From: Acidobacteriota bacterium
GTDB lineage: Bacteria > Acidobacteriota > Terriglobia > Terriglobales > Acidobacteriaceae
Length of the DNA stretch: 64,000 nucleotides
Assembly (NCBI GenBank): GCA_021846275.1
Contig: JAJZBZ010000002.1
Coordinates: 310,001-374,000 of the forward strand
Direction of reading: 5' to 3'
A model generated the notes under the pieces. The model was given only the letters and a program-made list of their open reading frames with translations, had not been told where the DNA came from and searched no databases. Every line of letters begins with the position of its first letter. The stretch's first letter is position 1. Positions 1-64,000 of the stretch are shown one piece after another. A program made the translations under genes and the position numbers.

Positions 1-183
1 CAGCGTATGCGTAATGCCGCGATGGTGCTCCAGCCCGGAGACAGGCCCACGCAGACTCCACGCCACATCGATGTCCGGGGCTTCGGCGGCCAGCGTCGCG
101 GCCAGCGTCGCATGGGCCGTCCTGCGGTTCCAGCCCGCGCGGCCCAGGCAGGCTCCCGTCAGCAAGTGCGTCACCGGATCCAT
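1..183 (-). CDS. Membrane-bound metal-dependent hydrolase (YdjM/DUF457-like), 3' part cut by window
   Basis: The reading frame is open from an ATG at 183 to the window edge and gives 61 residues with no stop. The N-terminus MDPVTHLLTGACLGRAG and the later HHRGITHTL are typical of the YdjM/DUF457 family of inner-membrane proteins annotated as metal-dependent hydrolases; the histidines are the likely metal ligands. The rest of the protein, including its membrane helices, lies outside the window. It is divergent from nadD. The family assignment rests on these two motifs only, and the substrate is unknown. Confidence 0.7.
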   Translation of the reverse strand, partial: MDPVTHLLTGACLGRAGWNRRTAHATLAATLAAEAPDIDVAWSLRGPVSGLEHHRGITHTL

Positions 184-239
184 CGCGCCTCACCCTACCG
201 GCCCCATTCTATCCGCAACGACTCGTCTACGATGAACTC

Positions 240-1010
240 ATGCCCGCAGCGAATTCCAATTCGCCCCGCAAAGCCTCGGCTCACGCCGCTCCGCGTATCG
301 CCTTTTTCGGCGGCAGCTTTGACCCTCCGCACTGCGGCCATCTGGGCATCGCGCGCGCCGCCCGTCAGGCGCTAGCGCTCGACACTGTGCTCTTCGCGCC
401 GGTCGGCCTCCAGCCGCTCAAGGCGGATCATCCCTCACCCACCGACTTTGCGCACCGTCTGGCGATGACCCGCATGGCCATCGCCGACGAACCTGGCTTC
501 GAGCTTTCCCTGCTGGACGCGCCCAACGCCGACGGCGAGCCAAACTTTACCGCGTCCACCCTGGAGCGCCTGCGCGCGGAGCTGCCTTCCGCAGCGGAGC
601 TGTTCCTGCTCATCGGCTCCGATTCCCTTCCGCAGTTCGCGCGGTGGCACCGCGCCGCGGAGATTCCCTTTCTTGCCTCGCTCGTCGTCGCCGCGCGTCC
701 CGGCAAATCGACCGCGATGCTCGTCGATCCAACAATCTGGCTGCCAGCATCGCTGCGCCTGGATGGAGCCAGACAGAGACAGGAAAAATCCGGCCTGCGC
801 AGCCTTCGGATTGCCAATCCTGCTGGCCACGCCGCACAGCTTCATTTCCTCGACGAACCGGATTATCCCGTCAGCGCCACAGAACTGCGCGCCCTGCTTG
901 CCAGTGGCGCCGCATACGGTTTCACAAATCTGCTGCCGCCCGGCGTGCTCGACTATATCCGCGCCCACCGGCTCTATGCGGAGTCTTCCGGCAAGACAAT
1001 GGCAAGATAG
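240..1010 (+). CDS. nadD: Nicotinate-nucleotide adenylyltransferase
   Basis: NadD transfers AMP from ATP to nicotinate mononucleotide to give deamido-NAD, in cytoplasmic NAD synthesis. The nucleotidyltransferase signature GGSFDPPHCGHL is near residue 24, with the HxGH-type site, and the second motif PVSATELRALLASG, of SxTxxR type, is near residue 215. At 256 residues it is slightly longer than the usual 190-220 because of an N-terminal extension of about 18 residues; an internal start is possible, but no better ribosome site is seen. The downstream rsfS is the common bacterial neighbour of nadD. A second NAD-pathway gene, pncA, lies at 24.0 kb. Confidence 0.93.
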   Translation: MPAANSNSPRKASAHAAPRIAFFGGSFDPPHCGHLGIARAARQALALDTVLFAPVGLQPLKADHPSPTDFAHRLAMTRMAIADEPGFELSLLDAPNADGEPNFTASTLERLRAELPSAAELFLLIGSDSLPQFARWHRAAEIPFLASLVVAARPGKSTAMLVDPTIWLPASLRLDGARQRQEKSGLRSLRIANPAGHAAQLHFLDEPDYPVSATELRALLASGAAYGFTNLLPPGVLDYIRAHRLYAESSGKTMAR

Positions 1011-1115
1011 GAACACACGGCAAGCCCAGCCGCGCCGATCATGCGCTCCCGGATTCGCATCCTGCTACCATGAAGCGTGCTCCGCCGCACGCGGACAAGG
1101 AGAAACGCAACCGCC

Positions 1116-2039
1116 ATGCCCAACCGGGATACGCTTCTGCAACTGCTCGCCGCCGTGACCGCCTGTGACGACAAGAAGGCCGAGGATACGCGCATCCTCG
1201 CGCTCGATCCGATGGACTCCGGTCTGGCCGACTTTTTTCTCATCGCATCCGGTTCGAGCGACCGTCAGGTTCTGGCCATCGCCGACGAAATCGAGCTTCA
1301 GTTAAAGCGGAAATTTGGCATCTATCCGCGTTCTGTTGAAGGTCGTCAAAAATCGGAGTGGATTCTGCTCGATTATGTGGATATAGTTGTTCACGTCTTC
1401 CTTTCTGAGAAGCGCGCGTACTACGACATTGAACGGCTCCGGAAAAGCGCTCAAACGCTCACCGGCACAGAAGTGGGAATGCTGCTCCAACGCGAAGAAC
1501 GAGCGCGCAGGGAAAAGAAGACGCTGACTAGCGGTGCCAAATCAAAATCCGTGAAGGGAGAATCATCGATGAGTCCATCGCCCGCAAAACCGGCTGCGAA
1601 GAAGGCAGCCGCCAAACCCGCAGCCAAGAAGGCTGCTCCGAAGAAAGCTGCCGCAAAAAAGGCCGCTCCGAAGAAGGCAGCCGCCAAGAAACCGGCTGCG
1701 AAGAAGGCCGCTCCGAAGAAGGCTGCTGCAAAAAAGCCAGCCGCCAAGAAGGCTGCTCCGAAGAAGGCCGCTCCAGCGAAAAAAGCTGCTGCAAAAAAGC
1801 CAGCCGCAAAAAAGGCTGCTCCAAAGAAAGCTGCCGTGAAGAAAGCGGCTCCCGCAAAGAAAGCCGCCGCCAAGCCGACAGCCAAGAAGGTTGCCATCAA
1901 GGCCGCAGCCAAGCCTGCCGCCAAGAAGCCGACGGCTGCCAGCGTGACCATGCCCTCGATGTATCTGGCGCCTCCACGCACCAGCGTCGAAATGCCCGAG
2001 TCCATTGCGGCCAGCAGCGACCCCAAACCCGAAAACTAG
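1116..2039 (+). CDS. rsfS: Ribosome silencing factor RsfS with a long histone-H1-like Ala/Lys/Pro C-terminal tail
   Basis: Residues 1 to about 120 form a standard RsfS/Iojap domain, including DSGLADFFLIASGSS, SVEGRQKSEWILLDY and DIVVHVFLSEKRAYYD. RsfS binds ribosomal protein L14 and blocks subunit joining in starvation. The start at 1116 is preceded by AAGGAG at 1097-1102; an upstream in-frame start at 1077 would add 13 Arg-rich residues and fits the family less well. From about residue 152 the protein becomes some 115 residues of repeated KKAAPKKAAAKK-type sequence, as in histone H1 and bacterial H1-like DNA-binding proteins, followed by a non-repetitive end of about 40 residues. Normal RsfS is 105-130 residues, so 307 residues is exceptional. 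The tail is strongly basic and presumably unstructured. Whether it binds rRNA, DNA or polyphosphate is unknown. Confidence 0.9.
   Translation: MPNRDTLLQLLAAVTACDDKKAEDTRILALDPMDSGLADFFLIASGSSDRQVLAIADEIELQLKRKFGIYPRSVEGRQKSEWILLDYVDIVVHVFLSEKRAYYDIERLRKSAQTLTGTEVGMLLQREERARREKKTLTSGAKSKSVKGESSMSPSPAKPAAKKAAAKPAAKKAAPKKAAAKKAAPKKAAAKKPAAKKAAPKKAAAKKPAAKKAAPKKAAPAKKAAAKKPAAKKAAPKKAAVKKAAPAKKAAAKPTAKKVAIKAAAKPAAKKPTAASVTMPSMYLAPPRTSVEMPESIAASSDPKPEN
1556..1571 (+). promoter_or_regulatory. Possible internal ribosome binding site and ATG inside rsfS
   Basis: GGGAG at 1556-1560 lies 8 bases before an ATG at 1569 that is in frame with rsfS. Initiation here would give a separate 156-residue protein made only of the H1-like tail (MSPSPAKPAAKK and onward). 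The spacing is better than that of the annotated rsfS start. This suggests either dual translation or a former gene boundary. No promoter was identified. Confidence 0.4.
1580..1935 (+). repeat. Tandem codon-level repeats coding the AAKK/APKK tail
   Basis: Irregular short repeats such as aagaaggctgctccg and gccgccaagaa recur many times across this stretch. They encode alternating Ala-Lys and Pro-Lys blocks in one frame without a stop. They are coding repeats, prone to slippage, and not a CRISPR or other noncoding array: there are no unique spacers. Confidence 0.85.
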
Positions 2040-2055
2040 CTTTCACTTTTCAGGC

Positions 2056-2101
2056 AAAGCATACGGGCGGGACCAGAAAATGGTTCCGCCCGTATGCTTT
2101 T
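2056..2101 (+). terminator. Rho-independent terminator after rsfS
   Basis: A 20 bp inverted repeat (2056-2075 with 2081-2100, one G-U pair) encloses the loop gaaaa and ends in TTTT, 16 bases after the rsfS stop. The left arm begins AAAGC, so the structure has an A-tract on one side and a T-tract on the other and could act on both strands. Confidence 0.85.
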
Positions 2102-2181
2102 CGCTGACCGGCTTCAGCCTCACCGCCGGGCCGTTGCAGAATCTTCTTCCCTCGCTGCGTCCTCTCGCGCAACAATGAGCC

Positions 2182-4002
2182 ATGCCAGGACTCAAATTGC
2201 CGACCCATCCCGCTCTTCGCCGCCCATCCCCGCTTCGCTTCGCCACTCTGCCTGCGATTGTTGTTGCGCTGGCGCTCGCATCCTCAGCCTCAGCAAAGGC
2301 ACAATCCGCCGCCCGCGCATCGGCCACTCCCGCCACGCTCGACAGCCAGCTCTTCGAGATCACCGTCCCTCAGCTTGAGAGTCTATATACCGCGCGCACC
2401 GTCACCGTCACCCAGGTGGTCGACTGGTATTTCGCGCGCATCGACCGCTACAACCCCATCTATCGCGCCGTGCAGACCAGCGAGCGCAGGCAGGCGATGG
2501 CCCAGGCCGCCGCACTCGATCAGCAGCTCGCATCCGGTCATCTGCCGCCGTGGCCACAACGCGGATGGCTCTGGGGCGTGCCCATCGTCACCAAGGCCAA
2601 CACCAGCATCGCCGGGCAGGTGACCACCGACGGCTGGAGCGGCTACAAGCTGCCCGGCCATGAACTCGTCGCTCCGCGCGACTCGACCATCGTCGCCCGC
2701 CTGCGCGCCGCCGGAGCCGTCTTTCTCGGCATCACCAACATGCCCGACTTCGCCGCCAGTGACACCAACCGCAGCTCCGCCTACGGACGCACCGGCAACG
2801 CCTACGACGTTCGTTTCAGCCCCGGCGGATCGTCCGGCGGCACCGTCACCGCCGTCACCAGCAACTACGCGGTCCTGGGCAACGGCACCGACACCGGCAA
2901 CTCGATTCGCATGCCCTCGGCCACCAGCGCCGTCGTCGGCTACTTTCCCACGCGCGGCCTGGTCAGCATCGCCGGCATCGCGCCGCTGGACTGGCTGCTG
3001 GACAACACCGGCCCCATCGCCCGCACCGTCACCGATGTCGCCATTGCCCTCACCGCGATGACCAATGCCAACCCCGCGCCGCAGCCTGACCCGCTCGACC
3101 CGCGCACGGCCGACGCACCAACGAAGGCGCAGCCCGGTCCCTACACGCAGTACCTCAAGCCTGGCGCGCTGCGCGGCAAGCGTTTCGGCGTTCCCGCTTT
3201 CATCCTCGCTGGCTCAGGCATTCCCTTCCAGGGCATTCCCGCCGTCGTGCCGCCCGATGTGGCCGCCGCAGAGGAGCAGGACTCCGTGCTGCCGCTGCGC
3301 CCGTCCACGCGCAAAGCCTTCCTGGCCGCGCTGGACGGCCTGCGCGCCGCCGGCGCCACCATCGTCTTCGACGACGCCATCCTGCCGCCATCCTTCGCTC
3401 AGGTCGTCAGCCGCGCCGGAACCATGCCCTACGTCGAAGAGGGCACCAACCTGTTTCTGAAAGAGTTTGGCCCTGCGCAGTACCACTCCGTCGCCGAATA
3501 CAAACAGGCCACCGGCCAGAACATTCCCGACACCATCGTCAATCCCACGCGTCGCCGCAAGGACGAGCCAGCCCAGCAGCAGATGCAGATCGAGACCGAC
3601 CCCGCGGCAAAGGCAAACTACTTCGGCCCGCGCCAGCAGGCGCTTGACGAGTACAACGCGACGCTTGATCGCCTCCATCTCGATGGCTACGTCTACCCGG
3701 CCACGCAGATGCCGCCGCCGGACGAAACCATGCCGCAGAGCTACGCCCGCACCGGCGGCATCTCCGGCACCATCAGCGAAGGCCCGCACAGCGACACAAG
3801 CTGGGTCAACATTCTCGGCGTACCGGCCATCGTCCTGCCCGGCGGCTTCTATCCCAACGGCCTGCCCTTTGGTCTGGAAATCTCCACCCGGCGCTGGCAT
3901 GACGGCGACCTGCTCGGCTGGGGATTCGCCTACGAACAAATCACCCACCACCGCCATCCGCCGACCCTCGTCGAACAGGGATTACTGCCCGATATGCCGT
4001 AG
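2182..4002 (+). CDS. Exported amidase of the amidase-signature family
   Basis: Amidase-signature enzymes hydrolyse C-N amide bonds with a Lys-cisSer-Ser triad. Here Lys138 is in GVPIVTKANT, Ser217 in SPGGSSGGT and Ser241 in DTGNSIRMP; the 24-residue spacing between the two serines matches the family. One usual glycine before the nucleophile is Asn (DTGNS instead of DTGGS). The first 40 residues contain a hydrophobic stretch, AIVVALALASSASA, ending in a likely signal peptidase site, so the protein should be periplasmic, unlike GatA. At 606 residues it is longer than the typical 450-500, in line with other exported members. The GatB and GatC partners are absent. The substrate cannot be told from sequence. 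Confidence 0.85.
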   Translation: MPGLKLPTHPALRRPSPLRFATLPAIVVALALASSASAKAQSAARASATPATLDSQLFEITVPQLESLYTARTVTVTQVVDWYFARIDRYNPIYRAVQTSERRQAMAQAAALDQQLASGHLPPWPQRGWLWGVPIVTKANTSIAGQVTTDGWSGYKLPGHELVAPRDSTIVARLRAAGAVFLGITNMPDFAASDTNRSSAYGRTGNAYDVRFSPGGSSGGTVTAVTSNYAVLGNGTDTGNSIRMPSATSAVVGYFPTRGLVSIAGIAPLDWLLDNTGPIARTVTDVAIALTAMTNANPAPQPDPLDPRTADAPTKAQPGPYTQYLKPGALRGKRFGVPAFILAGSGIPFQGIPAVVPPDVAAAEEQDSVLPLRPSTRKAFLAALDGLRAAGATIVFDDAILPPSFAQVVSRAGTMPYVEEGTNLFLKEFGPAQYHSVAEYKQATGQNIPDTIVNPTRRRKDEPAQQQMQIETDPAAKANYFGPRQQALDEYNATLDRLHLDGYVYPATQMPPPDETMPQSYARTGGISGTISEGPHSDTSWVNILGVPAIVLPGGFYPNGLPFGLEISTRRWHDGDLLGWGFAYEQITHHRHPPTLVEQGLLPDMP

Positions 4003-4047
4003 TTCGGCGGCTCCGCACCCACTGCGCACCACGCCGCGCACTGTCGT

Positions 4048-4416
4048 TCATCGCTCGCGCAGCCGCGCCATCTCTCGCCGATCCTTCTTCGTCGGCCTGC
4101 CACTGGCGGCGGCAAAGACCTGAGGCTCCAGCCTGCGCTGCTCGGCCACCAGCGCGCGCCGCGCACGGCTGGCCTCGGTCTCGCGATAGAGCGTCTGCGC
4201 CACCGTCGCCGGTCCGCGCACCTCGCTCAGCGCCACCACTTCCACCTCGTAGTCGCCGCCCTCCGTGCGTATGCGCAGCAGATCGCCCGGCCTCACCTCG
4301 CGCGCCGGCTTCACTGCCTGCCCGCTCAGCTCCACACGGCCCAGTTCGCAGCTCTTCACGGCCAGCGCGCGCGTCCGGTAAAAACGCGCCGCCCACAACC
4401 ATTTATCGACTCTCAC
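4048..4416 (-). CDS. hslR: S4-domain RNA-binding protein, Hsp15 family
   Basis: The 122-residue protein starts MRVDKWLWAARFYRTR, the S4 domain pattern of Hsp15/HslR. Hsp15 binds stalled 50S subunits that carry peptidyl-tRNA and helps recycle them. The C-terminus is rich in Arg and Lys (GRPTKKDRREMARLRER). The start codon is GTG, preceded by GGAGG with 8 bases of spacing, which decides the start. It is convergent with the amidase, with a gap of about 45 bases. The symbol is given by family; a close S4 paralogue cannot be fully excluded. Confidence 0.82.
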   Translation of the reverse strand: MRVDKWLWAARFYRTRALAVKSCELGRVELSGQAVKPAREVRPGDLLRIRTEGGDYEVEVVALSEVRGPATVAQTLYRETEASRARRALVAEQRRLEPQVFAAASGRPTKKDRREMARLRER

Positions 4417-4524
4417 AGTTCAATCCTCCGGCGCTGGCCTCCTGTGAGGACGAACGCCACCGCTCAGATTACCTTCCGTATCGTAAGGGCTGCATCCCAC
4501 CGGACGCGCAAGTCAATCAGGCGA

Positions 4525-4530
4525 TACAAT
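4525..4530 (+). promoter_or_regulatory. Possible -10 box of tRNA-Ser
   Basis: TACAAT lies 14 bases before the mature tRNA 5' end. No convincing -35 was found at the usual distance. The second tRNA of the window has the same TACAAT hexamer upstream. Confidence 0.35.
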
Positions 4531-4543
4531 CAGGAACAGACGC

Positions 4544-5009
<466 letters not shown>

Positions 5010-5993
5010 ATGAGCTTCGATTCTTCCCAATCCGGCTGCGGTGCGCCTTCTAAAGGCTGCTGCACCCCTTCTGCCGATCGCGCTGGGGCTGCCGTCACCG
5101 CAACGGTGGATACAACGGTGCGCGAGTGCCCCCCGGACCTTCGCGCCGAGATGGTTGACCTTCCGGGAGGCACATTTCTGATGGGCACAGACTACGAGTT
5201 TGGCTTTCCAGACGATGGAGAAGGCCCCGTGCATGCTGTGAATCTGAAGCCGTTCGCGATCGATAAATTCCCTGTCACCAATCGTTGGTTCCGCGAGTTC
5301 GTCAAGGCAACGGGCTATTGCACGGAGGCGGAACGCTTCGGCTGGTCTTTCGTCTTCTGGGCGCACATTCCCACATCGAAGCGCGCCACCTTCGTCGGAG
5401 AGACGGTCTCCGCCGCGCCATGGTGGTGTAAGATTCGCGGAGCGACTTGGGATGCGCCCGAAGGCCCTGGCTCCAACCTCAAAGGCCGCGAGGAACATCC
5501 TGTCGTCCACGTCTCATGGAACGATGCGATGACCTTCGCGAGGTGGTCCGGTCGGCGCCTGCCCACAGAGGCGGAGTGGGAATTCGCCGCCCGCGGCGGC
5601 CTCGTTCAGAAGCTCTATCCATGGGGAGACAAATTGCGTCCGAACGGCCAACATCGTTGCAATATCTGGCAGGGCGATTTCCCGCACCGAGATACGGCAG
5701 AAGATGGCTACGCCGGCACCTGTCCTGTGGACGCATTTCCTCCCAACAACTATGGCTTGTATTCCATGACCGGCAACACGTGGGAATGGTGCGCGGATTG
5801 GTTCTCGCCTGAATCGCATCGGCTGTCCGGCGCAGACAACCCAACAGGCCCGGCGACCGGACAGGCCCGCGTCCTGAAGGGCGGATCGTTCCTTTGTCAC
5901 AAGTCCTATTGCAATCGTTACCGCGTGGCTGCTCGCACTTCGAACACGCCAGACAGCACAACGTCTCACATGAGCTTTCGTTGCGTTCTGTAA
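5010..5993 (+). CDS. Formylglycine-generating enzyme (sulfatase-activating, copper type)
   Basis: FGE oxidises the cysteine of CxPSR motifs in unfolded sulfatases to formylglycine, using O2 and copper. The 327-residue protein has the FGE-sulfatase fold pattern: LPGGTFLMGTD near 51-61, HPVVHVSWNDAMTFARW near 163, RLPTEAEWEFAARGG near 183, and the closing block KGGSFLCHKSYCNRYR. Cys296 and Cys301 in that block match the two copper-binding active-site cysteines, so the enzyme should be active. Several N-terminal cysteines (CGAPSKGCC) are of the kind seen in other bacterial FGEs. There is no signal peptide, so it is cytoplasmic and would act before export. The start at 5010 was chosen by homology; its ribosome site is weak. 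Its likely clients are the two Cys-type sulfatases at 12.8 and 19.4 kb. Confidence 0.9.
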   Translation: MSFDSSQSGCGAPSKGCCTPSADRAGAAVTATVDTTVRECPPDLRAEMVDLPGGTFLMGTDYEFGFPDDGEGPVHAVNLKPFAIDKFPVTNRWFREFVKATGYCTEAERFGWSFVFWAHIPTSKRATFVGETVSAAPWWCKIRGATWDAPEGPGSNLKGREEHPVVHVSWNDAMTFARWSGRRLPTEAEWEFAARGGLVQKLYPWGDKLRPNGQHRCNIWQGDFPHRDTAEDGYAGTCPVDAFPPNNYGLYSMTGNTWEWCADWFSPESHRLSGADNPTGPATGQARVLKGGSFLCHKSYCNRYRVAARTSNTPDSTTSHMSFRCVL

Positions 5994-6076
5994 ATTTGCC
6001 CGTGATGCCTTCTACCGGGTTGATGCCTTCATGTGTCGAAGGCTTGGACAGACCGCGGGCTTCTGACGCAGCGCGT

Positions 6077-7255
6077 TCAGCTGGACCAAAAGTGGGAAGT
6101 AATGACCGTAGGGTTGAGAATCGTCGTGCCGACAATCGAGACATGGATCACAGCCTGAAAACTCTTTGTTTGCCAGTCGGTTGGTGCATCCTTGAGCAGT
6201 GTGGAGAACAGTGTAGGATTCACAAAGTAACGCGCGGCGGCTTCCGTTCCAAATGTTGTTACGCCGGAGGCTACCAGCACTATCTGCCCAACGCTCTTGT
6301 CAAAGAAACGAGTTACGATTCCATAGTCTTCGTCTCCGAAGAATCCATTCGTCCTGACCACAGGACCCCAGACGTGCCCGTTAGAGAGATCACGCACCGC
6401 AATGGCTACGCGATCATCCTGCTGCTTTACAAGGGCAAAGCGGAACTCACTATTGAGACGCGTTCGCCAGCCTGAGGGAAAGCCACTTAGCAGAAGTGTT
6501 GGTTGCTCGCACATTTGCGAGTAAGTCAGCTCGGCTCCCAGTCGCAGTTGGTAACTGTATTTGCGACGAGCGAGAAAAGCAATCACGTCGCTTGCAGCAA
6601 TTGATGCCCCAAAGCCGACACGATCTGTCAATTGCCCGCCATCTGTGGTCAGGATGGGGATTGAGATAATCAGAGGGCGACGCGTGGCGAATATGGGCTG
6701 CCAGAGACGATCTAGCACATCGCTTCGAACTCGGCTTTTGAGAGGATAGATCGCAGTCACTGCTGCGACTGTGGCCCCCACTGCAAGCAATCGCCGTCGT
6801 GACCAGCCCGCCGATTTCTCAGTGCTCCTCGTGTCCGTTACTGCTAGCAGATTGGGTGCTTCCGAAGTTCTCTGCTCGAAGACAGTTGGCAGTGAACTTT
6901 CCTCTATGAGAATCAGCGGAGTGTATCCGCCAACGGGAAGATCAATCCGTATTGGATGAGGTGGGTTAGAGGTGTAAAACTCACTGAGGCGCTTGCGTAC
7001 TTCCCGTGCCCTAACCCGGACAACAGAGTCTTCTCCAGGTTCGAAGTTTATTCCTCTGCCGAAGACCTCCGTCGCGATGGTGCGCTCTTTGAGGGCATCT
7101 CCCCGGCCAGCAACAACTTCGAGCACAACAAACCGCAAAAACTCTCGACATTTGGGGCTTGGTCGAAAGACAGGGCTGGCAAGAATCTCCTCCAGATGGG
7201 CCAGGGTTTGCGCGTCGCCAGGGAGAAGAGGATGGTTTAACTGCGGTTCTGACAC
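6077..7255 (-). CDS. Membrane-anchored putative regulator, copy A
   Basis: The protein has 392 residues and starts with GTG. The N-terminal part (about 20-105) has the pattern SPKCREFLRFVV, LKERTIATEVFGR, EPGEDSVVRVRAREVRKRL and RIDLPVGGYTP. This resembles the winged-helix-like N-terminal domain found before cyclase, TolB or TPR modules in acidobacterial and rhizobial proteins. One transmembrane helix follows near residues 155-172 (RRRLLAVGATVAAVTAIYP), then about 215 residues with no recognised domain. It is clearly paralogous to the protein at 15.0 kb: CREFLRFVV, FATxxPLxISIP, ELTYSQ, EQPxLLLxGF and KSFQAVIHxS are all shared. The DNA-binding role and the sensing role of the C-terminal part are inference; both GH128-like genes lie close to one copy. 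Confidence 0.6.
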   Translation of the reverse strand: MSEPQLNHPLLPGDAQTLAHLEEILASPVFRPSPKCREFLRFVVLEVVAGRGDALKERTIATEVFGRGINFEPGEDSVVRVRAREVRKRLSEFYTSNPPHPIRIDLPVGGYTPLILIEESSLPTVFEQRTSEAPNLLAVTDTRSTEKSAGWSRRRLLAVGATVAAVTAIYPLKSRVRSDVLDRLWQPIFATRRPLIISIPILTTDGGQLTDRVGFGASIAASDVIAFLARRKYSYQLRLGAELTYSQMCEQPTLLLSGFPSGWRTRLNSEFRFALVKQQDDRVAIAVRDLSNGHVWGPVVRTNGFFGDEDYGIVTRFFDKSVGQIVLVASGVTTFGTEAAARYFVNPTLFSTLLKDAPTDWQTKSFQAVIHVSIVGTTILNPTVITSHFWSS

Positions 7256-7316
7256 GAATCAGATGATAACACTGGACGTGTCCCTGTCAAGGGCAGAGTG
7301 ACATAGTTACCCTGTG

Positions 7317-7643
7317 GCTGATCTGGACTCGCTCGATGGGCAGGCCTTGAAGACTCTGCTGATCCGAGAGCAGCCCTCGAACGCTCACGAGATCAAGCAT
7401 CTGAAGTAGCTCATCGAGAAGTACCGGCCCGTGCAGTTCGAGATGAAGAGCGAGAAGCTCGCCGACAAACTCGGACAACTGGAACTCCAGCTTGAAGAGT
7501 TCGAGACCAGCGAGGCTGCTGAACAGGCCGCATCCCCTGCCACCCCATCCGCCGCATCGTCGGTCCGCCGCCATGGAACTTGGCCGGGAACCTCGACGAT
7601 CCCACTTTCCAGGCTTCCCGACCACACTTCCCGCAAGGTCTGA
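7317..7643 (+). pseudogene. IS66 transposase (TnpC) N-terminal relic
   Basis: Translation gives the IS66 TnpC N-terminal coiled coil: DSLDGQALKTLLI, then HEIKHLK, LIEKYRP, QFEMKSEKLADKLGQLELQL and EELE-like residues, ending near LPDHTSRKV. A TAG at 7407-7409 interrupts the helix in place of a sense codon, and the frame ends at TGA 7641. No catalytic core, TnpA/TnpB or terminal repeats are nearby, so only a fragment of about 330 bases remains. Confidence 0.75.
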
Positions 7644-7859
7644 GGAAACAATACATGGAGAGTTCGCAGATCGCAAAGACCAGCCTCGACCCTTCAGTCA
7701 AGAGGAAATCACCACGCGCGTACGAAATTCACACGCTTACGGCACACTTACAAAAATCCCGTCTGGCTCCCGGCTAGAGCGCCAGACGGGTCTAACCGAG
7801 CCGCATCGGTCTGCTTTGTTCGCAGGTGGACTCCTGTCCTTTTTCAAAAATCCACAATC
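7644..7859. other. Noncoding stretch between IS66 relic and broken ORF
   Basis: No gene is supported here. The only clear element is the hairpin terminator listed separately, which closes the minus-strand operon. Confidence 0.5.
7751..7790 (-). terminator. Rho-independent terminator of the sulfatase-receptor-GH128 operon
   Basis: The perfect 10 bp inverted repeat CCCGTCTGGC/GCCAGACGGG (7758-7767 and 7781-7790) has a 13-base loop. Read on the minus strand it is followed by ATTTTTG. It lies downstream of the minus-strand genes from 14.4 down to 8.2 kb and is the first good terminator after them. Confidence 0.75.
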
Positions 7860-8061
7860 TTACGGCGCGGAAATCTTCACAACGCGAAATACGCGGTTCA
7901 CTGAATCTGACTCGGTGCCCAAAAAGGACGAAGCCTGGCCTGCATCGACCTTTACAATCTCGACACCGTTGCTTTCATGAGCTGCCGACAGCAACTGGAA
8001 GAGGCATTTCTGCAGAGCCGTGGAATCCACCCGGACCCCGCATCATGTTGCAGTTTTCCAT
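7860..8061 (-). pseudogene. Short ORF, apparently frameshifted, unknown function
   Basis: On the minus strand a perfect AAGGAGG (8072-8078) lies 10 bases before an ATG at 8061. That frame stops after 28 codons at 7975. A second frame is open from 8030 to a TAA at 7860 and encodes 56 well-composed residues (LQKCLFQLLSAAHESNGVEI, later RVFRVVKISAP). Joining them needs one frameshift near 8030. It sits between the GH128 gene and the operon terminator. I do not recognise the protein. It could be a decayed gene, a recoded gene, or two chance ORFs. Confidence 0.3.
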
Positions 8062-8210
8062 GTGGAGAAGACCTCCTTGTGAGTACAGATGAGTTTTTCA
8101 TCAGCCGGTCACACGAAAACCGAGACTGCGTGTCCGACAGAGTTCACGCCGACAAACCCAGGCCATCATGAACGATCCCCAGTCAGCATGGCCACGATCG
8201 GATTCTCCCC

Positions 8211-9068
8211 TCAGCCGAACCTATGCTCCAGCGCGACGTCGTTTGCAGGAGACAGCACGGCGTACAGCTTCCCGAGATCGTTCAGAGTCCCATCCGAGTT
8301 ATAAAGCACGGAAGTTGCAAGTGCGTTCGAGTTTGGAGATCCTGTCGGAAACCAGGCATAACCTTTGACCCAAGAAAGATTATCCATTGCCTGACAGACC
8401 GTACCCATAAACTCGGCCACTTGCTCGACGGTGTATTGATTCGGCTTTCCATCGACGGCCTGATAGTCAGCGACAGCGAATTCAGTAACATAAATTGGAC
8501 GCTGATAGAGATCGTGTACTTTGCTGAGCATGCTGAGGAAGGCTTCGGTATCGATGCCCCCATAACTGTGTACAGCGACGGCATCCACCTGAAGGTTTTG
8601 CTGTTCGACTGCATTCATGAAGGTCTGCATCCAGGGGCCGAGCGGCTGTGCGGCTGCTGGCGAGACCAACTCTCTCGCAATACCCTGAAGCTGAGGCCAT
8701 GCCGCGATGGCTGTCTCAACCGGAATGTTGGATTGTTTGACGTTGTCAGGCTCATTGAAGCCGAGAAGGATGGACAAGTGTTCAGAGCTAAGAGTCTGGA
8801 GCAACGCTGGAGATGTTTTTGGATACCATCCCCATACCATCGGGAAATATTGGATGGAAGGGCTTGTGGTGGGCATGCCCACTGTGGACGGTTTAGGGCT
8901 CCAGTTGTAATACCAGGCTGTGATTAGATTGGATGCCAGGGGAGCAGCCCCGGCAATTCCCTTCTTTCGATCATGGCCATTAAAACTTTTCTGGAATGGT
9001 TCACTACATCCAGCGAGCGCGAGCAATGCCGCACTGCCACCGATAAACTTGCGACGAGACATGGACAT
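8211..9068 (-). CDS. GH128-like (Asl1-type) glycosyl hydrolase, copy A, Tat lipoprotein
   Basis: The 285-residue protein has a leader with the twin-arginine motif SRRKFIGG followed by the lipobox LALAGC near residue 21, so it is probably exported by Tat and lipid-anchored. The catalytic domain matches the Asl1/GH128 TIM-barrel family of endo-beta-1,3-glucanases: AWYYNWSP, PMVWGWYP, LLGFNEPDN (acid/base Glu), VHSYGG, IYVTEFAVADY (nucleophile Glu), GYAWFPTG. Family length is about 240-300 residues. It is clearly paralogous to the gene at 16.4 kb. It follows the TonB-dependent receptor on the same strand after 245 bases and is probably the last intact enzyme of that operon. Beta-1,3-glucan as substrate is a family expectation only. 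Confidence 0.82.
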   Translation of the reverse strand: MSMSRRKFIGGSAALLALAGCSEPFQKSFNGHDRKKGIAGAAPLASNLITAWYYNWSPKPSTVGMPTTSPSIQYFPMVWGWYPKTSPALLQTLSSEHLSILLGFNEPDNVKQSNIPVETAIAAWPQLQGIARELVSPAAAQPLGPWMQTFMNAVEQQNLQVDAVAVHSYGGIDTEAFLSMLSKVHDLYQRPIYVTEFAVADYQAVDGKPNQYTVEQVAEFMGTVCQAMDNLSWVKGYAWFPTGSPNSNALATSVLYNSDGTLNDLGKLYAVLSPANDVALEHRFG

Positions 9069-9313
9069 TTTGGTTTCCCTCGTGGATCAGGTTTTTATGA
9101 ACTGACACTCTGTGTGCTCATCTGCTGGACCGGCAAGACAACCGCATAAAGCAGACATCCGCTTGTATGGCAGTTATGAACACGTTTTCATTGCGACAAC
9201 TCATTGCATTCGTTCCCGTGATGATCGGTCTGGCTACCGCTCCACACAAGGAGGTCCCTGGAATGGCGACCCCCTTGTACGTGTTACTGGAGACAGCCTT
9301 AGACTACAGATCA

Positions 9314-12300
9314 CTAAAAAAAGAAGTGCGCGGACAACTGAATGACACGTGGACCGCCGCGCGCTCCGGTGATTTTGCCGAAGTTAGCATTTGCCAGACC
9401 GTCCGGTGCCGCGAATATCGGATGATTGAGCGCATCGAACGCATCCATCTGGACCACCACGGATGTCTGATCTCTCCATGGAATCCTGGCTTCCTTTTGT
9501 AAAGAAATATCCAGATTGTCATAGTTCGGGGCGCGTACGATTGACGAGTATCGGCGCTGGTCGCCGAAGGCGTAAAGCGGGTTGGCTGCTCCGTAGAGTT
9601 GCTGCAAATTGCTACTGAATACAAGAGTTCCTGACCAATCAAAGGCCGAGGTATTGAACCACTGATTGAGGCTTCGTTGTGACAGGCTTGGATTTCCCAC
9701 ACGCATCGGACGGGTAGCAACAGTTCTGGCAGGGCTGCCGTAGTGGAAGCCACCATCGTTGATGCCAACGGGTGTTCCCGATGTCAGAGAATAAATCCCG
9801 GACACTCGCCATCCGCCAACAACTTTCCCCAGCCAATTCCTGTTAAGATACTTTCTCCCCGTTCCGAAAGGCAGATCGTATATCGGCGCAAATTGCAAGT
9901 TCAAGGGCACATCGCCCGCGCTTACAGAACGCTCCTGGCTTCGGTGATAGAAGTCTTGTCCGTAGACATCGAGCGAGCCAATTCCATTCCCGTCGCCGCC
10001 GTAGTCAGAGGAAGAATCATCCATCAGACGACTCCATGTAAAAGTCGTCAGGAAGGAGAATCCATCAGAATAGATCTTCTGAACAGTTGCCTGCATGGCG
10101 TTGTAAACCGAACTGGAGATTCCCCAGTATCCGGGGAACACATAATCGCCCTCAAATCCGCCAAGTGCTTTGAAGCTGCCTACACCGCAATATGGACCAT
10201 CCTGAGCACCAGCGCCGGAATCTGGATTGCCCGGAGTGCTTGGGTTTGCCAGGATGTTTGCCTCGGACTGCTGGCAAAGGTTATATTGCCTGTTTACCGG
10301 CAGACGGACACCGTGGCTTCCTGTGTAACTTAACCGGAAATCCACGCTCTGACCGATTTGCTGATCAACTGTCAGATTGTACTGTTGAAAATACTGTGTG
10401 CCTTGATGATATGGCGTATACGTTGAGGATTCAGCGTCAGCAAATGTGAGTGGAGCTGTCAGGTTAGGCAGATTGATTGCCGGTAGGCTGGCAATATTCG
10501 TACCCGATGGGATCGGCGTATTCGCGAGTATGTTCGGAGACACATAGCCATCTCCGGCGCGACCATGGCTGAATACGCCGGGATATGTAATGCCGTACCC
10601 GCCCCTGATGATCAGCCCGTTACGCGGATTCCAGGCGAAGCCCACCCGTGGAGCAAACTCCTTCCAATGTGTCTGGATGGAGCCCCGCGGGACACCGTTG
10701 ACTCCGTTGACCTTCCACTGCAGGACATAGGGATTGAAGCTTGCCATTTGCCCTACGGGAGCTGTCCATGAGGGGTCATACTGCCAGCGTAATCCGAGAT
10801 TCAGGGTGAGTGTTCCGGATACTTTCCAGTCATCCTGAACGTACAGTGCGTCCTGCCATGTTTGCGGATGGACATACTCGTTTTGGACCTGGACGCTGCT
10901 CTGCGCCATATATCCAGTTAAAAAATCTGCGAAGGGATTTCCGGTGTTATTACCAAGAAATCGAAAGTCTCCCGCGACCTGGTTCGGCTGGATATTCTCG
11001 ATGTATGCGTGTGAAATGCTACCCCCGTACGTGAGGGTGTGCCTGCCCAGCGTTTCGGTAACGTTGTCCAGAAATTGATAAGTCCCTTGATTCTGCACGA
11101 GCATTCCAGCGCCAGCTCCGACACCGGTAAAGCCCCCAATAAAAATTGTAGGAGGTCCACATTTTCCGTTCGATCCCGAATAGTTGCAAGCCGGGATTCC
11201 AGAAATGCCAAAGTCACTGGGCGCAAACTGACCGTATCCATTTGTTGATCGAAGAGCTGGATTACTGTTATACCCATATCGAAGCTGGTTATCCAGGTTC
11301 GAACTGAAGAGATGGTTCCAGCCCACAGTAACAGCATTGTCGGGGCTGGTCGAATAACTGTTCGCATCCGGAAACCCGCTTACCGTGTTCAGCGTCGAGC
11401 CGGTATAGTGGAATGCGCCAAAGATCTGGTCACGATCCGTCAGGTTCCAGTCTATGCGCGGATTGGTGCGAGCTACAGATTGCGAATGCGAAACCACTCC
11501 ATTCCAGTAGTCTCCTCCAACGGTTGGAGATGGCCCGGCATTTCCTGCTGGATAGAGAGCCAGAAGAGCCTGGGCGATCGGACTGACTGGTATCTGGTTG
11601 CCTCTGTATGGAAGTCCAGTTTGTGGATCCTTCAGCTGTTTCGTCACAGCAGATAAGTTACCGCTGCGAAAATCTGCATTTGGGACGACCTCATCCACTA
11701 CGGGTGAAGTCTGTGAAGTTCTTACCCCCTGATAGTCGACAAAGAAGAAAAGTTTGTTGCGAAATATTGGACCGCCGAGAGTCCCACCATATTCGTTGGA
11801 GCTATAGGGCAAGATGGGGGTGTTGGGAGCCTGAAAAAAGTCCTTGGCATCAAGCGCTGCATTTCGCGCGTATTCGTATGCGCTGCCATGGAAGTGGTTG
11901 GTGCCGGATTTGGTCGTGATGGTGACGACGCCGCCACTCACATTTCCATATTCAGCACTGAAGTCATTCGTCAGTACATGCATTTCTGCCACCGTGTCCG
12001 GTGAGGGCGACACGAGCGGACCGCCAAATACACCCGCCTGGACATTGGTTCCATCCAGCAGGTAGGAGTCCATACGTGGACGACCACCATTAATTCGGGC
12101 ATTGTTCTCTGCAAACCCACCCTGGCCGAGCTGCTGGCTCACACCTGCCGACAGGCCTTCAAGGCCCCAGGCATCCTGCCCTGCACCGCCGGAGACGATC
12201 GGCAATTGCTGCAATTCCCTTGTGGAAATGGTTTGGTCCAACATCGATTGCTGTGTTGGAAGAAACGACGATTCAGACACGACTTGAACGCTTTGCGCCG

Positions 12301-12661
12301 GTTGCCCCACCTGAAGCGCCATGCTTTCTTTCGGGTTTTCATCGACATGGAGGACGATGTTGTCGATGACTCCAGCCTTAAATCCGCTTGCTTCCACTTG
12401 CACGCGGTATGTTCCTGGATTCAGGTTGGTGGCGTTATAGACGCCTGCACCGTTGGTCTGCAGCGTCACAGATACGTTTGTCTGCGTATTTGTGACCGTG
12501 ACCTTGGCTCCAGAGATGACTGCTCCACTGGGATCAGTGATGATCCCACTGATCGTACCGAAGAGGCCTTGCCCGATGAGCGCTGTCGTGGCAAAGCATG
12601 CGACCAGCAGCATCAAGCATGAAAGTGCAATGTTCTTACGGATTCCTCGTTTGTTACTCAT
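9314..12661 (-). CDS. Oar-like TonB-dependent outer-membrane receptor with carboxypeptidase-regulatory N-terminus
   Basis: The 1115-residue protein has a signal peptide (residues 1-31, ending before LFGTISG) and a CarboxypepD_reg-like domain (about 32-115: GIITDPSGAVISGAKVTVTN, NPGTYRVQVEASGF). Next come a plug-type region with GGxxRMDSYLLDGTNV and the ISGGVVTITTKSGTNxFHGSAYEY pattern, and then a long beta-barrel ending in FFF. This is the large receptor class expanded in Acidobacteriota, believed to import or bind oligosaccharides and peptides with TonB energy. It sits between sulfatase 1 and GH128 copy A on one strand, in the place a SusC-type protein would take in a Bacteroidetes polysaccharide locus; no SusD-like gene is present. 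Confidence 0.88.
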   Translation of the reverse strand: MSNKRGIRKNIALSCLMLLVACFATTALIGQGLFGTISGIITDPSGAVISGAKVTVTNTQTNVSVTLQTNGAGVYNATNLNPGTYRVQVEASGFKAGVIDNIVLHVDENPKESMALQVGQPAQSVQVVSESSFLPTQQSMLDQTISTRELQQLPIVSGGAGQDAWGLEGLSAGVSQQLGQGGFAENNARINGGRPRMDSYLLDGTNVQAGVFGGPLVSPSPDTVAEMHVLTNDFSAEYGNVSGGVVTITTKSGTNHFHGSAYEYARNAALDAKDFFQAPNTPILPYSSNEYGGTLGGPIFRNKLFFFVDYQGVRTSQTSPVVDEVVPNADFRSGNLSAVTKQLKDPQTGLPYRGNQIPVSPIAQALLALYPAGNAGPSPTVGGDYWNGVVSHSQSVARTNPRIDWNLTDRDQIFGAFHYTGSTLNTVSGFPDANSYSTSPDNAVTVGWNHLFSSNLDNQLRYGYNSNPALRSTNGYGQFAPSDFGISGIPACNYSGSNGKCGPPTIFIGGFTGVGAGAGMLVQNQGTYQFLDNVTETLGRHTLTYGGSISHAYIENIQPNQVAGDFRFLGNNTGNPFADFLTGYMAQSSVQVQNEYVHPQTWQDALYVQDDWKVSGTLTLNLGLRWQYDPSWTAPVGQMASFNPYVLQWKVNGVNGVPRGSIQTHWKEFAPRVGFAWNPRNGLIIRGGYGITYPGVFSHGRAGDGYVSPNILANTPIPSGTNIASLPAINLPNLTAPLTFADAESSTYTPYHQGTQYFQQYNLTVDQQIGQSVDFRLSYTGSHGVRLPVNRQYNLCQQSEANILANPSTPGNPDSGAGAQDGPYCGVGSFKALGGFEGDYVFPGYWGISSSVYNAMQATVQKIYSDGFSFLTTFTWSRLMDDSSSDYGGDGNGIGSLDVYGQDFYHRSQERSVSAGDVPLNLQFAPIYDLPFGTGRKYLNRNWLGKVVGGWRVSGIYSLTSGTPVGINDGGFHYGSPARTVATRPMRVGNPSLSQRSLNQWFNTSAFDWSGTLVFSSNLQQLYGAANPLYAFGDQRRYSSIVRAPNYDNLDISLQKEARIPWRDQTSVVVQMDAFDALNHPIFAAPDGLANANFGKITGARGGPRVIQLSAHFFF

Positions 12662-12814
12662 CTTTCTGTTGACCTCCAGAAATGTTGAAGTTGACTTTCA
12701 GACACTACTTTCCAGCTACATCTTTTACTGCTACGTGGCGGTAGTGCCGGTTCTGATGTGTGCATGTTTGTAACTCGTGAGCGCTGCGATCGTTGTACGC
12801 GGTAAACGATACGA

Positions 12815-14407
12815 TCACTGTGCACGCGTCCGCTGTAACATTGCCCGCAGTCGAGCAACCACTTTGGGGTACTCTAACGCGACGTTCCTGGTCTCGCCCG
12901 GATCGTCAATCAGGTCATAAAGCTCAATGAGAGCCTCCGGGTAGTCCACAGACCCAGGCATAAACCGCTCTTCGTTGGCCTTTGCCTTCGCTGCGGCCTC
13001 AGGACTCATCGGGTGCCACTGTGGCCGGATCTTTGTGCCCGGCCGCTGGGTGCGGTCCACCAGTTTCCACCGCTTTGTCCGGATAGACAGAAACAGACCT
13101 TCTTCCACGAGGTATTCCCGTCCCCGGGACGTCTTGCCCAGCATGGCTGGCAGTTCATTCAGGCTGTCTGGCCCACCGTTGCTCGGCACAGTGGAATGCG
13201 TCAATGCCGCGATGCTTCGGAGCACATCCACCTGGTCTATGAGCGCGTCGGATGTACCTGGCCGTATGACTCCAGGGTAGTAGGTGATGAAAGGTATCCG
13301 CGTCCCCCCTTCATAGACTGAATATTTTCCTCCGCGCCACGGTCCGGCTGGCCGGTGGTTTCCAAGATCAGCGACGGAGTTATCGTTATAGCCGTCATTC
13401 ACGACCGGGCCGTTGTCCGATGTGAAAAGCACAAGCGTGTTTTCTTCTAATCCGTGCTTGCGGAGCGTCTCCATCACCTGCCGCACGCAATCATCCAGCT
13501 GCATGATGACATCACAGCGAATGCCACATTCACTCTTTCCCGCGAACTGTTTCGCAGGCGCATGCGGCACGTGGATGTCGCTCGGCGTGAAGTACAACAG
13601 AAACGGATGCTCCTTGTGCTTTTCGATGAATTCACAGGCCTTGTTCGTGAACGTCTTGGCCATCGTCTCGTCATTCCATCGCGCAGACTTACCTCCGGAC
13701 ATGTACCCGATTCGGCTGATGCCATCCACGATCGTGCCGTCATGGCCCTCGCTCAGTTTCATCTTCAGCAGTTCTGGATCTTCTCGCCCCGTCGGATCGT
13801 TGCCGACCTTGTGACTGTAAGAGACCACGATCGGATCTTTTGGATCGAGGTTGACTACGTGGTGGTTGTGGATATACACGGTTGGCACCCGGTCCGCGGT
13901 CGCCGCGAAGAAGAATGCGTCGTCAAAACCCACTTCGCAGGGTCCGGGTTTTATCTCACCGTTCCAATTGATCTCTCCATCCCCCAACCCGAGGTGCCAC
14001 TTGCCCACCAGTCCGGTTGCGTATCCATTCGCCTTCAATACGGAGGCGACCGTTGGCTGCCCTGGCTGTACCAACGACTTTGCATCGCCAGGCAGAACCT
14101 GGATGCCGTCTCGCCGCCACGCATATTGCCCGGTCAACATTGCATAGCGGGAGGGTGTGCATGTCGCCGCATCGGAATGAGCGTCGGTAAACCGCAATCC
14201 CTGACGGGCAAGGGCATCGATGTTCGGCGTGCTCACATTCACACCGCCGTAGCACGTCAGATCTCCATATCCAACGTCATCCGACAGAATGATTACGATG
14301 TTCGGTTTTTTGGACATCGCCGGTTTGGTCATCGCTTCGCACTTCCCGCCCACGGCAAGTGCTGCGCCTGCCATTCCCATCCGTCTCGTAAACTCTCTCC
14401 GATTCAT
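12815..14407 (-). CDS. Tat-exported Cys-type sulfatase 1
   Basis: This is a type I sulfatase that hydrolyses sulfate esters. The 530-residue protein starts MNRREFTRRMGMAG, a twin-arginine leader, followed by a sulfatase core: NIVIILSDDVGYGDL (metal ligands), the modification site C83-T-P-S-R, KWHLGLG near 153, and TSDNGPV. Cys83 would be converted to formylglycine by the FGE at 5.0 kb. The start at 14407 has GAGGAA upstream with about 10 bases spacing; a start 15 residues earlier would bury the Tat motif. It is first of a minus-strand group sulfatase-receptor-GH128 that ends at the terminator at 7.75 kb. The sulfated substrate cannot be told from sequence. Confidence 0.9.
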   Translation of the reverse strand: MNRREFTRRMGMAGAALAVGGKCEAMTKPAMSKKPNIVIILSDDVGYGDLTCYGGVNVSTPNIDALARQGLRFTDAHSDAATCTPSRYAMLTGQYAWRRDGIQVLPGDAKSLVQPGQPTVASVLKANGYATGLVGKWHLGLGDGEINWNGEIKPGPCEVGFDDAFFFAATADRVPTVYIHNHHVVNLDPKDPIVVSYSHKVGNDPTGREDPELLKMKLSEGHDGTIVDGISRIGYMSGGKSARWNDETMAKTFTNKACEFIEKHKEHPFLLYFTPSDIHVPHAPAKQFAGKSECGIRCDVIMQLDDCVRQVMETLRKHGLEENTLVLFTSDNGPVVNDGYNDNSVADLGNHRPAGPWRGGKYSVYEGGTRIPFITYYPGVIRPGTSDALIDQVDVLRSIAALTHSTVPSNGGPDSLNELPAMLGKTSRGREYLVEEGLFLSIRTKRWKLVDRTQRPGTKIRPQWHPMSPEAAAKAKANEERFMPGSVDYPEALIELYDLIDDPGETRNVALEYPKVVARLRAMLQRTRAQ

Positions 14408-15038
14408 CACTCGATATTTCCTCTTTGCTGGGTGTGGCGTTTCTCCCGCCATGGGGCGAAACGCATTTTTTTGCTTACCTTTTCGCTATCGCAATCTGCC
14501 ATCAGATTTCCGCCGCGCTAGCTTCGCTCCTGCGCCAGGTCTTTGCAGAAAGACCGAATTCGCCTTCCCGCTCCTGCCTGTTTGACCCCAGCTATGCGTC
14601 TCTGATTTGAGCTGCTTTTGAATCCACATGATGCTGCCCCAATGCGCGAGAGGCTGACAAGGTTATTACGCGCTTGTCACTGTTTCTCTTCGTCAACCTG
14701 AAGCACGAGACTGTAAACAAAGATTTTGGCTGCGGCTCATAACGGCAGGTTTCACGGAGTTTCGCAACGTGATGCGGATGTTTCGGCCAATATCACGGAT
14801 CTCGTCATTTTTCGCTGGCAGATAGCAACCTCGCTGCGCAGATTGCCTGCCGGTTGCGTATAAGAGCTGTGGCGGCAAGGTACATCCAGGCACAGCGCAG
14901 AACCCGTCAGCGCCAGAAGCTTCCATCTGGCATGTGTTCTGACTGTATGAAAGGGTTTTGCGGGACATCCTCTTACGCGCCCTGCGTTCGACTTCACGCA
15001 GAGTGTACCCAGCGCAGACGACAGCACTCGAATCGATT
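14408..15038. other. Noncoding stretch between sulfatase 1 and regulator B
   Basis: Frames of about 100-120 codons exist on the minus strand but show no recognisable protein features and are Cys/Arg-rich in a way typical of chance frames. A small hairpin (GGTCTTT/AAAGACC near 14.54 kb) is present. The stretch must hold the promoter of the sulfatase operon, which I could not place. Confidence 0.5.
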
Positions 15039-16181
15039 TCAACGCCAGAAATGGCGCGCAATCAACGTAGGCGTCGAAGGGGTCCCATCAATAACAGACA
15101 GGTGAATAACAGCCTGAAAGCTCTTCTGAGTCCAATCCGCTTTTTGGTTGGCGATCAGCTGCGAGAACAGCTCCGGCCGCAAAAAGAACCGGGCCGCGCT
15201 CTCCGTACCGTACGTCGTGATGCCAGCGGCGATCATAATGATCTGCCCTGAAGCTGCATCGAAGAGCCGACAGATCATCGCATAGTCCTGAGTCGGATGG
15301 CTTGCATGGTTATCGATCGGTCCGTACATCTTCCCAGTCTGGTTATCGCGGATCGCTCCCCCATCTTCAAACCCGATTGGAACCATCGTGAATCTCAGGT
15401 TGCTCATGATTCGCGTCGTCCATGTCGAAGAAAACCCACCTAGCAGCAGGCTCGGCTGCTCCCTGATCTGGGAGTAGGTCAACTCCGAGCCGAAACGCAC
15501 ATGGTACGGATAGTGATTGCTTCCCAGAAACTCGGTCGTCTCATTGGCTGCTGTCGCCGCGCCCAGACCTACCCTCTCCGTAACCGAACCATCGTCATTC
15601 CGTAGCAGTGGAATGGAGATAAGCAGCGGATTGTGCGTGGCAAAAACCGGCTGCCACAACTGATTCAACGGCATTCTGCGCGTTTCAACGTAACGCACCA
15701 CTGGCCACGTTACCGCCGCCGCACAGGCCGCGATGCTCGCCCGTAATAAAGTTCGTCGGCTCATCAAACCTGCCACCGATGGCATCGGCGCCAACGGCAG
15801 CGCCACGACCGCAGCGGCATCCTGAGTCATGCGTTCAAACGTAGGCACATACCCACCCAAAGGCAGCTGAATACGAACGGCATCGTTACGATTCAACTCG
15901 TAATAGTCCGCTAATCGCTTGCGCACCTCCCGGGCCTTCACCCGCACCACCGAATCCTCTCCGGGTTCAAACCTGGAGTCCTTGCCAAACACCTCCATAG
16001 CGATCGTTCGCTCTTTGATGGTGTCGCCATGTCCCGTCAGGGTCTCCAGCACCACAAACCGCAGAAACTCTCTGCACTTCGGGCTTGCCGCGAACAACTG
16101 ACTCCTCAGGATGCGTTCCAATTGCTCTCGAATACTGGAATCCGACACTTCAACCGGCGCGGGCTTTCCATCTGCTTGCAT
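15039..16181 (-). CDS. Membrane-anchored putative regulator, copy B
   Basis: The 380-residue paralogue of the 6.1 kb protein has the same order: N-terminal domain (SPKCREFLRFVVLETL, IKERTIAMEVFGK, EPGEDSVVRVKAREVRKRL, RIQLPLGGYVP), one membrane helix near 140-160 (LMSRRTLLRASIAACAAAV) and a C-terminal domain of about 220 residues with ELTYSQIREQPSLLLGGF and ITTYGTESAARFF. The last segment contains a run shared almost exactly with copy A (KSFQAVIHxS). It is divergent from GH128 copy B with 221 bases between them, an arrangement typical of a regulator and its target. A sensing role for the C-terminal domain, and the side of the membrane it occupies, are inference. Confidence 0.6.
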   Translation of the reverse strand: MQADGKPAPVEVSDSSIREQLERILRSQLFAASPKCREFLRFVVLETLTGHGDTIKERTIAMEVFGKDSRFEPGEDSVVRVKAREVRKRLADYYELNRNDAVRIQLPLGGYVPTFERMTQDAAAVVALPLAPMPSVAGLMSRRTLLRASIAACAAAVTWPVVRYVETRRMPLNQLWQPVFATHNPLLISIPLLRNDDGSVTERVGLGAATAANETTEFLGSNHYPYHVRFGSELTYSQIREQPSLLLGGFSSTWTTRIMSNLRFTMVPIGFEDGGAIRDNQTGKMYGPIDNHASHPTQDYAMICRLFDAASGQIIMIAAGITTYGTESAARFFLRPELFSQLIANQKADWTQKSFQAVIHLSVIDGTPSTPTLIARHFWR

Positions 16182-16190
16182 AACCGCCGG

Positions 16191-16196
16191 ATTATA
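16191..16196 (-). promoter_or_regulatory. Possible -10 box of regulator B
   Basis: A perfect TATAAT on the minus strand ends only 9 bases before the ATG at 16181, so transcription would begin almost at the start codon and the mRNA would be nearly leaderless. The 8-base palindrome TTACGTAA (16200-16207) lies directly upstream and could be an operator. No clear -35 was found. Confidence 0.35.
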
Positions 16197-16402
16197 ACAT
16201 TACGTAACAGTGCCTTGCACCTGTTGATATCCTCTGCGTTTGCCACACTTTAGTAATGAAACAGTATTGTTGCCTGCCGTAGCCTTGTCACGCGCAACCG
16301 TAAGCCCCATCATGATTCTGTCTGCGGATAGTCCTCATCCTTTTCCGCCATCGCGCGACCGACGCAGCACCAAACTACCGGACTTATTCTCACGGAGAAC
16401 TC

Positions 16403-17293
16403 ATGAGCCTATCTCGCCGAACCTTCCTGTCACACGCAGCAGCAGCAGCAGCCTGGGCTGCAGCACCACCGATCGGAGCATTCGGCTCGTCAATGACCCT
16501 GACCGCAAAGAAGGGGCTGGCCGGCATTGCACCGGAAAAATCCGGACTGCTCACGAGCTGGTACTACGACTGGCGGCTGCACCCAGCCACCTCTGGAATG
16601 CCTGTGCTCCATCCCGAAATTCAATTCCATCCCATGTGCTGGGGATGGAGGTCCGAAGCCGCCATGCAAGCCCTGGCAGAGCGAGGGCCAAACACCCGGA
16701 CTGACGACAGTACGGCGCAGGGACTCCTTGCCTTGCGTGCTCGGAAGCCGAAGGTTCTCTTTGGCTTCAACGAACCGGACCAGCCCGAACAATCTCATCT
16801 CTCCCCGGAAACCGCCGTCGATGCATGGTCGGCCTTTCAGGGTATCGCACAGGAACTTGTCAGCCCTTCCTGCGCACACCCCCAAAGTCAGTGGATGGAA
16901 AATTTTGTCTCCGGGGTCGAACGCCGCCACCTGCAGCTCGATTCTCTTGGCTATCACACTTACCCTTCGGACTCCGTGGACGCCTTCGCCACGCACCTCG
17001 ACGGCTTCTACCGCAAGTATGGCCGACCCGTCTGGGTCACCGAGTTCGCCGTCGCAGACTGGGCCGCTCGCGACGGCCACACCGTCAATCGCTACAGCGT
17101 GGACAGGGTCGCCGAGTTCATGCGTGGTGCCTGCAAGTTCCTGGAAGAGACTCCCTGGATTCGTGGCTACGCATGGTTCCCGCGCGGAGGCAAATTCTCC
17201 GCTCGCGATGGGAGGGGCCCACTGGCCTCATCCGTCCTCTTCCATGACGATGACACTCTGAATGAACTCGGCAAGCTCTACCTTTCCATCTAG
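16403..17293 (+). CDS. GH128-like (Asl1-type) glycosyl hydrolase, copy B, Tat-exported
   Basis: The 296-residue protein has the leader SRRTFLSHAAAAAAWAAA, a twin-arginine signal; unlike copy A there is no lipobox. The catalytic domain matches copy A throughout: SWYYDWRL, PMCWGWRS, LFGFNEPDQ (acid/base Glu), YHTYPS, VWVTEFAVADW (nucleophile Glu), RGYAWFPRGG, LNELGKLYLS. It has a somewhat longer loop before the FNEP strand, with an insertion of about 20 residues (ERGPNTRTDDSTAQ). GGAG lies 5 bases before the ATG. It is divergent from regulator B and followed by a GH5-like gene on the same strand. An endo-beta-glucanase role is expected from the family. Confidence 0.82.
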   Translation: MSLSRRTFLSHAAAAAAWAAAPPIGAFGSSMTLTAKKGLAGIAPEKSGLLTSWYYDWRLHPATSGMPVLHPEIQFHPMCWGWRSEAAMQALAERGPNTRTDDSTAQGLLALRARKPKVLFGFNEPDQPEQSHLSPETAVDAWSAFQGIAQELVSPSCAHPQSQWMENFVSGVERRHLQLDSLGYHTYPSDSVDAFATHLDGFYRKYGRPVWVTEFAVADWAARDGHTVNRYSVDRVAEFMRGACKFLEETPWIRGYAWFPRGGKFSARDGRGPLASSVLFHDDDTLNELGKLYLSI

Positions 17294-17767
17294 GAAAGTT
17301 CTGAACCAGTTCCGAATGCGCGGGCGATGTATCCGGGAACCTTTTGCAATCGGCACGGATTCTGCGGCGATCCGCAGCGATTGGGCCGTCAGACGAGTAT
17401 GCGTCGAGACGAGCGGAGACAGAACAGGATGTCCACCCATGTTTCATCAGAGCGGCGTGTGCCGCGGTATCATCCGTTGCGCGCGGCGCGCATGCGCTTG
17501 GCAGGTTTTCCTGGGTTCTTGGTTACATTGGAGGAAGAACATGAAGATTCCCCGGATTGCATCGGTTGAAGATTCCCCTGGTTGGGGCGGATTGACGTTG
17601 TACGGAAGATGGGGGCAGGTCATTCAAAACCAGAACTTCCACGGAATCCCCTGTCCGAACTTCTGAAACCGGCTCTGCTGGACTCCGTGCCGCTTGTACA
17701 AATCTCAGGGCAGATCAGATAGCTGGGCATCTTTTGCAACGCGCCTGGCAGACAGGACGCAATCCCC
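17294..17767. other. Noncoding stretch between GH128 copy B and the GH5-like gene
   Basis: No gene supported. It contains a GC-only palindromic run (gcgcgcggcgcgc near 17.48 kb) but no terminator with a T-tract. The gap of 474 bases suggests that the GH5-like gene has its own promoter, not located. Confidence 0.45.
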
Positions 17768-19036
17768 ATGAACGCTCTCACCCGCATCATCGCCACCAAT
17801 CTGCTCACAGCCATGGCCGCCGCCGCCATCGGTTGCGGAAGCTCCGGTGCCACCGGTACTCCAACACCCTCACCAACACCCACACCAACCCCATCTGCCA
17901 ATCCCGCCGGAGTTGCCGTCGTCTCCGGAAAACTCGTTGTCGCCGGCACGGCAACCCCGTTCACGCCCACCGGCTTCACCTCCGAGGGCATCGTCTATCC
18001 CACCCCCGACGCCGGCACGCTCTGCAGCAGCACATTCCAGGCATCCGCCGCGGCAGCCAGTCTCCAGCAGGCCCAGGCCGCTCTCACCGCGCCGCCGCTG
18101 CCCGGCCTCGCCTACAACGCATCCTTTCAGGCCATGGTGAAGAATTGGCACCTCAACAGCGTGCGCATGCAGGTCAGCGAGGGCGCACTCCAGTACGAAT
18201 CCGTGCACGGCCTGTCGGAATACACCAACCTGGTGCGCAGCGCTGTCGCGCAAGCCCGTGCCGCCGGACTCATCGTCATCCTCTCCATGCAGTCCGAGGT
18301 CTACGGCTGCACACCCTACCAGAACGGAGCACTGCAAAAGCTGCCCGACATCAACACGGAACAAGCCTGGAAACAGCTCATCAACCCCACCCTCGCCAAC
18401 GACACCGGTGTCATCTTCGAGATATTCAACGAGCCGAACGCAATCGTCACTTGTAACTCAGGTTCATTTCAGCAACCCGACTGGACAGCATGGGCCACCG
18501 GCTGCGGCACAGAACCCGATCAGGGCATGCTCACGGTTGGCCAGTACGTCCGCACCCTCGCACCGAACAACGTGTTACTCTTCGATGGCGAGGATATTGA
18601 TTTTGCATTCACTGGCTTTACGCCGCCCAGCGGAATGCCCTCCAACTCCGCCTACACCTTTCATCCCTACAATTACGTCGTCAACAGCAGCCTGACAGAC
18701 AGCACCAACGCCTGGAACACCCGCTTTGGCAACTTCGCCACAAGCGGCCAGGCCGTCTTTGTCACCGAATGGAATGAGGCTTTTTCCTGCCCCAACGATC
18801 CCAATCAGACCATCACTGACAACTTCATCCAGACCTACCTGCCGGCGCACTCCATCGCAATGGTCGCCTACTCCTGGGACGCCCCGGTGCAATCCTCCGG
18901 CTATCTGGTCAACAGCTACAACTATCCCGGCAACACCGCCAATTACCAGTTAGTCGACCCCAACAACTCCGGCTGCGCGGAAGACGGAGGTGCAGTCCTG
19001 CAAAAATTCTTCCAGACCCAGGCCGCAGGCAACTGA
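17768..19036 (+). CDS. GH5-like glycosyl hydrolase lipoprotein
   Basis: The 422-residue protein has a Sec lipoprotein leader: a hydrophobic segment ending in the lipobox AIGC, then a Thr/Pro linker (TPTPSPTPTPTPS). The TIM-barrel has the two GH5 signatures: IFEIFNEPN with acid/base Glu222 and VFVTEWNEAF with nucleophile Glu334. HPYNYV before the nucleophile fits the conserved His-x-Tyr. GH5 covers endo-beta-1,4-glucanases, mannanases and others; the subfamily cannot be told here. Unlike the GH128-like enzymes and sulfatases of the island it uses a Sec and not a Tat leader. Confidence 0.8.
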   Translation: MNALTRIIATNLLTAMAAAAIGCGSSGATGTPTPSPTPTPTPSANPAGVAVVSGKLVVAGTATPFTPTGFTSEGIVYPTPDAGTLCSSTFQASAAAASLQQAQAALTAPPLPGLAYNASFQAMVKNWHLNSVRMQVSEGALQYESVHGLSEYTNLVRSAVAQARAAGLIVILSMQSEVYGCTPYQNGALQKLPDINTEQAWKQLINPTLANDTGVIFEIFNEPNAIVTCNSGSFQQPDWTAWATGCGTEPDQGMLTVGQYVRTLAPNNVLLFDGEDIDFAFTGFTPPSGMPSNSAYTFHPYNYVVNSSLTDSTNAWNTRFGNFATSGQAVFVTEWNEAFSCPNDPNQTITDNFIQTYLPAHSIAMVAYSWDAPVQSSGYLVNSYNYPGNTANYQLVDPNNSGCAEDGGAVLQKFFQTQAAGN

Positions 19037-19046
19037 CGCCAAGACC

Positions 19047-19301
19047 CTCTCCATCGAACCCGGTTCTTCGTGGGAGAACGGTTCTTGCGAAAGCTTCAGC
19101 CGGGCCTCCAGCGACAGGTCTTCGTCGCTGCGGTGGAATTCAAAGCTGTGCAACGAATTTTTGAAAGACGAAATCTTCCATTCGCTGAAAGAAGTGCGCG
19201 TGCTGGCCAAACGCTGGCGCGTTTCCTTCAACTCCGAGCGGCCACATTCTTCGCTGGGCTACAAACCGCCAGCACCGGCAGAGTGGCAGACTGAAGCTTC
19301 C
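19047..19301 (+). pseudogene. IS3-family transposase (OrfB) C-terminal relic
   Basis: The open frame gives the end of an IS3 OrfB: PGSSWENGSCESF, NSKLCNEFLKDEIFHSLKE, WRVSFNSERPHSSLGY, KPPAPAEW. Between CESF and NSKL, which are normally contiguous, there are 13 extra in-frame residues (SRASSDRSSSLRW). It begins 11 bases after the GH5 stop. The catalytic core upstream is missing and no terminal repeats were found. Confidence 0.8.
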
Positions 19302-19446
19302 CAACGACATGGGAAAGAGGAAAGCAAACAACGCTTCCCTCTTTCCCACACCGCCTGCTACTGCCACGGGCGGATATCTGCCTCTTCCGCCGCGCTACAC
19401 GAACAATCTCACTGGTGCATAATACCGGGCAGACCGCGGTGTAGGA

Positions 19447-20913
19447 TCAATCCTCAATGCAGTCAGGCCCTGGCAGCCAACTGCATCCCGCGGGTCCGAT
19501 GCGTAGACTCGCCAATTCGGGATTATAACCAGGATTCGGCGTAGGCATGGCTGCATTCACTGACTCTCTCCATGCAATCAGCTTTTCGTGCAGGACATAA
19601 GCTTTGTCCTGATAAGTGGAAGCAAAGTTATACTGCTCGCCAGGATCAAGGTCCAGATCGTATAACTCCAGATGATTGTCTTCAAAAAACTCGATCAGCT
19701 TCCAATTCTTCTGCCGGATAGCACCGGATGGAGTGCCTCCCTGATCACTATAGTGAGGGTAATGCCAGTAGAGCGTATCTCTGTCCGGCGGAGGTCCACC
19801 CCGAAGGAAAGAAGTCAGATCAAGACCGTCGTGTGGCTCCGGGGGCGCGCCTGCTCCTGCCATCTGCAAAATCGTCGGCATCAGGTCAAGCGCGCTGACG
19901 GGAGTGTCAGAGACCACTCCAGCGCGGGTCACTCCCGGCCAGTACACCATGAATGGCTCTCGAATGCCGCCTTCGTAAAGGAAGCCTTTTCCGGCGCGAT
20001 AGGGTCCATTGTCAGCGATACGATGCAGTCGGCGTCCCTGGAAACCGACTCCGCCGTTATCCGAGGTAAGAATGATGATCGTGTTATCCGCGACGCCCGC
20101 TTTTTCCAGTGACTTCCTCAGATTGCCAAGGGCGATGTCGGTGCTCTCAATCATGGCCGCGTAGGTTGGATCTGGTTCATCCTTGCCTCCATTGCGTTTA
20201 CGATATTGCTCAATCATCGGCTCTTTCGCCTGCAGGGGTAAATGCACCGAGTACTCCGCCATATACAGGAAGAATGGACCTTTCTTCGCGGCATCGGACA
20301 AGTAATCGTCCATCTTTGTGGTCAATACATCTGTCAGATAGTTGTCAGGTGTGTAGCCGGTAAGATTATGAAAGTGGAAAGGGCCGAAGTACGAGGGAGG
20401 GTTACCGTGATTGTCGCCTGCGACATTGACGTCAAAGCCAAAGTCTTCCGGCAAATACCCATCTCCACCCAAATGCCACTTGCCGATGGCCGCCGTCTGG
20501 TAGCCAGACTTTTTCAGCAGCCGCGCGATTGTCGGAACGCTCAGATCGAGATGCTTCGGCGTTGGGGCTTCCAACATTTTCTTGTGTGGATAAAACGTGC
20601 CTGGAATCCACTGCGTGAGATGAAGTCTCGCCGGAGCCTGTCCCGTCAGAATAGCCGCGCGGCTGGGGGAACAGACCGGTGCTCCCGCATAGCCATTTGT
20701 GAAGCGTATGCTTTCTTTCGCCAGCTGGTTAATGTTGGGAGTGCGATGGAAAGTATCCCCGTAGCATCCCAGATCGCCCCAACCCATGTCATCGATGAGG
20801 AAGATCACGATGTTTGGCTTGCGGTCTGTCGTTGCAGCCCGCAGAGCTGAGGGGGCCAGAGCCAGTCCCGTCAAACCGGCTAGTTGTGAACAAAATGTTC
20901 TCCGTGTAGACAT
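19447..20913 (-). CDS. Tat-exported Cys-type sulfatase 2
   Basis: The 488-residue type I sulfatase starts MSTRRTFCSQLAGLTGLALA, a twin-arginine-like leader. Core motifs are NIVIFLIDDMGWGDLGCYG (metal), the modification site C81-S-P-S-R, IGKWHLGG near 160, and TSDNGGVG. It ends with ELYDLDLDPGEQYNFA, typical of the family C-terminus. The start at 20913 is preceded by AGGGAG and AGGA; the frame is open upstream but the added residues spoil the leader. It differs strongly from sulfatase 1, so it is not a recent duplicate and may act on another sulfate position. It stands alone on the minus strand between IS relics. Confidence 0.9.
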   Translation of the reverse strand: MSTRRTFCSQLAGLTGLALAPSALRAATTDRKPNIVIFLIDDMGWGDLGCYGDTFHRTPNINQLAKESIRFTNGYAGAPVCSPSRAAILTGQAPARLHLTQWIPGTFYPHKKMLEAPTPKHLDLSVPTIARLLKKSGYQTAAIGKWHLGGDGYLPEDFGFDVNVAGDNHGNPPSYFGPFHFHNLTGYTPDNYLTDVLTTKMDDYLSDAAKKGPFFLYMAEYSVHLPLQAKEPMIEQYRKRNGGKDEPDPTYAAMIESTDIALGNLRKSLEKAGVADNTIIILTSDNGGVGFQGRRLHRIADNGPYRAGKGFLYEGGIREPFMVYWPGVTRAGVVSDTPVSALDLMPTILQMAGAGAPPEPHDGLDLTSFLRGGPPPDRDTLYWHYPHYSDQGGTPSGAIRQKNWKLIEFFEDNHLELYDLDLDPGEQYNFASTYQDKAYVLHEKLIAWRESVNAAMPTPNPGYNPELASLRIGPAGCSWLPGPDCIED

Positions 20914-21230
20914 ATTCCTGCTGCTCCCTGAATCGGTTGTAATCATCCGAAGTGCGGATATAAACAAATCAAACTGGGCATTCATGCCCGCTTGACCCAT
21001 GCAAAGCCACGTTCGATCCACGACTGACCCTATGCGCGGTCGCCGCGCAAGTCAAGTTCCGACTCCAGGGTAACTGTGATATGGAATGTAATATTTGCAA
21101 ATAGTTGTAAATAAATAACTAACACGAATCGGTCGGACTCTGTTACGTGGGTTTTCTGAGCGGTGGTTCCGTTTGTTCGGACAGTTTTTGTTCTTTTCTT
21201 CAGTGGAAGTTCTTGCTCTTGTTTTGGCTT

Positions 21231-21323
21231 TCAGGCTGCCGAGGGTTCTGGCAGGCGGTTGCAGCATGCCTGATCCGGTGTGAGTGCTTTCAGGCTGGAG
21301 TGTGGCCGGGTGGAATTGCAGAA
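21231..21323 (-). pseudogene. IS3-type transposase C-terminal relic
   Basis: Thirty residues and a stop: FCNSTRPHSSLKALTPDQA, then CCNRLPEPSAA. This is the usual end of IS3-group transposases (N-x-x-RPHSSL-x-x-LTPxQA). It differs from the relic at 19.0 kb, so a second element was involved. Confidence 0.7.
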
Positions 21324-21384
21324 CTCCAGGCGCAGTCGATGGAAGTTCGCGCCTCGCCAACTGAGGCGTAGGCGTGCAGGAAGA

Positions 21385-21486
21385 CCTGACTGAAAAACGC
21401 TCCGCAAGCATCCGCAACGACCCTTGTCCGGCGTCAAATGCCGCCAGGAGATTACATCGCAAATCATCCGAATATGCCTTCGCCAT
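21385..21486 (-). pseudogene. IS630-type transposase N-terminal relic
   Basis: MAKAYSDDLRCNLLAAFDAG followed by QGSLRMLAERFSVR is the helix-turn-helix start of IS630-family transposases. The frame leaves the family pattern after residue 34 and runs into the IS3 relic, so the locus is a mosaic of two broken elements. Confidence 0.65.
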
Positions 21487-21544
21487 CGATTCGATGTCGC
21501 GGTCCGACTGAGCATATACCGTGTACACCTATTTGGGAAATACT

Positions 21545-22411
21545 CTAATCGAGATAGGTGCCGAAGATGAGGCGCAGACGCTCGCGCGTGGCGGCGGGAA
21601 TGAGGTCGCGCTGGGTGAGGATGGCGAACTGCGCGGCGTTGGCGCAGGCGCAGGCGCGAACGCCGACGGGCAGCGCGGCGACGGCGGCGCGGACGACGCG
21701 GGCGGCGTTGGCCGAGTTCTGGTGAAGGACGGCGACGATCTGGTCGATGGTGACGGCGTCGTGTTCAGGGTGCCAGCAGTCGTAGTCGGTGACCATGGCG
21801 ACAGTCGCGTAGCAGAGGCCGGCCTCGCGTGCGAGCTTGGCCTCCTGCAAATTGGTCATGCCGATGACGTCCGCGCCCCAGGAGCGATAGAGGTTGGATT
21901 CGGCTTTGGTGGAGAACTGCGGACCCTCCATGCAGACGTAGGTTCCGCCGCGTTTGCCCACCACGCCAGCCTGTTCGCAGGCGACGGCTGCGGCCTCGGC
22001 GACGACCGGGCAGACGGGATCACCGAAGGCGACGTGACCGACGACGCCGTTGCCGAAGAAGGTGCTTTCGCGATGGAAGGTTCGATCGATGAACTGGTCG
22101 GGAATGACGAAGTCGGTAGGTTTGTGCTCCTGCTTGAGCGACCCGACGGCGGAGACGGAGAGGATGCGCTCGACGCCGAGGGATTTGAGGGCGTAGATGT
22201 TGGCGCGGAAGTTCAGCTCCGAGGGCAGCAGGCGATGGCCGCGTCCGTGACGGGCGAGAAAAACGACCTTGCGGCCATCGAGGTCGCCGAGGACGAAGCT
22301 GTCCGATGGCGCGCCGAAGGGGGTTTCAACTGCGGTTTCGCGGACGTTGGTGAGGCCGGGCATGGAGTAGAGTCCACTGCCGCCGATGATGCCGATCTCT
22401 GCCTGTTGCAC
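21545..22411 (-). CDS. mtnP: S-methyl-5'-thioadenosine phosphorylase
   Basis: MtnP cleaves methylthioadenosine with phosphate to adenine and methylthioribose-1-phosphate in methionine salvage. The 288-residue protein has IGIIGGSGLY at the start, the phosphate site VVFLARHGRGHRLLPSE, FRANIYALKSLGVERILSVSAVGSL, and YVCMEGPQFSTKAESN with GADVIGMTNLQEAKLARE, all diagnostic of the MTAP family. The start is GTG with GGAG upstream at 6-7 bases. No other salvage gene is nearby. Family members accept methylthioinosine or guanosine in some lineages, so the base preference is not certain. Confidence 0.92.
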   Translation of the reverse strand: MQQAEIGIIGGSGLYSMPGLTNVRETAVETPFGAPSDSFVLGDLDGRKVVFLARHGRGHRLLPSELNFRANIYALKSLGVERILSVSAVGSLKQEHKPTDFVIPDQFIDRTFHRESTFFGNGVVGHVAFGDPVCPVVAEAAAVACEQAGVVGKRGGTYVCMEGPQFSTKAESNLYRSWGADVIGMTNLQEAKLAREAGLCYATVAMVTDYDCWHPEHDAVTIDQIVAVLHQNSANAARVVRAAVAALPVGVRACACANAAQFAILTQRDLIPAATRERLRLIFGTYLD

Positions 22412-22557
22412 GAGCTTCTCCCGGAGCGGACGCCAATGGAAATGAGAGAAAAAACCATGTGCGCCGCAGAGTCTTCAGTATACCGGGCGGAGAACGTTGG
22501 AGCAGCTGCGGCGATGCTGGGTGCGGCATCGTCGCGAAGACAGGGAAACGAAGCCTG

Positions 22558-22812
22558 TCAGAGACCCGGCGGCGGCAGCGGAGCAGGATGCAGGAATCGC
22601 TCGTCGCCGTTGCGGAAGGCGTGGCGATAGTCGGCGATGGCCGCAGTCGGGACGGGAGGATTGCGGAAGCGCGGATGGCGACGGATGAGCGGAGAACGAC
22701 CGGCGGCAACATCGCCGCGCTTGCTCTCGGTGTGCAGCGGCAGGTCGGCGGTCTGCGGGTCGCTCAGGTCCATCGAGACATTGGGCTTCTCGGCCTGGTA
22801 GCGGACGCGCAC
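22558..22812 (-). CDS. Small hypothetical protein (84 residues)
   Basis: A GTG-initiated frame encodes 84 residues beginning MRVRYQAEKPNVSMDLSDPQ, polar, with a Pro-rich end (HPAPLPPPGL). No domain recognised and no clear ribosome site. In another frame just upstream the sequence LPVQKLDPNKRIAAFTGRLE followed by QAQAQQQ looks like a protein start; joining it to this frame needs a shift within the CAG-rich run near 22.82 kb. It may be a real small gene, a frameshifted longer gene, or chance. Confidence 0.3.
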   Translation of the reverse strand: MRVRYQAEKPNVSMDLSDPQTADLPLHTESKRGDVAAGRSPLIRRHPRFRNPPVPTAAIADYRHAFRNGDERFLHPAPLPPPGL

Positions 22813-23101
22813 GGCTGCTGCTGCGCCTGCGCCTGTTCGAGCCTCCCGGTGAAGGCCGCAATTCTTTTGTTGGGATCAAGTTTCTGCACGGGTAGGCCCG
22901 GCGCATCGCGCGGAGCGGCGGCAAAAGTTTGAAAGCAAGAAGCGAAAAGCTGCTCCGTGCGTGGGCAGTGTGCGAACCGATGAAAACAGGAGCGTCCGCA
23001 GCGCGAATGCCTGCCCGCGACCAGCGGGAGCGCCACGACTGGTCGTGGCGCGCAGAGCGCGCGGCTACCCCATGCAATGGCGCGGCGGCTGCATGCAATG
23101 G
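22813..23101. other. Intergenic stretch downstream of the Bax-inhibitor-1-like gene
   Basis: Contains the perfect palindrome GCGCCACGAC-TG-GTCGTGGCGC (23030-23051) about 50 bases after the stop of the minus-strand gene. It could help end transcription, though no T-tract follows. Apart from the possible frame named in the previous entry I see no gene. Confidence 0.4.
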
Positions 23102-23872
23102 TTAGCGGCGGCTGTTGAGTTTGGAGAGCAGGCGGAGCATTTCCATGTAGAGCCAGACGAGGGTGACCATCAGGCCGAAGGCACCGTACCACTCCATGTA
23201 TTTGGGCGCGCCCATGCGGACGCCGGTCTCGATCATGTCGAAGTCGAGGACGAGGTTCATGGCGGCAACGCCGACGATGATGAGGCTGATGCCGATGCTG
23301 AGCGGGCCGGAGCCGTTGAGTGCCGTCAGATGCATGCCGAAGAAACCCATGACCATTTCGGCCAGGTAGAAGAGCATGATGGTGCCGGTGGCGGCGACGA
23401 TGCCGAGGCGCATCTTGTTGGTGACGCGGATGAGGCCGGAGCGATAGGCGAGCAGCAGGACGAGCATCACGCCGAAGGTGAGGCTGACGGCCTCGATGGC
23501 GATGCCGGGCCAGCGCAGCTCAAACATGGCGGACATGCCGCCGAGGACAAGTCCTTCGCAGAGGGCGTAGGCGGGCGCGGTGACTCCAGCCCACTCTTTT
23601 TTGAAGATGGTGACCATGGCCATGACGAGGCCGCCGATGAGACCGAGCATCATCCATCCGCCGACCGAGGCCGGGTTGCCGGTGGCGAGGAACTGATCCC
23701 AGGTCCAGTAGGCGGTGACCATGGCGCAGACCAGCAGGATTCCGGTCTTGTTCACGGTGCCGTTGAGGGTCATGGTCTCGCCAAGCTGCATCGGGTATCC
23801 GCCGGGATACGGGCCGCCGCCGCGAAACTGCCGCTCACTCAATGCCGGATTCGAGGTTCTCATCAGTCCCAT
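23102..23872 (-). CDS. Bax inhibitor-1/YccA-like membrane protein
   Basis: The 256-residue protein has seven hydrophobic segments, among them GILLVCAMVTAYWTWDQFL, VGGWMMLGLIGGLVMAMVTI, AIEAVSLTFGVMLVLLLAY, IMLFYLAEMVMGFFG and LSIGISLIIVGVAAMNLVLD. The conserved acidic end is DFDMIETGVRMGAPKYMEWY. These match the BI-1/YccA (Bax1-I) family, whose bacterial members are proton- or calcium-leak proteins or FtsH modulators. The N-terminal 35 residues are soluble. The start at 23872 has GGAG 8 bases upstream. Confidence 0.88.
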   Translation of the reverse strand: MGLMRTSNPALSERQFRGGGPYPGGYPMQLGETMTLNGTVNKTGILLVCAMVTAYWTWDQFLATGNPASVGGWMMLGLIGGLVMAMVTIFKKEWAGVTAPAYALCEGLVLGGMSAMFELRWPGIAIEAVSLTFGVMLVLLLAYRSGLIRVTNKMRLGIVAATGTIMLFYLAEMVMGFFGMHLTALNGSGPLSIGISLIIVGVAAMNLVLDFDMIETGVRMGAPKYMEWYGAFGLMVTLVWLYMEMLRLLSKLNSRR

Positions 23873-23999
23873 GATTCGTTCTCCAGTCGGAGCGGCCCGC
23901 AACCAGCGCCGCGTCCTGTGTCTTCCATTCTAATTGGACGCGCGGCAAAGCGTCGCGGATGCTCCAGCCTGGCGGGTGAATCGGATCATCGTGCGGAGG

Positions 24000-24626
24000 T
24001 CACGCGAGCAGCGCGTCGGAGGTGACGCTGGCGACGCCCGCTGCCGCGAGGCGCTGCTTCATGTGCGAGTCGCCGGGATCGACGGCGCGCGTCGCGTCGG
24101 CGATGACCCAGGCCTCGAAGCCGAGCCGGCGCGCGTCCAGGGCTGAGAATCCAACGCAGTAGTCCAGGGCAAGGCCGGCCACAAAGACGCGCCGCAGGCC
24201 GCGTTCGCGCAGATAGCCGGCCAGGCCGGTCTGGGTGGAGTGGTCGTTTTCGACGAAAGCGGAGTAGGAGTCCACTTCGCGGCGGAAGCCTTTGCGCAGG
24301 ATCAGTTCGGCACGGGTCTGGTCAAGCTGCGGGTGGAACTCCGCGCCGGGCGTGCCGATAACGCAGTGCGCGGGCCAGAGGCGCTGCTCGCCGTAGGACA
24401 TGCGGATGAGTTCAAAGGGCTGGCGGCCGGGATGCTCGGCGGCGAACGAGCTGTGGTCGGCGGGATGCCAGTCCTGGGTGAGGATGACGTGGCGGAAGTG
24501 GCTCATGAGCCGGTTGATGGGCGCGACTACGGCATCGCCGCCGGGGACGGCAAGCGCGCCGCCGGGGCAGAAATCCCGCTGGAGATCGACCACCACCAGC
24601 ACATCGTCTTCGCCGCCCGTCCGCAT
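24000..24626 (-). CDS. pncA: Nicotinamidase (isochorismatase-fold cysteine hydrolase)
   Basis: PncA deamidates nicotinamide to nicotinate for NAD salvage. The 208-residue protein has the Asp-Lys-Cys triad: VVDLQRDFCPGGALAVP (Asp), ILRKGFRREVDSYSAF (Lys) and AGLALDYCVGFSALDA (Cys). The metal-site pattern is QDWHPADHSSF (Asp, His, His), which separates nicotinamidases from other isochorismatase-like hydrolases. The start at 24626 has GGAG 6 bases upstream; the frame extends 50 residues further without family similarity. Together with nadD at 0.2 kb it supplies two steps of nicotinate-dependent NAD synthesis. Confidence 0.92.
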   Translation of the reverse strand: MRTGGEDDVLVVVDLQRDFCPGGALAVPGGDAVVAPINRLMSHFRHVILTQDWHPADHSSFAAEHPGRQPFELIRMSYGEQRLWPAHCVIGTPGAEFHPQLDQTRAELILRKGFRREVDSYSAFVENDHSTQTGLAGYLRERGLRRVFVAGLALDYCVGFSALDARRLGFEAWVIADATRAVDPGDSHMKQRLAAAGVASVTSDALLA

Positions 24627-24822
24627 CGAGTCTCCGCGCCGCTTTGCCGCTGTGAAAACTTTACGGGATGTAAGACGACCGCGCGGCAAAAATTTCCAGG
24701 TTTCCCTTGCGGGCAGGACAACTTCCGGTCCGACTTGCCACTCTGACCCTGTAGACTTGCCGTGCGCGTCGCACACCCGGCTTTTCGCGCCCGGTCATCG
24801 ATTGCTGTTTCGGAGGGATTGC

Positions 24823-25905
24823 ATGTTCTCTGTTCGCTTCCGGCTTCTGTTGCCCGCCCTGCTCGTGAGCACGGCCTGTCTTGCTCAGCCTCCTGCGCAG
24901 TCCGCGCCGCAGGCTGCGGCCAAACCCACCTCGCAGATCATCGCCACGGACCTGATGGTGACCGATGCGAGCGGCCATCGCGTGACGAATCTTCAGGAAG
25001 GGGATTTCACCGTGCTCGACAACGGCACGCCGCGGAAGATTCTGGCCTTCCAGCAGCCGAATGTCGTTCAGGCCGCAGCGGGCAAGCCAATCACGCCGGA
25101 TGTCGTCGATATTCTGATCGACAACGTGAACACGCCAGATATTCGCATCGCCTACATCCGTCAGTGCACGGAAGATTTCCTGCGCATGAATGGCGGCAAG
25201 CTGAACACTCCGGTCGCCGTCTACCACTTTGACCAGCAGGGTATTGTCCTGATCGCCGGACCCTCGACCGATGGCAACAAGCTTGCGGATGCTGTGGTTG
25301 CCTCCGCTGCCGCGGAGCGGCCATTTCTGCGGCTGGAAGGCTTTTACAACGATACGGATCGCCTGCAGGCCTCGCTGAACGCGATGGGAGCCTTTCTGGC
25401 GCATCAGGCGACGCAGCCCGGCCACAAGCTGTTTATCTGGATCGGGCGCGGCTGGCCCATCATGATGAACACGCAGACCTTCGCCGACCGCAAGCAGGAG
25501 CAGACCTTCTTCTCGACGCTCACGGCGCTGATCTCGGCCTCGCGCCACGGTCGCGTGACGCTGTATTCGGTCGAGTCTGCGCGCACCCCGGACGAGCGCA
25601 CCGTCGAGTGGACGAGCTACATGATGTACGCGAAGCCGGTCACGAATCCGATGAAGACGCCGGTCGGCAGCTTCTCCGTGCAGATACTCTCGATCAAAAC
25701 CGGCGGCGTGCCATTTCCTTTTTCCGGAGCCACAGATCTGGCGGGCACCATCGCACGCGGCTACGCCGACGCCAATAAGTCTTACTTCCTGGCCTTCGCC
25801 TCGCCGCTTGAGGGCAAACCAGACCAATACCACAGCCTGGAGATCAAAGTGAACAAGCCCGGCCTGTCGGTGCGCACACGCACGGGTTTTTACAGCGGCC
25901 AGTAA
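24823..25905 (+). CDS. VWFA-related protein, acidobacterial type, exported
   Basis: The 360-residue protein has a signal peptide (LLLPALLVSTACLAQ) and a region with LMVTDASGHRVTNLQEGDF followed by TVLDNGTPRKILAFQ. A von Willebrand A-like domain begins at DVVDILIDNVNTPD; the metal motif is degenerate (Asp-x-x-x-x instead of DxSxS). This is the VWFA-related family that is greatly expanded in Acidobacteriota and otherwise rare, a strong taxonomic clue. The start at 24823 has GGAGGG with 6 bases spacing. The function is unknown; extracellular protein binding is assumed. Confidence 0.85.
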   Translation: MFSVRFRLLLPALLVSTACLAQPPAQSAPQAAAKPTSQIIATDLMVTDASGHRVTNLQEGDFTVLDNGTPRKILAFQQPNVVQAAAGKPITPDVVDILIDNVNTPDIRIAYIRQCTEDFLRMNGGKLNTPVAVYHFDQQGIVLIAGPSTDGNKLADAVVASAAAERPFLRLEGFYNDTDRLQASLNAMGAFLAHQATQPGHKLFIWIGRGWPIMMNTQTFADRKQEQTFFSTLTALISASRHGRVTLYSVESARTPDERTVEWTSYMMYAKPVTNPMKTPVGSFSVQILSIKTGGVPFPFSGATDLAGTIARGYADANKSYFLAFASPLEGKPDQYHSLEIKVNKPGLSVRTRTGFYSGQ

Positions 25906-26418
25906 GCAGGCTGGATAACCGCACCGGGCGCGATCCATATTCGGCGGCAAAGACAGCGCGCGATAGCCGGTTCACGGCTGTCGCGCGCTACCGTTTTATG
26001 GCGGGAAAGAACCGCTTCTTCGGACAAACTGCCTCGGTGGCGGGCAGAAGAGTGCTTGCCGATGGTTTCCAGCAGGGAAGGAATCAAAAAAAATCGCCGG
26101 ACCACAACCCTGCCACGGAAACCTGCGTCTGACGGGATGCAACGCGCCGAGCTGGCCTGCTGTGCCACGCGTTGCGAACGGAGTACGACCAGAATGGCAT
26201 CCATATCTGGCCGGATGCACTCGATGAATCCGAATGCTTTCTCGCAGCGCCGACAACCCGTGTTTTTCCAATGGAGAATTGCGGATACTTTATGAGCTGC
26301 AACCGAATACAGACTGAATTTTTGCGCGAGCCAGTGGCGGCCTGTAGCCGTCGTGGCAGCTTTGCTCCCTGCGCCTTGGTGAACTTCGACTCGACCCAAT
26401 TCGCACAGGAGACCCTCC
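25906..26418. other. Intergenic stretch between the VWFA and DUF4382-like genes
   Basis: Holds the hairpin listed at 25955-25989, then about 420 bases in which I see no gene on either strand. It is long for this region and is less GC-rich around 26.2-26.3 kb, where the promoter of the next gene probably lies. Confidence 0.45.
25955..25989 (+). terminator. Hairpin after the VWFA-related gene
   Basis: A 15 bp inverted repeat (AGCGCGCGATAGCCG with its complement, one G-U pair) has a 5-base loop and is followed by ACCGTTTTAT. The T-run is short, so termination strength is uncertain. Confidence 0.55.
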
Positions 26419-27828
26419 ATGTTCATGTTTTCCCCCTCCCCCAAACGTTCCATCGTCGCCATCGTCTGCGCCGCAGCGCTTGCCGCTCTGGCCGGATGCG
26501 GCAGCAGTAACTCCTCCACCTCAACGACACCGGCGAACACGCCGACAGGCGCATCGTTTGTGACCGGAACGGACGCGCCGATGGCCTCGGTGACCTCGTT
26601 TTCCGTGGTTCTGGAAGGCATCTCCGCCACAAACTCCAGCGGTGCTTCGGTGCAGTTGCTGAGCGGCACGCCGACTGTGGACTTCGCCCGCTTCAACGGG
26701 CTGAACACGCTGCTGGATATGAATGACGTTCCGGCGGGCACCTACAACAGCGTGACCATCACGCTGGGCAGCGCGACGATTGGTTATCTGAACACAACCT
26801 CCGGCGGCGCGCCGACCGTTGCCACGGAGAACGCCACGCTGACCAGCTCGACGGTGACCCTGCCGCTTTCGACTCCGCTGGTCGTCGCCACGGGCAGCGC
26901 CCCGGTTGGCATTCATCTGGATTTCAAGCTCGCCAAGTCCATCGAAGTGGACAGCAACGGCCAGATCACCGGCATGGTGGATCCGACCTTTGACGTGACC
27001 GCTGTGACCAACACCGATCCCGGCGCGTACATTGATGAGTTTGCAGCGGCAGTGGTCAGCGTGGACGCGAATGCGCAGTCGTTCGTGATCGAGGGGCCGC
27101 ACGGGCGCCAGCTTACGGTGAACGTAAACGGGCAGACGGAGTGGGATGGCGGCGCGAGCCTGAGCCAGCTCACGACGAGCAGCATCGTGCAGATTTCCGG
27201 GCAGATTGACAAGGCCGATGCGACCATCGACGCCGACGAGGTGGATATTCTCTCGCAGCAGGGATTCTTTGCCAGCGGCCAGATCACCTACGTCACACCC
27301 GCGTCGGGCGCGGCGACGAGCTTTGATCTCTATGTTCGCGGCCTGTTGCCGACCACCACCGGACTGAGCCTCGGCCAGATTGCGCAGATTGATCTGACCG
27401 GCAGTGAGAAATACTCCATCTACTGGATGCACAATCCGCTGACGCAATACTTCTTCAACCAGAGCCAGTTGATGGCCGGGCAGGATGTTGCGGTGGGCGG
27501 TCCGGCAAGCGGCGCGACCAACTCGCAGTCGGTTTCGGTGCATCGTGTGGCCCTGCGCGACTGGGGCTTCAACGGAACCGTGGTGGCGGGCAGCGAAAAT
27601 GACTCCAACCGCAGCTTCCAGATTCAGGTGAAAGGCTTCGCCGGTGTGCTGATCCCGCAGACGGTGACAGTCTACCTGACGGGAGATTCCGTCTTCCGCA
27701 ACGGTTGGAGCGGGATGAGCGACATCACCGATGGCGCAAGCGTGCGCGTTGTCGGCCTGCTGCTCAAGGATCCGTCGAGCGGGCAGGCGATCCTTGTCGG
27801 CCACTATGTGGACGACATGAGCAACTGA
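26419..27828 (+). CDS. DUF4382/DUF5666-type lipoprotein
   Basis: The 469-residue protein has a lipoprotein leader with lipobox ALAGC near residue 26 and a Ser/Thr-rich linker. The first half resembles DUF4382: VTSFSVVLEGISATNSSGA, DMNDVPAGTYNSVTITLGSA. The second half has repeated beta-rich units (VVSVDANAQSFVIEG, LTVNVNGQTEWDGG, QISGQIDKADATIDADEV) like DUF5666. Such proteins are surface or periplasmic lipoproteins of unknown role, frequent in Acidobacteriota. AGGAGA with 8 bases spacing supports the start. It ends just before a strong bidirectional terminator. Confidence 0.78.
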   Translation: MFMFSPSPKRSIVAIVCAAALAALAGCGSSNSSTSTTPANTPTGASFVTGTDAPMASVTSFSVVLEGISATNSSGASVQLLSGTPTVDFARFNGLNTLLDMNDVPAGTYNSVTITLGSATIGYLNTTSGGAPTVATENATLTSSTVTLPLSTPLVVATGSAPVGIHLDFKLAKSIEVDSNGQITGMVDPTFDVTAVTNTDPGAYIDEFAAAVVSVDANAQSFVIEGPHGRQLTVNVNGQTEWDGGASLSQLTTSSIVQISGQIDKADATIDADEVDILSQQGFFASGQITYVTPASGAATSFDLYVRGLLPTTTGLSLGQIAQIDLTGSEKYSIYWMHNPLTQYFFNQSQLMAGQDVAVGGPASGATNSQSVSVHRVALRDWGFNGTVVAGSENDSNRSFQIQVKGFAGVLIPQTVTVYLTGDSVFRNGWSGMSDITDGASVRVVGLLLKDPSSGQAILVGHYVDDMSN

Positions 27829-27847
27829 CGAAGCCGGGCACAAAACG

Positions 27848-27880
27848 AAAAGCCTCGCCGCATCGCGCGGCGAGGCTTTT
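27848..27880. terminator. Bidirectional terminator between convergent genes
   Basis: AAAAGCCTCGCCGC pairs with GCGGCGAGGCTTTT across a 5-base loop, giving an A-tract and a T-tract on the two sides. It serves the lipoprotein gene ending at 27828 and lies directly beyond the stop of the minus-strand glycosidase gene at 27886. Confidence 0.9.
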
Positions 27881-27885
27881 CTGTT

Positions 27886-30156
27886 TCAGTGGCCGACGAG
27901 CTGCGGAATGTCGCGGTGGCGAAATGCCGCAGCCGGAATTGGCGCGAGCGGCAGGCTGGGGCCTTCCCACAGCAGTTGCGGAATGCCGACACTGACCGTC
28001 TCCAGCGCTTCAATGCGCAGGTGGTGACGACCGGCGCGCAGGCCGATGGTGCCCGTGGCGTAACGCATCGCATTGTTCGGGCTGCCGCAGACCTCGGCGA
28101 ACTGCGGCCCGGTCGCTGCGACCAGCTCATCGTCCACGAAGACGCGTTCCCCATCGCGAGCCTCGGCGGCGAAGCGGTAACCGCCATCGACCGGGACATC
28201 GACGAAACCCTCGTAGGTGACGGCGAAGCGCGTGAAGCCGCCGGGGTCGGCTCCGGCCAGATTAGCCGCGATGCCGGCGCGCATGGGCACCTGCTGGTTG
28301 AAGTCAGGAAAATCCGGCCACTCGCCGGGATAAATCTGGTAGGTCAGGCCGGGCGCGGTCGGCAGCGCGTCGGGGCCGCGTGGCTGCGCCTCATGCCAGC
28401 GGGCAACGACGGTGACGGCCTGTGCAGCCCAGTCTTGAACAGGCCGGCCGGAGCCGTCGGCCTGCCTTGGATTCTCGACATGCAGCAGCACGCGGAAACT
28501 GCCCGCGCCGAGCGGTCCACCGTCGATCTGCGTTCCGAGCGCATCGGGAAAGCGATGTTTCACGCGGCGTCCGGTGGCCGTGGTTCCGTCGCCAAAGAGC
28601 CAGGTGTAACGCACATGCCGATGAGGCTGCCTGACCGCTTCCAGGTGAGCCGTCTCACCCGGCACCAGCACCGGCTCGCGGACTGTGAACTGAGCGGAGA
28701 GCGCGGGTGCGGGCGCGTAGGCTGGCTCGGCGGCTCCCTCGGCGACACGCAGCGGCATCTCTGCGTCGCTGGTGACGCGCTGCTGGCCGTACTTCACGTT
28801 GTCGAAGTGAATGTCGTGGACATCGCCGGAGAGCAGAGAGCCGCTGAGCGGCGGCTGGCCCAGCGCCCATATATTGCGAAAGGTGAAGTCGTGCAGCTCC
28901 GGCTGGCGCTGATCCAACTGGGCCAGCGAGTACCAGTCGTCAAGGAAGAGATTCTCAAAGGTGAAGTCGCTGTGGTCGCCTGCGGCACCCTTTGCGCCCC
29001 AGTAGGTGAAGAGCGCGAACGGCAGCCCGCACGAGCCGATGCCGCCGTGGAGCACATCGGAGTTGCGCAGCGTGAAGTGGTGGGAGCTGTAGCGTTTCTG
29101 AGGCCAGCCGGCGCGGACGATATTGGAGATGCTGGTCGATAGTTCGGAGTCTTCGACCAGGATGTTATCGACCTCGTGACCGGGCTTGACCATCGAGGCT
29201 TCGTCGTAGCCGGGCCAGTTGCCCTGCATGGCGAGCACATCGTCGGAGGCGCGAAAAAAGGAGTTGCGCACGACGGCGTCGCCGCCGCCCAGCCAGTCCA
29301 TGCCGTCCTGATTCGCGTTGCCGGGGTTGCCGCCGATCACGCGCAGGTCGTCGTAGACGAAGCCGGTCGAGTCCTTCATCTGAATCGACCAGGTGCGGCT
29401 GCGAACCAGGCAGGTGACGCCGTTGATTTCGATCTGATGCGCGTCGAGCGCGCCGATGCAGTGCCAGTCCGGCCGCTGCATCCAGCCCTGATCGTTGTCC
29501 GGATCCTGCGGGCCGTCGTAGAGAACGACGCCTTTGCCGAGCACATGCACATTGCTGACGTGCCAGAGATTGATGCTGCCCTCGATGACCGCGCCGGGTG
29601 AGAGATACCAGGTTTCTCCGCTTTTCGGATTAATGCTGCCCTCGTGCACACCAGGCGGAACGACATGAACGGCAGCGCCCACCGGCGCGGGCGGCACCGG
29701 CGGCGTGGCGAAGACGAAGATCATGCGCGCGTGGTTGAGAAAGTCGCCCGGTCGGCTGATGGAGAGCTTGGCCGGATGGTCGAGTCGGAAGCGGATCGTT
29801 GCGCCGTCCCGCACGGGGCGCAGGCCAAGCCGCCAGGGCTGTATGTCCACGCCGCCATCCCAGAAATGCGGGTCGCCTGCGGTGATCGCGATCTCGACCG
29901 GCGCGGTCATGGTGAAGTTCAGGAAGTCGTAGCTGGCGGCGGCGTAGCCGAGCGGCGCGGGCTGGCCGTTGAGCGTAACGGTGAAGTCGTGAGCCAGCAG
30001 CAGATCGGGTACGGGAATCGGCTGGGCGGCAGGATGAGAAGCAGATCGAGCCTGCGCCAGCGGCGCGGCGGACGGCATGGCGGCCAGCAGACACACAAGA
30101 ATCGCGCAGGCGGGTCGCAGGCGACCACGCGGCGCGGGAAGACGCTCAGGCGGCAC
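27886..30156 (-). CDS. Beta-helix glycosidase (GH28/GH49/GH110-like) with PKD and PA14-like domains
   Basis: The 756-residue exported protein has a signal peptide (ACAILVCLLAAMPSA). Residues about 50-450 are a right-handed beta-helix with clustered Asp pairs of GH28-like enzymes: GNANQDGMDWLGGGDAVVRN and FFRASDDVLAMQG, later SDVLHGGIGSCG. A PKD-like domain follows (about 500-540: YTWLFGDGTTATG), then a C-terminal PA14-like domain (YEGFVDVPVDGGYRFAAEA, RDGERVFVDDELV). PKD and PA14 units usually bind or present carbohydrate. The start is GTG with a weak ribosome site. The exact GH family cannot be fixed by eye, and the substrate is unknown. It is separate from the sulfatase island. Confidence 0.7.
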   Translation of the reverse strand: MPPERLPAPRGRLRPACAILVCLLAAMPSAAPLAQARSASHPAAQPIPVPDLLLAHDFTVTLNGQPAPLGYAAASYDFLNFTMTAPVEIAITAGDPHFWDGGVDIQPWRLGLRPVRDGATIRFRLDHPAKLSISRPGDFLNHARMIFVFATPPVPPAPVGAAVHVVPPGVHEGSINPKSGETWYLSPGAVIEGSINLWHVSNVHVLGKGVVLYDGPQDPDNDQGWMQRPDWHCIGALDAHQIEINGVTCLVRSRTWSIQMKDSTGFVYDDLRVIGGNPGNANQDGMDWLGGGDAVVRNSFFRASDDVLAMQGNWPGYDEASMVKPGHEVDNILVEDSELSTSISNIVRAGWPQKRYSSHHFTLRNSDVLHGGIGSCGLPFALFTYWGAKGAAGDHSDFTFENLFLDDWYSLAQLDQRQPELHDFTFRNIWALGQPPLSGSLLSGDVHDIHFDNVKYGQQRVTSDAEMPLRVAEGAAEPAYAPAPALSAQFTVREPVLVPGETAHLEAVRQPHRHVRYTWLFGDGTTATGRRVKHRFPDALGTQIDGGPLGAGSFRVLLHVENPRQADGSGRPVQDWAAQAVTVVARWHEAQPRGPDALPTAPGLTYQIYPGEWPDFPDFNQQVPMRAGIAANLAGADPGGFTRFAVTYEGFVDVPVDGGYRFAAEARDGERVFVDDELVAATGPQFAEVCGSPNNAMRYATGTIGLRAGRHHLRIEALETVSVGIPQLLWEGPSLPLAPIPAAAFRHRDIPQLVGH

Positions 30157-30234
30157 AGCAAGAGTGTATCCGCTGGCAGCCCGGTTGCGGCAGGCAAAGA
30201 TGAAAATCGCAAAAGCCAGAAGCCGGAATGGAAA

Positions 30235-30810
30235 CTACGGAGCCGCGGACCCGGTCGCATGCACCCAGCTCGCATCGACGCTGACGGGAATCTCATCCTT
30301 GATGGGCACGGTCAGGAAGGATGGGCGGACGATCTTGAAGTCGGAGCAGGTGGCCGGGACGGTGCCGACGATGCGCACGACGCCGTTCTGCTCGGTGCGC
30401 TGAAAGGGAACGTGTTTGTACTCGGCGGTCTGGCCGGCGAACTGCACCTGAAGGTCGGCGTAGATGGTGGATGAGGAAGTGGCGGCTGCGGGGAAGCTGG
30501 TGCGCACGACGACCATGGGGAACTGGGCACCGCGCGTGACCTGGATCATGTGCAGGTCGCGATTGCTGTCACCGGAGTCGAAGGTTTTCACCGGCGCGGC
30601 GATCAGGAAATCGCAGGTGCCAGCGTGGCAGACTCCCTTGCCCTTTGCGGCGTGGCTGGTGCCGTAGACCTCGTGCATGGGATGCGACATGTGATAGGTG
30701 AGCGTGGAGCTTTGGAGCAGCCAGTTGGTGTCGGCCTGTGCGTGAGCCTGAGTTGGCAGCGCGGCCAGCATCGGCAGCAGCAGCAGCAGAGCGGCAAGGA
30801 ATCTTTTCAT
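30235..30810 (-). CDS. YceI-like periplasmic lipid-binding protein
   Basis: The 191-residue protein has a signal peptide (MKRFLAALLLLLPMLAALP) and a small beta-barrel of YceI type: STLTYHMSHPMHEVYGTS, DSGDSNRDLHMIQV, PMVVVRTSF. YceI proteins bind isoprenoid lipids such as polyprenyl-phosphates or quinones. ATG at 30810 overlaps the stop of the upstream membrane gene as ATGA, with GGAG inside that gene, so the two are translated in tandem. The residues and length differ somewhat from E. coli YceI, so the family call is moderate. Confidence 0.65.
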   Translation of the reverse strand: MKRFLAALLLLLPMLAALPTQAHAQADTNWLLQSSTLTYHMSHPMHEVYGTSHAAKGKGVCHAGTCDFLIAAPVKTFDSGDSNRDLHMIQVTRGAQFPMVVVRTSFPAAATSSSTIYADLQVQFAGQTAEYKHVPFQRTEQNGVVRIVGTVPATCSDFKIVRPSFLTVPIKDEIPVSVDASWVHATGSAAP

Positions 30811-31661
30811 CCGTTTTTCTCCCAGAACTTCCAGTGAATGGGCCACGAGACGGCGACGATGGAGGCGCAGTACGCGCCGACCGTGACGAAGGCCACCGGA
30901 CCGTGAGCGGAGGCGATGCCGTGAACTTTTTCTCCGGCATTTTCCTGCTTATAGGCCAGGATGCCGAGGATGGGCGTCGCGATCATTCCCGGCCCGTGAA
31001 CCCAGACCAAAGCCTTGTGGACGCGAATCGCGCCCTTCGGCTTCACGCCGGGAATGCGCGGCGCGAACATGGCGTAGTAGGCCGTCGTCCAGTACATGCC
31101 GGTGGTCAGGCCGCCGAGTGCGATGTGGAAGTCGAGATTGGCCGAGGTCGGCTCGGTGATGGGCTGCCCGTTCTTGCCCTTGGCCTTGGCCATGGGTCCG
31201 GTGATGAGCGTGGCCAGCATGGGCGCGGTCGTGATCAGGCCCAGCGTCTGGTGGACCTTGAGCATGTGCGTGCGCTTGTTGAGCAGCGCCTGAAGCTGTG
31301 TGTTGGACTGGGTCTGGGTGGGCGCAAAGCCGAGATCGCCCAGCGACAGCGAACTGCTGGAAGCCGGTTTCTGCGCCGTGGCCGGTGTTTGCGCGGAGGC
31401 TGCCTGTGCCGACGCTGCCTGCGCGTCCGGCAGATTGGGAGTCGGTGCCGCTGGCAGATCGGCTTCGGCGAGCTGTGGGCTGTCCTCCGGGCTGCGAGCG
31501 GAACGATGTGCGGAGTTGTCGGCAAGGCGGCTGGATGCGGCTGCCGACTCTGGTTGCATGGGTGCCATTTGGAGCGAGGTCACCTGTGCGCTGGCGCGAC
31601 CGGCGGCGAAGAGCAGAGAGAAACAGGCAACCGAGAGGAGCTTTGTATGGGATGTCTTCAC
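30807..31661 (-). CDS. Cytochrome b561-like membrane protein
   Basis: The 284-residue protein has a signal-like N-terminus (LLSVACFSLLFAAG), an Ala/Ser/Gln-rich linker to about residue 110 and then four or more hydrophobic segments: VHQTLGLITTAPMLATLI, FHIALGGLTTGMYWTTAYYA, VHKALVWVHGPGMIATPIL, HGPVAFVTVGAYCASIVAV. A histidine opens or lies near several of these helices (VHQ, FHI, VHK, VHG), as expected for heme-binding b561-type proteins. Such genes often neighbour yceI-type genes, as here with an ATGA overlap. The start is GTG. Heme binding is inference. Confidence 0.55.
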   Translation of the reverse strand: MKTSHTKLLSVACFSLLFAAGRASAQVTSLQMAPMQPESAAASSRLADNSAHRSARSPEDSPQLAEADLPAAPTPNLPDAQAASAQAASAQTPATAQKPASSSSLSLGDLGFAPTQTQSNTQLQALLNKRTHMLKVHQTLGLITTAPMLATLITGPMAKAKGKNGQPITEPTSANLDFHIALGGLTTGMYWTTAYYAMFAPRIPGVKPKGAIRVHKALVWVHGPGMIATPILGILAYKQENAGEKVHGIASAHGPVAFVTVGAYCASIVAVSWPIHWKFWEKNG

Positions 31662-31887
31662 TGTAAGGGTCGCCTCGGTGAATATCGATGGCAGGATTGT
31701 ATGCTCAAGAGCGTGCTATGGATAGGGTGACAGCCTGACCAAATCGGACAGCCGCCGCAATCGTTGTTCTATCACTATGACGCATGGCGCTCCGACAAAG
31801 TCATCTCTGAAAAATGAACTCTCCGTCATCTGAGATGGATTGGCCGCAGGCGAACGAATTGCTCCCGGAGTGTAAAACCGGAATCCA

Positions 31888-33699
<1,812 letters not shown>

Positions 33700-33949
33700 G
33701 ATTGCCGTTCCTTTCCGCGCACGAGGCGCGACTTCTTAGTGTAAGCGTCAGCAGGCAGGGGCTGCCACCTGCGAACGAACGCTGATTTCGCAGGACTTCG
33801 TGCAACGGGAAGCCGGGTTGGAATCCGGATGGAATTTTCCATCGATTTGCCTGGCGGATTTCCTGCCGTTTTCTCGCGTTCATGTCCAGAGGCCATTCTG
33901 GGCAGTGCGGCGAAAGATCGGCTGCGGACCCAGAGTGACGGGAGGTCGT

Positions 33950-36397
33950 ATGAAATCGTGGGCGGTCAGGTGCGCGTGCATCGGAGTATTTGCAGGACTT
34001 TTCCTCAGCGGCTGCGGCAGCAGCAAATCCGGTTCCGGCTCGGGCGGTTCGGGTTCCGGTGGATCGGGATCGGGTGGTTCCGGTGGCTCTGGCAGCGTCA
34101 GCCTCACGATCAGCCAGCCCAACTCGCCGCCGACGATTCAGGCCGGACAGAACGTGAACATTACCGCTTTTTTCTCGAATACGGGCGGGGCATCGGAGTC
34201 CGTGACCTGGTCGCTGACCGGGCCGGGCACGCTCACCAACCAGACGGCCAGCACGGTGACGTATAACTCGCCGTCCACGGTATCCTCAACCACCACGGCC
34301 ACGGTGACGGCTACGCTGGTCAGCGACACGAGCATTACCGCTTCGCTGAAGATCACCATCAATCCGGCACCGTCGGTTACGGTGAGCATCAGCAATCCGA
34401 TCACGACGATTACGGCGGGCGCTCCGGCGGCGAACCTGAGCGCGAACGTGCAGAATGACCCGACGAACAGCGGGGTGAACTGGAAGCTGACTGCTGGTGG
34501 CAGCGCCTGCGCACCCACTTGCGGAGCGCTGAGCAACATGACAACGACCAGCGTGACCTATACGCCGCCTGCGTCGGTGCCGGCTTCGCCGAATAACGCG
34601 CCGACGATCACGGCGACATCGGTGGCCAGTTCGAGCGCAACCGCGACGGATTCGTTCACGATCACGGCGGCTACCTCGTCTACGGTGATCGTGACGATCA
34701 CCAATCCAATCTCCACGGTGGGAGCAGGCTCGGCCGCGGTGACGCTGAACGCGAGCGTGCAGAATGACGCAACCAACAGCGGCGTGAGCTGGACGCTGAT
34801 GGCCGCTGGGGGCGCGTGCTCGCCCACCTGTGGCGCACTGAGCAATATGACGACCACCAGCGTGACCTATACGCCGCCTGCGTCGGTGCCGGCGTCGCCA
34901 GACAATACGCCAACGATTACGGCGACATCGGTGGCAAGCACCAGCGCCAGCGCGTCCGATCCATTCACGATCACCGCTTCCGGCACGTCGAACAACAACG
35001 GGCTGCTTCAGGGGAAGTATGCATTCCTGGTGGCGGGCTATGACGCGGCGATGGCGGCCAGCATCACGGTGGATGGCAAAGGCGATGTGACCGCTGGCGA
35101 AGAGGATTACATCGCGCTGACTCCGGCGATCACCTCCGGCGACCTGCATGCCACGATCACGAGCGGTACGTACCTGATCGGCTCGGATAATCGGGGAACC
35201 ATTAGCTGGAAGGATTCCAGCGGCAACAGCTTCACCTACACGCTTGCGCTTGGCACGGTCTCGAGCGGAATCGCAGGCGCCGGCGAGATGGTCGAGTTCG
35301 ACACGAACAAAACGGAGATGACCGGCCAGATCACGTTGCAGAATTCGTCGCAGCTTAGCACCTCGTCGCTCTCCGGCGGCTACGCCTTCGGATTCCCCGG
35401 CTTTGACGGCAACCTGAATCCCAATGCTTCGGTTGGCAGCTTTACGGTAACCTCCGGCAACATCACCAACGGTCTGACCGACGAAAATGACGCTGGCAGC
35501 GTGACGACGAGCACGGCGTTCACCGGGTCGACGGGATCAGCCGATGCCAATGGCCGCTTCACGCTCTCGCTGACCGTCGGCGGCAACGCGGCCAATCCGA
35601 TCGAGTGCTACATCCTGTCGGTTTCGGAGATCGATTGCGTGGGATACGAGGGCGGAACGGCGATCACCTACGGGACGATCGAGCAACAGAGCGGTGGACC
35701 GTACACGACCGCGTCTCTGTCCGGGAATACGATTCTCTTTGAGCAATCGGAGACCGGAGGATCGCCATCCTATCCGAAGTCACAGCTGGGGATCGTGAAC
35801 TTCAGCGGCACTGGGAATGCCACCGCCTCGTTCGACACCTACAACGGCAGCGGCGGGCTTTCCACATCGACCGGGACCGCAACCTATGCCGTTGCTTCGG
35901 CTGGCAGGGCCGTACTCACGCCATCCGGGGGCAGCAATATTGTCTTCTACCTCTACCGCCCCAATGAGGGATTCCTGCTGGATGAGGGCAGCAATCCGGG
36001 CACTGGTCGGATCGAGTCGCAGACCTCTGGCACCTACAGCAACGCATCGCTGACGGGCAACTACTATTTCGGCACCGTACCGATGGCTGCCGCTCCGTCA
36101 GGCAGTGGATCGTCGGCGGCCGCGCCATCGCTCAACTACAGCTCCGGTGTGGCAGTGGCGGACGGCTCGGGCAATGTGACGCTTACGGTGGACACGAACT
36201 CGTCGGGTGTTGTGGCCTCCGGAACGCCGACGACGGATACCTATTCGGTTGCCTCCAACGGTCGGGGCACGCTGGGAACGAATGCGACGATTACCACCCA
36301 GACGATCTTCTACATTGTCTCGCCAACGAAATATTACTACCTGTCGGTTCCCGCAACGACGCCAGGAAACCCAACGATTGGAATCGGCAGGCAGTAA
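33950..36397 (+). CDS. Large Ig-like repeat lipoprotein
   Basis: The 815-residue protein has lipoprotein leader FAGLFLSGC, a Gly/Ser linker (SGSGSGGSGSGGSGSGG), a first Ig-like domain (IQAGQNVNITAFFSN), and two almost identical 103-residue Ig-like units (each with NSGVxWxLxAxGxxCxPTCGALSNMTTTSVTYTPPASVPASP). The rest of about 450 residues is beta-rich, with repeated LSGxYxF-type strands as in other acidobacterial surface lipoproteins. The paired cysteines CxPTC may form a disulfide in each unit. GGGAGG 6 bases upstream supports the ATG at 33950. Role unknown; adhesion or surface binding is plausible. Confidence 0.78.
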   Translation: MKSWAVRCACIGVFAGLFLSGCGSSKSGSGSGGSGSGGSGSGGSGGSGSVSLTISQPNSPPTIQAGQNVNITAFFSNTGGASESVTWSLTGPGTLTNQTASTVTYNSPSTVSSTTTATVTATLVSDTSITASLKITINPAPSVTVSISNPITTITAGAPAANLSANVQNDPTNSGVNWKLTAGGSACAPTCGALSNMTTTSVTYTPPASVPASPNNAPTITATSVASSSATATDSFTITAATSSTVIVTITNPISTVGAGSAAVTLNASVQNDATNSGVSWTLMAAGGACSPTCGALSNMTTTSVTYTPPASVPASPDNTPTITATSVASTSASASDPFTITASGTSNNNGLLQGKYAFLVAGYDAAMAASITVDGKGDVTAGEEDYIALTPAITSGDLHATITSGTYLIGSDNRGTISWKDSSGNSFTYTLALGTVSSGIAGAGEMVEFDTNKTEMTGQITLQNSSQLSTSSLSGGYAFGFPGFDGNLNPNASVGSFTVTSGNITNGLTDENDAGSVTTSTAFTGSTGSADANGRFTLSLTVGGNAANPIECYILSVSEIDCVGYEGGTAITYGTIEQQSGGPYTTASLSGNTILFEQSETGGSPSYPKSQLGIVNFSGTGNATASFDTYNGSGGLSTSTGTATYAVASAGRAVLTPSGGSNIVFYLYRPNEGFLLDEGSNPGTGRIESQTSGTYSNASLTGNYYFGTVPMAAAPSGSGSSAAAPSLNYSSGVAVADGSGNVTLTVDTNSSGVVASGTPTTDTYSVASNGRGTLGTNATITTQTIFYIVSPTKYYYLSVPATTPGNPTIGIGRQ
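34369..34986 (+). repeat. Two tandem coding repeats, period 309 bp
   Basis: The block around 34531 (gagcaacatg) recurs at 34840 (gagcaatatg), 309 bases or 103 codons later, and the following 60 bases are nearly identical. Differences are mostly synonymous, which suggests duplication followed by purifying selection. Confidence 0.85.
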
Positions 36398-36420
36398 ACA
36401 TACAACGGATCGACGATCCC

Positions 36421-36455
36421 TCCGGGCTGACCTTTCGGGTCAGCCCGGATTTTTT
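36421..36455 (+). terminator. Rho-independent terminator after the Ig-repeat lipoprotein
   Basis: TCCGGGCTGACC pairs with GGTCAGCCCGGA over a 5-base loop, followed by six T. It lies 24 bases after the stop codon. Confidence 0.92.
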
Positions 36456-36595
36456 CAGGCGGGGAGCAGCCAACGAGCCGAGGTGACTGCGACATCTGGA
36501 ATCGGAGCCTGTAAGCGGCATTCTTCTTGACAAAGCCGCGCTGCCGGGTTTTTGTTAAAGTATCGTTCATCTTTCTCCCCGGAACGCAGGCAACC

Positions 36596-39500
36596 ATGTC
36601 CAGCACGAAGGACTGGAAGCAGGTCAAACGGCTTTTCCTGGCCACGCTCGATGTGGACCCGTCTGAGCGGAGGGATTTTCTTACCCGTTCGTCGGGCACG
36701 CCGAGCCTCCATCGGCTGGTGGAAGAGCTGATCGATTCGCATGAAAAGGCGGGAGATTTTCTGTGCGCGCCGGCTGCTGTCAGAAACGATCCGGCGCCGA
36801 ACGAGCCGCATATCTTTGCCCAGGACGACCTGCTCGCCGGGCGTTTTCGCATTGTGCGTTTTCTGGCCGGCGGCGGCATGGGCGAGGTCTACGAGGCCTT
36901 TGACTGCGAGCTGCGCGCCGAGGTTGCAATCAAGACGATCCGGGCCGAGATTGCGCGTTCGCCGAAGGTTCTGGAGCAGTTTCGGCGCGAGGTGCAGCTT
37001 GCCCGTCAGGTGACGCACCCGAACGTCTGCCGCATCTACGATTTTTTTCGTCATCCCGCCGCATCCGGCGCGAGAGCTGGCGCTGCGTCTGGCTTCGCTT
37101 CTGACACAGCGTCTGCTTCTGGAGAGAACGGCGAGGACATTGTCTTCGTCAGCATGGAGCTGCTGCACGGCGAGATGCTGACGGACCGGCTCAGGAGGTC
37201 GGGACGCATTCCGGAGCTTGAATCGCTGCGGATTCTGCGCCAGCTTGCCAGCGCGCTGGCGGCGGCGCACGAGGCAGGCGTGCTGCATCGCGACCTGAAG
37301 CCGGGCAACATCATGCTGGAGCCGCTGCCGGGCGGAGGACAGCGAGCGGTGGTCATGGATTTTGGCCTGGCCTGGACGCCGACGCGGGTCGAAGATTCGT
37401 TTGCTCCGGGCAGCGAGCGGATTCTTTTTGGCACGCCGGATTTCATGTCTCCGGAGCAGATCGAGGGCAAGCCCGTCACGCAGGCCTCCGATATTTATTC
37501 GCTGGGACTGGTGGCTTACCAGATGCTGACGGGAGAGCGTCCGTTTGCATCGGAAAGCCCGTTGTACGCCGCGCTGCGTCGGCTGAAGGAGACGCCGCGC
37601 GCGCCGGGAAAGCTGACGGCGCGGCTCTCGCCACGCTGGGATGGGCTGATGGCGAGGTGCCTGCATCCGGATCCCACGCGGCGATTTCGCCAGGTGAGCG
37701 AACTGCTGGAGGCGCTGGATGCGATCGGCGAGGAGATTGGCGAACCGGCGAAGCGTCAGCGAAATCGAGGAACACCGACAGGAAAATGGCGGTGGACGAG
37801 CGTTGCGGCCTTGCTGCTTGTGGTTGCCGCTTCGGCGGCGCTGTTTCCGTCCCGGCAGCCCAGGCTTCCGTGGGTTCAACTTTGGGGTGTTCGACTCTGG
37901 CGGAGGCTGCTTCATCGGCCTGTTCCGACGCAGCCGCTCACGGTTGTGCTGGCGGATTTTGTGAATACGACCGGCGATGCGGATTTTGACCACTCACTGA
38001 ACATCGCGCTGGAGGCTGCGCTGCGGCAGACTCCGTATCTGGTTCCGATGCCGCGCGCGCGCATCCAGCAGGCGCTGAGCTATATGCGAGCTGACTCCGG
38101 CGCGCGGATGACCGGCGAAATCTCGCGGCAGGTCTGCGCCCGCGAAGGCGGAAATGTCGTGGTTCAGGGCACGATCTTTCGCAGTGCTCCCGGCTATGGG
38201 CTGGAACTGGTGGCGAGGGATTGCGCCTCCGGAAAGACAACGGCAAGCCTGGGAGAGATGGTCGATTCGGAGGGGAGAATCCTCCTTGCGCTGGACCAGC
38301 TTTCGGATCGGCTGCGCGCGAGCCTGGGTGAGTCAGCAGCCGGACGCAGAAAATTTGACGTGCCGGTTCAGGACGCGACCACATCCTCGCTCGACGCGCT
38401 CTTTGCGTACTCGCGCGGGATTCAGTTGGAGCGCGAGCAGGGCGAGTTTGCCGCCGAACCGGACTTCCGCCGCGCTGTCACGATTGACCCAAATTTTGCA
38501 CTGGCATGGCTGGTGCTCGCCACGCAGGAGTGGAATCGCGGAGACATTGTGCAGGCGCACAAGGATGCAAAACGGGCCGATGAGCTTTCCGGCCGGATCA
38601 CGGAGTGGGAGCGGTTCTACATTCGCTCGTCCTATGACGGAATCATCACCGGGAACATTCCCGCCGAGATGCAGACCAACCAGCAGTGGATGCGCGCGTA
38701 TCCGCGAGACGATCATGCTCCGCTGGAGCTGGCCGTGGACGAGTCTCTGCTTGGCGACTATCCGCAGGCCGAGCATGACCTGCAACTCGTTCTGCGCAAC
38801 AATCCGGCGCAGGCGGAGGCGTATGGCGACCTGGGTGTGGTGTATCTGAACATGGAACGACCGGACGAGGCGGAAGCCGTCCTGCGGCAGGCCGAGGCGG
38901 CGCATCTGCATGAGATCAACATGGACTGGGATCGCTACTGGATTGCGTTCTATCGTCATGACGAGGCGCAGATGCAGCAGATTGCCAACCGCGCCCTGGC
39001 CGCGAAACCACCCGATGTGACCATGCTGGAGCAACTGGCGCGGACGGCAGCCGCGCAGGGCAGGCTGCGCGAGTCACACCGGGTCGCAGTGCTGGCGGCG
39101 CGCGATGCCACGGGGCCGGATCGAGCCGAGTCCGCCGCGCTGATTCTGGCGCGTGAGAGCCTGTGGGAGGCCGAGTTCGGCATGACGGCGCGTGCGCAAA
39201 ACTATCTCCAGCCCGTGCTCCAATCCCCGGCGTCGAGGTCAAACAAGGACGTGGAGATTGTGCTGGCTCTCATCTCTGCCACCGTCGGCCAGCCGGATCG
39301 TGCCCTGGCGCTGATGACTGCGCTCCGGCAGCAGTATCCGCAGGACACGCTGCTGCTTCAGTACTGGATTCCGGTGATCGAGGCGCGGTTGCAGCTCATG
39401 GCGGGTCGCCCGGCGCGAGCACTGGCCGCGCTGGAGCCTTCCGCTCACTATGAGCTGGGTATTTTCAATCCCCTGCCCTGCATGTATTCTGTCTACCTGC

Positions 39501-39763
39501 GCGGGCAGGCGCACCTGGCGATGGGCCAGAATGCGCTGGCGGCGCGGGACTTTCAATATCTGCTGGCCCATCGCGGGATCGTGCTGAACTGCCCGACCGC
39601 CACGCTGGCTCAGGGAGGGCTGGTGCGGGCGCTGGCCGGAGACGCGGCGGCCCGCAGTGCGGCGTATGAGGATCTGTCCGTTCTGCTCAGGGAAGCCGAT
39701 AAGAATCTGGTATGGATCAGGAAGATAAATCCGGGCGACGGTGGAAATCGGGCGAGCCAATGA
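36596..39763 (+). CDS. Membrane Ser/Thr protein kinase with TPR-rich sensor half
   Basis: The 1055-residue protein has an N-terminal segment of about 80 residues and then a Hanks-type kinase domain with Gly-loop FLAGGGMGEVYEA, Lys in VAIKTI, HRDLKPGNIMLE, DFGLAW and GTPDFMSPEQI. A transmembrane helix near 410-430 (SVAALLLVVAASAALFP) follows, then a domain starting VVLADFVNTTGDADFD (TolB-like N-terminal type). The rest is TPR-like repeats to the end. It would phosphorylate cytoplasmic proteins in response to a signal on the far side of the membrane. The start at 36596 is by family pattern; upstream codons lack similarity. Its stop overlaps the start of the ECF sigma gene as ATGA, so the two are surely co-expressed. 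Confidence 0.9.
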   Translation: MSSTKDWKQVKRLFLATLDVDPSERRDFLTRSSGTPSLHRLVEELIDSHEKAGDFLCAPAAVRNDPAPNEPHIFAQDDLLAGRFRIVRFLAGGGMGEVYEAFDCELRAEVAIKTIRAEIARSPKVLEQFRREVQLARQVTHPNVCRIYDFFRHPAASGARAGAASGFASDTASASGENGEDIVFVSMELLHGEMLTDRLRRSGRIPELESLRILRQLASALAAAHEAGVLHRDLKPGNIMLEPLPGGGQRAVVMDFGLAWTPTRVEDSFAPGSERILFGTPDFMSPEQIEGKPVTQASDIYSLGLVAYQMLTGERPFASESPLYAALRRLKETPRAPGKLTARLSPRWDGLMARCLHPDPTRRFRQVSELLEALDAIGEEIGEPAKRQRNRGTPTGKWRWTSVAALLLVVAASAALFPSRQPRLPWVQLWGVRLWRRLLHRPVPTQPLTVVLADFVNTTGDADFDHSLNIALEAALRQTPYLVPMPRARIQQALSYMRADSGARMTGEISRQVCAREGGNVVVQGTIFRSAPGYGLELVARDCASGKTTASLGEMVDSEGRILLALDQLSDRLRASLGESAAGRRKFDVPVQDATTSSLDALFAYSRGIQLEREQGEFAAEPDFRRAVTIDPNFALAWLVLATQEWNRGDIVQAHKDAKRADELSGRITEWERFYIRSSYDGIITGNIPAEMQTNQQWMRAYPRDDHAPLELAVDESLLGDYPQAEHDLQLVLRNNPAQAEAYGDLGVVYLNMERPDEAEAVLRQAEAAHLHEINMDWDRYWIAFYRHDEAQMQQIANRALAAKPPDVTMLEQLARTAAAQGRLRESHRVAVLAARDATGPDRAESAALILARESLWEAEFGMTARAQNYLQPVLQSPASRSNKDVEIVLALISATVGQPDRALALMTALRQQYPQDTLLLQYWIPVIEARLQLMAGRPARALAALEPSAHYELGIFNPLPCMYSVYLRGQAHLAMGQNALAARDFQYLLAHRGIVLNCPTATLAQGGLVRALAGDAAARSAAYEDLSVLLREADKNLVWIRKINPGDGGNRASQ

Positions 39764-40368
39764 GCGATCAGGAAGCAACCGTCAGCGACGCCTCGCAGGT
39801 ACCCTCGGTCGTGACCGCACTGCTGCATCGTCTGGCCGCTGGAGACAAGACGGTCATCACGCGGCTGATGCCGCTCATCTATGACGAACTGCACCATCGC
39901 GCCGAAGGCTACATGCGCGGCGAACGCGCGTGGCATACGCTGCAACCGACGGCTCTGGTGCATGAAACGTATCTCCGCCTGGTCGATCAGCACAGCCCGT
40001 CGTTCCGCAATCGCGCTCACTTCATGGCCGTGGCCGCGCGGCTGATGCGCCGCATCCTGGTGGATCATGCGCGAGCGCGGCTGGCGGCGCGACGCGGCAG
40101 CGGAGTGACTCCGGAACCGCTGAAAGAGGCCAGCACACCAACCACCGATTCACCGGAGCAACTGCTCGCGGTCAACGACGCGCTCCAGCGGCTGCGCGGC
40201 ATGGACCCGCGCCAGGAAGAGATCATCGAGATGCGATTCTTCGGCGGAATGACGGTGGAGGAGACGGCGCAAGTGCTCGGCGTCTCCGCGCGCACGGTCG
40301 AGCGCGAGTGGACCCTGGCCCGCGCGTGGCTCTTCCGCGAGTTGATGACGGATGGCCTCCGCGGCTGA
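39760..40368 (+). CDS. ECF sigma factor of the Ser/Thr-kinase-linked type
   Basis: The 202-residue protein has sigma-70 region 2 (LIYDELHHRAEGYMRGE, LQPTALVHETYLRLVD, FRNRAHFMAVAARLMRRILVDHAR) and region 4 (LRGMDPRQEEIIEMRFFGGM, VEETAQVLGVSARTVEREW). This is the ECF group found next to Hanks kinases in Acidobacteriota and Planctomycetes (TIGR02999 type); kinase phosphorylation is thought to replace an anti-sigma factor. The ATG at 39760 overlaps the kinase stop. A start at 39712 is possible but lacks a ribosome site. In many genomes the sigma gene precedes the kinase; here the order is kinase first. Confidence 0.9.
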   Translation: MSDQEATVSDASQVPSVVTALLHRLAAGDKTVITRLMPLIYDELHHRAEGYMRGERAWHTLQPTALVHETYLRLVDQHSPSFRNRAHFMAVAARLMRRILVDHARARLAARRGSGVTPEPLKEASTPTTDSPEQLLAVNDALQRLRGMDPRQEEIIEMRFFGGMTVEETAQVLGVSARTVEREWTLARAWLFRELMTDGLRG

Positions 40369-40381
40369 GCAAACGGCCATG

Positions 40382-40412
40382 TTCACGCTGAATCCATATC
40401 CCCCGCTACAAT
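40382..40412 (+). promoter_or_regulatory. Possible promoter of the CAT tRNA
   Basis: TTCACG (40382-40387) and TACAAT (40407-40412) are separated by 19 bases and lie 30 bases before the tRNA. The spacing is longer than ideal, so this is tentative. Confidence 0.4.
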
Positions 40413-40441
40413 GAAGCAGGCGCGCAAGCCGCGCGGCAGTC

Positions 40442-40517
<76 letters not shown>

Positions 40518-40625
40518 GATCATCCCTGTAACACAGCAGTAGAGCGTGTTTCATAAATAAGCGTAGGCCGAGACGACCCGTATCCGACCCGCCGCTGAGG
40601 CGGGTGCGGGCCGGAGCGTATTTGT

Positions 40626-41249
40626 TCAGAAGCGGAGCACGGGACCGGTGGAGATGCGTCCGTTGCCGGAGACGAGCTGCGCGGGGTTCTGTTCGTTGCT
40701 GCTGATGGAGAAATTGGTGTGCAGGAAGTCGCCGGTGATGCGCCAGGCGAAGAAGCGGTTGAAGGCGCGATCAATGCCGCCACCAACGGCTGCCGCAACG
40801 GTGTAGTTGGAGTTGAGCGGGAAGCCGGCGTCATTGCCGGAGACGGAGTTGGTGATGGGATTGGCTCCGTTGAGGTGTGCGATGCCGATCAGGCCGTGTA
40901 CGAAGAGGTTGTAGCGGCCAAGGTGCTGGGAGACCTGTGGACCGGCAAGGAAGAAGTAGATTTGCGGGTCGGTGTACTGGTGCTGGACGGTGTAGTAGGA
41001 GGCGTCGAATTTGAGGCCGACCCAGGGCAGGATGCGGAATTTGTAGGAGGCTTGTCCGCCGTTCATGCCGCCGGAGATGGTGTTGGCCGAGGTCTGGTCG
41101 TAGCTTCGGGTGGCGTAGGAGTAGCCAGCGTAGAGTTCGTTGGACGGGACTGCTGTGGTAACACTCGTGATGCTGGGAACGACGGCGTAGGCGGCGATGG
41201 AGGCGGTGAGAAGTGAGAGCGAGGTGAGAGATCTGGCGATGAGACGCAT
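40626..41249 (-). CDS. Outer-membrane beta-barrel protein
   Basis: The 207-residue protein has a signal peptide (LTSLSLLTASIAAYA) followed by alternating amphipathic strands: ELYAGYSYATRSYD, ASYKFRILPWVGLKFDASYY, YNLFVHGLIGIAHLNG, NYTVAAAVGGGIDRAFN, FFAWRITGDFLHTNFS. It ends in LRF with a terminal Phe, the usual outer-membrane assembly signal. It resembles the OmpA-like or opacity-type 8-strand barrels. No function beyond that can be assigned. It is convergent with the tRNA, with about 110 bases between. Confidence 0.78.
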   Translation of the reverse strand: MRLIARSLTSLSLLTASIAAYAVVPSITSVTTAVPSNELYAGYSYATRSYDQTSANTISGGMNGGQASYKFRILPWVGLKFDASYYTVQHQYTDPQIYFFLAGPQVSQHLGRYNLFVHGLIGIAHLNGANPITNSVSGNDAGFPLNSNYTVAAAVGGGIDRAFNRFFAWRITGDFLHTNFSISSNEQNPAQLVSGNGRISTGPVLRF

Positions 41250-41419
41250 GGGGAGCCTCGAAGGCGGAAGTGCGTACTCGCTAACGATAGCATGGCGCGG
41301 AGCCGCGCGGATGGGCAGGAGTCAGTGTGAGGGCGTAGAGTGTTCGGGTGCGAAGTTTTCGCTTCGCGAGGGCGCTGAGAGTGAGTGGACGGAAGTGTGC
41401 TCCGGCGTGGGAGGCAGTG

Positions 41420-43087
41420 GTGAGCAAGCGGATGGTTGCCAGCGGCACGCTGGGATTGTTGGGGATGGGATTGTTTGGGGTGGGATTGCTGGCGCAGGTG
41501 CCGATCTCGGACTCGGGGATGGGGATGCAGATCTCGGGATCAAATGCGGTGACCGTCCGAAAGACTCCGGCGGCTCCGGATCTGCTGATTCCGAATCCGA
41601 AAAAAATGGCCGCGATGGGGACGGTGGATGCGCGGTATGCGTCCTACAACATTGAGATGGTGGAGGTGACGGGTGGGCGGTTCTGGCGGCCCTATGCGGC
41701 GGCGAATAGCACCAAGCCAGGCAGCGGAGCCGGTGCCGGGAGCCAGCCGCCGGGGACGAGCGCGAATCTCTATCAGTATCGTCCGCCGATTGACCTCAGC
41801 AATCCGAAGCTGGTGCGGCTGGCGCGGGCGCTGGGTCCGGCCTATCTGCGCGTGAGCGGGACGTGGGCGAATCGGACCTGGTTTCAGGACGACGACCAGG
41901 CGGCGCGGGCGACGCCGCCTGAGGGGTTTGGCGGAGTGCTGACGCGCGCGGAGTGGCGCGGTGTGCTCGACTTTGCAAAGGCGACCGGAGACAGTCTGGT
42001 GACATCGTTCGCGGTGAGCGCGGGAACGCGCGATGCGGCGGGCAACTGGACGCCGAAGCAGGCGCAGGCGCTGCTCGATTTCACGCGCCAGGCGGGCGGG
42101 ACCGTGGCGGCGGCGGAGTTCATGAACGAGCCAACGTTTCCGGAGGTGGGCGGCGCGCCGAAAGGGTATGATGCGGCGGCGTATGCGCGGGATGTGAAGA
42201 CCTTTGCCACGTTTCTGCGGGCTGCCTCGCCGGGGACGGTGTTTCTCGGTCCGGGTGGCGTGGGCGAGGGTCCGCATAGCCTGATGCCGCCGAACATGAA
42301 GATGCATCTGCTGTCGTCAGAGGCGATCCTGCAGGCGACGGGGCCGGTCTTTGATGCGTTTTCCTACCACTTCTACGGGGCGGCTTCGCGGCGGTGCATG
42401 GGCCGTACGACGGTGGCCGAGGCGCTGAGTGACGAGTGGCTGGACCGTTCGGTCGAGACCGAGGCGTATTATGCCGGGCTGCGGGACAAATACATGCCGG
42501 GCAAGCCGATGTGGCTGACGGAGACGGCTGAGGCGGCCTGCGGCGGAGACGAGTTTGCGGGCCAGTTTGCCGATCTCTTCCGGTATCTCAATCAGCTGGG
42601 TGCGCTGGCCCAGCGCGGCGTGCAGGTGGTGATGCACAATACGCTGGCGGCAAGCGACTACGGACTGCTGGACACGCAGACGCTGGAGCCGAGGCCGGAC
42701 TATTGGGCGACGCTCGAGTGGAAGCACGAGATGGGGCGGACGGTGCTGAATCCGGCGTCTGGCGCTGAGTCGGGTTTTGGGTCCGGTGTCCGGGTCTATG
42801 CGCAGTGCTCGCCTGCGGGCGGTGGCGCGGTCTCCGTGTTGGTGCTGAATCTGCGACCGGAGGCGGTGACGGCGGGCGTGGACGGTCGCGCGGAGCGGGT
42901 GACGCTGACGGCGAAGGCGCTGACGAGCGGGCAAGTGATGGCGAATGGCCGGATGCTGGTGGCCGCGCCGGACGGAACGGTGGCGCTGCCCGACCCGGAG
43001 CGCGTTCGCGGCGGACGCCTGACGCTGCCAGCCGACAGCGCGACGTTTCTCGCCTATCCGCGAGCGGAGAATGCGGCCTGCCGGTAA
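41420..43087 (+). CDS. GH79-like glycosyl hydrolase (beta-glucuronidase/heparanase-like)
   Basis: The 555-residue protein has an N-terminal hydrophobic leader (VASGTLGLLGMGLFGVGLLA). It opens with YASYNIEMVEVTGGRFWRPY, as in GH79 proteins, and has VAAAEFMNEPTFP with acid/base Glu237, FSYHFYGA, and PMWLTETAEAACGG with nucleophile Glu368. GVQVVMHNTLAASDYGLLD precedes a beta-sandwich C-terminal domain. The GTG at 41420 was preferred because GGGAGG lies 5 bases upstream; an earlier GTG at 41348 would add 24 residues. GH79 enzymes act on uronic-acid-containing glycans. Neighbours give no further hint. Residue numbers assume the 41420 start. Confidence 0.78.
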   Translation: MSKRMVASGTLGLLGMGLFGVGLLAQVPISDSGMGMQISGSNAVTVRKTPAAPDLLIPNPKKMAAMGTVDARYASYNIEMVEVTGGRFWRPYAAANSTKPGSGAGAGSQPPGTSANLYQYRPPIDLSNPKLVRLARALGPAYLRVSGTWANRTWFQDDDQAARATPPEGFGGVLTRAEWRGVLDFAKATGDSLVTSFAVSAGTRDAAGNWTPKQAQALLDFTRQAGGTVAAAEFMNEPTFPEVGGAPKGYDAAAYARDVKTFATFLRAASPGTVFLGPGGVGEGPHSLMPPNMKMHLLSSEAILQATGPVFDAFSYHFYGAASRRCMGRTTVAEALSDEWLDRSVETEAYYAGLRDKYMPGKPMWLTETAEAACGGDEFAGQFADLFRYLNQLGALAQRGVQVVMHNTLAASDYGLLDTQTLEPRPDYWATLEWKHEMGRTVLNPASGAESGFGSGVRVYAQCSPAGGGAVSVLVLNLRPEAVTAGVDGRAERVTLTAKALTSGQVMANGRMLVAAPDGTVALPDPERVRGGRLTLPADSATFLAYPRAENAACR

Positions 43088-43839
43088 GGGGTCTTCCAGA
43101 GAAGGTCTTCTCAGAAACCAAATGCCCTGAAACCGCTGCAAATCAGCGAATTACAGAAGTTGGTTTCCTCCTGCGCTTCACAAAATATGGTGTGGCGTTT
43201 TTAGCGGCATGTCGCGGACCTCGGAAAACATCCAAATGATTTCAGTGTATGATCCAACGGATCGGAGTCCTTGGATAGGTTCCGAAAGCGACCATCCGGT
43301 TGCTCAGTCCATTTGGTATCATTCCCCATCGAGACGCCGTTGGGTTCGTCTGTGGACTGGTCGGCGTGCGCGGCACCGAAAATGGGCGTGTGCGCTGCGC
43401 CGCGACTGCCGTATGGGCTGCTCTGCGCAGACTACAGGTGTCGCCAGTGACTGCACGCGCAGTCTCTGGCAACGAATGCGGAACGAAATCCCGTCGTCAG
43501 CCACGCATCCCCTGACGACTGACCCCTGACCCCTGAAAACTTCTCCCTGCAGGCAATTCTTTCCATTTGTGCCATACTGTCCTTCACACGCCCGTCCCGC
43601 GCCCTCACCCGGCCCGCTGGAGGATCGCAGATGATGGCGGATCAGTAAACATTTCGCCATTTTTTGGTTGGCAGGAAAATTAATACCACCCCCCCCTGGG
43701 GGGGTAACCGCGTTAATAACAAACCAGTAACTGACCAAAAAGACAGTCAAAGCATTCAATAATATAGCTTTACCGTCAAAAATCAAATTTCCCGCCGCGC
43801 GACGCTCCTGACCGCCTTTCCAGCGATACACTGGACAGC
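43088..43839. other. Long intergenic stretch before the DNA glycosylase gene
   Basis: About 750 bases without a convincing gene. Frames of 70-170 codons exist, but the longest minus-strand one reads through a C/G homopolymer hairpin and has no recognisable features. The first half is GC-rich. The second (43.64-43.79 kb) is AT-rich and contains the nested inverted repeat listed next. A small 8 bp repeat pair, GTCGTCAG/CTGACGAC, lies near 43.5 kb, followed by the twice-repeated tgacccc. Confidence 0.55.
43661..43741. repeat. Three-tier nested inverted repeat around a C8/G7 palindrome
   Basis: Three complementary pairs are nested: TTTTTGGT (43661-43668) with ACCAAAAA (43734-43741), ATTAA (43679-43683) with TTAAT (43713-43717), and ACCCCCCC (43688-43695) with GGGGGGGT (43698-43705). 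The central arms are separated by two bases only. The element lies about 100 bases before the glycosylase gene. It could be a cruciform-prone site, a relic of a small mobile element, or a regulatory structure. Confidence 0.6.
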
Positions 43840-44594
43840 ATGATCCACAACGGTCGCCGCAAGCTGCCGTACGACGCCGAAGCGGCGCTCGCCCATCTGG
43901 CCGCAGCCGACCGCAAACTAGCCGCGTTGATTGAGCGCGCCGGGCCGTTCACGCTCCGGCTCGGCCACTCCGGAACTCCCTTCACCTCGCTGCTGGAGTC
44001 GATCATCTACCAGCAGCTTCACGGCAGGGCCGCGGCCACGATTCACCAGCGTGTACGCGCGCTCTACGGCGACGACGACCCCGCGCCCGAGCTGCTCCTG
44101 GCCACGCCGGAAGATCGACTGCGCGGCGCAGGGCTTTCGGCCAACAAGCTGGCCGCCATTCGCGACCTGGCGCAGAAGACGCTCGACGGCACCGTCCCGT
44201 CACACCGCGCCATACAGCGCATGAGCGACGACGAGATCGTCGCCCGGCTCACCGAGGTGCGCGGCATCGGTCCGTGGACCGTCGAGATGCTGCTCCTCTT
44301 TCGCCTCGGCCGCCCGGACGTCTTCCCGGTCACCGACTACGGCGTGCGCAAGGGCTTCGCGCTCACCTTTCAGCGGCTGCCGGCTTCCGGCGCCATCACC
44401 GCCGCTGACCTGCCCGCCGCCGAACCCATGCTGCGTCGCGCCAGACGCTGGTCGCCCTATCGCTCCGTCGCCGCCTGGTATCTCTGGCGCGCCTGTGACC
44501 TGGCCCGCGACGGGAAGCCGGAGCAGCCCCGGCAGCCAGAGCCGGACGCAAAACCGAAAAAGGCTTCGGCCAAAAAGCAAACGGCACGCCGATA

Positions 44595-44595
<1 letters not shown>
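43840..44595 (+). CDS. DNA-3-methyladenine glycosylase II family protein
   Basis: The 251-residue HhH-GPD base-excision glycosylase would remove alkylated purines from DNA. It has SLLESIIYQQLHGRAAATI (helix with the conserved QQ), the helix-hairpin-helix LTEVRGIGPWTVEMLLLF near 140, and the catalytic Asp in FPVTDYGVRKG. YRSVAAWYLWRACD is the typical C-terminal helix. A Lys-rich tail (KPKKASAKKQTARR) could aid DNA binding. The stop overlaps the lipB start as TAATG, so the two genes are co-transcribed, though not functionally related as far as is known. Confidence 0.9.
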
Positions 44596-45368
<773 letters not shown>

Positions 45369-45449
45369 CTTATATAATCCGTGTGGGAGATTTCCCCGAA
45401 GCGCGGTTTTTTTGAGGCTCCACGGCTGCCCGCGCGCAGGAAGGTCTGA

Positions 45450-46751
45450 ATGCCGACCGATGTCGTCATGCCCCAGATGGGCGAGTCCATTTTCGAGGGT
45501 ACGATCACGCGCTGGCTCCGTCAGGCGGGCGACCCGGTGCGCGCCGACGAGCCGCTCTTTGAAATCTCCACCGACAAAGTCGATGTCGAGATTCCCGCGC
45601 CAGCCGCCGGAGTTCTGTCGGAAATTCTGGTGCCGGAGGGTGCCACGGCCACAGTGAACACCGTCGTCGCCCGCATCACCGCCGCCGGAGAGTCCGCCGC
45701 ACCGGCCACGAAGCAACCTCCGGCCGCCGCACCCAACTCAGCGCGCACTGTTCCGCCCGCTGCCGCGCCCGTTCCCGCACCTGCGCTGACGGCCACCAGG
45801 CAGCCGGCGTCAATCCCCCCTGCGCATGCGGCCACCGCTCGACCCGCTGCCGCCGTTTCGGCACCAGTCGCCAGTTCCTCACCCCTGCGCTCCTCGCCGC
45901 TGGTTCGCCGCATCGCTCGCGAGCGTGGTGTCGATCTTTCGCGCGTTCGCGGGACCGGCTCCGCCGGACGCATCACCCGCGACGACCTGCTCGCCTATCT
46001 GGCCTCGCCGCAGTCGTCGTCGCTCGAAGCCGACGCGCCGCCGCTCGTCGAGGAGCGCGTGCCCATGGCGCGCATGCGGGCGATGATCGCCGAGCGCATG
46101 CTCGCCAGCCGCCGCCTGAGCGCGCACGCGCACACGGTCTTTCGCATCGACATGACGCGCATCGTGCGGCTGCGCGAGCGCGAAAAGGCAGCTTTTGAGG
46201 CTCGCCACGGCGTCCGGCTCACCTACATGCCGTTCGTCGCCGCGGCGGCCATCGCCGCGCTGCGCCGCTATCCGATCCTGAACGCATCGATTGACGGCGA
46301 CTCCATTCAGTACCACGGCAGCGTGAACCTCGGCATCGCCGTCGCCCTCGACTGGGGCCTGATCGTGCCGGTCGTCCACGCGGCGGACCGCATGTCCTTC
46401 GCGGAGCTTGCGGGCGCGATTGCCGACCTCGCCGAGCGCGCGCGCGGCAAGAAACTGAAGCCCGAGGAGGTCGCGGGCGGAACGTTTACGCTGACCAACT
46501 CCGGTCTCTTCGGCGAGGAGTTTGGCACGCCCATCCTCAACCAGCCGGAGTCGGCGATTCTGGCCATCGGCGGGCTGAAGAAAGCGCCCGTCGTGCTCAC
46601 CGACGCCGAGGGCAGCGATACGATTGCGATCCGATCCGTGCAGCACTACTGCCTCGGCATCGACCATCGCCTCATCGACGGTGCCGACGCCGGCCGCTTC
46701 ATGACCGAGTTCAAACGCCAGCTTGAGGAGTGGTCCGCGCCGATCCTCTGA
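45450..46751 (+). CDS. E2 dihydrolipoamide acyltransferase
   Basis: The 433-residue protein has a lipoyl domain (1-77) with the lipoylated Lys in STDKVDVEIPAP, and an Ala/Pro-rich linker to about 140. A peripheral subunit-binding domain follows (SPLVRRIARERGVDLSRVRG, SGRITRDDLLAYL), then the catalytic trimer domain with VPMARMRAMIAERML, LTNSGLFG and the catalytic DHRLIDGADAGRF. AGGAAGG with 5 bases supports the start. The E1 and E3 partners are not in the window, so the complex (2-oxoglutarate, pyruvate or branched-chain) is not settled; the single lipoyl domain and MPQMGESIFEGT start are common to 2-oxoglutarate and branched-chain types. Confidence 0.9.
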   Translation: MPTDVVMPQMGESIFEGTITRWLRQAGDPVRADEPLFEISTDKVDVEIPAPAAGVLSEILVPEGATATVNTVVARITAAGESAAPATKQPPAAAPNSARTVPPAAAPVPAPALTATRQPASIPPAHAATARPAAAVSAPVASSSPLRSSPLVRRIARERGVDLSRVRGTGSAGRITRDDLLAYLASPQSSSLEADAPPLVEERVPMARMRAMIAERMLASRRLSAHAHTVFRIDMTRIVRLREREKAAFEARHGVRLTYMPFVAAAAIAALRRYPILNASIDGDSIQYHGSVNLGIAVALDWGLIVPVVHAADRMSFAELAGAIADLAERARGKKLKPEEVAGGTFTLTNSGLFGEEFGTPILNQPESAILAIGGLKKAPVVLTDAEGSDTIAIRSVQHYCLGIDHRLIDGADAGRFMTEFKRQLEEWSAPIL

Positions 46752-46846
46752 AGCCGCGATCCGCCCGCATCGGCTACTCGAACCGCTGGCGCCGGAGACA
46801 GTTCCGCAAAGCCAGGTCGCGAATCCCGCGCAGTTAAGATGGAGAC

Positions 46847-48052
46847 GTGGATTCCCCGCTGCTCACACGTCCCTGCTGGGCCGAGATCGATCTCGCCGCA
46901 CTCGCTCACAACCTGCGCCTGCTGCGGCGCGTGGCAGGCAGCGCGGCGCTGGCCGCCGTCGTCAAGGGCGACGCCTACGGCCACTCGCTTGCTCTCTGCG
47001 CGCCTGCCGCGCGCCGCGCTGGAGCGGACTGGCTGGCCGTCACTTCCGTAGACGAAGCCCGCGCCGCAGCCACGGGCGATCCGGTCTCCGACAGCCGGAT
47101 TCTCGTGCTCAGCGGCCCGTTCTCCGGCGACGGCGAATCGGTCGCGCGCCACGGATTCGCCTGCTCCGTCTGGCAGCGAAATCAACTGGAAGAAATACAA
47201 CGCGGAGCACAGGCCGCAGGCCGCGACGCTCTGCCCGTTCCTCTGGAACTCGACACCGGCATGAGCCGCCAGGGCGTGGCTCCGGCGGAACTCGATTCGT
47301 TTCTCCACTCCTTGCGCTCGTTTCCGGCGCTGCGCGTTGAGGGCGTGATGACGCACCTCTACGCCGCCGACGAAGGCGACCGCGCGGCCACAGTGCAGCA
47401 ACTGGAGCGGCTGGCGGGCGCGCTCCGCGTGATCGTCGAGCATCTCCGCGCTGCGGGTCAGCCTGCTCCACTCTGGCTCAGCGTCGGCAACTCCGCCGCG
47501 ATCTTCGACGCGGCGGTTCGCGACAGGCTCGCCGCGCTGGCCGCTTCGCACACCATGCGCCTGCTGCTGCGCCCCGGCATCGCGCTCTACGGCGTTGCTC
47601 CGCGAATCGAGCCGCCACTGCCCGCCCCCACGGAGGCCGCCGGACTGCGGCCCGTGCTCGCGTGGAAGACGCGCATCACCAGCCTGCGCAGCATTCCGGC
47701 TGGCGCGGCGATTGGCTACAACGCAACCTTTCGCGCCGCCGAGCCGATGCGTCTGGCGCTGATTGCGGCTGGCTACGCCGACGGGCTGAGCCGCCGCCTC
47801 TCGAACGTGGGCCACGCGCTCGTTGCCGGGCATCGCGCGCCGTTTGTTGGCCGCGTCTCGATGGATCAGGCCGTCGTCGACGTCAGCCAGATTCCCGCCG
47901 TAAGCCTTGCGCCGGGCGCGGAGGTGGTCCTGCTCGGCAGTCAGGGCGGGCAGCGCGTGACCGCCGACGATCACGCGCAGTGGGCAGGGACGATTCCGTG
48001 GGAGATTTTCACCTCGATTGCCTCCCGCGTGCCGCGCATCGCCGTCGACTGA
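46847..48052 (+). CDS. alr: Alanine racemase
   Basis: Alr interconverts L- and D-alanine for peptidoglycan. The 401-residue PLP enzyme has the cofactor Lys40 in AAVVKGDAYGHS, HxYAADE-type metal-free barrel motifs, ELDTGMSRQGV, WLSVGNSAA, LLRPGIALYG and the catalytic Tyr in AIGYNATFRA. VGRVSMDQAVVDVSQIP is the typical C-terminal domain. The start is GTG, with GGAG only two bases away, so initiation may be inefficient or a few codons later. It follows the E2 gene after 95 bases. Confidence 0.94.
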   Translation: MDSPLLTRPCWAEIDLAALAHNLRLLRRVAGSAALAAVVKGDAYGHSLALCAPAARRAGADWLAVTSVDEARAAATGDPVSDSRILVLSGPFSGDGESVARHGFACSVWQRNQLEEIQRGAQAAGRDALPVPLELDTGMSRQGVAPAELDSFLHSLRSFPALRVEGVMTHLYAADEGDRAATVQQLERLAGALRVIVEHLRAAGQPAPLWLSVGNSAAIFDAAVRDRLAALAASHTMRLLLRPGIALYGVAPRIEPPLPAPTEAAGLRPVLAWKTRITSLRSIPAGAAIGYNATFRAAEPMRLALIAAGYADGLSRRLSNVGHALVAGHRAPFVGRVSMDQAVVDVSQIPAVSLAPGAEVVLLGSQGGQRVTADDHAQWAGTIPWEIFTSIASRVPRIAVD

Positions 48053-48378
48053 GCGCGAACAGACGAGCGGAGTGGCGTTGGGTGGGTACGCCATCGTGAG
48101 GACAACAGAAAGCGGATGGGCCGATTGGATATTTGAAAAAGGATCCGAGTCGGTCAGGGCTTTCGATGCTCCGGGTTGTCCATGATCTCTGTCCTGAGTT
48201 TGATTGCCGCCACGCTCATCTCGTCTTTTGTGCCGGATCGAACGCCTGTTTTGATCGCCTGCCGCAATCCACATTTTTCAGGGAATGGGTCACGACCGCT
48301 TGGTCCTCTGCGCCTGACAACACTCGCAATGACAGGGATTCCGCGTCTCTCCCGCGTCCGTTCCAGGACAGTCAGCCG
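48053..48378. other. Intergenic stretch between convergent alr and the phosphatase gene
   Basis: No gene supported and no clear terminator. Short frames are present on the plus strand but lack any family pattern. Confidence 0.45.
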
Positions 48379-49182
48379 TCAGGCTGGCAGCGGATAGAGC
48401 CGCCCTCGGTACATGGCCATCGGTTCCACAGAGAGGACGGATATGACCTGGGCCGTGGTGTTGTCCGAGCCGTCAGCGTCCACGGCCGCATCCACCAGTT
48501 TTTGCGCTATCTGGTCAAGATCGCCGCGCCGGGACGCGATTGCGCCGATCTCGCGGTCCGTCAGTGCGCCGTGCAGCCCATCGCAGCAAAGCACGAGCCG
48601 GTCGCCTGCGCGAAGGCTCACCGTTTTGGTCTCCGCCGTGACAAATAACTGCGATCCTAGCGAACGAGTCAAGACATGCCGGGATTCCGAGCTGGCCGCT
48701 TCGGCCTGAGAAATCAGGCCGAGTTTGCGCTGCTCATTCACCAGGGTGTGGTCATCGGTCAGAGCCACGGCCTTGCCGTCGCGCACATGGTAGCAGCGGG
48801 AGTCGCCGACATGCGCGATGCAGGCCTGATCGTGGCGCAGTGCGCAGGCAACGACGGTGGTGCCGATGGAGCGGCCACGGCGCTCGCGCGTGAGTCCCTC
48901 ATCGTAGACAGCGGCGTTGGCATGCTGAATGAGGCGGGGGAGAAGAGCGGGCAACGATGTGCCTTCCTGCGACTCGGCAAAGCCGGCGCAGATCACCTCG
49001 ACGGCCCTGGCCGAGGCAACTTCTCCGAGGTCCAGCCCGCCCACTCCATCGGCCAGAACGAACAGCCAGCCCCGTGAGCGAGCCTCCTGCCGAGATCGGG
49101 GAATGAAGAAGCCGGTGGAGTCCTCGTTGTTAGTCCGAATTTTCCCAGGATCGGTTGCCTGGCCAAACTCGATTTCAAGCAT
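48379..49182 (-). CDS. PP2C-family Ser/Thr protein phosphatase
   Basis: The 267-residue phosphatase has the metal-binding motifs of PP2C: ATDPGKIRTNNEDS, LFVLADGVGG, SIGTTVVACAL, AHVGDSRCYHV, LTDDHTLVNEQ, LVLCCDGLHGALTDREI, DNTTAQVISVL. It would remove phosphate from Ser/Thr of kinase targets in the cytoplasm. Two Hanks-type kinases lie in this window (36.6 and 56.5 kb), but neither is adjacent, so pairing is open. The start at 49182 fits the family; the ribosome site is weak. Confidence 0.92.
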   Translation of the reverse strand: MLEIEFGQATDPGKIRTNNEDSTGFFIPRSRQEARSRGWLFVLADGVGGLDLGEVASARAVEVICAGFAESQEGTSLPALLPRLIQHANAAVYDEGLTRERRGRSIGTTVVACALRHDQACIAHVGDSRCYHVRDGKAVALTDDHTLVNEQRKLGLISQAEAASSESRHVLTRSLGSQLFVTAETKTVSLRAGDRLVLCCDGLHGALTDREIGAIASRRGDLDQIAQKLVDAAVDADGSDNTTAQVISVLSVEPMAMYRGRLYPLPA

Positions 49183-49323
49183 CTGGCAATCACTTACCTG
49201 GAGTATCGGTTGATGCAAACAAGCCGGACGCTTTCCAGACGGAGGGAAAGCGCCCGGCAGATCGGGCAGAATCAGGTTCAGAGCAGAATCACAGCCACTC
49301 CGCCCAGCGAAGACCATCCGGAT

Positions 49324-49349
49324 GCTGCCGTTCCTCAAAGAACGGCAGC
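49324..49349. repeat. 10 bp inverted repeat upstream of the phosphatase gene
   Basis: GCTGCCGTTC and GAACGGCAGC flank a 6-base loop. It lies after the permease stop on the same strand, with no T-tract on either side, so it may be a weak terminator or mRNA-stabilising hairpin. Confidence 0.4.
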
Positions 49350-49391
49350 CCGAACAATTGCGAGTCCGGATACACCGACTGGGATTCTGCC

Positions 49392-51188
49392 TTAGCTGGC
49401 AGTTCCCATCTTCTTGTCATGCGCCGCCAGGAGAATTTTCCTTCCCTTCAGCTTTGACGCTCTCATGAAGTACCAGAGGCCGTAAAGGCCCCAGACGAAG
49501 GCCACGCTTAAGGCGATCAGTGGCTCTTTCACCGTGCCGTAGCCAAGCGTCGGGCCGATCAGGTAGAAGACCATGCAGCCCAGGTTTGCCAGCAGGCCGA
49601 AGCCGGGAATCAGCAGATGGCGCAGCAGACTGAAATCCGAGCGCTTGTGAAATGCCACGATGCAGAGAAAGCAGGTGAGCGCGTACAGGATGAATGTTCC
49701 AAAGTTGGAGGTGAGCGTGACGGCGAGCAGCGAGTTCGGCAGTGTCGCCATCCTGTCATGGGAAAAGTAGCCAACGCTTGAGAAGATGCCGTGAGGCATG
49801 GCGGCAATGGTGGAGTCGGCAGGCGCGCCGGCATCTCCAAAGGCAAGGGAGACGGCGATGACGCCGATGACCGCCGAGATGCCGGCCAGCGTCCAGATGG
49901 CGCGGTGCGGTGTCAGATTCTTCGAGTGCAGCATGCCGAAGTGTTCCGGAGCTTCCTCGTCGCGGCCCATGGCATAGGTGACGCGCGCCCCGGTATTCAT
50001 GCAGGAAAGCGTGGTGCCGATCAGCGCCAGAAAGACTGTGGCCGCCTCGGCCAGCATGAAAAATTTGCCGTTCCCGTGGCCGAAGAGATAATCGCCGACG
50101 ATGATCATCTGGTCGCCGATCGGCGCGGCGGAGCTGACAGCCGATCCCGCCGGGTAGACCGTACTAAGAAAATAGTTGGCTGCGAAATACTCGAAGAGAT
50201 AGCACAGGACTCCCTGAATGAGCAGAGACAGGATCACTGCGATGGGAATGTGCTTTGTCGGATTTCTGGCTTCGCCGCCGAGCGCGGTGCAGGATTCAAA
50301 ACCGACCAGGATCAGAATGGCCACGGTGGCCTGAATCATCATCCAGTTGAAGTTGTGAATTCCGACCACGGACTTCGCTGACGGGTGACTGACAAAGTGG
50401 CCGGTCGAGTCGGAGTAGGGATAGGCGATGGTGAATGGAACCGGATGTCCGGCGGTATCGAGCATTGGCTGGGGAATGTTGTTGGCGTCGCGGAGGATGG
50501 TGCCATCCGGCTTGGTGGCGAACTGATAGTTGTATGTAGCCAGGGTGGCGGTGTCGTACTGCGCGGCGGGCGCGCCGGTGGGGTGGTTGAGGCGATAGCC
50601 GAGCAGCAGCACGCTGAACAGGACGAGCGCGGAGATCTGCACAATGTTGACGGCCAGATTCACCGCGGTCGAGGCATTTGCGCCACGCTGGGCGATCCAT
50701 GCGACGCCGAAGGAGAATGTGACAGCCACCAGTCCGGTGAAGACGGGACCGGGATTCGATGCGCTGATAAAGTTCGGATAGAGGAAACCGACGATGTAGC
50801 CGACGAAGATGCCGGTCACCGCCACCATCACTCCGGGATAGACCCAATAGTAGAGATGCGATCCCCAGCCCACCACGAACTTCATGAGGCGGGCGTACTT
50901 GAACGCCTTGTCCTTCGACAGCATCGCCTGTTCGGCGTAGTAGTAGCTGGACCCCGTTCCGGGATACAGCTTGGAGATTTCAGCGTAAGAGACAGCCGTT
51001 GCCAGACACAGCATCAGCGCGGCGAAGATGCCGGCCCACATGGATGGCGCGGTGGATCCCGTTCCCAGTTGGATGACGAATGTGAGCCACAGGAACGCAC
51101 CCGGAGCAATCAGCGCCATCGCGTTGCTGGTCAGGCCGGTCAGTCCGAGACTTGTTTTCATTTGCCCGCTGGTTTTCTGGTCTGTCAT
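49392..51188 (-). CDS. APC-superfamily amino acid/polyamine permease
   Basis: The 598-residue inner-membrane protein has about 12 hydrophobic segments. The first region carries the APC consensus (LTSNAMALIAPGAFLWLTF), followed by AEISKLYPGTGSSYYYAEQ and VGFESCTALGGEARNPTKHIP. ALIGTTLSCMNTGARVTYAM is in the second half. It has a large periplasmic or cytoplasmic loop of about 75 residues (residues about 205-280) rich in Asp, Thr and Pro, longer than in typical APC permeases. GAGGAG with 6 bases supports the start at 51188. Substrate unknown. Confidence 0.88.
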   Translation of the reverse strand: MTDQKTSGQMKTSLGLTGLTSNAMALIAPGAFLWLTFVIQLGTGSTAPSMWAGIFAALMLCLATAVSYAEISKLYPGTGSSYYYAEQAMLSKDKAFKYARLMKFVVGWGSHLYYWVYPGVMVAVTGIFVGYIVGFLYPNFISASNPGPVFTGLVAVTFSFGVAWIAQRGANASTAVNLAVNIVQISALVLFSVLLLGYRLNHPTGAPAAQYDTATLATYNYQFATKPDGTILRDANNIPQPMLDTAGHPVPFTIAYPYSDSTGHFVSHPSAKSVVGIHNFNWMMIQATVAILILVGFESCTALGGEARNPTKHIPIAVILSLLIQGVLCYLFEYFAANYFLSTVYPAGSAVSSAAPIGDQMIIVGDYLFGHGNGKFFMLAEAATVFLALIGTTLSCMNTGARVTYAMGRDEEAPEHFGMLHSKNLTPHRAIWTLAGISAVIGVIAVSLAFGDAGAPADSTIAAMPHGIFSSVGYFSHDRMATLPNSLLAVTLTSNFGTFILYALTCFLCIVAFHKRSDFSLLRHLLIPGFGLLANLGCMVFYLIGPTLGYGTVKEPLIALSVAFVWGLYGLWYFMRASKLKGRKILLAAHDKKMGTAS

Positions 51189-51235
51189 GTTTTCTCCTCT
51201 CAAGGTGAGTTCCTGTGTATGGGTGATCCCTTCGC

Positions 51236-52453
51236 TTACGGTCCGGGAGAGACGATTGCCATCATGCCGATGCTCAGCGTGGACTGCGCATCCACCAGGC
51301 TGGTCACGCCTTTGTGGAAGAACGGTTGATCGGACCAGTCGTGCCGATACTCAAGACGCGCGAGAAAGTGCGATTTGAACGCCTTGTGTTCATACGTCAT
51401 CGTGACTTCCCTTACAGTCTGAGCCAGTCCGGTGCTGAAGCCCTCCTTGTCATCCAGTTGCTCCAGGCGCCCGGCAACTGCCTGCTGCGAAGTGAACTGT
51501 TCGTGGGCTGCAAAAGCGACGCCTCCCCAGTTTGCGCTCGCCGCCGGAAGAGTTGCGGTGGCATCCGAATGGTTGTGATCGTAATCCAGGTTGATATACG
51601 CGTTGAACTTCGCCGTCGGGGTCAGCAGCAGCGTGGTATCCAGAAGGTTGCGATACATGCCGACTCCCCCGCTCTTTTCAGGGCCAGTGTAGACGTCCGC
51701 GGACCAGGTATATTTGGGCCGTGTGACGGTGCTGTTGAGACTGCCGGTTGGTCCGCCTTCGTTGTTGATCGTATTATTCCATCCATTCACCAACTGCGCG
51801 CCGACCGTCCAGGATTTGTTGATCGGAGTTGTGGAGCGGAGGCCGAAGTGGTAGTAGGGAGTGGCCCAGGAAAACAGAAGCGAACGAGAATAGTTCCAGT
51901 CATCCTTGGCTTCGATCACCTCGGCCCCGGCATAGGTCACGAACTGCCCCAGGTCAAACTCGCTGCCGTGTGACTTGCGAGGCGTCCAGGAGGCGTAGGC
52001 CTGTTCCAGATAGTTGTCGTCGTATTTAGTCGTATCGGGATGAAGAATCGCGTTGACACGACCGAAGACGACATCGGCATGAATCCCGACAGGGTTCGGA
52101 GCACGATTGAACGTAATTCTGGCCTCGGCCAGATCGAACTGATCCGTTCGATCGTTGAAGTTGTACAGGTCGTTGACGCCGTCGCTGGGATGGTTGTTGT
52201 TCAGACTTCCGTAACCGTCGAGATAAGCGCTCCAGTCGACGCCGACATAGTGCCAGTTGGCCGGCGTGGCGGGAGCGGATGCTGGTGCTGGTGAAGGTGC
52301 TGGTGGAAGTGCTGGAGCCTGCGTCACCGCAGTCGCAGGAGCGGATGGCAGGCTCTGCGCCTGAGCCGCGATGGACATGCCCAGCGCGGCGCAGGAGCAC
52401 GCAATGAGCCGAAGGATTCGATCTATAGTCAAATGCAAGCAAATAGTCCTCAT
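51236..52453 (-). CDS. Outer-membrane porin, BBP2-like
   Basis: The 405-residue protein has a signal peptide (CSCAALGMSIAAQAQ), an Ala/Pro-rich spacer, then a long beta-barrel: VGVDWSAYLDGYGSLNN, DQFDLAEARITFNRAPN, YDDNYLEQAYASW, LDLGQFVTYAGAEVIEAKDDWNYS-like strands (EFDLGQFVTYAGAEVIEA), TTPINKSWTVGAQLVNGWNN, FNAYINLDYDHNHS, LARLEYRHDWSDQPFF. These match the BBP2/OmpL-type porin family common in Acidobacteriota. It follows the sensor system region and precedes the permease on the same strand; together they may form an uptake pair (outer porin, inner permease), which is inference. Confidence 0.8.
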   Translation of the reverse strand: MRTICLHLTIDRILRLIACSCAALGMSIAAQAQSLPSAPATAVTQAPALPPAPSPAPASAPATPANWHYVGVDWSAYLDGYGSLNNNHPSDGVNDLYNFNDRTDQFDLAEARITFNRAPNPVGIHADVVFGRVNAILHPDTTKYDDNYLEQAYASWTPRKSHGSEFDLGQFVTYAGAEVIEAKDDWNYSRSLLFSWATPYYHFGLRSTTPINKSWTVGAQLVNGWNNTINNEGGPTGSLNSTVTRPKYTWSADVYTGPEKSGGVGMYRNLLDTTLLLTPTAKFNAYINLDYDHNHSDATATLPAASANWGGVAFAAHEQFTSQQAVAGRLEQLDDKEGFSTGLAQTVREVTMTYEHKAFKSHFLARLEYRHDWSDQPFFHKGVTSLVDAQSTLSIGMMAIVSPGP

Positions 52454-52767
52454 CGATGTAAACTTGCCCCACCCATAAAAAATTGCCGGAGAGTGGCCTA
52501 AAGCCGTTTACACTTGCTCATGTATCCGGCAGTTTTTAGATTGAGTAGTGCTTGGATTTATATGAACAAGGAAGGCATGAGGAAAACATGAAGACGTCAT
52601 AGACTGATCGATTGAAATTGAGTTGCGGGATAGAGTACCGTCCGTGAAACAGTTCTTCGGCGGATATTTACGGAAGGTGAACGGAAGATATTTATTTTTG
52701 AAGGGCGCGGTCGGCCCGGAGTCTGCGGTATCGCTGCTTCAACCCGGCGCGACAGGAATTCTCCGAT
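52454..52767. other. Divergent promoter region of porin and histidine kinase
   Basis: About 310 bases between the porin start and the kinase. The part from 52.48 to 52.62 kb is AT-rich compared with the flanks, fitting promoters in both directions. A frame on the plus strand from 52.62 kb is open but does not match any family. Confidence 0.45.
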
Positions 52768-53919
52768 TTGATTTGTGTATCCAATCAAGCTCTCGGCGGG
52801 AACAGCCCGGCATCGCATCTCTCCAGCAGAACCAGCGCGGAGAGGGTATGTCATCTGGTGGAGCGCGCGGCGGAGCTGGACTTGCATCGCAAGCCAGGCG
52901 CAGCGCTGGCATCGCTGATCCATTGCATCTTCGGCTTCGAGGCCGTGGCGATCTTCGATGCGGATGTAAACGAGACCTACCAGTCGGGCGAATGGTTCGC
53001 GCCCGTGGAAGAGACGGTGCGGAACATCTTTGTCTTTGAAACCGTTCGCGACGATTCAGAGACCGGGTTGATCCGGCGCGTGCTGCGGGTGAGAAATCTT
53101 CCCATCGGCGCGCTGCTGCTGCGCGGCGAGGCGGAAAAGACGATCAGCAGCCAGATAGCGGCGATCATTGCCATCAGTTTTGACCGCTACCATGCGTTCG
53201 CCAACCAACGGCGCATCGAGAGCGCCAAGCGCGCCGAAGAGTTGCGCAGCGCGGTTCTCGACAGTCTGGCGCACGCCTACAAGACGCCGCTCACCGCCAT
53301 ACGAGCGGCTGCGACGGGATTGAAGGAAATGGGCGGTCTGTCGGCGACGCAAGGCGAGATGGTTTCATTGATTGCCGACCAGGCCGAGCAACTGAATCAG
53401 GTGACGACACGCCTGCTGCGCACGGCGAGGCTGGAAACTCAGAGCCTGCAAGCGGAGCAGTTGGCAGTCGCCACTCTGATTGAGGATGTGATCGAGTCAA
53501 CCCGGAAACAGATGGCAACCCTGCGGGTGAAGGTGGAGCTGTCGCGGGATGATCTGAGTCTGATCGGCGACCGCAGCCTGCTGGAGTCGATGTTCCTGCA
53601 CTTCGTGGAAAACTCAGGCAAGTATGCGGACGCGGATACGACAGTGACGATCCGTGCCGCCGAGCGTTCCGGATGGGTTGTAATCTCGGTGCACAATCAC
53701 GGGCCGGTCATCCCCGCGGTCGAGTGCGAGCGCGTCTTCGACCGCTATTTCCGCTCAGACGCGGCCGAGCAGATGGTTTCGGGAACAGGCATCGGCCTCT
53801 CGGTGGCAAAACAGGCGGCGCTGGCTCACGGAGGCCAGGTTTGGGTCACGAGCAATCAGGACGAAGGAACAACTTTCTTTGTGGCGCTGCCGACTGCGCC
53901 CCAGGCCAAGAGCCTATGA
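52768..53919 (+). CDS. Soluble KdpD-like sensor histidine kinase
   Basis: The protein has up to 383 residues. The kinase half resembles the KdpD C-terminus: LDSLAHAYKTPLTAIRAAA with phospho-acceptor His169, then ATPase motifs FVENSGKYAD (N box), FDRYFRSDAAE and GTGIGLSVAK (G box). Residues about 25-150 look GAF-like (FGFEAVAIFDADVNETY). There is no KdpD N-terminal Usp/turgor domain and no membrane helix, so the signal is cytoplasmic. The start is uncertain: TTG at 52768 or GTG at 52857; an upstream stop precludes a longer form. It overlaps the regulator gene as ATGA. No kdpFABC genes are near, so the symbol kdpD is not used. Confidence 0.8.
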   Translation: MICVSNQALGGNSPASHLSSRTSAERVCHLVERAAELDLHRKPGAALASLIHCIFGFEAVAIFDADVNETYQSGEWFAPVEETVRNIFVFETVRDDSETGLIRRVLRVRNLPIGALLLRGEAEKTISSQIAAIIAISFDRYHAFANQRRIESAKRAEELRSAVLDSLAHAYKTPLTAIRAAATGLKEMGGLSATQGEMVSLIADQAEQLNQVTTRLLRTARLETQSLQAEQLAVATLIEDVIESTRKQMATLRVKVELSRDDLSLIGDRSLLESMFLHFVENSGKYADADTTVTIRAAERSGWVVISVHNHGPVIPAVECERVFDRYFRSDAAEQMVSGTGIGLSVAKQAALAHGGQVWVTSNQDEGTTFFVALPTAPQAKSL

Positions 53920-54629
53920 CGGATAAACTGCCCATTCGCATCCTGCTGGTCGACGACGAGGCGGCGATCCGCCGCGCATTGCGCGCGCCTCTGGTGGAGC
54001 TTGGATTTGAAGTCGTCGATGCTTCCCGCGGCGAAGAAGCCCTTCATCTGGTCCGCGCGGAGCCGTTCGATGTGGTGCTTCTCGATGTCAATATGCCGGG
54101 CATCGGCGGCCTGCAGACGCTCACCCGACTGCGATGCGTGGCTCCGCGCCTTCCCATTCTGATGCTCACGGTGCGCGATGCGGAGCCGGATAAAGTGGAG
54201 GCTCTGGAGAACGGAGCCGACGACTACATCACCAAGCCTTTCAGCATTCGCGAGTGCGTGGCGCGCGTGCGATCCGCCGTGCGCCGCGCTCAGGCTCCGG
54301 AGCGCCCCAGAGACGCTTCCATCACCATCGGAGAAATCGAGATTTTTCCCGCAACCCGCATCGTGCGCAGATGCGGCCAGCCCGTCCGGCTTACGCCGAA
54401 GGAATACGACATTCTGCTCTGTTTGATGAAGCAGGCGGGCCGCGCGGTTACGCATGGCAAGCTGCTCAGTGCCGTGTGGGGTGCCGAATACCGCAGGGAG
54501 GTGGATTATCTGCGGACTTTTATCCGTCAGCTTCGTAAAAAGATCGAAAACGACCCTGCGAATCCACGCTACCTGCTCACGGATCCCTGCGTCGGCTACC
54601 GTTTCACGGAAGAGATTGAGCCGCTGTGA
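53916..54629 (+). CDS. OmpR/KdpE-type response regulator
   Basis: The 237-residue protein has a receiver domain (RILLVDDEAAIRRALR, phospho-Asp in VVLLDVNMPGIGGLQTL, Thr in MLTVRD, Lys in YITKPF) and a winged-helix effector (RLTPKEYDILLCLMKQAG, YLRTFIRQLRKKIENDP, YLLTDPCVGYRF). The order resembles KdpE, including the final GYRF. The ATG overlaps the kinase stop. Its targets may include the downstream small membrane protein and Amt gene, about 165 bases later on the same strand, or the divergent porin; this is inference from position. Confidence 0.92.
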   Translation: MTDKLPIRILLVDDEAAIRRALRAPLVELGFEVVDASRGEEALHLVRAEPFDVVLLDVNMPGIGGLQTLTRLRCVAPRLPILMLTVRDAEPDKVEALENGADDYITKPFSIRECVARVRSAVRRAQAPERPRDASITIGEIEIFPATRIVRRCGQPVRLTPKEYDILLCLMKQAGRAVTHGKLLSAVWGAEYRREVDYLRTFIRQLRKKIENDPANPRYLLTDPCVGYRFTEEIEPL

Positions 54630-54794
54630 ACCGGCGGCCATCGCACGCCAGACGACGCGATCCTGTCCAACTTCTGAGGACGGATCACGCGCTAGGTCCA
54701 CAACGGCAACTGCCAGAACCCTCGAATCGTTGCGCTACACTAACTATCTCAACGCACGATAGGACGAGCTGCAAATTCCCCCGAGAGGCTCTGA

Positions 54795-54998
54795 ATGAAA
54801 CTGGTTGGCTTTGGTCTGTTGCTGTCGGGCTGGGCACTTGTGGTGCTGGCATTGATCCTGCTTCCCTCGCAGGCGGAACGCGGCGCGTTCGTTGCGGCGG
54901 CCGTGTTGATTGAAGTTCTTGGGCTGGGCCTGGAACTGCGCGCGCATCGCGGTGGGGAACGCGGTGCCGATCGCGGAGCCGGCGGAGGCGCGCGGTGA
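54795..54998 (+). CDS. Small membrane protein with two helices, upstream of amt
   Basis: The 67-residue protein has two hydrophobic helices (MKLVGFGLLLSGWALVVLALILL and FVAAAVLIEVLGLGLELR, shown here only in part) and a short basic Gly/Arg tail. I do not recognise a family. The stop TGA overlaps the GTG start of the Amt gene, so the two are translated together. A helper or regulator of the transporter is plausible, but it is inference. GAGAGG about 7 bases upstream supports the ATG. Confidence 0.7.
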   Translation: MKLVGFGLLLSGWALVVLALILLPSQAERGAFVAAAVLIEVLGLGLELRAHRGGERGADRGAGGGAR

Positions 54999-56275
54999 AT
55001 TCACTTCCCAACCAGCTATCCCTGCTCTGTCCGCTGCTGATCCTGATGGTTCCGCTGGCACCCATCGGGCTGGCGCTTCTGAATACGGGGCTGAATCGCT
55101 CGCGGAGCGCGGCGCAGGCGCTGCTGGGCGGTGTGTGCGTGATGGCGACGGCGGCGGTTGCCTATTGTGTGGTGGGCTGGTCCATCGAGGGCTTTGCTGG
55201 CGGGGCTTTTCACAGCGTCTCGCTCGCGGGCGTCTCGTGGAACTGGATCGCCAGCCAGCCCCTGTTTCTTGGTGGCGTCCGATGGAATGAGCCGGAAGCA
55301 TGCGCAGTCGCGCTCCAGGTTTTTGCTGTCGGTCTGGCGGCGCTCGTTCCGTGGGGATCGGGAGCGGAACGATGGCGTCTTGGCTCGGCATGCGCGGCCA
55401 CGGTGCTGCTGGCGGGCTTCGTTTATCCCGTCTTCGCTCACTGGGTGTGGGCGGGTGGATGGCTGGCGCAACTCGGCGCGGCGTTCCACCTGGGAAACGG
55501 TTTCACAGACCCCGGCGGAGCGGCAACGATGCAGATGCTCGGAGGGCTGACGGCTCTGGTGGTGGTCTGGCTTCTGGGAGCGCGAAGTGGAAAGTTTTCC
55601 GGGGACGGTCCTCCGGCGGCAGTTCCCGCGCACCATATCGTCTATGTTCTTCTGGGCTGCATGATGGCGCTGTGTGGCTGGTTCGCGCTGAACGCTGCGG
55701 GAGCGATGCTGTTTGCAGGCGCGGATGCGACGGCGCTGCCGCGGACGGTGGTCAACACGATGCTCTGCGCCTGCGGAGGACTGCTGGCCACGCTGCTGGT
55801 GACGCGGCTGCGCTTTGGCAAGCCGGACGCTTCGTTGTGCGCCAATGGATGGGTGGCGGGTCTGGCGGCCAGCAGCGCTGTCGCAGCGCTGGTTTCGCCA
55901 GCCGCAGCCCTGTTCACCGGCGTCGTCGTCGGTTGCCTGTTGCCACTGGTGATTGAGTTTATGGAGGTACGCTGCCAGATCGACGATCCCTCCGGCGGCA
56001 TTGCGGTGCATGGATTCGCGGGGCTGTGGGGATTGCTGGCGTGCAGCTTTCTACGGCACGCGCCAGCGGGCCAGGTGCTGGCGCAGGTGGTGGGGATCGC
56101 CACCCTGCTGGGATTCCTGTTGCCGGTAATCTATCTGCTTTATTGGCTGCTGAACCGGATCGCACCTTTCCGCACCCATCCCGAGGGAGATCGGATCGGC
56201 ATGGATCTTCATGAACTGGGCGCCGGTGCTTATCCTGAATTTCTGGTGCGCAACGACGAGTTTCTGCCGCGCTGA
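54995..56275 (+). CDS. Ammonium transporter family protein with altered twin-His site
   Basis: The 426-residue protein has about 11 hydrophobic segments. Amt features include HWVWAGGWLAQLG (Trp/Gly of the binding mouth), the Asp of DFAGG-type motif at D172 in FTDPGGAAT, and DDPSGGIAVHGFAGLWGLL with the second pore histidine His339. The first pore histidine (H168 in E. coli AmtB) is replaced by Gln180 in ATMQMLGG at the exact spacing from D172. The start GTG overlaps the small membrane gene. No glnK is near. The changed pore may alter conduction or make it a sensor. The fold assignment is firm; ammonium transport is likely but not proved. Confidence 0.85.
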   Translation: MNSLPNQLSLLCPLLILMVPLAPIGLALLNTGLNRSRSAAQALLGGVCVMATAAVAYCVVGWSIEGFAGGAFHSVSLAGVSWNWIASQPLFLGGVRWNEPEACAVALQVFAVGLAALVPWGSGAERWRLGSACAATVLLAGFVYPVFAHWVWAGGWLAQLGAAFHLGNGFTDPGGAATMQMLGGLTALVVVWLLGARSGKFSGDGPPAAVPAHHIVYVLLGCMMALCGWFALNAAGAMLFAGADATALPRTVVNTMLCACGGLLATLLVTRLRFGKPDASLCANGWVAGLAASSAVAALVSPAAALFTGVVVGCLLPLVIEFMEVRCQIDDPSGGIAVHGFAGLWGLLACSFLRHAPAGQVLAQVVGIATLLGFLLPVIYLLYWLLNRIAPFRTHPEGDRIGMDLHELGAGAYPEFLVRNDEFLPR

Positions 56276-56449
56276 GGGGTGCGACGGGAACCGACTGCGA
56301 ACCGTTCCGGACGAAGCAAAGAGGGCCGATTCACGCAAGGCTTTAGGAAATATTTATGGAGTGCTCGCTTATACTTTGACAGGCAAGTGCGAATTCGTTC
56401 CCGGTGCGGATTCCGGTGAAGTCTCGTCGGCTTGCGGAACAGGTGAGGC

Positions 56450-57427
56450 ATGAGCCTGCTTGCGGAGATCGAAACCGGCCAGCAGATCGATCATTACCGT
56501 ATCGATGCGCGCGTCGCGGAGAGTGGCATGGCCTCGATTTATCGCGCCACGGACCTGCGCGACGGTCGGCAGGTGGCGCTGAAGATGCCGCACGCGGCAA
56601 TGGAAGCTGACCCGAATCTCTTTGATCGCTTTCGTCGCGAAGAAGAGATTGGCGCGGCGCTTGATCACCCGAACGTGATGCGGACATTTCCCACTCCTGA
56701 CCGTTCCCGTGTGTACATGGTGATGGAGTGGGTGCCTGGTCAACTGCTGCGCACGATTCTGACCGAGCAAGGCAGACTGCCGCAGGATCGCGCCCTCGCG
56801 ATTGCGCGGAAGGTTCTGAATGCGCTTGAGTACATCCACGCCCACGGAGTGGTGCACCGAGACCTGAAGCCGGAGAACATCATGGTCGATGAGGACGACA
56901 GCGTAAAGCTGATTGATTTCGGCATCGCATCCAAGGAGGGCGCGCGCAGGCTGACGTACGCTGGATTTTCTCAGGCTCTGGGCACGCCCGACTACATTTC
57001 TCCTGAGCAGGTGAAAGGCAAGCGCGGAGATCAGCGGTCGGACATTTACGCCATGGGCGTGATTCTTTATGAAATGCTGAGCGGGAGAACGCCGTTTTCC
57101 GGACCGTCGCCGCTGGCCATCATGAACGATCGGCTCATCAACCATCCGCTGCCGCCGTGCGAAGCCAATGCGGAGATCAGCCCGCAACTGCAGGAAGTGC
57201 TGTATCGCGCGCTGGAGCGCGACCCCCGCAATCGATATGCCTCCGCCCGGGAGTTTGCCACCGACCTGCAGTACCTGGAACAGGTCGGAGTAGCGGATCG
57301 CGTCGAACTCGCGGACTGGCGCAAGCGCCGTTCGGTGCGCGGACGCAAGTGGCTCTATTATGCCGGGCTGGCGTTGCTGCCCTTCCTGCTGTTTGCGATC
57401 ATGCTGCTGCTGGCGCATCATCGCTGA
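56450..57427 (+). CDS. Ser/Thr protein kinase with C-terminal membrane anchor
   Basis: The 325-residue Hanks-type kinase has VALKMPH (Lys), EWVPGQLLRTIL, VVHRDLKPENIMV, LIDFGIASKEG and GTPDYISPEQV followed by a full C-lobe. A single transmembrane helix closes the protein (YYAGLALLPFLLFAIMLLL). The Gly-loop is reduced to ESGMAS, keeping only the central Gly, as seen in some acidobacterial kinases. There is no extracellular sensor part, so it is a kinase anchored from the cytoplasmic side. It follows the Amt gene after about 175 bases. Confidence 0.9.
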   Translation: MSLLAEIETGQQIDHYRIDARVAESGMASIYRATDLRDGRQVALKMPHAAMEADPNLFDRFRREEEIGAALDHPNVMRTFPTPDRSRVYMVMEWVPGQLLRTILTEQGRLPQDRALAIARKVLNALEYIHAHGVVHRDLKPENIMVDEDDSVKLIDFGIASKEGARRLTYAGFSQALGTPDYISPEQVKGKRGDQRSDIYAMGVILYEMLSGRTPFSGPSPLAIMNDRLINHPLPPCEANAEISPQLQEVLYRALERDPRNRYASAREFATDLQYLEQVGVADRVELADWRKRRSVRGRKWLYYAGLALLPFLLFAIMLLLAHHR

Positions 57428-57552
57428 CAGGACCATCGCGGCGGCGGCCTTCGCGCACACACCATCGACATCAATCAAACAGAAAACTTCAGCCGGGCCA
57501 CGGCAACCGCGAGCATCGAGCACCCCGCACAGTTGGTGACAGGAGAGACCGA

Positions 57553-57885
57553 ATGAACAAGGCAACATCGATTCTGATTCTCGTTCTCGCCGCCGCGCTT
57601 GAAGCGGGCGGGGATGCTTTCATGCGAACCGGCCTTCATTCCCACTCCATGTCGAAGAGGATCGGGTTGTTCGCCGTCGCCGCAATCGTTCTCTTCGCGT
57701 ACGGATGGACAGTGAACGCTCCGCCGTGGGATTTTGGAAAACTGCTTGGTCTGTATGTGGTCTTCTTTTTTCTCTTCGCTCAGTCAATTTCCTGGCTTGT
57801 CTTCAAACAGGCTCCCTCGCAGATGATCCTTCTCGGCGGCGGCTTTATTGTGGTCGGTGGGTTTCTCGTTTCTCTGGCAAAATAA
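57553..57885 (+). CDS. SMR-like small membrane protein
   Basis: The 110-residue protein has four transmembrane segments: SILILVLAAALEAGGDAF (with a buried Glu), IGLFAVAAIVLFAYGW, LLGLYVVFFFLFAQSISWL and MILLGGGFIVVGGFLVSLA. The length, the four helices and the Glu in helix 1 fit the small multidrug resistance/YnfA-like group. AGGAGAG with about 7 bases supports the start. It stands alone in front of the efflux operon, which points the other way. Substrate unknown. Confidence 0.75.
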   Translation: MNKATSILILVLAAALEAGGDAFMRTGLHSHSMSKRIGLFAVAAIVLFAYGWTVNAPPWDFGKLLGLYVVFFFLFAQSISWLVFKQAPSQMILLGGGFIVVGGFLVSLAK

Positions 57886-58030
57886 CCGGGGCCATACAGA
57901 TTCATGGGTCGTGATTCCTCAGCTATTTCGATGCGGATGGCCTGCTCCGGTCTTCCCATCAAGCGCGGCTTCTGGAAATGTGAAACCGGATTCGCTTCTG
58001 GGCCTGGGTCCATGCTCGGGCCGGGGCGAA

Positions 58031-58066
58031 AAGCAAACCGCCGCAGCGTGAATCTGGCTGCGGCGG
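58031..58066 (-). terminator. Terminator of the efflux operon
   Basis: CCGCCGCAGC (58038-58047) and GCTGCGGCGG (58057-58066) flank a 9-base loop. Read on the minus strand the hairpin is followed by TTTGCTTTT. It lies about 60 bases beyond the TolC-family stop. Confidence 0.8.
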
Positions 58067-58095
58067 CGTGGGTTCCGGGGTGGTTCGTTGATTCG

Positions 58096-58124
58096 AGCAG
58101 AATCACAGTCCGTGTGATTCTGCT
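58096..58124. terminator. Hairpin directly after the TolC-family stop
   Basis: AGCAGAATCACA and TGTGATTCTGCT pair perfectly (12 bp) over a 5-base loop, one base from the stop codon. There is no T-run, so it probably aids the stronger terminator downstream or protects the mRNA 3' end. Confidence 0.5.
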
Positions 58125-59561
58125 TCAGGGCTGCTGACCGATCTGGTAGCGGATGGCCGAGAGATCGGATTCGTAAGTGAAACGCGCGTTCACATCCTGA
58201 ATGGCGGCCTGGGTCTGCTGGTACTCGGCCTGGCTGAGTTCGACGATGGAGCTGAGGCCGAGGTCGTAGCGTGTCTGGGCGAGGTCGAGGGCCATGTTGG
58301 CTTCCTTGAGCAGCTCGGCGGTGACGGCCATCTTTTCGCGGGCGGTGTTGGCGTTGAGCCAGGAGGATTTGACGTCGCGCGTGATCTGCTCGACGAGGTT
58401 GCGGGTGCGCTCATCGGAGGCTCGCGCCTGAAGGCGCGCCTGAGCGGCCTGAGCGGTGAAGAGGAAGCCGTTGAAGACGGGCACTTCGACGTTGACGCCG
58501 GCGGCTCCGTACCAGTCAGGATTGTAGTATTGGCTGTCGCCGACCGGGGTGGCTCCGAGCAGGCCGATGCCGGAGACGGTGGGGAAAAGCTGGTCGCGCT
58601 CGGCTTTGCTGAACTTCACGTCGGCCTGGTGGGTGTAGTTGTAGGCCTGGAGGTCGGGCCGCTGCTGCATGGCCAACTGAAGCAGCGGATCGGGTGTGAG
58701 AGCAAGCTCAGGGAGCGGGTCACTTTCGTCGACGAGCTGGTAGTTGTTCGAGGTGGGCAGGCCGAGGATGCGATTCAACTGGGCCATGGCGACATCGGCC
58801 AGGTTGTTGGCGTCGAGCAGGAAGAGCTTGGCTTCGGAGAGATTGACATCGGCGAAGCTGAGGTCAAGATCGGAGCGCAGCTTGGAGGCTGTGAGCGCGG
58901 CGATCTGGTCCCGGACGGCCTGGCGCGAGGCCAGGTTCTGCTTGGCGACGCGGACGGTGGCCTGCGCCTCCAGCGTGTTGTAGAAGGAGACGTCGGTGGT
59001 GAGCACGATCTCGTCGAGCGTGGCGATGGAGTTGGAGGTTGCCGCTTTGGCCTGCAGGACGGAGGTGGCGACGAGGTTGTTGGTGTGGCCGAAGTCATAG
59101 ATCAACTGGCTCAGCTCGACGCCGGCGCCCATGTGGTTGAGCATGCGCGAGGAGTCAAGCGTGCCAGAGGAGATGCGCGAGGCCTGCTCGGCGGCGACGC
59201 CGGTGGCGTTGACGGCGAGAGTGGGCAGCAGCGCGGAACGGGACTCGCGGACGACCTGGTTCTGGGCCAGCGCGAGCAGCTTGTACTGGCTGATGTGCGG
59301 GTTGTTCTGGATGGCAAGCTGCTCGGCCTGCTTGCGGGTGAGCGTCTTGCCGATGGGTCCGTTGACCTGTGAGGCCGTTTTTTCCGAATCCGCATTGAAG
59401 GCTTCAGCGGCCTGGGCGGCCTGTTTCTGGGCGCTCCGCAGAGCCTGTGTGAAGGCCTGACTTTGCGGGGCGGGCGGCAGCATATCCTGCTGCGCCAGCA
59501 GGGCTGGCGCGGGCTGGAGAATGAGCGCGGATGCGAGCAGGAGCGAAATTGGCTTAGTCAT
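58125..59561 (-). CDS. TolC-family outer-membrane efflux channel
   Basis: The 478-residue protein has a signal peptide (SLLLASALILQPAPALLAQ) and two halves of long coiled-coil helices with the TolC repeat pattern: LTRKQAEQLAIQNNP, VVRESRSALLPTLAVNA, LSQLIYDFGHTNNL, and in the second half DLQAYNYTHQADVKFSKAER, WYGAAGVNVEVPVFNG, MALDLAQTRYDLGLSSIVELSQ. The ATG lies inside the end of the RND gene (8-base overlap), so translation is coupled. The order adaptor-RND-channel is that of a tripartite pump. Confidence 0.9.
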   Translation of the reverse strand: MTKPISLLLASALILQPAPALLAQQDMLPPAPQSQAFTQALRSAQKQAAQAAEAFNADSEKTASQVNGPIGKTLTRKQAEQLAIQNNPHISQYKLLALAQNQVVRESRSALLPTLAVNATGVAAEQASRISSGTLDSSRMLNHMGAGVELSQLIYDFGHTNNLVATSVLQAKAATSNSIATLDEIVLTTDVSFYNTLEAQATVRVAKQNLASRQAVRDQIAALTASKLRSDLDLSFADVNLSEAKLFLLDANNLADVAMAQLNRILGLPTSNNYQLVDESDPLPELALTPDPLLQLAMQQRPDLQAYNYTHQADVKFSKAERDQLFPTVSGIGLLGATPVGDSQYYNPDWYGAAGVNVEVPVFNGFLFTAQAAQARLQARASDERTRNLVEQITRDVKSSWLNANTAREKMAVTAELLKEANMALDLAQTRYDLGLSSIVELSQAEYQQTQAAIQDVNARFTYESDLSAIRYQIGQQP

Positions 59562-62500
59562 GAGAGGCCTCCGTCGAGCCATGCTCAGCGGCTGCGGCCG
59601 CTTCGAGGGCTTCTTCTTTGCGGTGCATGAGGTAGTAGGCCGACGGCACAAGGAAGACGGTGACGGTTCCGGAGACGGTGAGACCGCCGAGAATGGCGCG
59701 GGCCAGCGGCGCGTACTGCTCGCTGCCCGGCTCCAGAGCCAGAGCCATCGGGATGAGGCCGAGAACGGTGGCCAGCGTGGTCATCAGAATGGGACGCAGA
59801 CGCACCTTGCAGGCCTCGGCGAGGGCGATCTTGAGCGGACGCCCAAGGCCGCGCAGCGTGCCGACGAACTCGACGATCAGAATGCTGTCCGAGACCACGA
59901 TGCCGGTCATCATGACCACGCCCATCAGCGACATGACGTTGAGCGTGGTGTGGGTGACGAGCAGGAAGAGGACGACGCCGGACATGCCGGGCGGGATGGC
60001 CAGCAGAATGATGAATGGATCAGAGAACGAAGCGAACTGGGCCATGAGGATGAGGTAGACGAGCACGATGGCCAGCACGAGGCCAATGGCGAAGCTGCCG
60101 AAGACCACATGCATGTCCTGAACGGCACCGGCGATCTGGACGGTGACACCGCGCGGAGCCGGCATGCTGGCCAGAATTTTTTCCACCTGGCTGTTGATGA
60201 CGCTGAGGTCTTCGCTCTTGGGCTGGATGTAGACATCGTAGCTGCGGCGAAGCTGATAGTGATCGACTTCGGTGGGCGTGTCGATGGGCACGATGTTGGC
60301 AATCGACTCCAGCGGCGCGTAGGACTTGCCATCCATGGCGCGGAGCGGGATTTCCTTGAAGTCGGTGAGGGTTTTGATCTGGTGGTTGTGGTACTGGACG
60401 CCGAGGAAGTAGTTGTTTCCGGTCTTGGGATCGACCCAGAAGGTGGGCGCGATCTGCGAGTCGGAGGTGAGCGCGGTGATGACGTTATCGACGGCATCCT
60501 CGACGGAGATGTTTTCCAGGCCCGCCTGTTCGCGGTTGATGTCCAGCCGCAGGCCGGGGTAGCTGAGATCCTGCGGGATGAGCACGTCGTTGACGGTTTC
60601 GAGCTTGCGGACGCGGGCGGCGACGCGCTGCGCGTACTGGAAGCCGGACTCAAGGTCGCCGCTGCCGACGCGAACATCGAGCGGAGCCGGTTTGCCCTGG
60701 TTGACGACCGAGTCCACCAGTCCGCCGGTCTGGAAGTAGAGGTCTATCTCCGGGAAGTCCTTGTGGAAGCGTTGGCGCACGCGCTGCATGTAGACGAAGC
60801 TGCTGATTTTGTGGTCTTCCTGGAGGCTGACCTGAATGAAGCCGGTGTGCATGGCGGCGTTGGGAGTGTAAATGGAGGACAGGTCAGGCGTGACGCCGAT
60901 GTTGGTCACGATCATGTTCATGTCCTGCTTGCTGACGATCTGGCGAATCTCCTTTTCCATCATCGCCGCGTACTCGTCGGAGACTTCGAGTCGCGTGCCG
61001 GGCGGGGCTTTGAAGTTGATGACGAACTGGCCGGGATCGGTGCGCGGGAAGAATGCCTTGCCGAGCACGGGGAAGAGGCCGAAGCTGACGACGACGAACG
61101 TGGAAAAGGCGAGCACGACAAGCACCGGGCGATCGAGACAGACGACGATGGCCTTGTCGTAAGCGTGCTGGAGGCGGTCAAACTGGGCGTTGAAGCCACG
61201 GACGATGCGCTGGAAGAGGCTGATTTTTTCCGGCGCGCCCTTGTGGTGATGGACGGAGTGCTCGGTTTCGGCCAGACCCTCCTCGGCCTCTTCGGCGTTG
61301 TGAGCGTGATGGCCGATGTCCTTGATGAAGATGGCGCAGAAGAGCGGCACGACGGTCATGGCGACCATGTAGGACGAGAGCAGCGCCAGCACGACGGCCA
61401 GTGCGAGTGCGGAGAAGAGGTATTTGCTGACGCCGGCCAGCAGGATGACCGGGAAGAAAACGATGCAGGTGCTGGCGGTGGCGGCGAGCACGGCGAGCTG
61501 GACTTCCTTGCCGCCGTTGACGGCCGCGTCGCGCGAGTTCTCGCCGAGTTCCATGTGGCGGAAGATGTTTTCCAGCACCACGACGGAGTTATCGATGAGT
61601 CGGGAGAGCGCCAGTGCGATGCCGCCGAGCACCATCGTGTTGATGGTGCTGCCGCCGAGGTTGAGGGCGATGAAAGCGGTGAGCGCCGAGATCGGGATGG
61701 AGAGCATGACCGAGATGGTGGCGCGGAAGTTGCCGAGGAAGAGCAGGATCATGACGGCCGTCAGGAAGAGGCCGATGGTGCCTTCGTTGATGACGTTCTT
61801 GACGGCGATCTTGACGAAGACGGACTGATCGAAGACGACGGCTGTCTTCAACTGCTCGGGCACGTCGAGCAGGTGCTTGATTGTCTCGCGGATGCCGTTG
61901 ACGATCTGAATGGTGTTGGAGCCGCCGCCCTGTTTGAAGATCGGGATGTAAACGGAGTGCTGGCCATCGACGCGGACGAGGTTGTACTGGAGCGCGCCGG
62001 TGTCCTCGGCTTCGCCGATGTCAGAGACGCGGACGACGGATTTGACCTGGTTCCGCATGTCGCTCTTGACCGGCATGTTGTTCATGCGGGCAACGATGTC
62101 TTCCTGGCTGTTGGCGTAGACGTTGTAGTCCAGCGTGCCGATGCGCACGTCGCCGGCGGGCAGGATGAGGTTGGTGGCGTTGATGGCGTTGACCACATCC
62201 ATGACGGACATCTCATGCGCTTCGAGCTTGAGCGGATCAACGAAGATCTGAATCTGGCGATAGGTGCCGCCGTAGGGCTGCGGGACGGAAGCGCCGGGAA
62301 CGTTTGCGACCTGGTTGCGGACCTCGAACTGGGCAAGATCCTTGAGTATGACCTGGTTGAGGCCCTTGCCTTCGAGAGTGATGAGGCAGACGGGCAGGTT
62401 AGAGGCGTCAAAGGGCAGCACGACCGGCGGCAGCGTGCCGGGCGGCAGACGGCGCAGATCGGCCAGCGCCAGGCCGGAGATGCTGCTGGCGGCGGCGTTT

Positions 62501-62796
62501 GGATCAGAGCCGGGCTGAAAGTAGACCTTGATGAGGCTGACACCGGTCAGCGAGCGGGACTCGATGTGCTCAATGTTGCTGCCGAGGGTGAAGAATCGCT
62601 CATAGGTGTCGGTGATGTCGGCTTCCATCTGCTCGGGCGGCATGCCGGCGTAAAAGGTGGCGACAACGACAACGGGGATGTTGACCTCGGGAAAAAGATC
62701 GACGGGCATTCTGGCGACGGTGGTGATGCCGACCACCACGATCATCAGACAGAACATCAGGATGAAGAAGGGATACCGAATCGCAAAGGACGACAT
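59554..62796 (-). CDS. RND-family efflux pump inner-membrane protein
   Basis: The 1080-residue transporter has 12 predicted helices and two large periplasmic loops. N-terminal FAIRYPFFILMFCLMIVVVG and PVDLFPEVNIPVVVV are typical of RND pumps. The TM4 motif is LSRLIDNSVVVLENI: D402 matches the conserved Asp407 of AcrB, while the second Asp (408) is Asn403. TM10 is TGIVVSDSILIVEF: the Lys940 position is Ser969, followed by Asp970. It has a soluble insert of about 40 residues in the middle, His-rich (HHAHNAEEAEEG, EHSVHHHKG), that could bind metal. Substrate class (metal or hydrophobic drug) is not settled. The ATG follows the adaptor stop without a gap. Confidence 0.93.
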   Translation of the reverse strand: MSSFAIRYPFFILMFCLMIVVVGITTVARMPVDLFPEVNIPVVVVATFYAGMPPEQMEADITDTYERFFTLGSNIEHIESRSLTGVSLIKVYFQPGSDPNAAASSISGLALADLRRLPPGTLPPVVLPFDASNLPVCLITLEGKGLNQVILKDLAQFEVRNQVANVPGASVPQPYGGTYRQIQIFVDPLKLEAHEMSVMDVVNAINATNLILPAGDVRIGTLDYNVYANSQEDIVARMNNMPVKSDMRNQVKSVVRVSDIGEAEDTGALQYNLVRVDGQHSVYIPIFKQGGGSNTIQIVNGIRETIKHLLDVPEQLKTAVVFDQSVFVKIAVKNVINEGTIGLFLTAVMILLFLGNFRATISVMLSIPISALTAFIALNLGGSTINTMVLGGIALALSRLIDNSVVVLENIFRHMELGENSRDAAVNGGKEVQLAVLAATASTCIVFFPVILLAGVSKYLFSALALAVVLALLSSYMVAMTVVPLFCAIFIKDIGHHAHNAEEAEEGLAETEHSVHHHKGAPEKISLFQRIVRGFNAQFDRLQHAYDKAIVVCLDRPVLVVLAFSTFVVVSFGLFPVLGKAFFPRTDPGQFVINFKAPPGTRLEVSDEYAAMMEKEIRQIVSKQDMNMIVTNIGVTPDLSSIYTPNAAMHTGFIQVSLQEDHKISSFVYMQRVRQRFHKDFPEIDLYFQTGGLVDSVVNQGKPAPLDVRVGSGDLESGFQYAQRVAARVRKLETVNDVLIPQDLSYPGLRLDINREQAGLENISVEDAVDNVITALTSDSQIAPTFWVDPKTGNNYFLGVQYHNHQIKTLTDFKEIPLRAMDGKSYAPLESIANIVPIDTPTEVDHYQLRRSYDVYIQPKSEDLSVINSQVEKILASMPAPRGVTVQIAGAVQDMHVVFGSFAIGLVLAIVLVYLILMAQFASFSDPFIILLAIPPGMSGVVLFLLVTHTTLNVMSLMGVVMMTGIVVSDSILIVEFVGTLRGLGRPLKIALAEACKVRLRPILMTTLATVLGLIPMALALEPGSEQYAPLARAILGGLTVSGTVTVFLVPSAYYLMHRKEEALEAAAAAEHGSTEASHD

Positions 62797-64000
62797 TTAT
62801 TTGCCTTCCTCCTGCGCGGGGGTGGGAATGAAGGCGGGCTGAGGATCGATGAGATCACCCTCGCGATAGTTGTCCTGGCCGGCGGCGATGACCTTTTCGC
62901 CGGCCTTGAGTCCGCCGTCGATGATCTCGATCCGGTTCGGCGTCTGGATGCCGAGCTTCACGTTGCGCTTGACAACGTGGTTGGTGGAGTCCAGAACGAG
63001 GATGTAGTAGATGTTGCCGGAGGTGACGACGCACTGAGCCGGGATGTAGATGGCATCGGGCTTGGTTTTGAGATAGAAGGTGGTCTCGGCGTACATGCCC
63101 GTCGTCAGCTTGAGGGTCGGGTTGGGCACATCGACCTCAGTGAGCATGGTGCGCGTGGAGGGATCGAGCTGGCGGGTAAAGCGGATGATTTTGCCGGGGA
63201 AGACCTCGCCGGTCGAGTCCACGTGGACATCGACATGACCGCCGATGTCGATGTAGGGCACATCGGACTCAGGCACCGGCATGCGGAGTCGGAGCAGGTC
63301 GCTCTGGGCGACGCTGACGACGGGCATGGCCTGGGTGTTGGAGTCGGTGCCGGCCTGGACGAGCGCGCCGGTGTCGGCGTAGCGGAAGGTGACGACGCCG
63401 TTGAAGGGCGAGAGGATGTCGGTGTAGGCGTAGAGCGCGTTGACGCGGTCCTCGTTGGATTTGGCGAGGCTCAACTGCTGCTGCGCGGCTTCATAGGCGG
63501 CTTTGGAGACATCGATCTTGGCCGCCGCTTCGAGGTCGCGAGCCTCGTAGTCGTCGATCTCCTGTTGGGCGATGAGGCCGGGACGCTCCTTGGCAGCTTC
63601 GGCCAGGCGGGTGTAGTTAAGGTGGATGGCGCGGTAGGCGGCGTCGGCGTGGGCGACCTCGTCCTTTTCGCGGACGACCTGGGCCTGGGCATGCTGAACG
63701 GCGGCGCGAGTCTCTGCCAACTGGTCCCGCAACTCAGGCACTTCCAGCTTGGCCATGACCTCGTTGGTATGGACGATGTCGCCGATATCGACCTTGATCC
63801 AGCGGACGTAACCGGCAACCTTGGCGTGGACGGCAACGTTCTGGTAGGGGATGAACTGGCCGGCGACCTGAAGCTGGGCGGTGAGGTCGCCCTGCTGCGC
63901 GACGGCAACCGGCGCGGGAAGGGCTTTTTCGGCCACCTCAACCGGCTTGCGGCTGCGCACCACAACCACGACTACAATTGCTGCCACGATGAGCAGCAGT
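62797..64000 (-). CDS. RND periplasmic adaptor (membrane fusion protein), 5' end cut by window
   Basis: The frame is open to the window edge; about 401 residues are visible. It begins in a membrane anchor (LLIVAAIVVVVVV) followed by barrel-sandwich and coiled-coil regions: VAVHAKVAGYVRWIKVDIGDIV, a long helix of Ala/Glu/Arg (AQVVREKDEVAHADAAYR), LSPFNGVVTFRYADTGALV, PVPESDVPYIDIGGHVDV, and the C-terminal beta-domain with GLKAGEKVIAAGQDN. The true start lies beyond 64000. Its TAA directly adjoins the RND ATG. It bridges the RND pump and the TolC channel. Confidence 0.92.
   Translation of the reverse strand, partial: LLLIVAAIVVVVVVRSRKPVEVAEKALPAPVAVAQQGDLTAQLQVAGQFIPYQNVAVHAKVAGYVRWIKVDIGDIVHTNEVMAKLEVPELRDQLAETRAAVQHAQAQVVREKDEVAHADAAYRAIHLNYTRLAEAAKERPGLIAQQEIDDYEARDLEAAAKIDVSKAAYEAAQQQLSLAKSNEDRVNALYAYTDILSPFNGVVTFRYADTGALVQAGTDSNTQAMPVVSVAQSDLLRLRMPVPESDVPYIDIGGHVDVHVDSTGEVFPGKIIRFTRQLDPSTRTMLTEVDVPNPTLKLTTGMYAETTFYLKTKPDAIYIPAQCVVTSGNIYYILVLDSTNHVVKRNVKLGIQTPNRIEIIDGGLKAGEKVIAAGQDNYREGDLIDPQPAFIPTPAQEEGK

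Follow-up and report, generated by a model that had tools for sequence, protein, structure and literature searches.

Acidobacteriota are major degraders of polysaccharides in soil. In the Bacteroidota, the regulators of polysaccharide utilization loci (SusR, hybrid two-component and sigma/anti-sigma systems) are encoded next to genes for a TonB-type receptor and for glycan enzymes, and a limited search of the open-access literature found no described regulator for the Oar-receptor glycan loci of Acidobacteriota. Two further systems are close to the proteins considered here. ToxR/CadC-like transmembrane transcription regulators (TTRs) are described in PMC10269533, and Rieske proteins are Tat-inserted, the last of three or five helices being Tat-integrated in the actinobacterial ones (PMC7317946).

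The present locus lies in a window of 64,000 nucleotides, the whole stretch of DNA that was analysed, from a member of the Acidobacteriaceae, and encodes two paralogous regulators, RegA and RegB. Both are like TTRs in the winged helix of OmpR/PhoB type at the N-terminus, the single membrane helix, the presumed periplasmic C-terminal domain and the lack of a kinase, and unlike them in having no curated DNA-binding Pfam match, a different C-terminal domain, a linkage to Oar-like receptors and glycan enzymes and, in the sulfatase-linked clade, a twin-arginine at the helix. Rieske proteins set a precedent for Tat integration of a helix away from the N-terminus. RegA and RegB would share with them an uncleaved helix with a twin-arginine and a folded domain left outside; Rieske proteins bear cofactors and no DNA-binding domain, whereas in RegA and RegB a folded cytoplasmic domain would precede the twin-arginine motif. 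RegA and RegB adjoin a receptor and glycan enzymes as the Bacteroidota regulators do, but differ in phylum and architecture, and none of the Pfam domains of those regulators (HTCS, SusR, FecR-type) occurs in either. The reading favoured here, which we hold to be moderately probable, is that both are ToxR/CadC-like, Tat-inserted, one-component inner-membrane regulators of a sulfated-glycan utilization locus, with RegB at least autoregulated.

Architecture of RegA and RegB

The two regulators and their parts are as follows.

15039-16181, minus strand: RegB, putative membrane-bound transcription regulator, 380 aa (ORF, alignment, AlphaFold2 model)
15831-16142, minus strand: RegB N-terminal winged-helix-like domain, residues 14-117 (AlphaFold2, structural matches)
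15675-15758, minus strand: RegB membrane helix 142-169, headed by twin-arginine R142 R143 (15753-15758), proposed internal Tat signal-anchor (model, alignment)
15042-15668, minus strand: RegB C-terminal domain, predicted fold like GH67/GH115/GH84 accessory domains and part of BcsB (model, fold search)
6077-7255, minus strand: RegA, paralog of RegB, 392 aa (ORF, alignment)
6905-7216, minus strand: RegA N-terminal winged-helix-like domain (alignment to RegB)
6716-6799, minus strand: RegA membrane helix, headed by twin-arginine R153 R154 (6794-6799) (alignment to RegB)
6080-6715, minus strand: RegA C-terminal domain (alignment)

RegA and RegB are 47% identical across 384 aligned positions (E 5e-118) and have a common computed architecture: an OmpR/PhoB-like winged-helix domain, a single membrane helix and a C-terminal domain of about 210 residues. 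The AlphaFold2 model of RegB, built from 71 aligned sequences (mean pLDDT 90.1, pTM 0.63), has an N-terminal helical/winged domain, the helix and a C-terminal alpha/beta domain. The open reading frames, the identity and the model agree with the first-pass annotation, which had described two paralogs with a winged-helix-like domain, one helix and an unassigned C-terminal domain. Pfam and NCBIfam gave no match above cut-off for either protein and left the C-terminal domain of both without assignment; below threshold, Pfam matched RegA to DUF4149 (E 0.0099) and RegB to TAT_signal (E 0.0037). The genome encodes a third, more distant paralog of like architecture at another place (G000:C8:160300-161658), and a match to the N- or C-terminal domain occurs in 65 of the 100 genomes sampled from the window's taxonomic family. 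The 71 aligned members, chosen for having the C-terminal and DNA-binding domains together, comprise a close, sulfatase-linked clade of 16 and 55 wider relatives.

Modelled in isolation, the N-terminal domain of RegB (pLDDT 86, pTM 0.80) finds at ranks 1-15 of its structural matches only OmpR/PhoB-type DNA-binding domains or whole regulators (Z 6.4-7.5), among them SaeR (Z 7.5), GlnR (7.2) and PhoB (7.0) at the top; the best Foldseek E value for the model was 0.15. These matches point, at moderate strength, to an OmpR/PhoB-type winged-helix fold, which is of the nucleic-acid-binding kind that the putative regulator role in the first-pass annotation depended on. No sequence profile in the Pfam and PDB-sequence searches connects the domain with an established family of DNA-binding domains: even with E values up to 1 admitted, neither protein matches Trans_reg_C, the Pfam profile of the OmpR/PhoB-type DNA-binding domain, and the domain profile had a single chance-level match among PDB sequences (E 0.82).

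For the C-terminal domain of RegB, rows 1-20 of the fold search (Z 9.0-10.9, 116-164 aligned residues, rmsd 2.6-3.8, 8-16% identity) contain N-terminal parts of GH115, GH67 and GH84 proteins, BcsB and one S-layer anchor domain (9fsa), followed by another BcsB at Z 7.6 and then other enzymes at 7.2 or below. The predicted alpha/beta domain appears, by fold only, to resemble the N-terminal accessory domains of GH67, GH115 and GH84 and the C-terminal part of BcsB, from which it differs in the low identity, the lack of a profile match and the regulator context. A search by sequence against solved proteins gave nothing at E up to 1, and hhalign found no match between the domain and the N-terminal part of two neighbouring GH84 proteins, the GH84 profile consisting of these two sequences only. 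A fold common to parts of GH67/GH115/GH84 enzymes and BcsB, together with several invariant or almost invariant positions (W6, W84, G150, D129, Y130 and R135 in domain numbering, among others), would also suit a scaffold or enzyme-like domain, the protein then being a transcription factor released by proteolysis or partnering the Oar receptor structurally. We consider this improbable, as the closest folds are presumably non-catalytic accessory domains and the domain is fused to a DNA-binding domain in 71/71 members, though members were selected for that. The C-terminal domain is treated below as a putative sensor.

Genes conserved around the regulators

Within the window, the regulators are accompanied by the following genes.

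4800-5993, plus strand: formylglycine-generating-enzyme-like protein, sulfatase activation (PF03781, E 8e-85)
8211-9068, minus strand: GH128-A, with Tat-type leader MSMSRRKFIGG (ORF; Pfam PF11790, E 8e-48)
9314-12661, minus strand: Oar-like outer-membrane receptor, CarboxypepD_reg + OMP_b-brl_4 (Pfam)
12815-14452, minus strand: sulfatase 1, CTPSR motif, Tat-type leader (Pfam, sequence)
16403-17293, plus strand: GH128-B, with Tat-type leader MSLSRRTFLSH (ORF; Pfam PF11790, E 6e-41)
17768-19036, plus strand: GH5-type glycoside hydrolase (PF00150)
19447-21021, minus strand: sulfatase 2, CSPSR motif, Tat-type leader if a later start codon is used (Pfam, sequence)

RegB is divergent from GH128-B across a gap of 221 bp, and RegA follows GH128-A on the same strand at a distance of 955 bp, in the arrangement first described; the two GH128 proteins are 43% identical. 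An Rfam search returned a tRNA as its only match.

The first-pass annotation had further suggested that a small module of regulator plus GH128 was duplicated or recruited twice. One cluster does hold two regulators and two GH128 genes, and GH128 is also found near regulators at L081, L090, L091 and L093. The regulator tree speaks against the suggestion: RegA clusters with copies from G374 and G016 (support 100), RegB with one from G166 (94), each nearer to relatives in other genera than to the other. Nor is the pairing kept, a single A-type regulator adjoining a GH128-B type gene in the G016 cluster and another, at G374:C15, having no GH128 within 20 kb. With separate relatives of RegA and of RegB in other genera, and with GH128 near only 4/14 close relatives (and 0/24 wider ones), the module reading is highly improbable, and it was rejected on the tree, the gene order and the rarity of GH128.

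The neighbours that are conserved are of another kind. All 14 close-clade loci contain a sulfatase, and in 13/14 a divergent Oar-like receptor lies within the first three upstream genes; across 24 loci of the wider family the divergent receptor is present in 18 and a sulfatase in none, borderline proteins having been checked a second time. Once receptors are set aside, the divergent side in the wider family holds carbohydrate-active enzyme families in about 11/29 proteins (three GH16, two alginate lyase, two GH3, GH88, GH18 and two GH2) vs 4/50 downstream (GH43, GH3, GH127 and GH2), counts that run among the families listed and assume that each listed match is a different protein. The first-pass annotation had named regulators mostly without glycosidase neighbours as evidence against its reading; this is the situation for GH128, and not clearly that for carbohydrate-active enzymes generally, because these are frequent on the divergent side. 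With the divergent receptor kept in 18/24 distant members, often together with other carbohydrate-active enzymes, the family appears to regulate glycan loci in Acidobacteriota, and the glycan role first proposed for the regulators is plausible from the neighbours and the modelled C-terminal fold.

The twin-arginine helix

A single membrane helix lies between the two domains, as residues 142-169 in the RegB model and, in 71/71 members, as 19 consecutive residues with a mean hydropathy of 1.03-2.96. In the sulfatase-linked clade it follows a twin-arginine that is invariant in 16/16 members and is the only invariant pair of an otherwise poorly conserved linker. The pattern RRx-phi-phi, used in a loose form that also admits Ala, Gly and Trp, occurs in 16/16 of the close clade vs 6/55 wider relatives. 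Mean helix hydropathy is 1.47 in the close clade vs 2.25 in the wider relatives (n = 55, p 7e-9), with little overlap in range (1.03-1.86 and 1.61-2.96), and 28 leader-like motifs from neighbouring genes average 0.95. Pfam TAT_signal matches 2/16 and UCR_Fe-S_N 3/16 close-clade linkers, all weakly, and both are absent among the matches listed for the 55 wider linkers (best 25 of 41 families). A leader-trained matrix blind to the arginines gives the close clade higher scores than 25 wider linkers with RR (p 2e-6), and TatC is encoded in the genome. Tat signals usually lie at the N-terminus, and here the motif is far from it (residues 142-143 in RegB, 153-154 in RegA). On sequence grounds the close-clade linker and helix are an apparent internal Tat signal-anchor, from which we infer Tat insertion itself.

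It should be considered that RegA and RegB might be ordinary ToxR/CadC-like regulators inserted by Sec/YidC, with arginines that only follow the positive-inside rule. The wider family has a like architecture, strongly hydrophobic helices and RR near the helix in 18/55, and PMC10269533 describes transmembrane one-component regulators as common, with a slight enrichment in Acidobacteriae. The invariance of the pair in the close clade, the lower hydropathy of its helices and flanking residues that resemble Tat leaders make this explanation rather unlikely, and Tat insertion remains the preferred reading for the clade.

The association of Tat-type helix and sulfatases comes from one clade and possibly reflects a single evolutionary event. 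Among 20 extra wider-family neighbourhoods, five of them picked for an RRx-phi-phi linker, one (L150, G128) has Pfam-confirmed sulfatases. Pooled with the previous 24, sulfatases occur in 1/6 loci with the motif vs 0/38 others, a comparison in which not all of the 38 were motif-scored and L096 is without a linker; this candidate for an independent co-occurrence was discounted as support.

The neighbours of the close clade carry Tat-type leaders themselves (16/20 sulfatases and 7/7 GH128 enzymes). We regard it as evenly poised whether this clade of transcription factors is itself a Tat substrate, in which a folded DNA-binding domain stays cytoplasmic while an internal twin-arginine signal-anchor exports a pre-folded sensor. 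Since the clade adjoins sulfatases and GH128 enzymes mostly with such leaders, the regulator could report on Tat export or on whether its sensor has folded correctly ahead of export, coupling synthesis of the enzymes to their export route. A limited search of the open-access literature, including passages of PMC7317946, PMC10924467 and PMC10269533, found no Tat-inserted transcription factor.

A promoter repeat and the proposed mechanism

A shared gapped-word search of the regulator upstream regions found one candidate site in front of RegB.

16195-16209, minus strand: candidate operator TGTTACGTAATGTTA, a 10-bp direct repeat located 13 nt before the start codon of RegB (gapped-word search)

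At the regulator promoter, TGTTA-N5-TGTTA is present within one mismatch in 8/16 close-clade regions and exactly in 5/16, where shuffled regions lead one to expect 0.15 and 0.0; the other eight are without it (>1 mismatch), and the three-member group of RegA has no good copy. At two mismatches, the close clade reaches 10/16 vs 3.1 in shuffles and the other, wider regions 8/23 vs 2.9. A leave-clade-out matrix placed the locus-wide best match at the regulator promoter in 7/14 (column-permuted control: mean 0.2, maximum 2 in 200), with the window's own RegB site eighth among the matches listed. The single match in the window is not significant alone, as 22/100 shuffles contain one, and a general repeat search of 16182-16402 returned nothing. 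The genome has two further exact matches beyond the RegB site and no genome-wide enrichment of the repeat (12 matches within one mismatch vs 54 for the reversed control).

The second half of the RegB repeat overlaps an extended -10-like TGTTATAAT and might be no more than the -10 of the promoter; by eye, -10-like sequences occur at the corresponding place in wider members too. That the repeat is a conserved promoter element only is nevertheless doubtful, as its first half, 10 bp upstream, is outside any standard promoter and the pair of half-sites is missing from the 23 other regions at 0-1 mismatch. An operator stays the preferred reading of the repeat.

In the mechanism proposed here, the winged-helix domain would be cytoplasmic and bind DNA, and the Tat system would insert the protein through the single helix behind the invariant twin-arginine, as an uncleaved signal-anchor, so that the folded alpha/beta domain would end up periplasmic. 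There it may sense substrate, either as a glycan fragment or through the state of the importing Oar-like receptor, and relay the signal to the DNA-binding domain; this topology, the ligand and the direction of regulation we infer. RegB, at least, would act at the direct repeat, which overlaps its own promoter in a region common with divergent GH128-B, and would therefore regulate itself and probably the adjoining enzymes and receptor. RegA would use another site or act downstream.

The family offers testable regulators and, in one clade, a testable DNA site as well. If the proposal is true, a Tat-inserted transcription factor would represent a new use of the Tat pathway, an export route that is unusual for DNA-binding switches.

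The RegA/RegB pair, its gene cluster and its relatives

RegA and RegB, two putative membrane regulators built of a winged-helix N-domain, a linker with a membrane helix and a C-domain, are real related ORFs (47% identity across 384 positions), and a GH128 gene lies close to each, as the first-pass annotation had described. Neither reaches a Pfam or NCBIfam cut-off. The sub-threshold Pfam matches are DUF4149 for RegA (E 0.0099) and the Tat-signal model for RegB residues 140-157, the membrane helix (E 0.0037); searched alone, the RegB linker matches the latter model at E 0.0002 and 21.5 bits, slightly below cut-off.

Features of the regulator/GH128 pairs
6077-7255, minus strand: RegA, putative membrane regulator
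8211-9068, minus strand: GH128-A, glycosidase gene
15039-16181, minus strand: RegB, putative membrane regulator
16195-16209: candidate operator, 13 nt before the RegB start codon; the window's sole site with at most one mismatch
16403-17293, plus strand: GH128-B, glycosidase gene

The surrounding cluster (4.8-21 kb, in a 3.34-Mb genome) comprises a formylglycine-generating-enzyme-like gene, RegA, GH128-A, an Oar-like receptor, two sulfatases that both carry CxPxR motifs, RegB, GH128-B and a GH5 gene. GC content is 52-59% across 6-22 kb versus 61-66% in the flanking blocks. A tRNA-Ser (TGA; 4544-4633) lies at the margin of this GC-poor stretch, which holds the entire sulfatase/GH cluster. Frames near 18990-19544 and 21231-21515 resemble, by eye, IS3-type transposase ends; 4544-22000 is a possible genomic island. 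Outside it, the ORF at 1077-2039 has a start resembling the ribosomal silencing factor RsfS (by eye) and ends in an extended histone-H1-type tail of lysine/alanine/proline repeats.

A two-sequence profile (E 1e-5) matched in 65 of 100 genomes of the window's family with up to 16 matches per genome, the N- and C-domains of one protein often being counted separately and many matches covering the N-domain only. Searches at E 1e-40, in overlapping genome sets that include the own genome and with at most four candidates scored per genome, gave matches in 111 of 398 family and 22 of 396 phylum genomes. The relatives' scores split in two, with 14 close ones outside the own genome scoring at least 348 bits and many others at 140-250. 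A non-exhaustive scan of 84,980 species with two peptide patterns returned 15 loci, every one titled Acidobacteria.

From these loci 72 full-length members were extracted and 71 aligned, the weakest (L029) being omitted. In a tree built by a quick method with SH-aLRT support, 16 close members, including RegA and RegB, fall on one side of a branch (support 100); these are termed the close clade and the remaining 55 the wider family. RegA clusters with copies from genomes G374 (C15) and G016 (support 100) and RegB with a G166 copy (support 94). Because the nearest partners of each lie in other genomes, the two did not arise by a recent local duplication. The same cluster is present in G251, of the same genus, with RegA truncated by the contig end and just a 37-residue remnant in RegB's place. 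At this locus, L095 (2088-2358), the 37 residues are the 5' end of RegB and a degraded promoter repeat persists. Two loci of related genomes (L032, L033) combine the same N-domain with repeat-rich or malectin-like C-terminal parts, as judged by eye.

Predicted structure and the twin-arginine helix

The RegB model, from 71 sequences, has a mean pLDDT of 90.1 and a pTM of 0.63, and its N-domain modelled alone 86.2 and 0.80. For the N-domain, VIA-align puts domains or regulators of the OmpR/PhoB type in rows 1-15 (77-96 residues aligned, Z 6.4-7.5), and the best Foldseek E is just 0.15. For the C-domain, taken from the model of full-length RegB, the top 20 rows (Z 9.0-10.9, rmsd 2.6-3.8, 116-164 aligned, 8-16% identity) comprise N-terminal portions of GH115, GH67 and GH84 enzymes, a C-terminal portion of BcsB and one S-layer anchor; a further BcsB row comes next at Z 7.6, then other enzymes at no more than 7.2. 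The best Foldseek match is BcsB (E 0.005). A sequence relationship of the C-domain to these fold matches was looked for and not found. The common fold suggests that the modelled C-domain may contact glycan.

Linker rows of close-clade members share only 18-34% identity with that of RegB, and R142 R143 is their sole invariant pair (16/16). The arginine pair is followed at the second and third places by hydrophobic or small residues in 16/16 close versus 6/55 wider members, and is no more than nine residues away from the helix in 16/16 versus 18/55. Helix hydropathy is lower in the close clade (1.47, range 1.03-1.86, versus 2.25, 1.61-2.96; p 7e-9, indicative only as the rows are related). Pfam TAT_signal matches two of the 16 close linkers (best E 0.0002) and UCR_Fe-S_N three (best E 0.028); neither is among the best 25 of 41 families for the 55 wider linkers. 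The 28 leader-like motifs found in neighbouring genes, of which a few are evidently not genuine leaders, were used to train a matrix that omits the RR; it scores 7-24 in the close clade and -17 to 15 in the 25 RR-bearing wider linkers, the shuffled 95th percentile being 2.9. Counted over L095 and the loci of the close clade, Tat-type motifs occur in 16/20 sulfatases, 7/7 GH128 proteins, 3/18 receptors and 8/95 other ORFs, and TatC is present in the genome.

An internal Tat helix has precedent, in that PMC7317946 describes Tat integration of the single or last helix of Rieske proteins; tail-anchored Tat proteins are the subject of PMC10924467. The literature search found no Tat-inserted transcription factor. 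A Met codon immediately precedes SRR in RegB (LMSRRTLL; 15753-15764), as is also the case in L036, the nearest relative; translation starting internally at this codon would yield a free Tat-anchored C-domain.

A candidate operator at regulator promoters

A gapped-word search of 31 divergent promoter regions found GTTA-N6-GTTA and related words in seven (maximum of six in four shuffled sets), and in 6/14 close-clade regions versus five in shuffles. The direct repeat TGTTA-N5-TGTTA occurs exactly in 5/16 close-clade regions (14 loci plus the RegA and RegB upstream regions) versus 0.0 in shuffles, and with at most one mismatch in 8/16 versus 0.15 and in 0/23 other regions, L095 included. When two mismatches are allowed, counts in both sets are higher than in shuffles (close 10 versus 3.1, other 8 versus 2.9). 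Two more members, L036 and L044, have an N6 version by eye. Six of the eight carriers have the repeat 77-84 nt ahead of a shared N-domain codon, and the other two 337 and 377 nt from it.

It should be noted that 22/100 shuffled windows contain a match as good as the window's site, and that the genome holds 12 matches with at most one mismatch (three exact) versus 54 for the reversed control. Leave-clade-out matrices, trained on seven sites with the target's own clade excluded and scored at all locus positions, placed the best position at the regulator promoter in 7/14 loci (L085 too, on the opposite strand), versus 0.2 on average and at most 2 in 200 column-permuted controls; the training sites came from the same loci, such that this measures agreement between clades rather than an unbiased search. 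The L095 best position is immediately upstream of the RegB remnant, and the window's own site is eighth of ten listed matches. The second half of the repeat overlaps a -10-like sequence, which fits autorepression or may simply be promoter. Sites with at most one mismatch are absent upstream of RegA and its two nearest relatives, consistent with RegA's position downstream of the operon.

Association with glycan loci

Neighbours were searched with the window's own proteins (E 1e-5), several loci being shorter than 20 kb because of contig ends. Close-clade loci have a sulfatase in 14/14, a divergent Oar-like receptor within the first three upstream genes in 13/14 and GH128 in 4/14; the wider family has the divergent receptor in 18/24 and, with these queries, sulfatase and GH128 in 0/24. 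A Pfam re-check of ten neighbour proteins returned eight sulfatases (six close-clade, two from L150), one short CarboxypepD_reg protein and no match for the weak L080 'receptor'. Among the matches listed for the wider family (best 25 families of 41, 27 and 47; different proteins assumed), carbohydrate-active enzyme families account for about 11/29 divergent-side proteins, receptor excluded (GH16 3, alginate lyase 2, GH3 2, GH2 2 in L094 and L113, GH88 1, GH18 1), and 4/50 downstream (GH43, GH3, GH127, GH2-type exo-glucosaminidase). Outside the strict rule, GH84 genes (L100, L104) and a GH2 gene (L101) adjoin the receptor. Hand-picked close-clade neighbours include GH78 in L086 and, downstream, L081, GH2 in L090 and L093, and a downstream heparinase-like gene in L087. 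Based on these counts, the family tends toward glycan loci and the close clade toward sulfatase-containing ones. At L150 (G128:C1:1464001-1484000) an RRYLL motif occurs in a regulator of the wider family that has an Oar-like receptor and two sulfatases beside it, which may be an independent instance of the Tat-sulfatase link.

RegA and RegB probably work like ToxR/CadC-type membrane regulators but are not filed as members because they match no known DNA-binding profile. The survey of such regulators in PMC10269533 reports a slight excess in Acidobacteriae, and its main text contains neither 'twin-arginine' nor 'TonB'. What is new is the tie to Oar-type receptor glycan loci, the predicted C-domain fold, a candidate operator and, in the sulfatase-linked clade, a twin-arginine helix.
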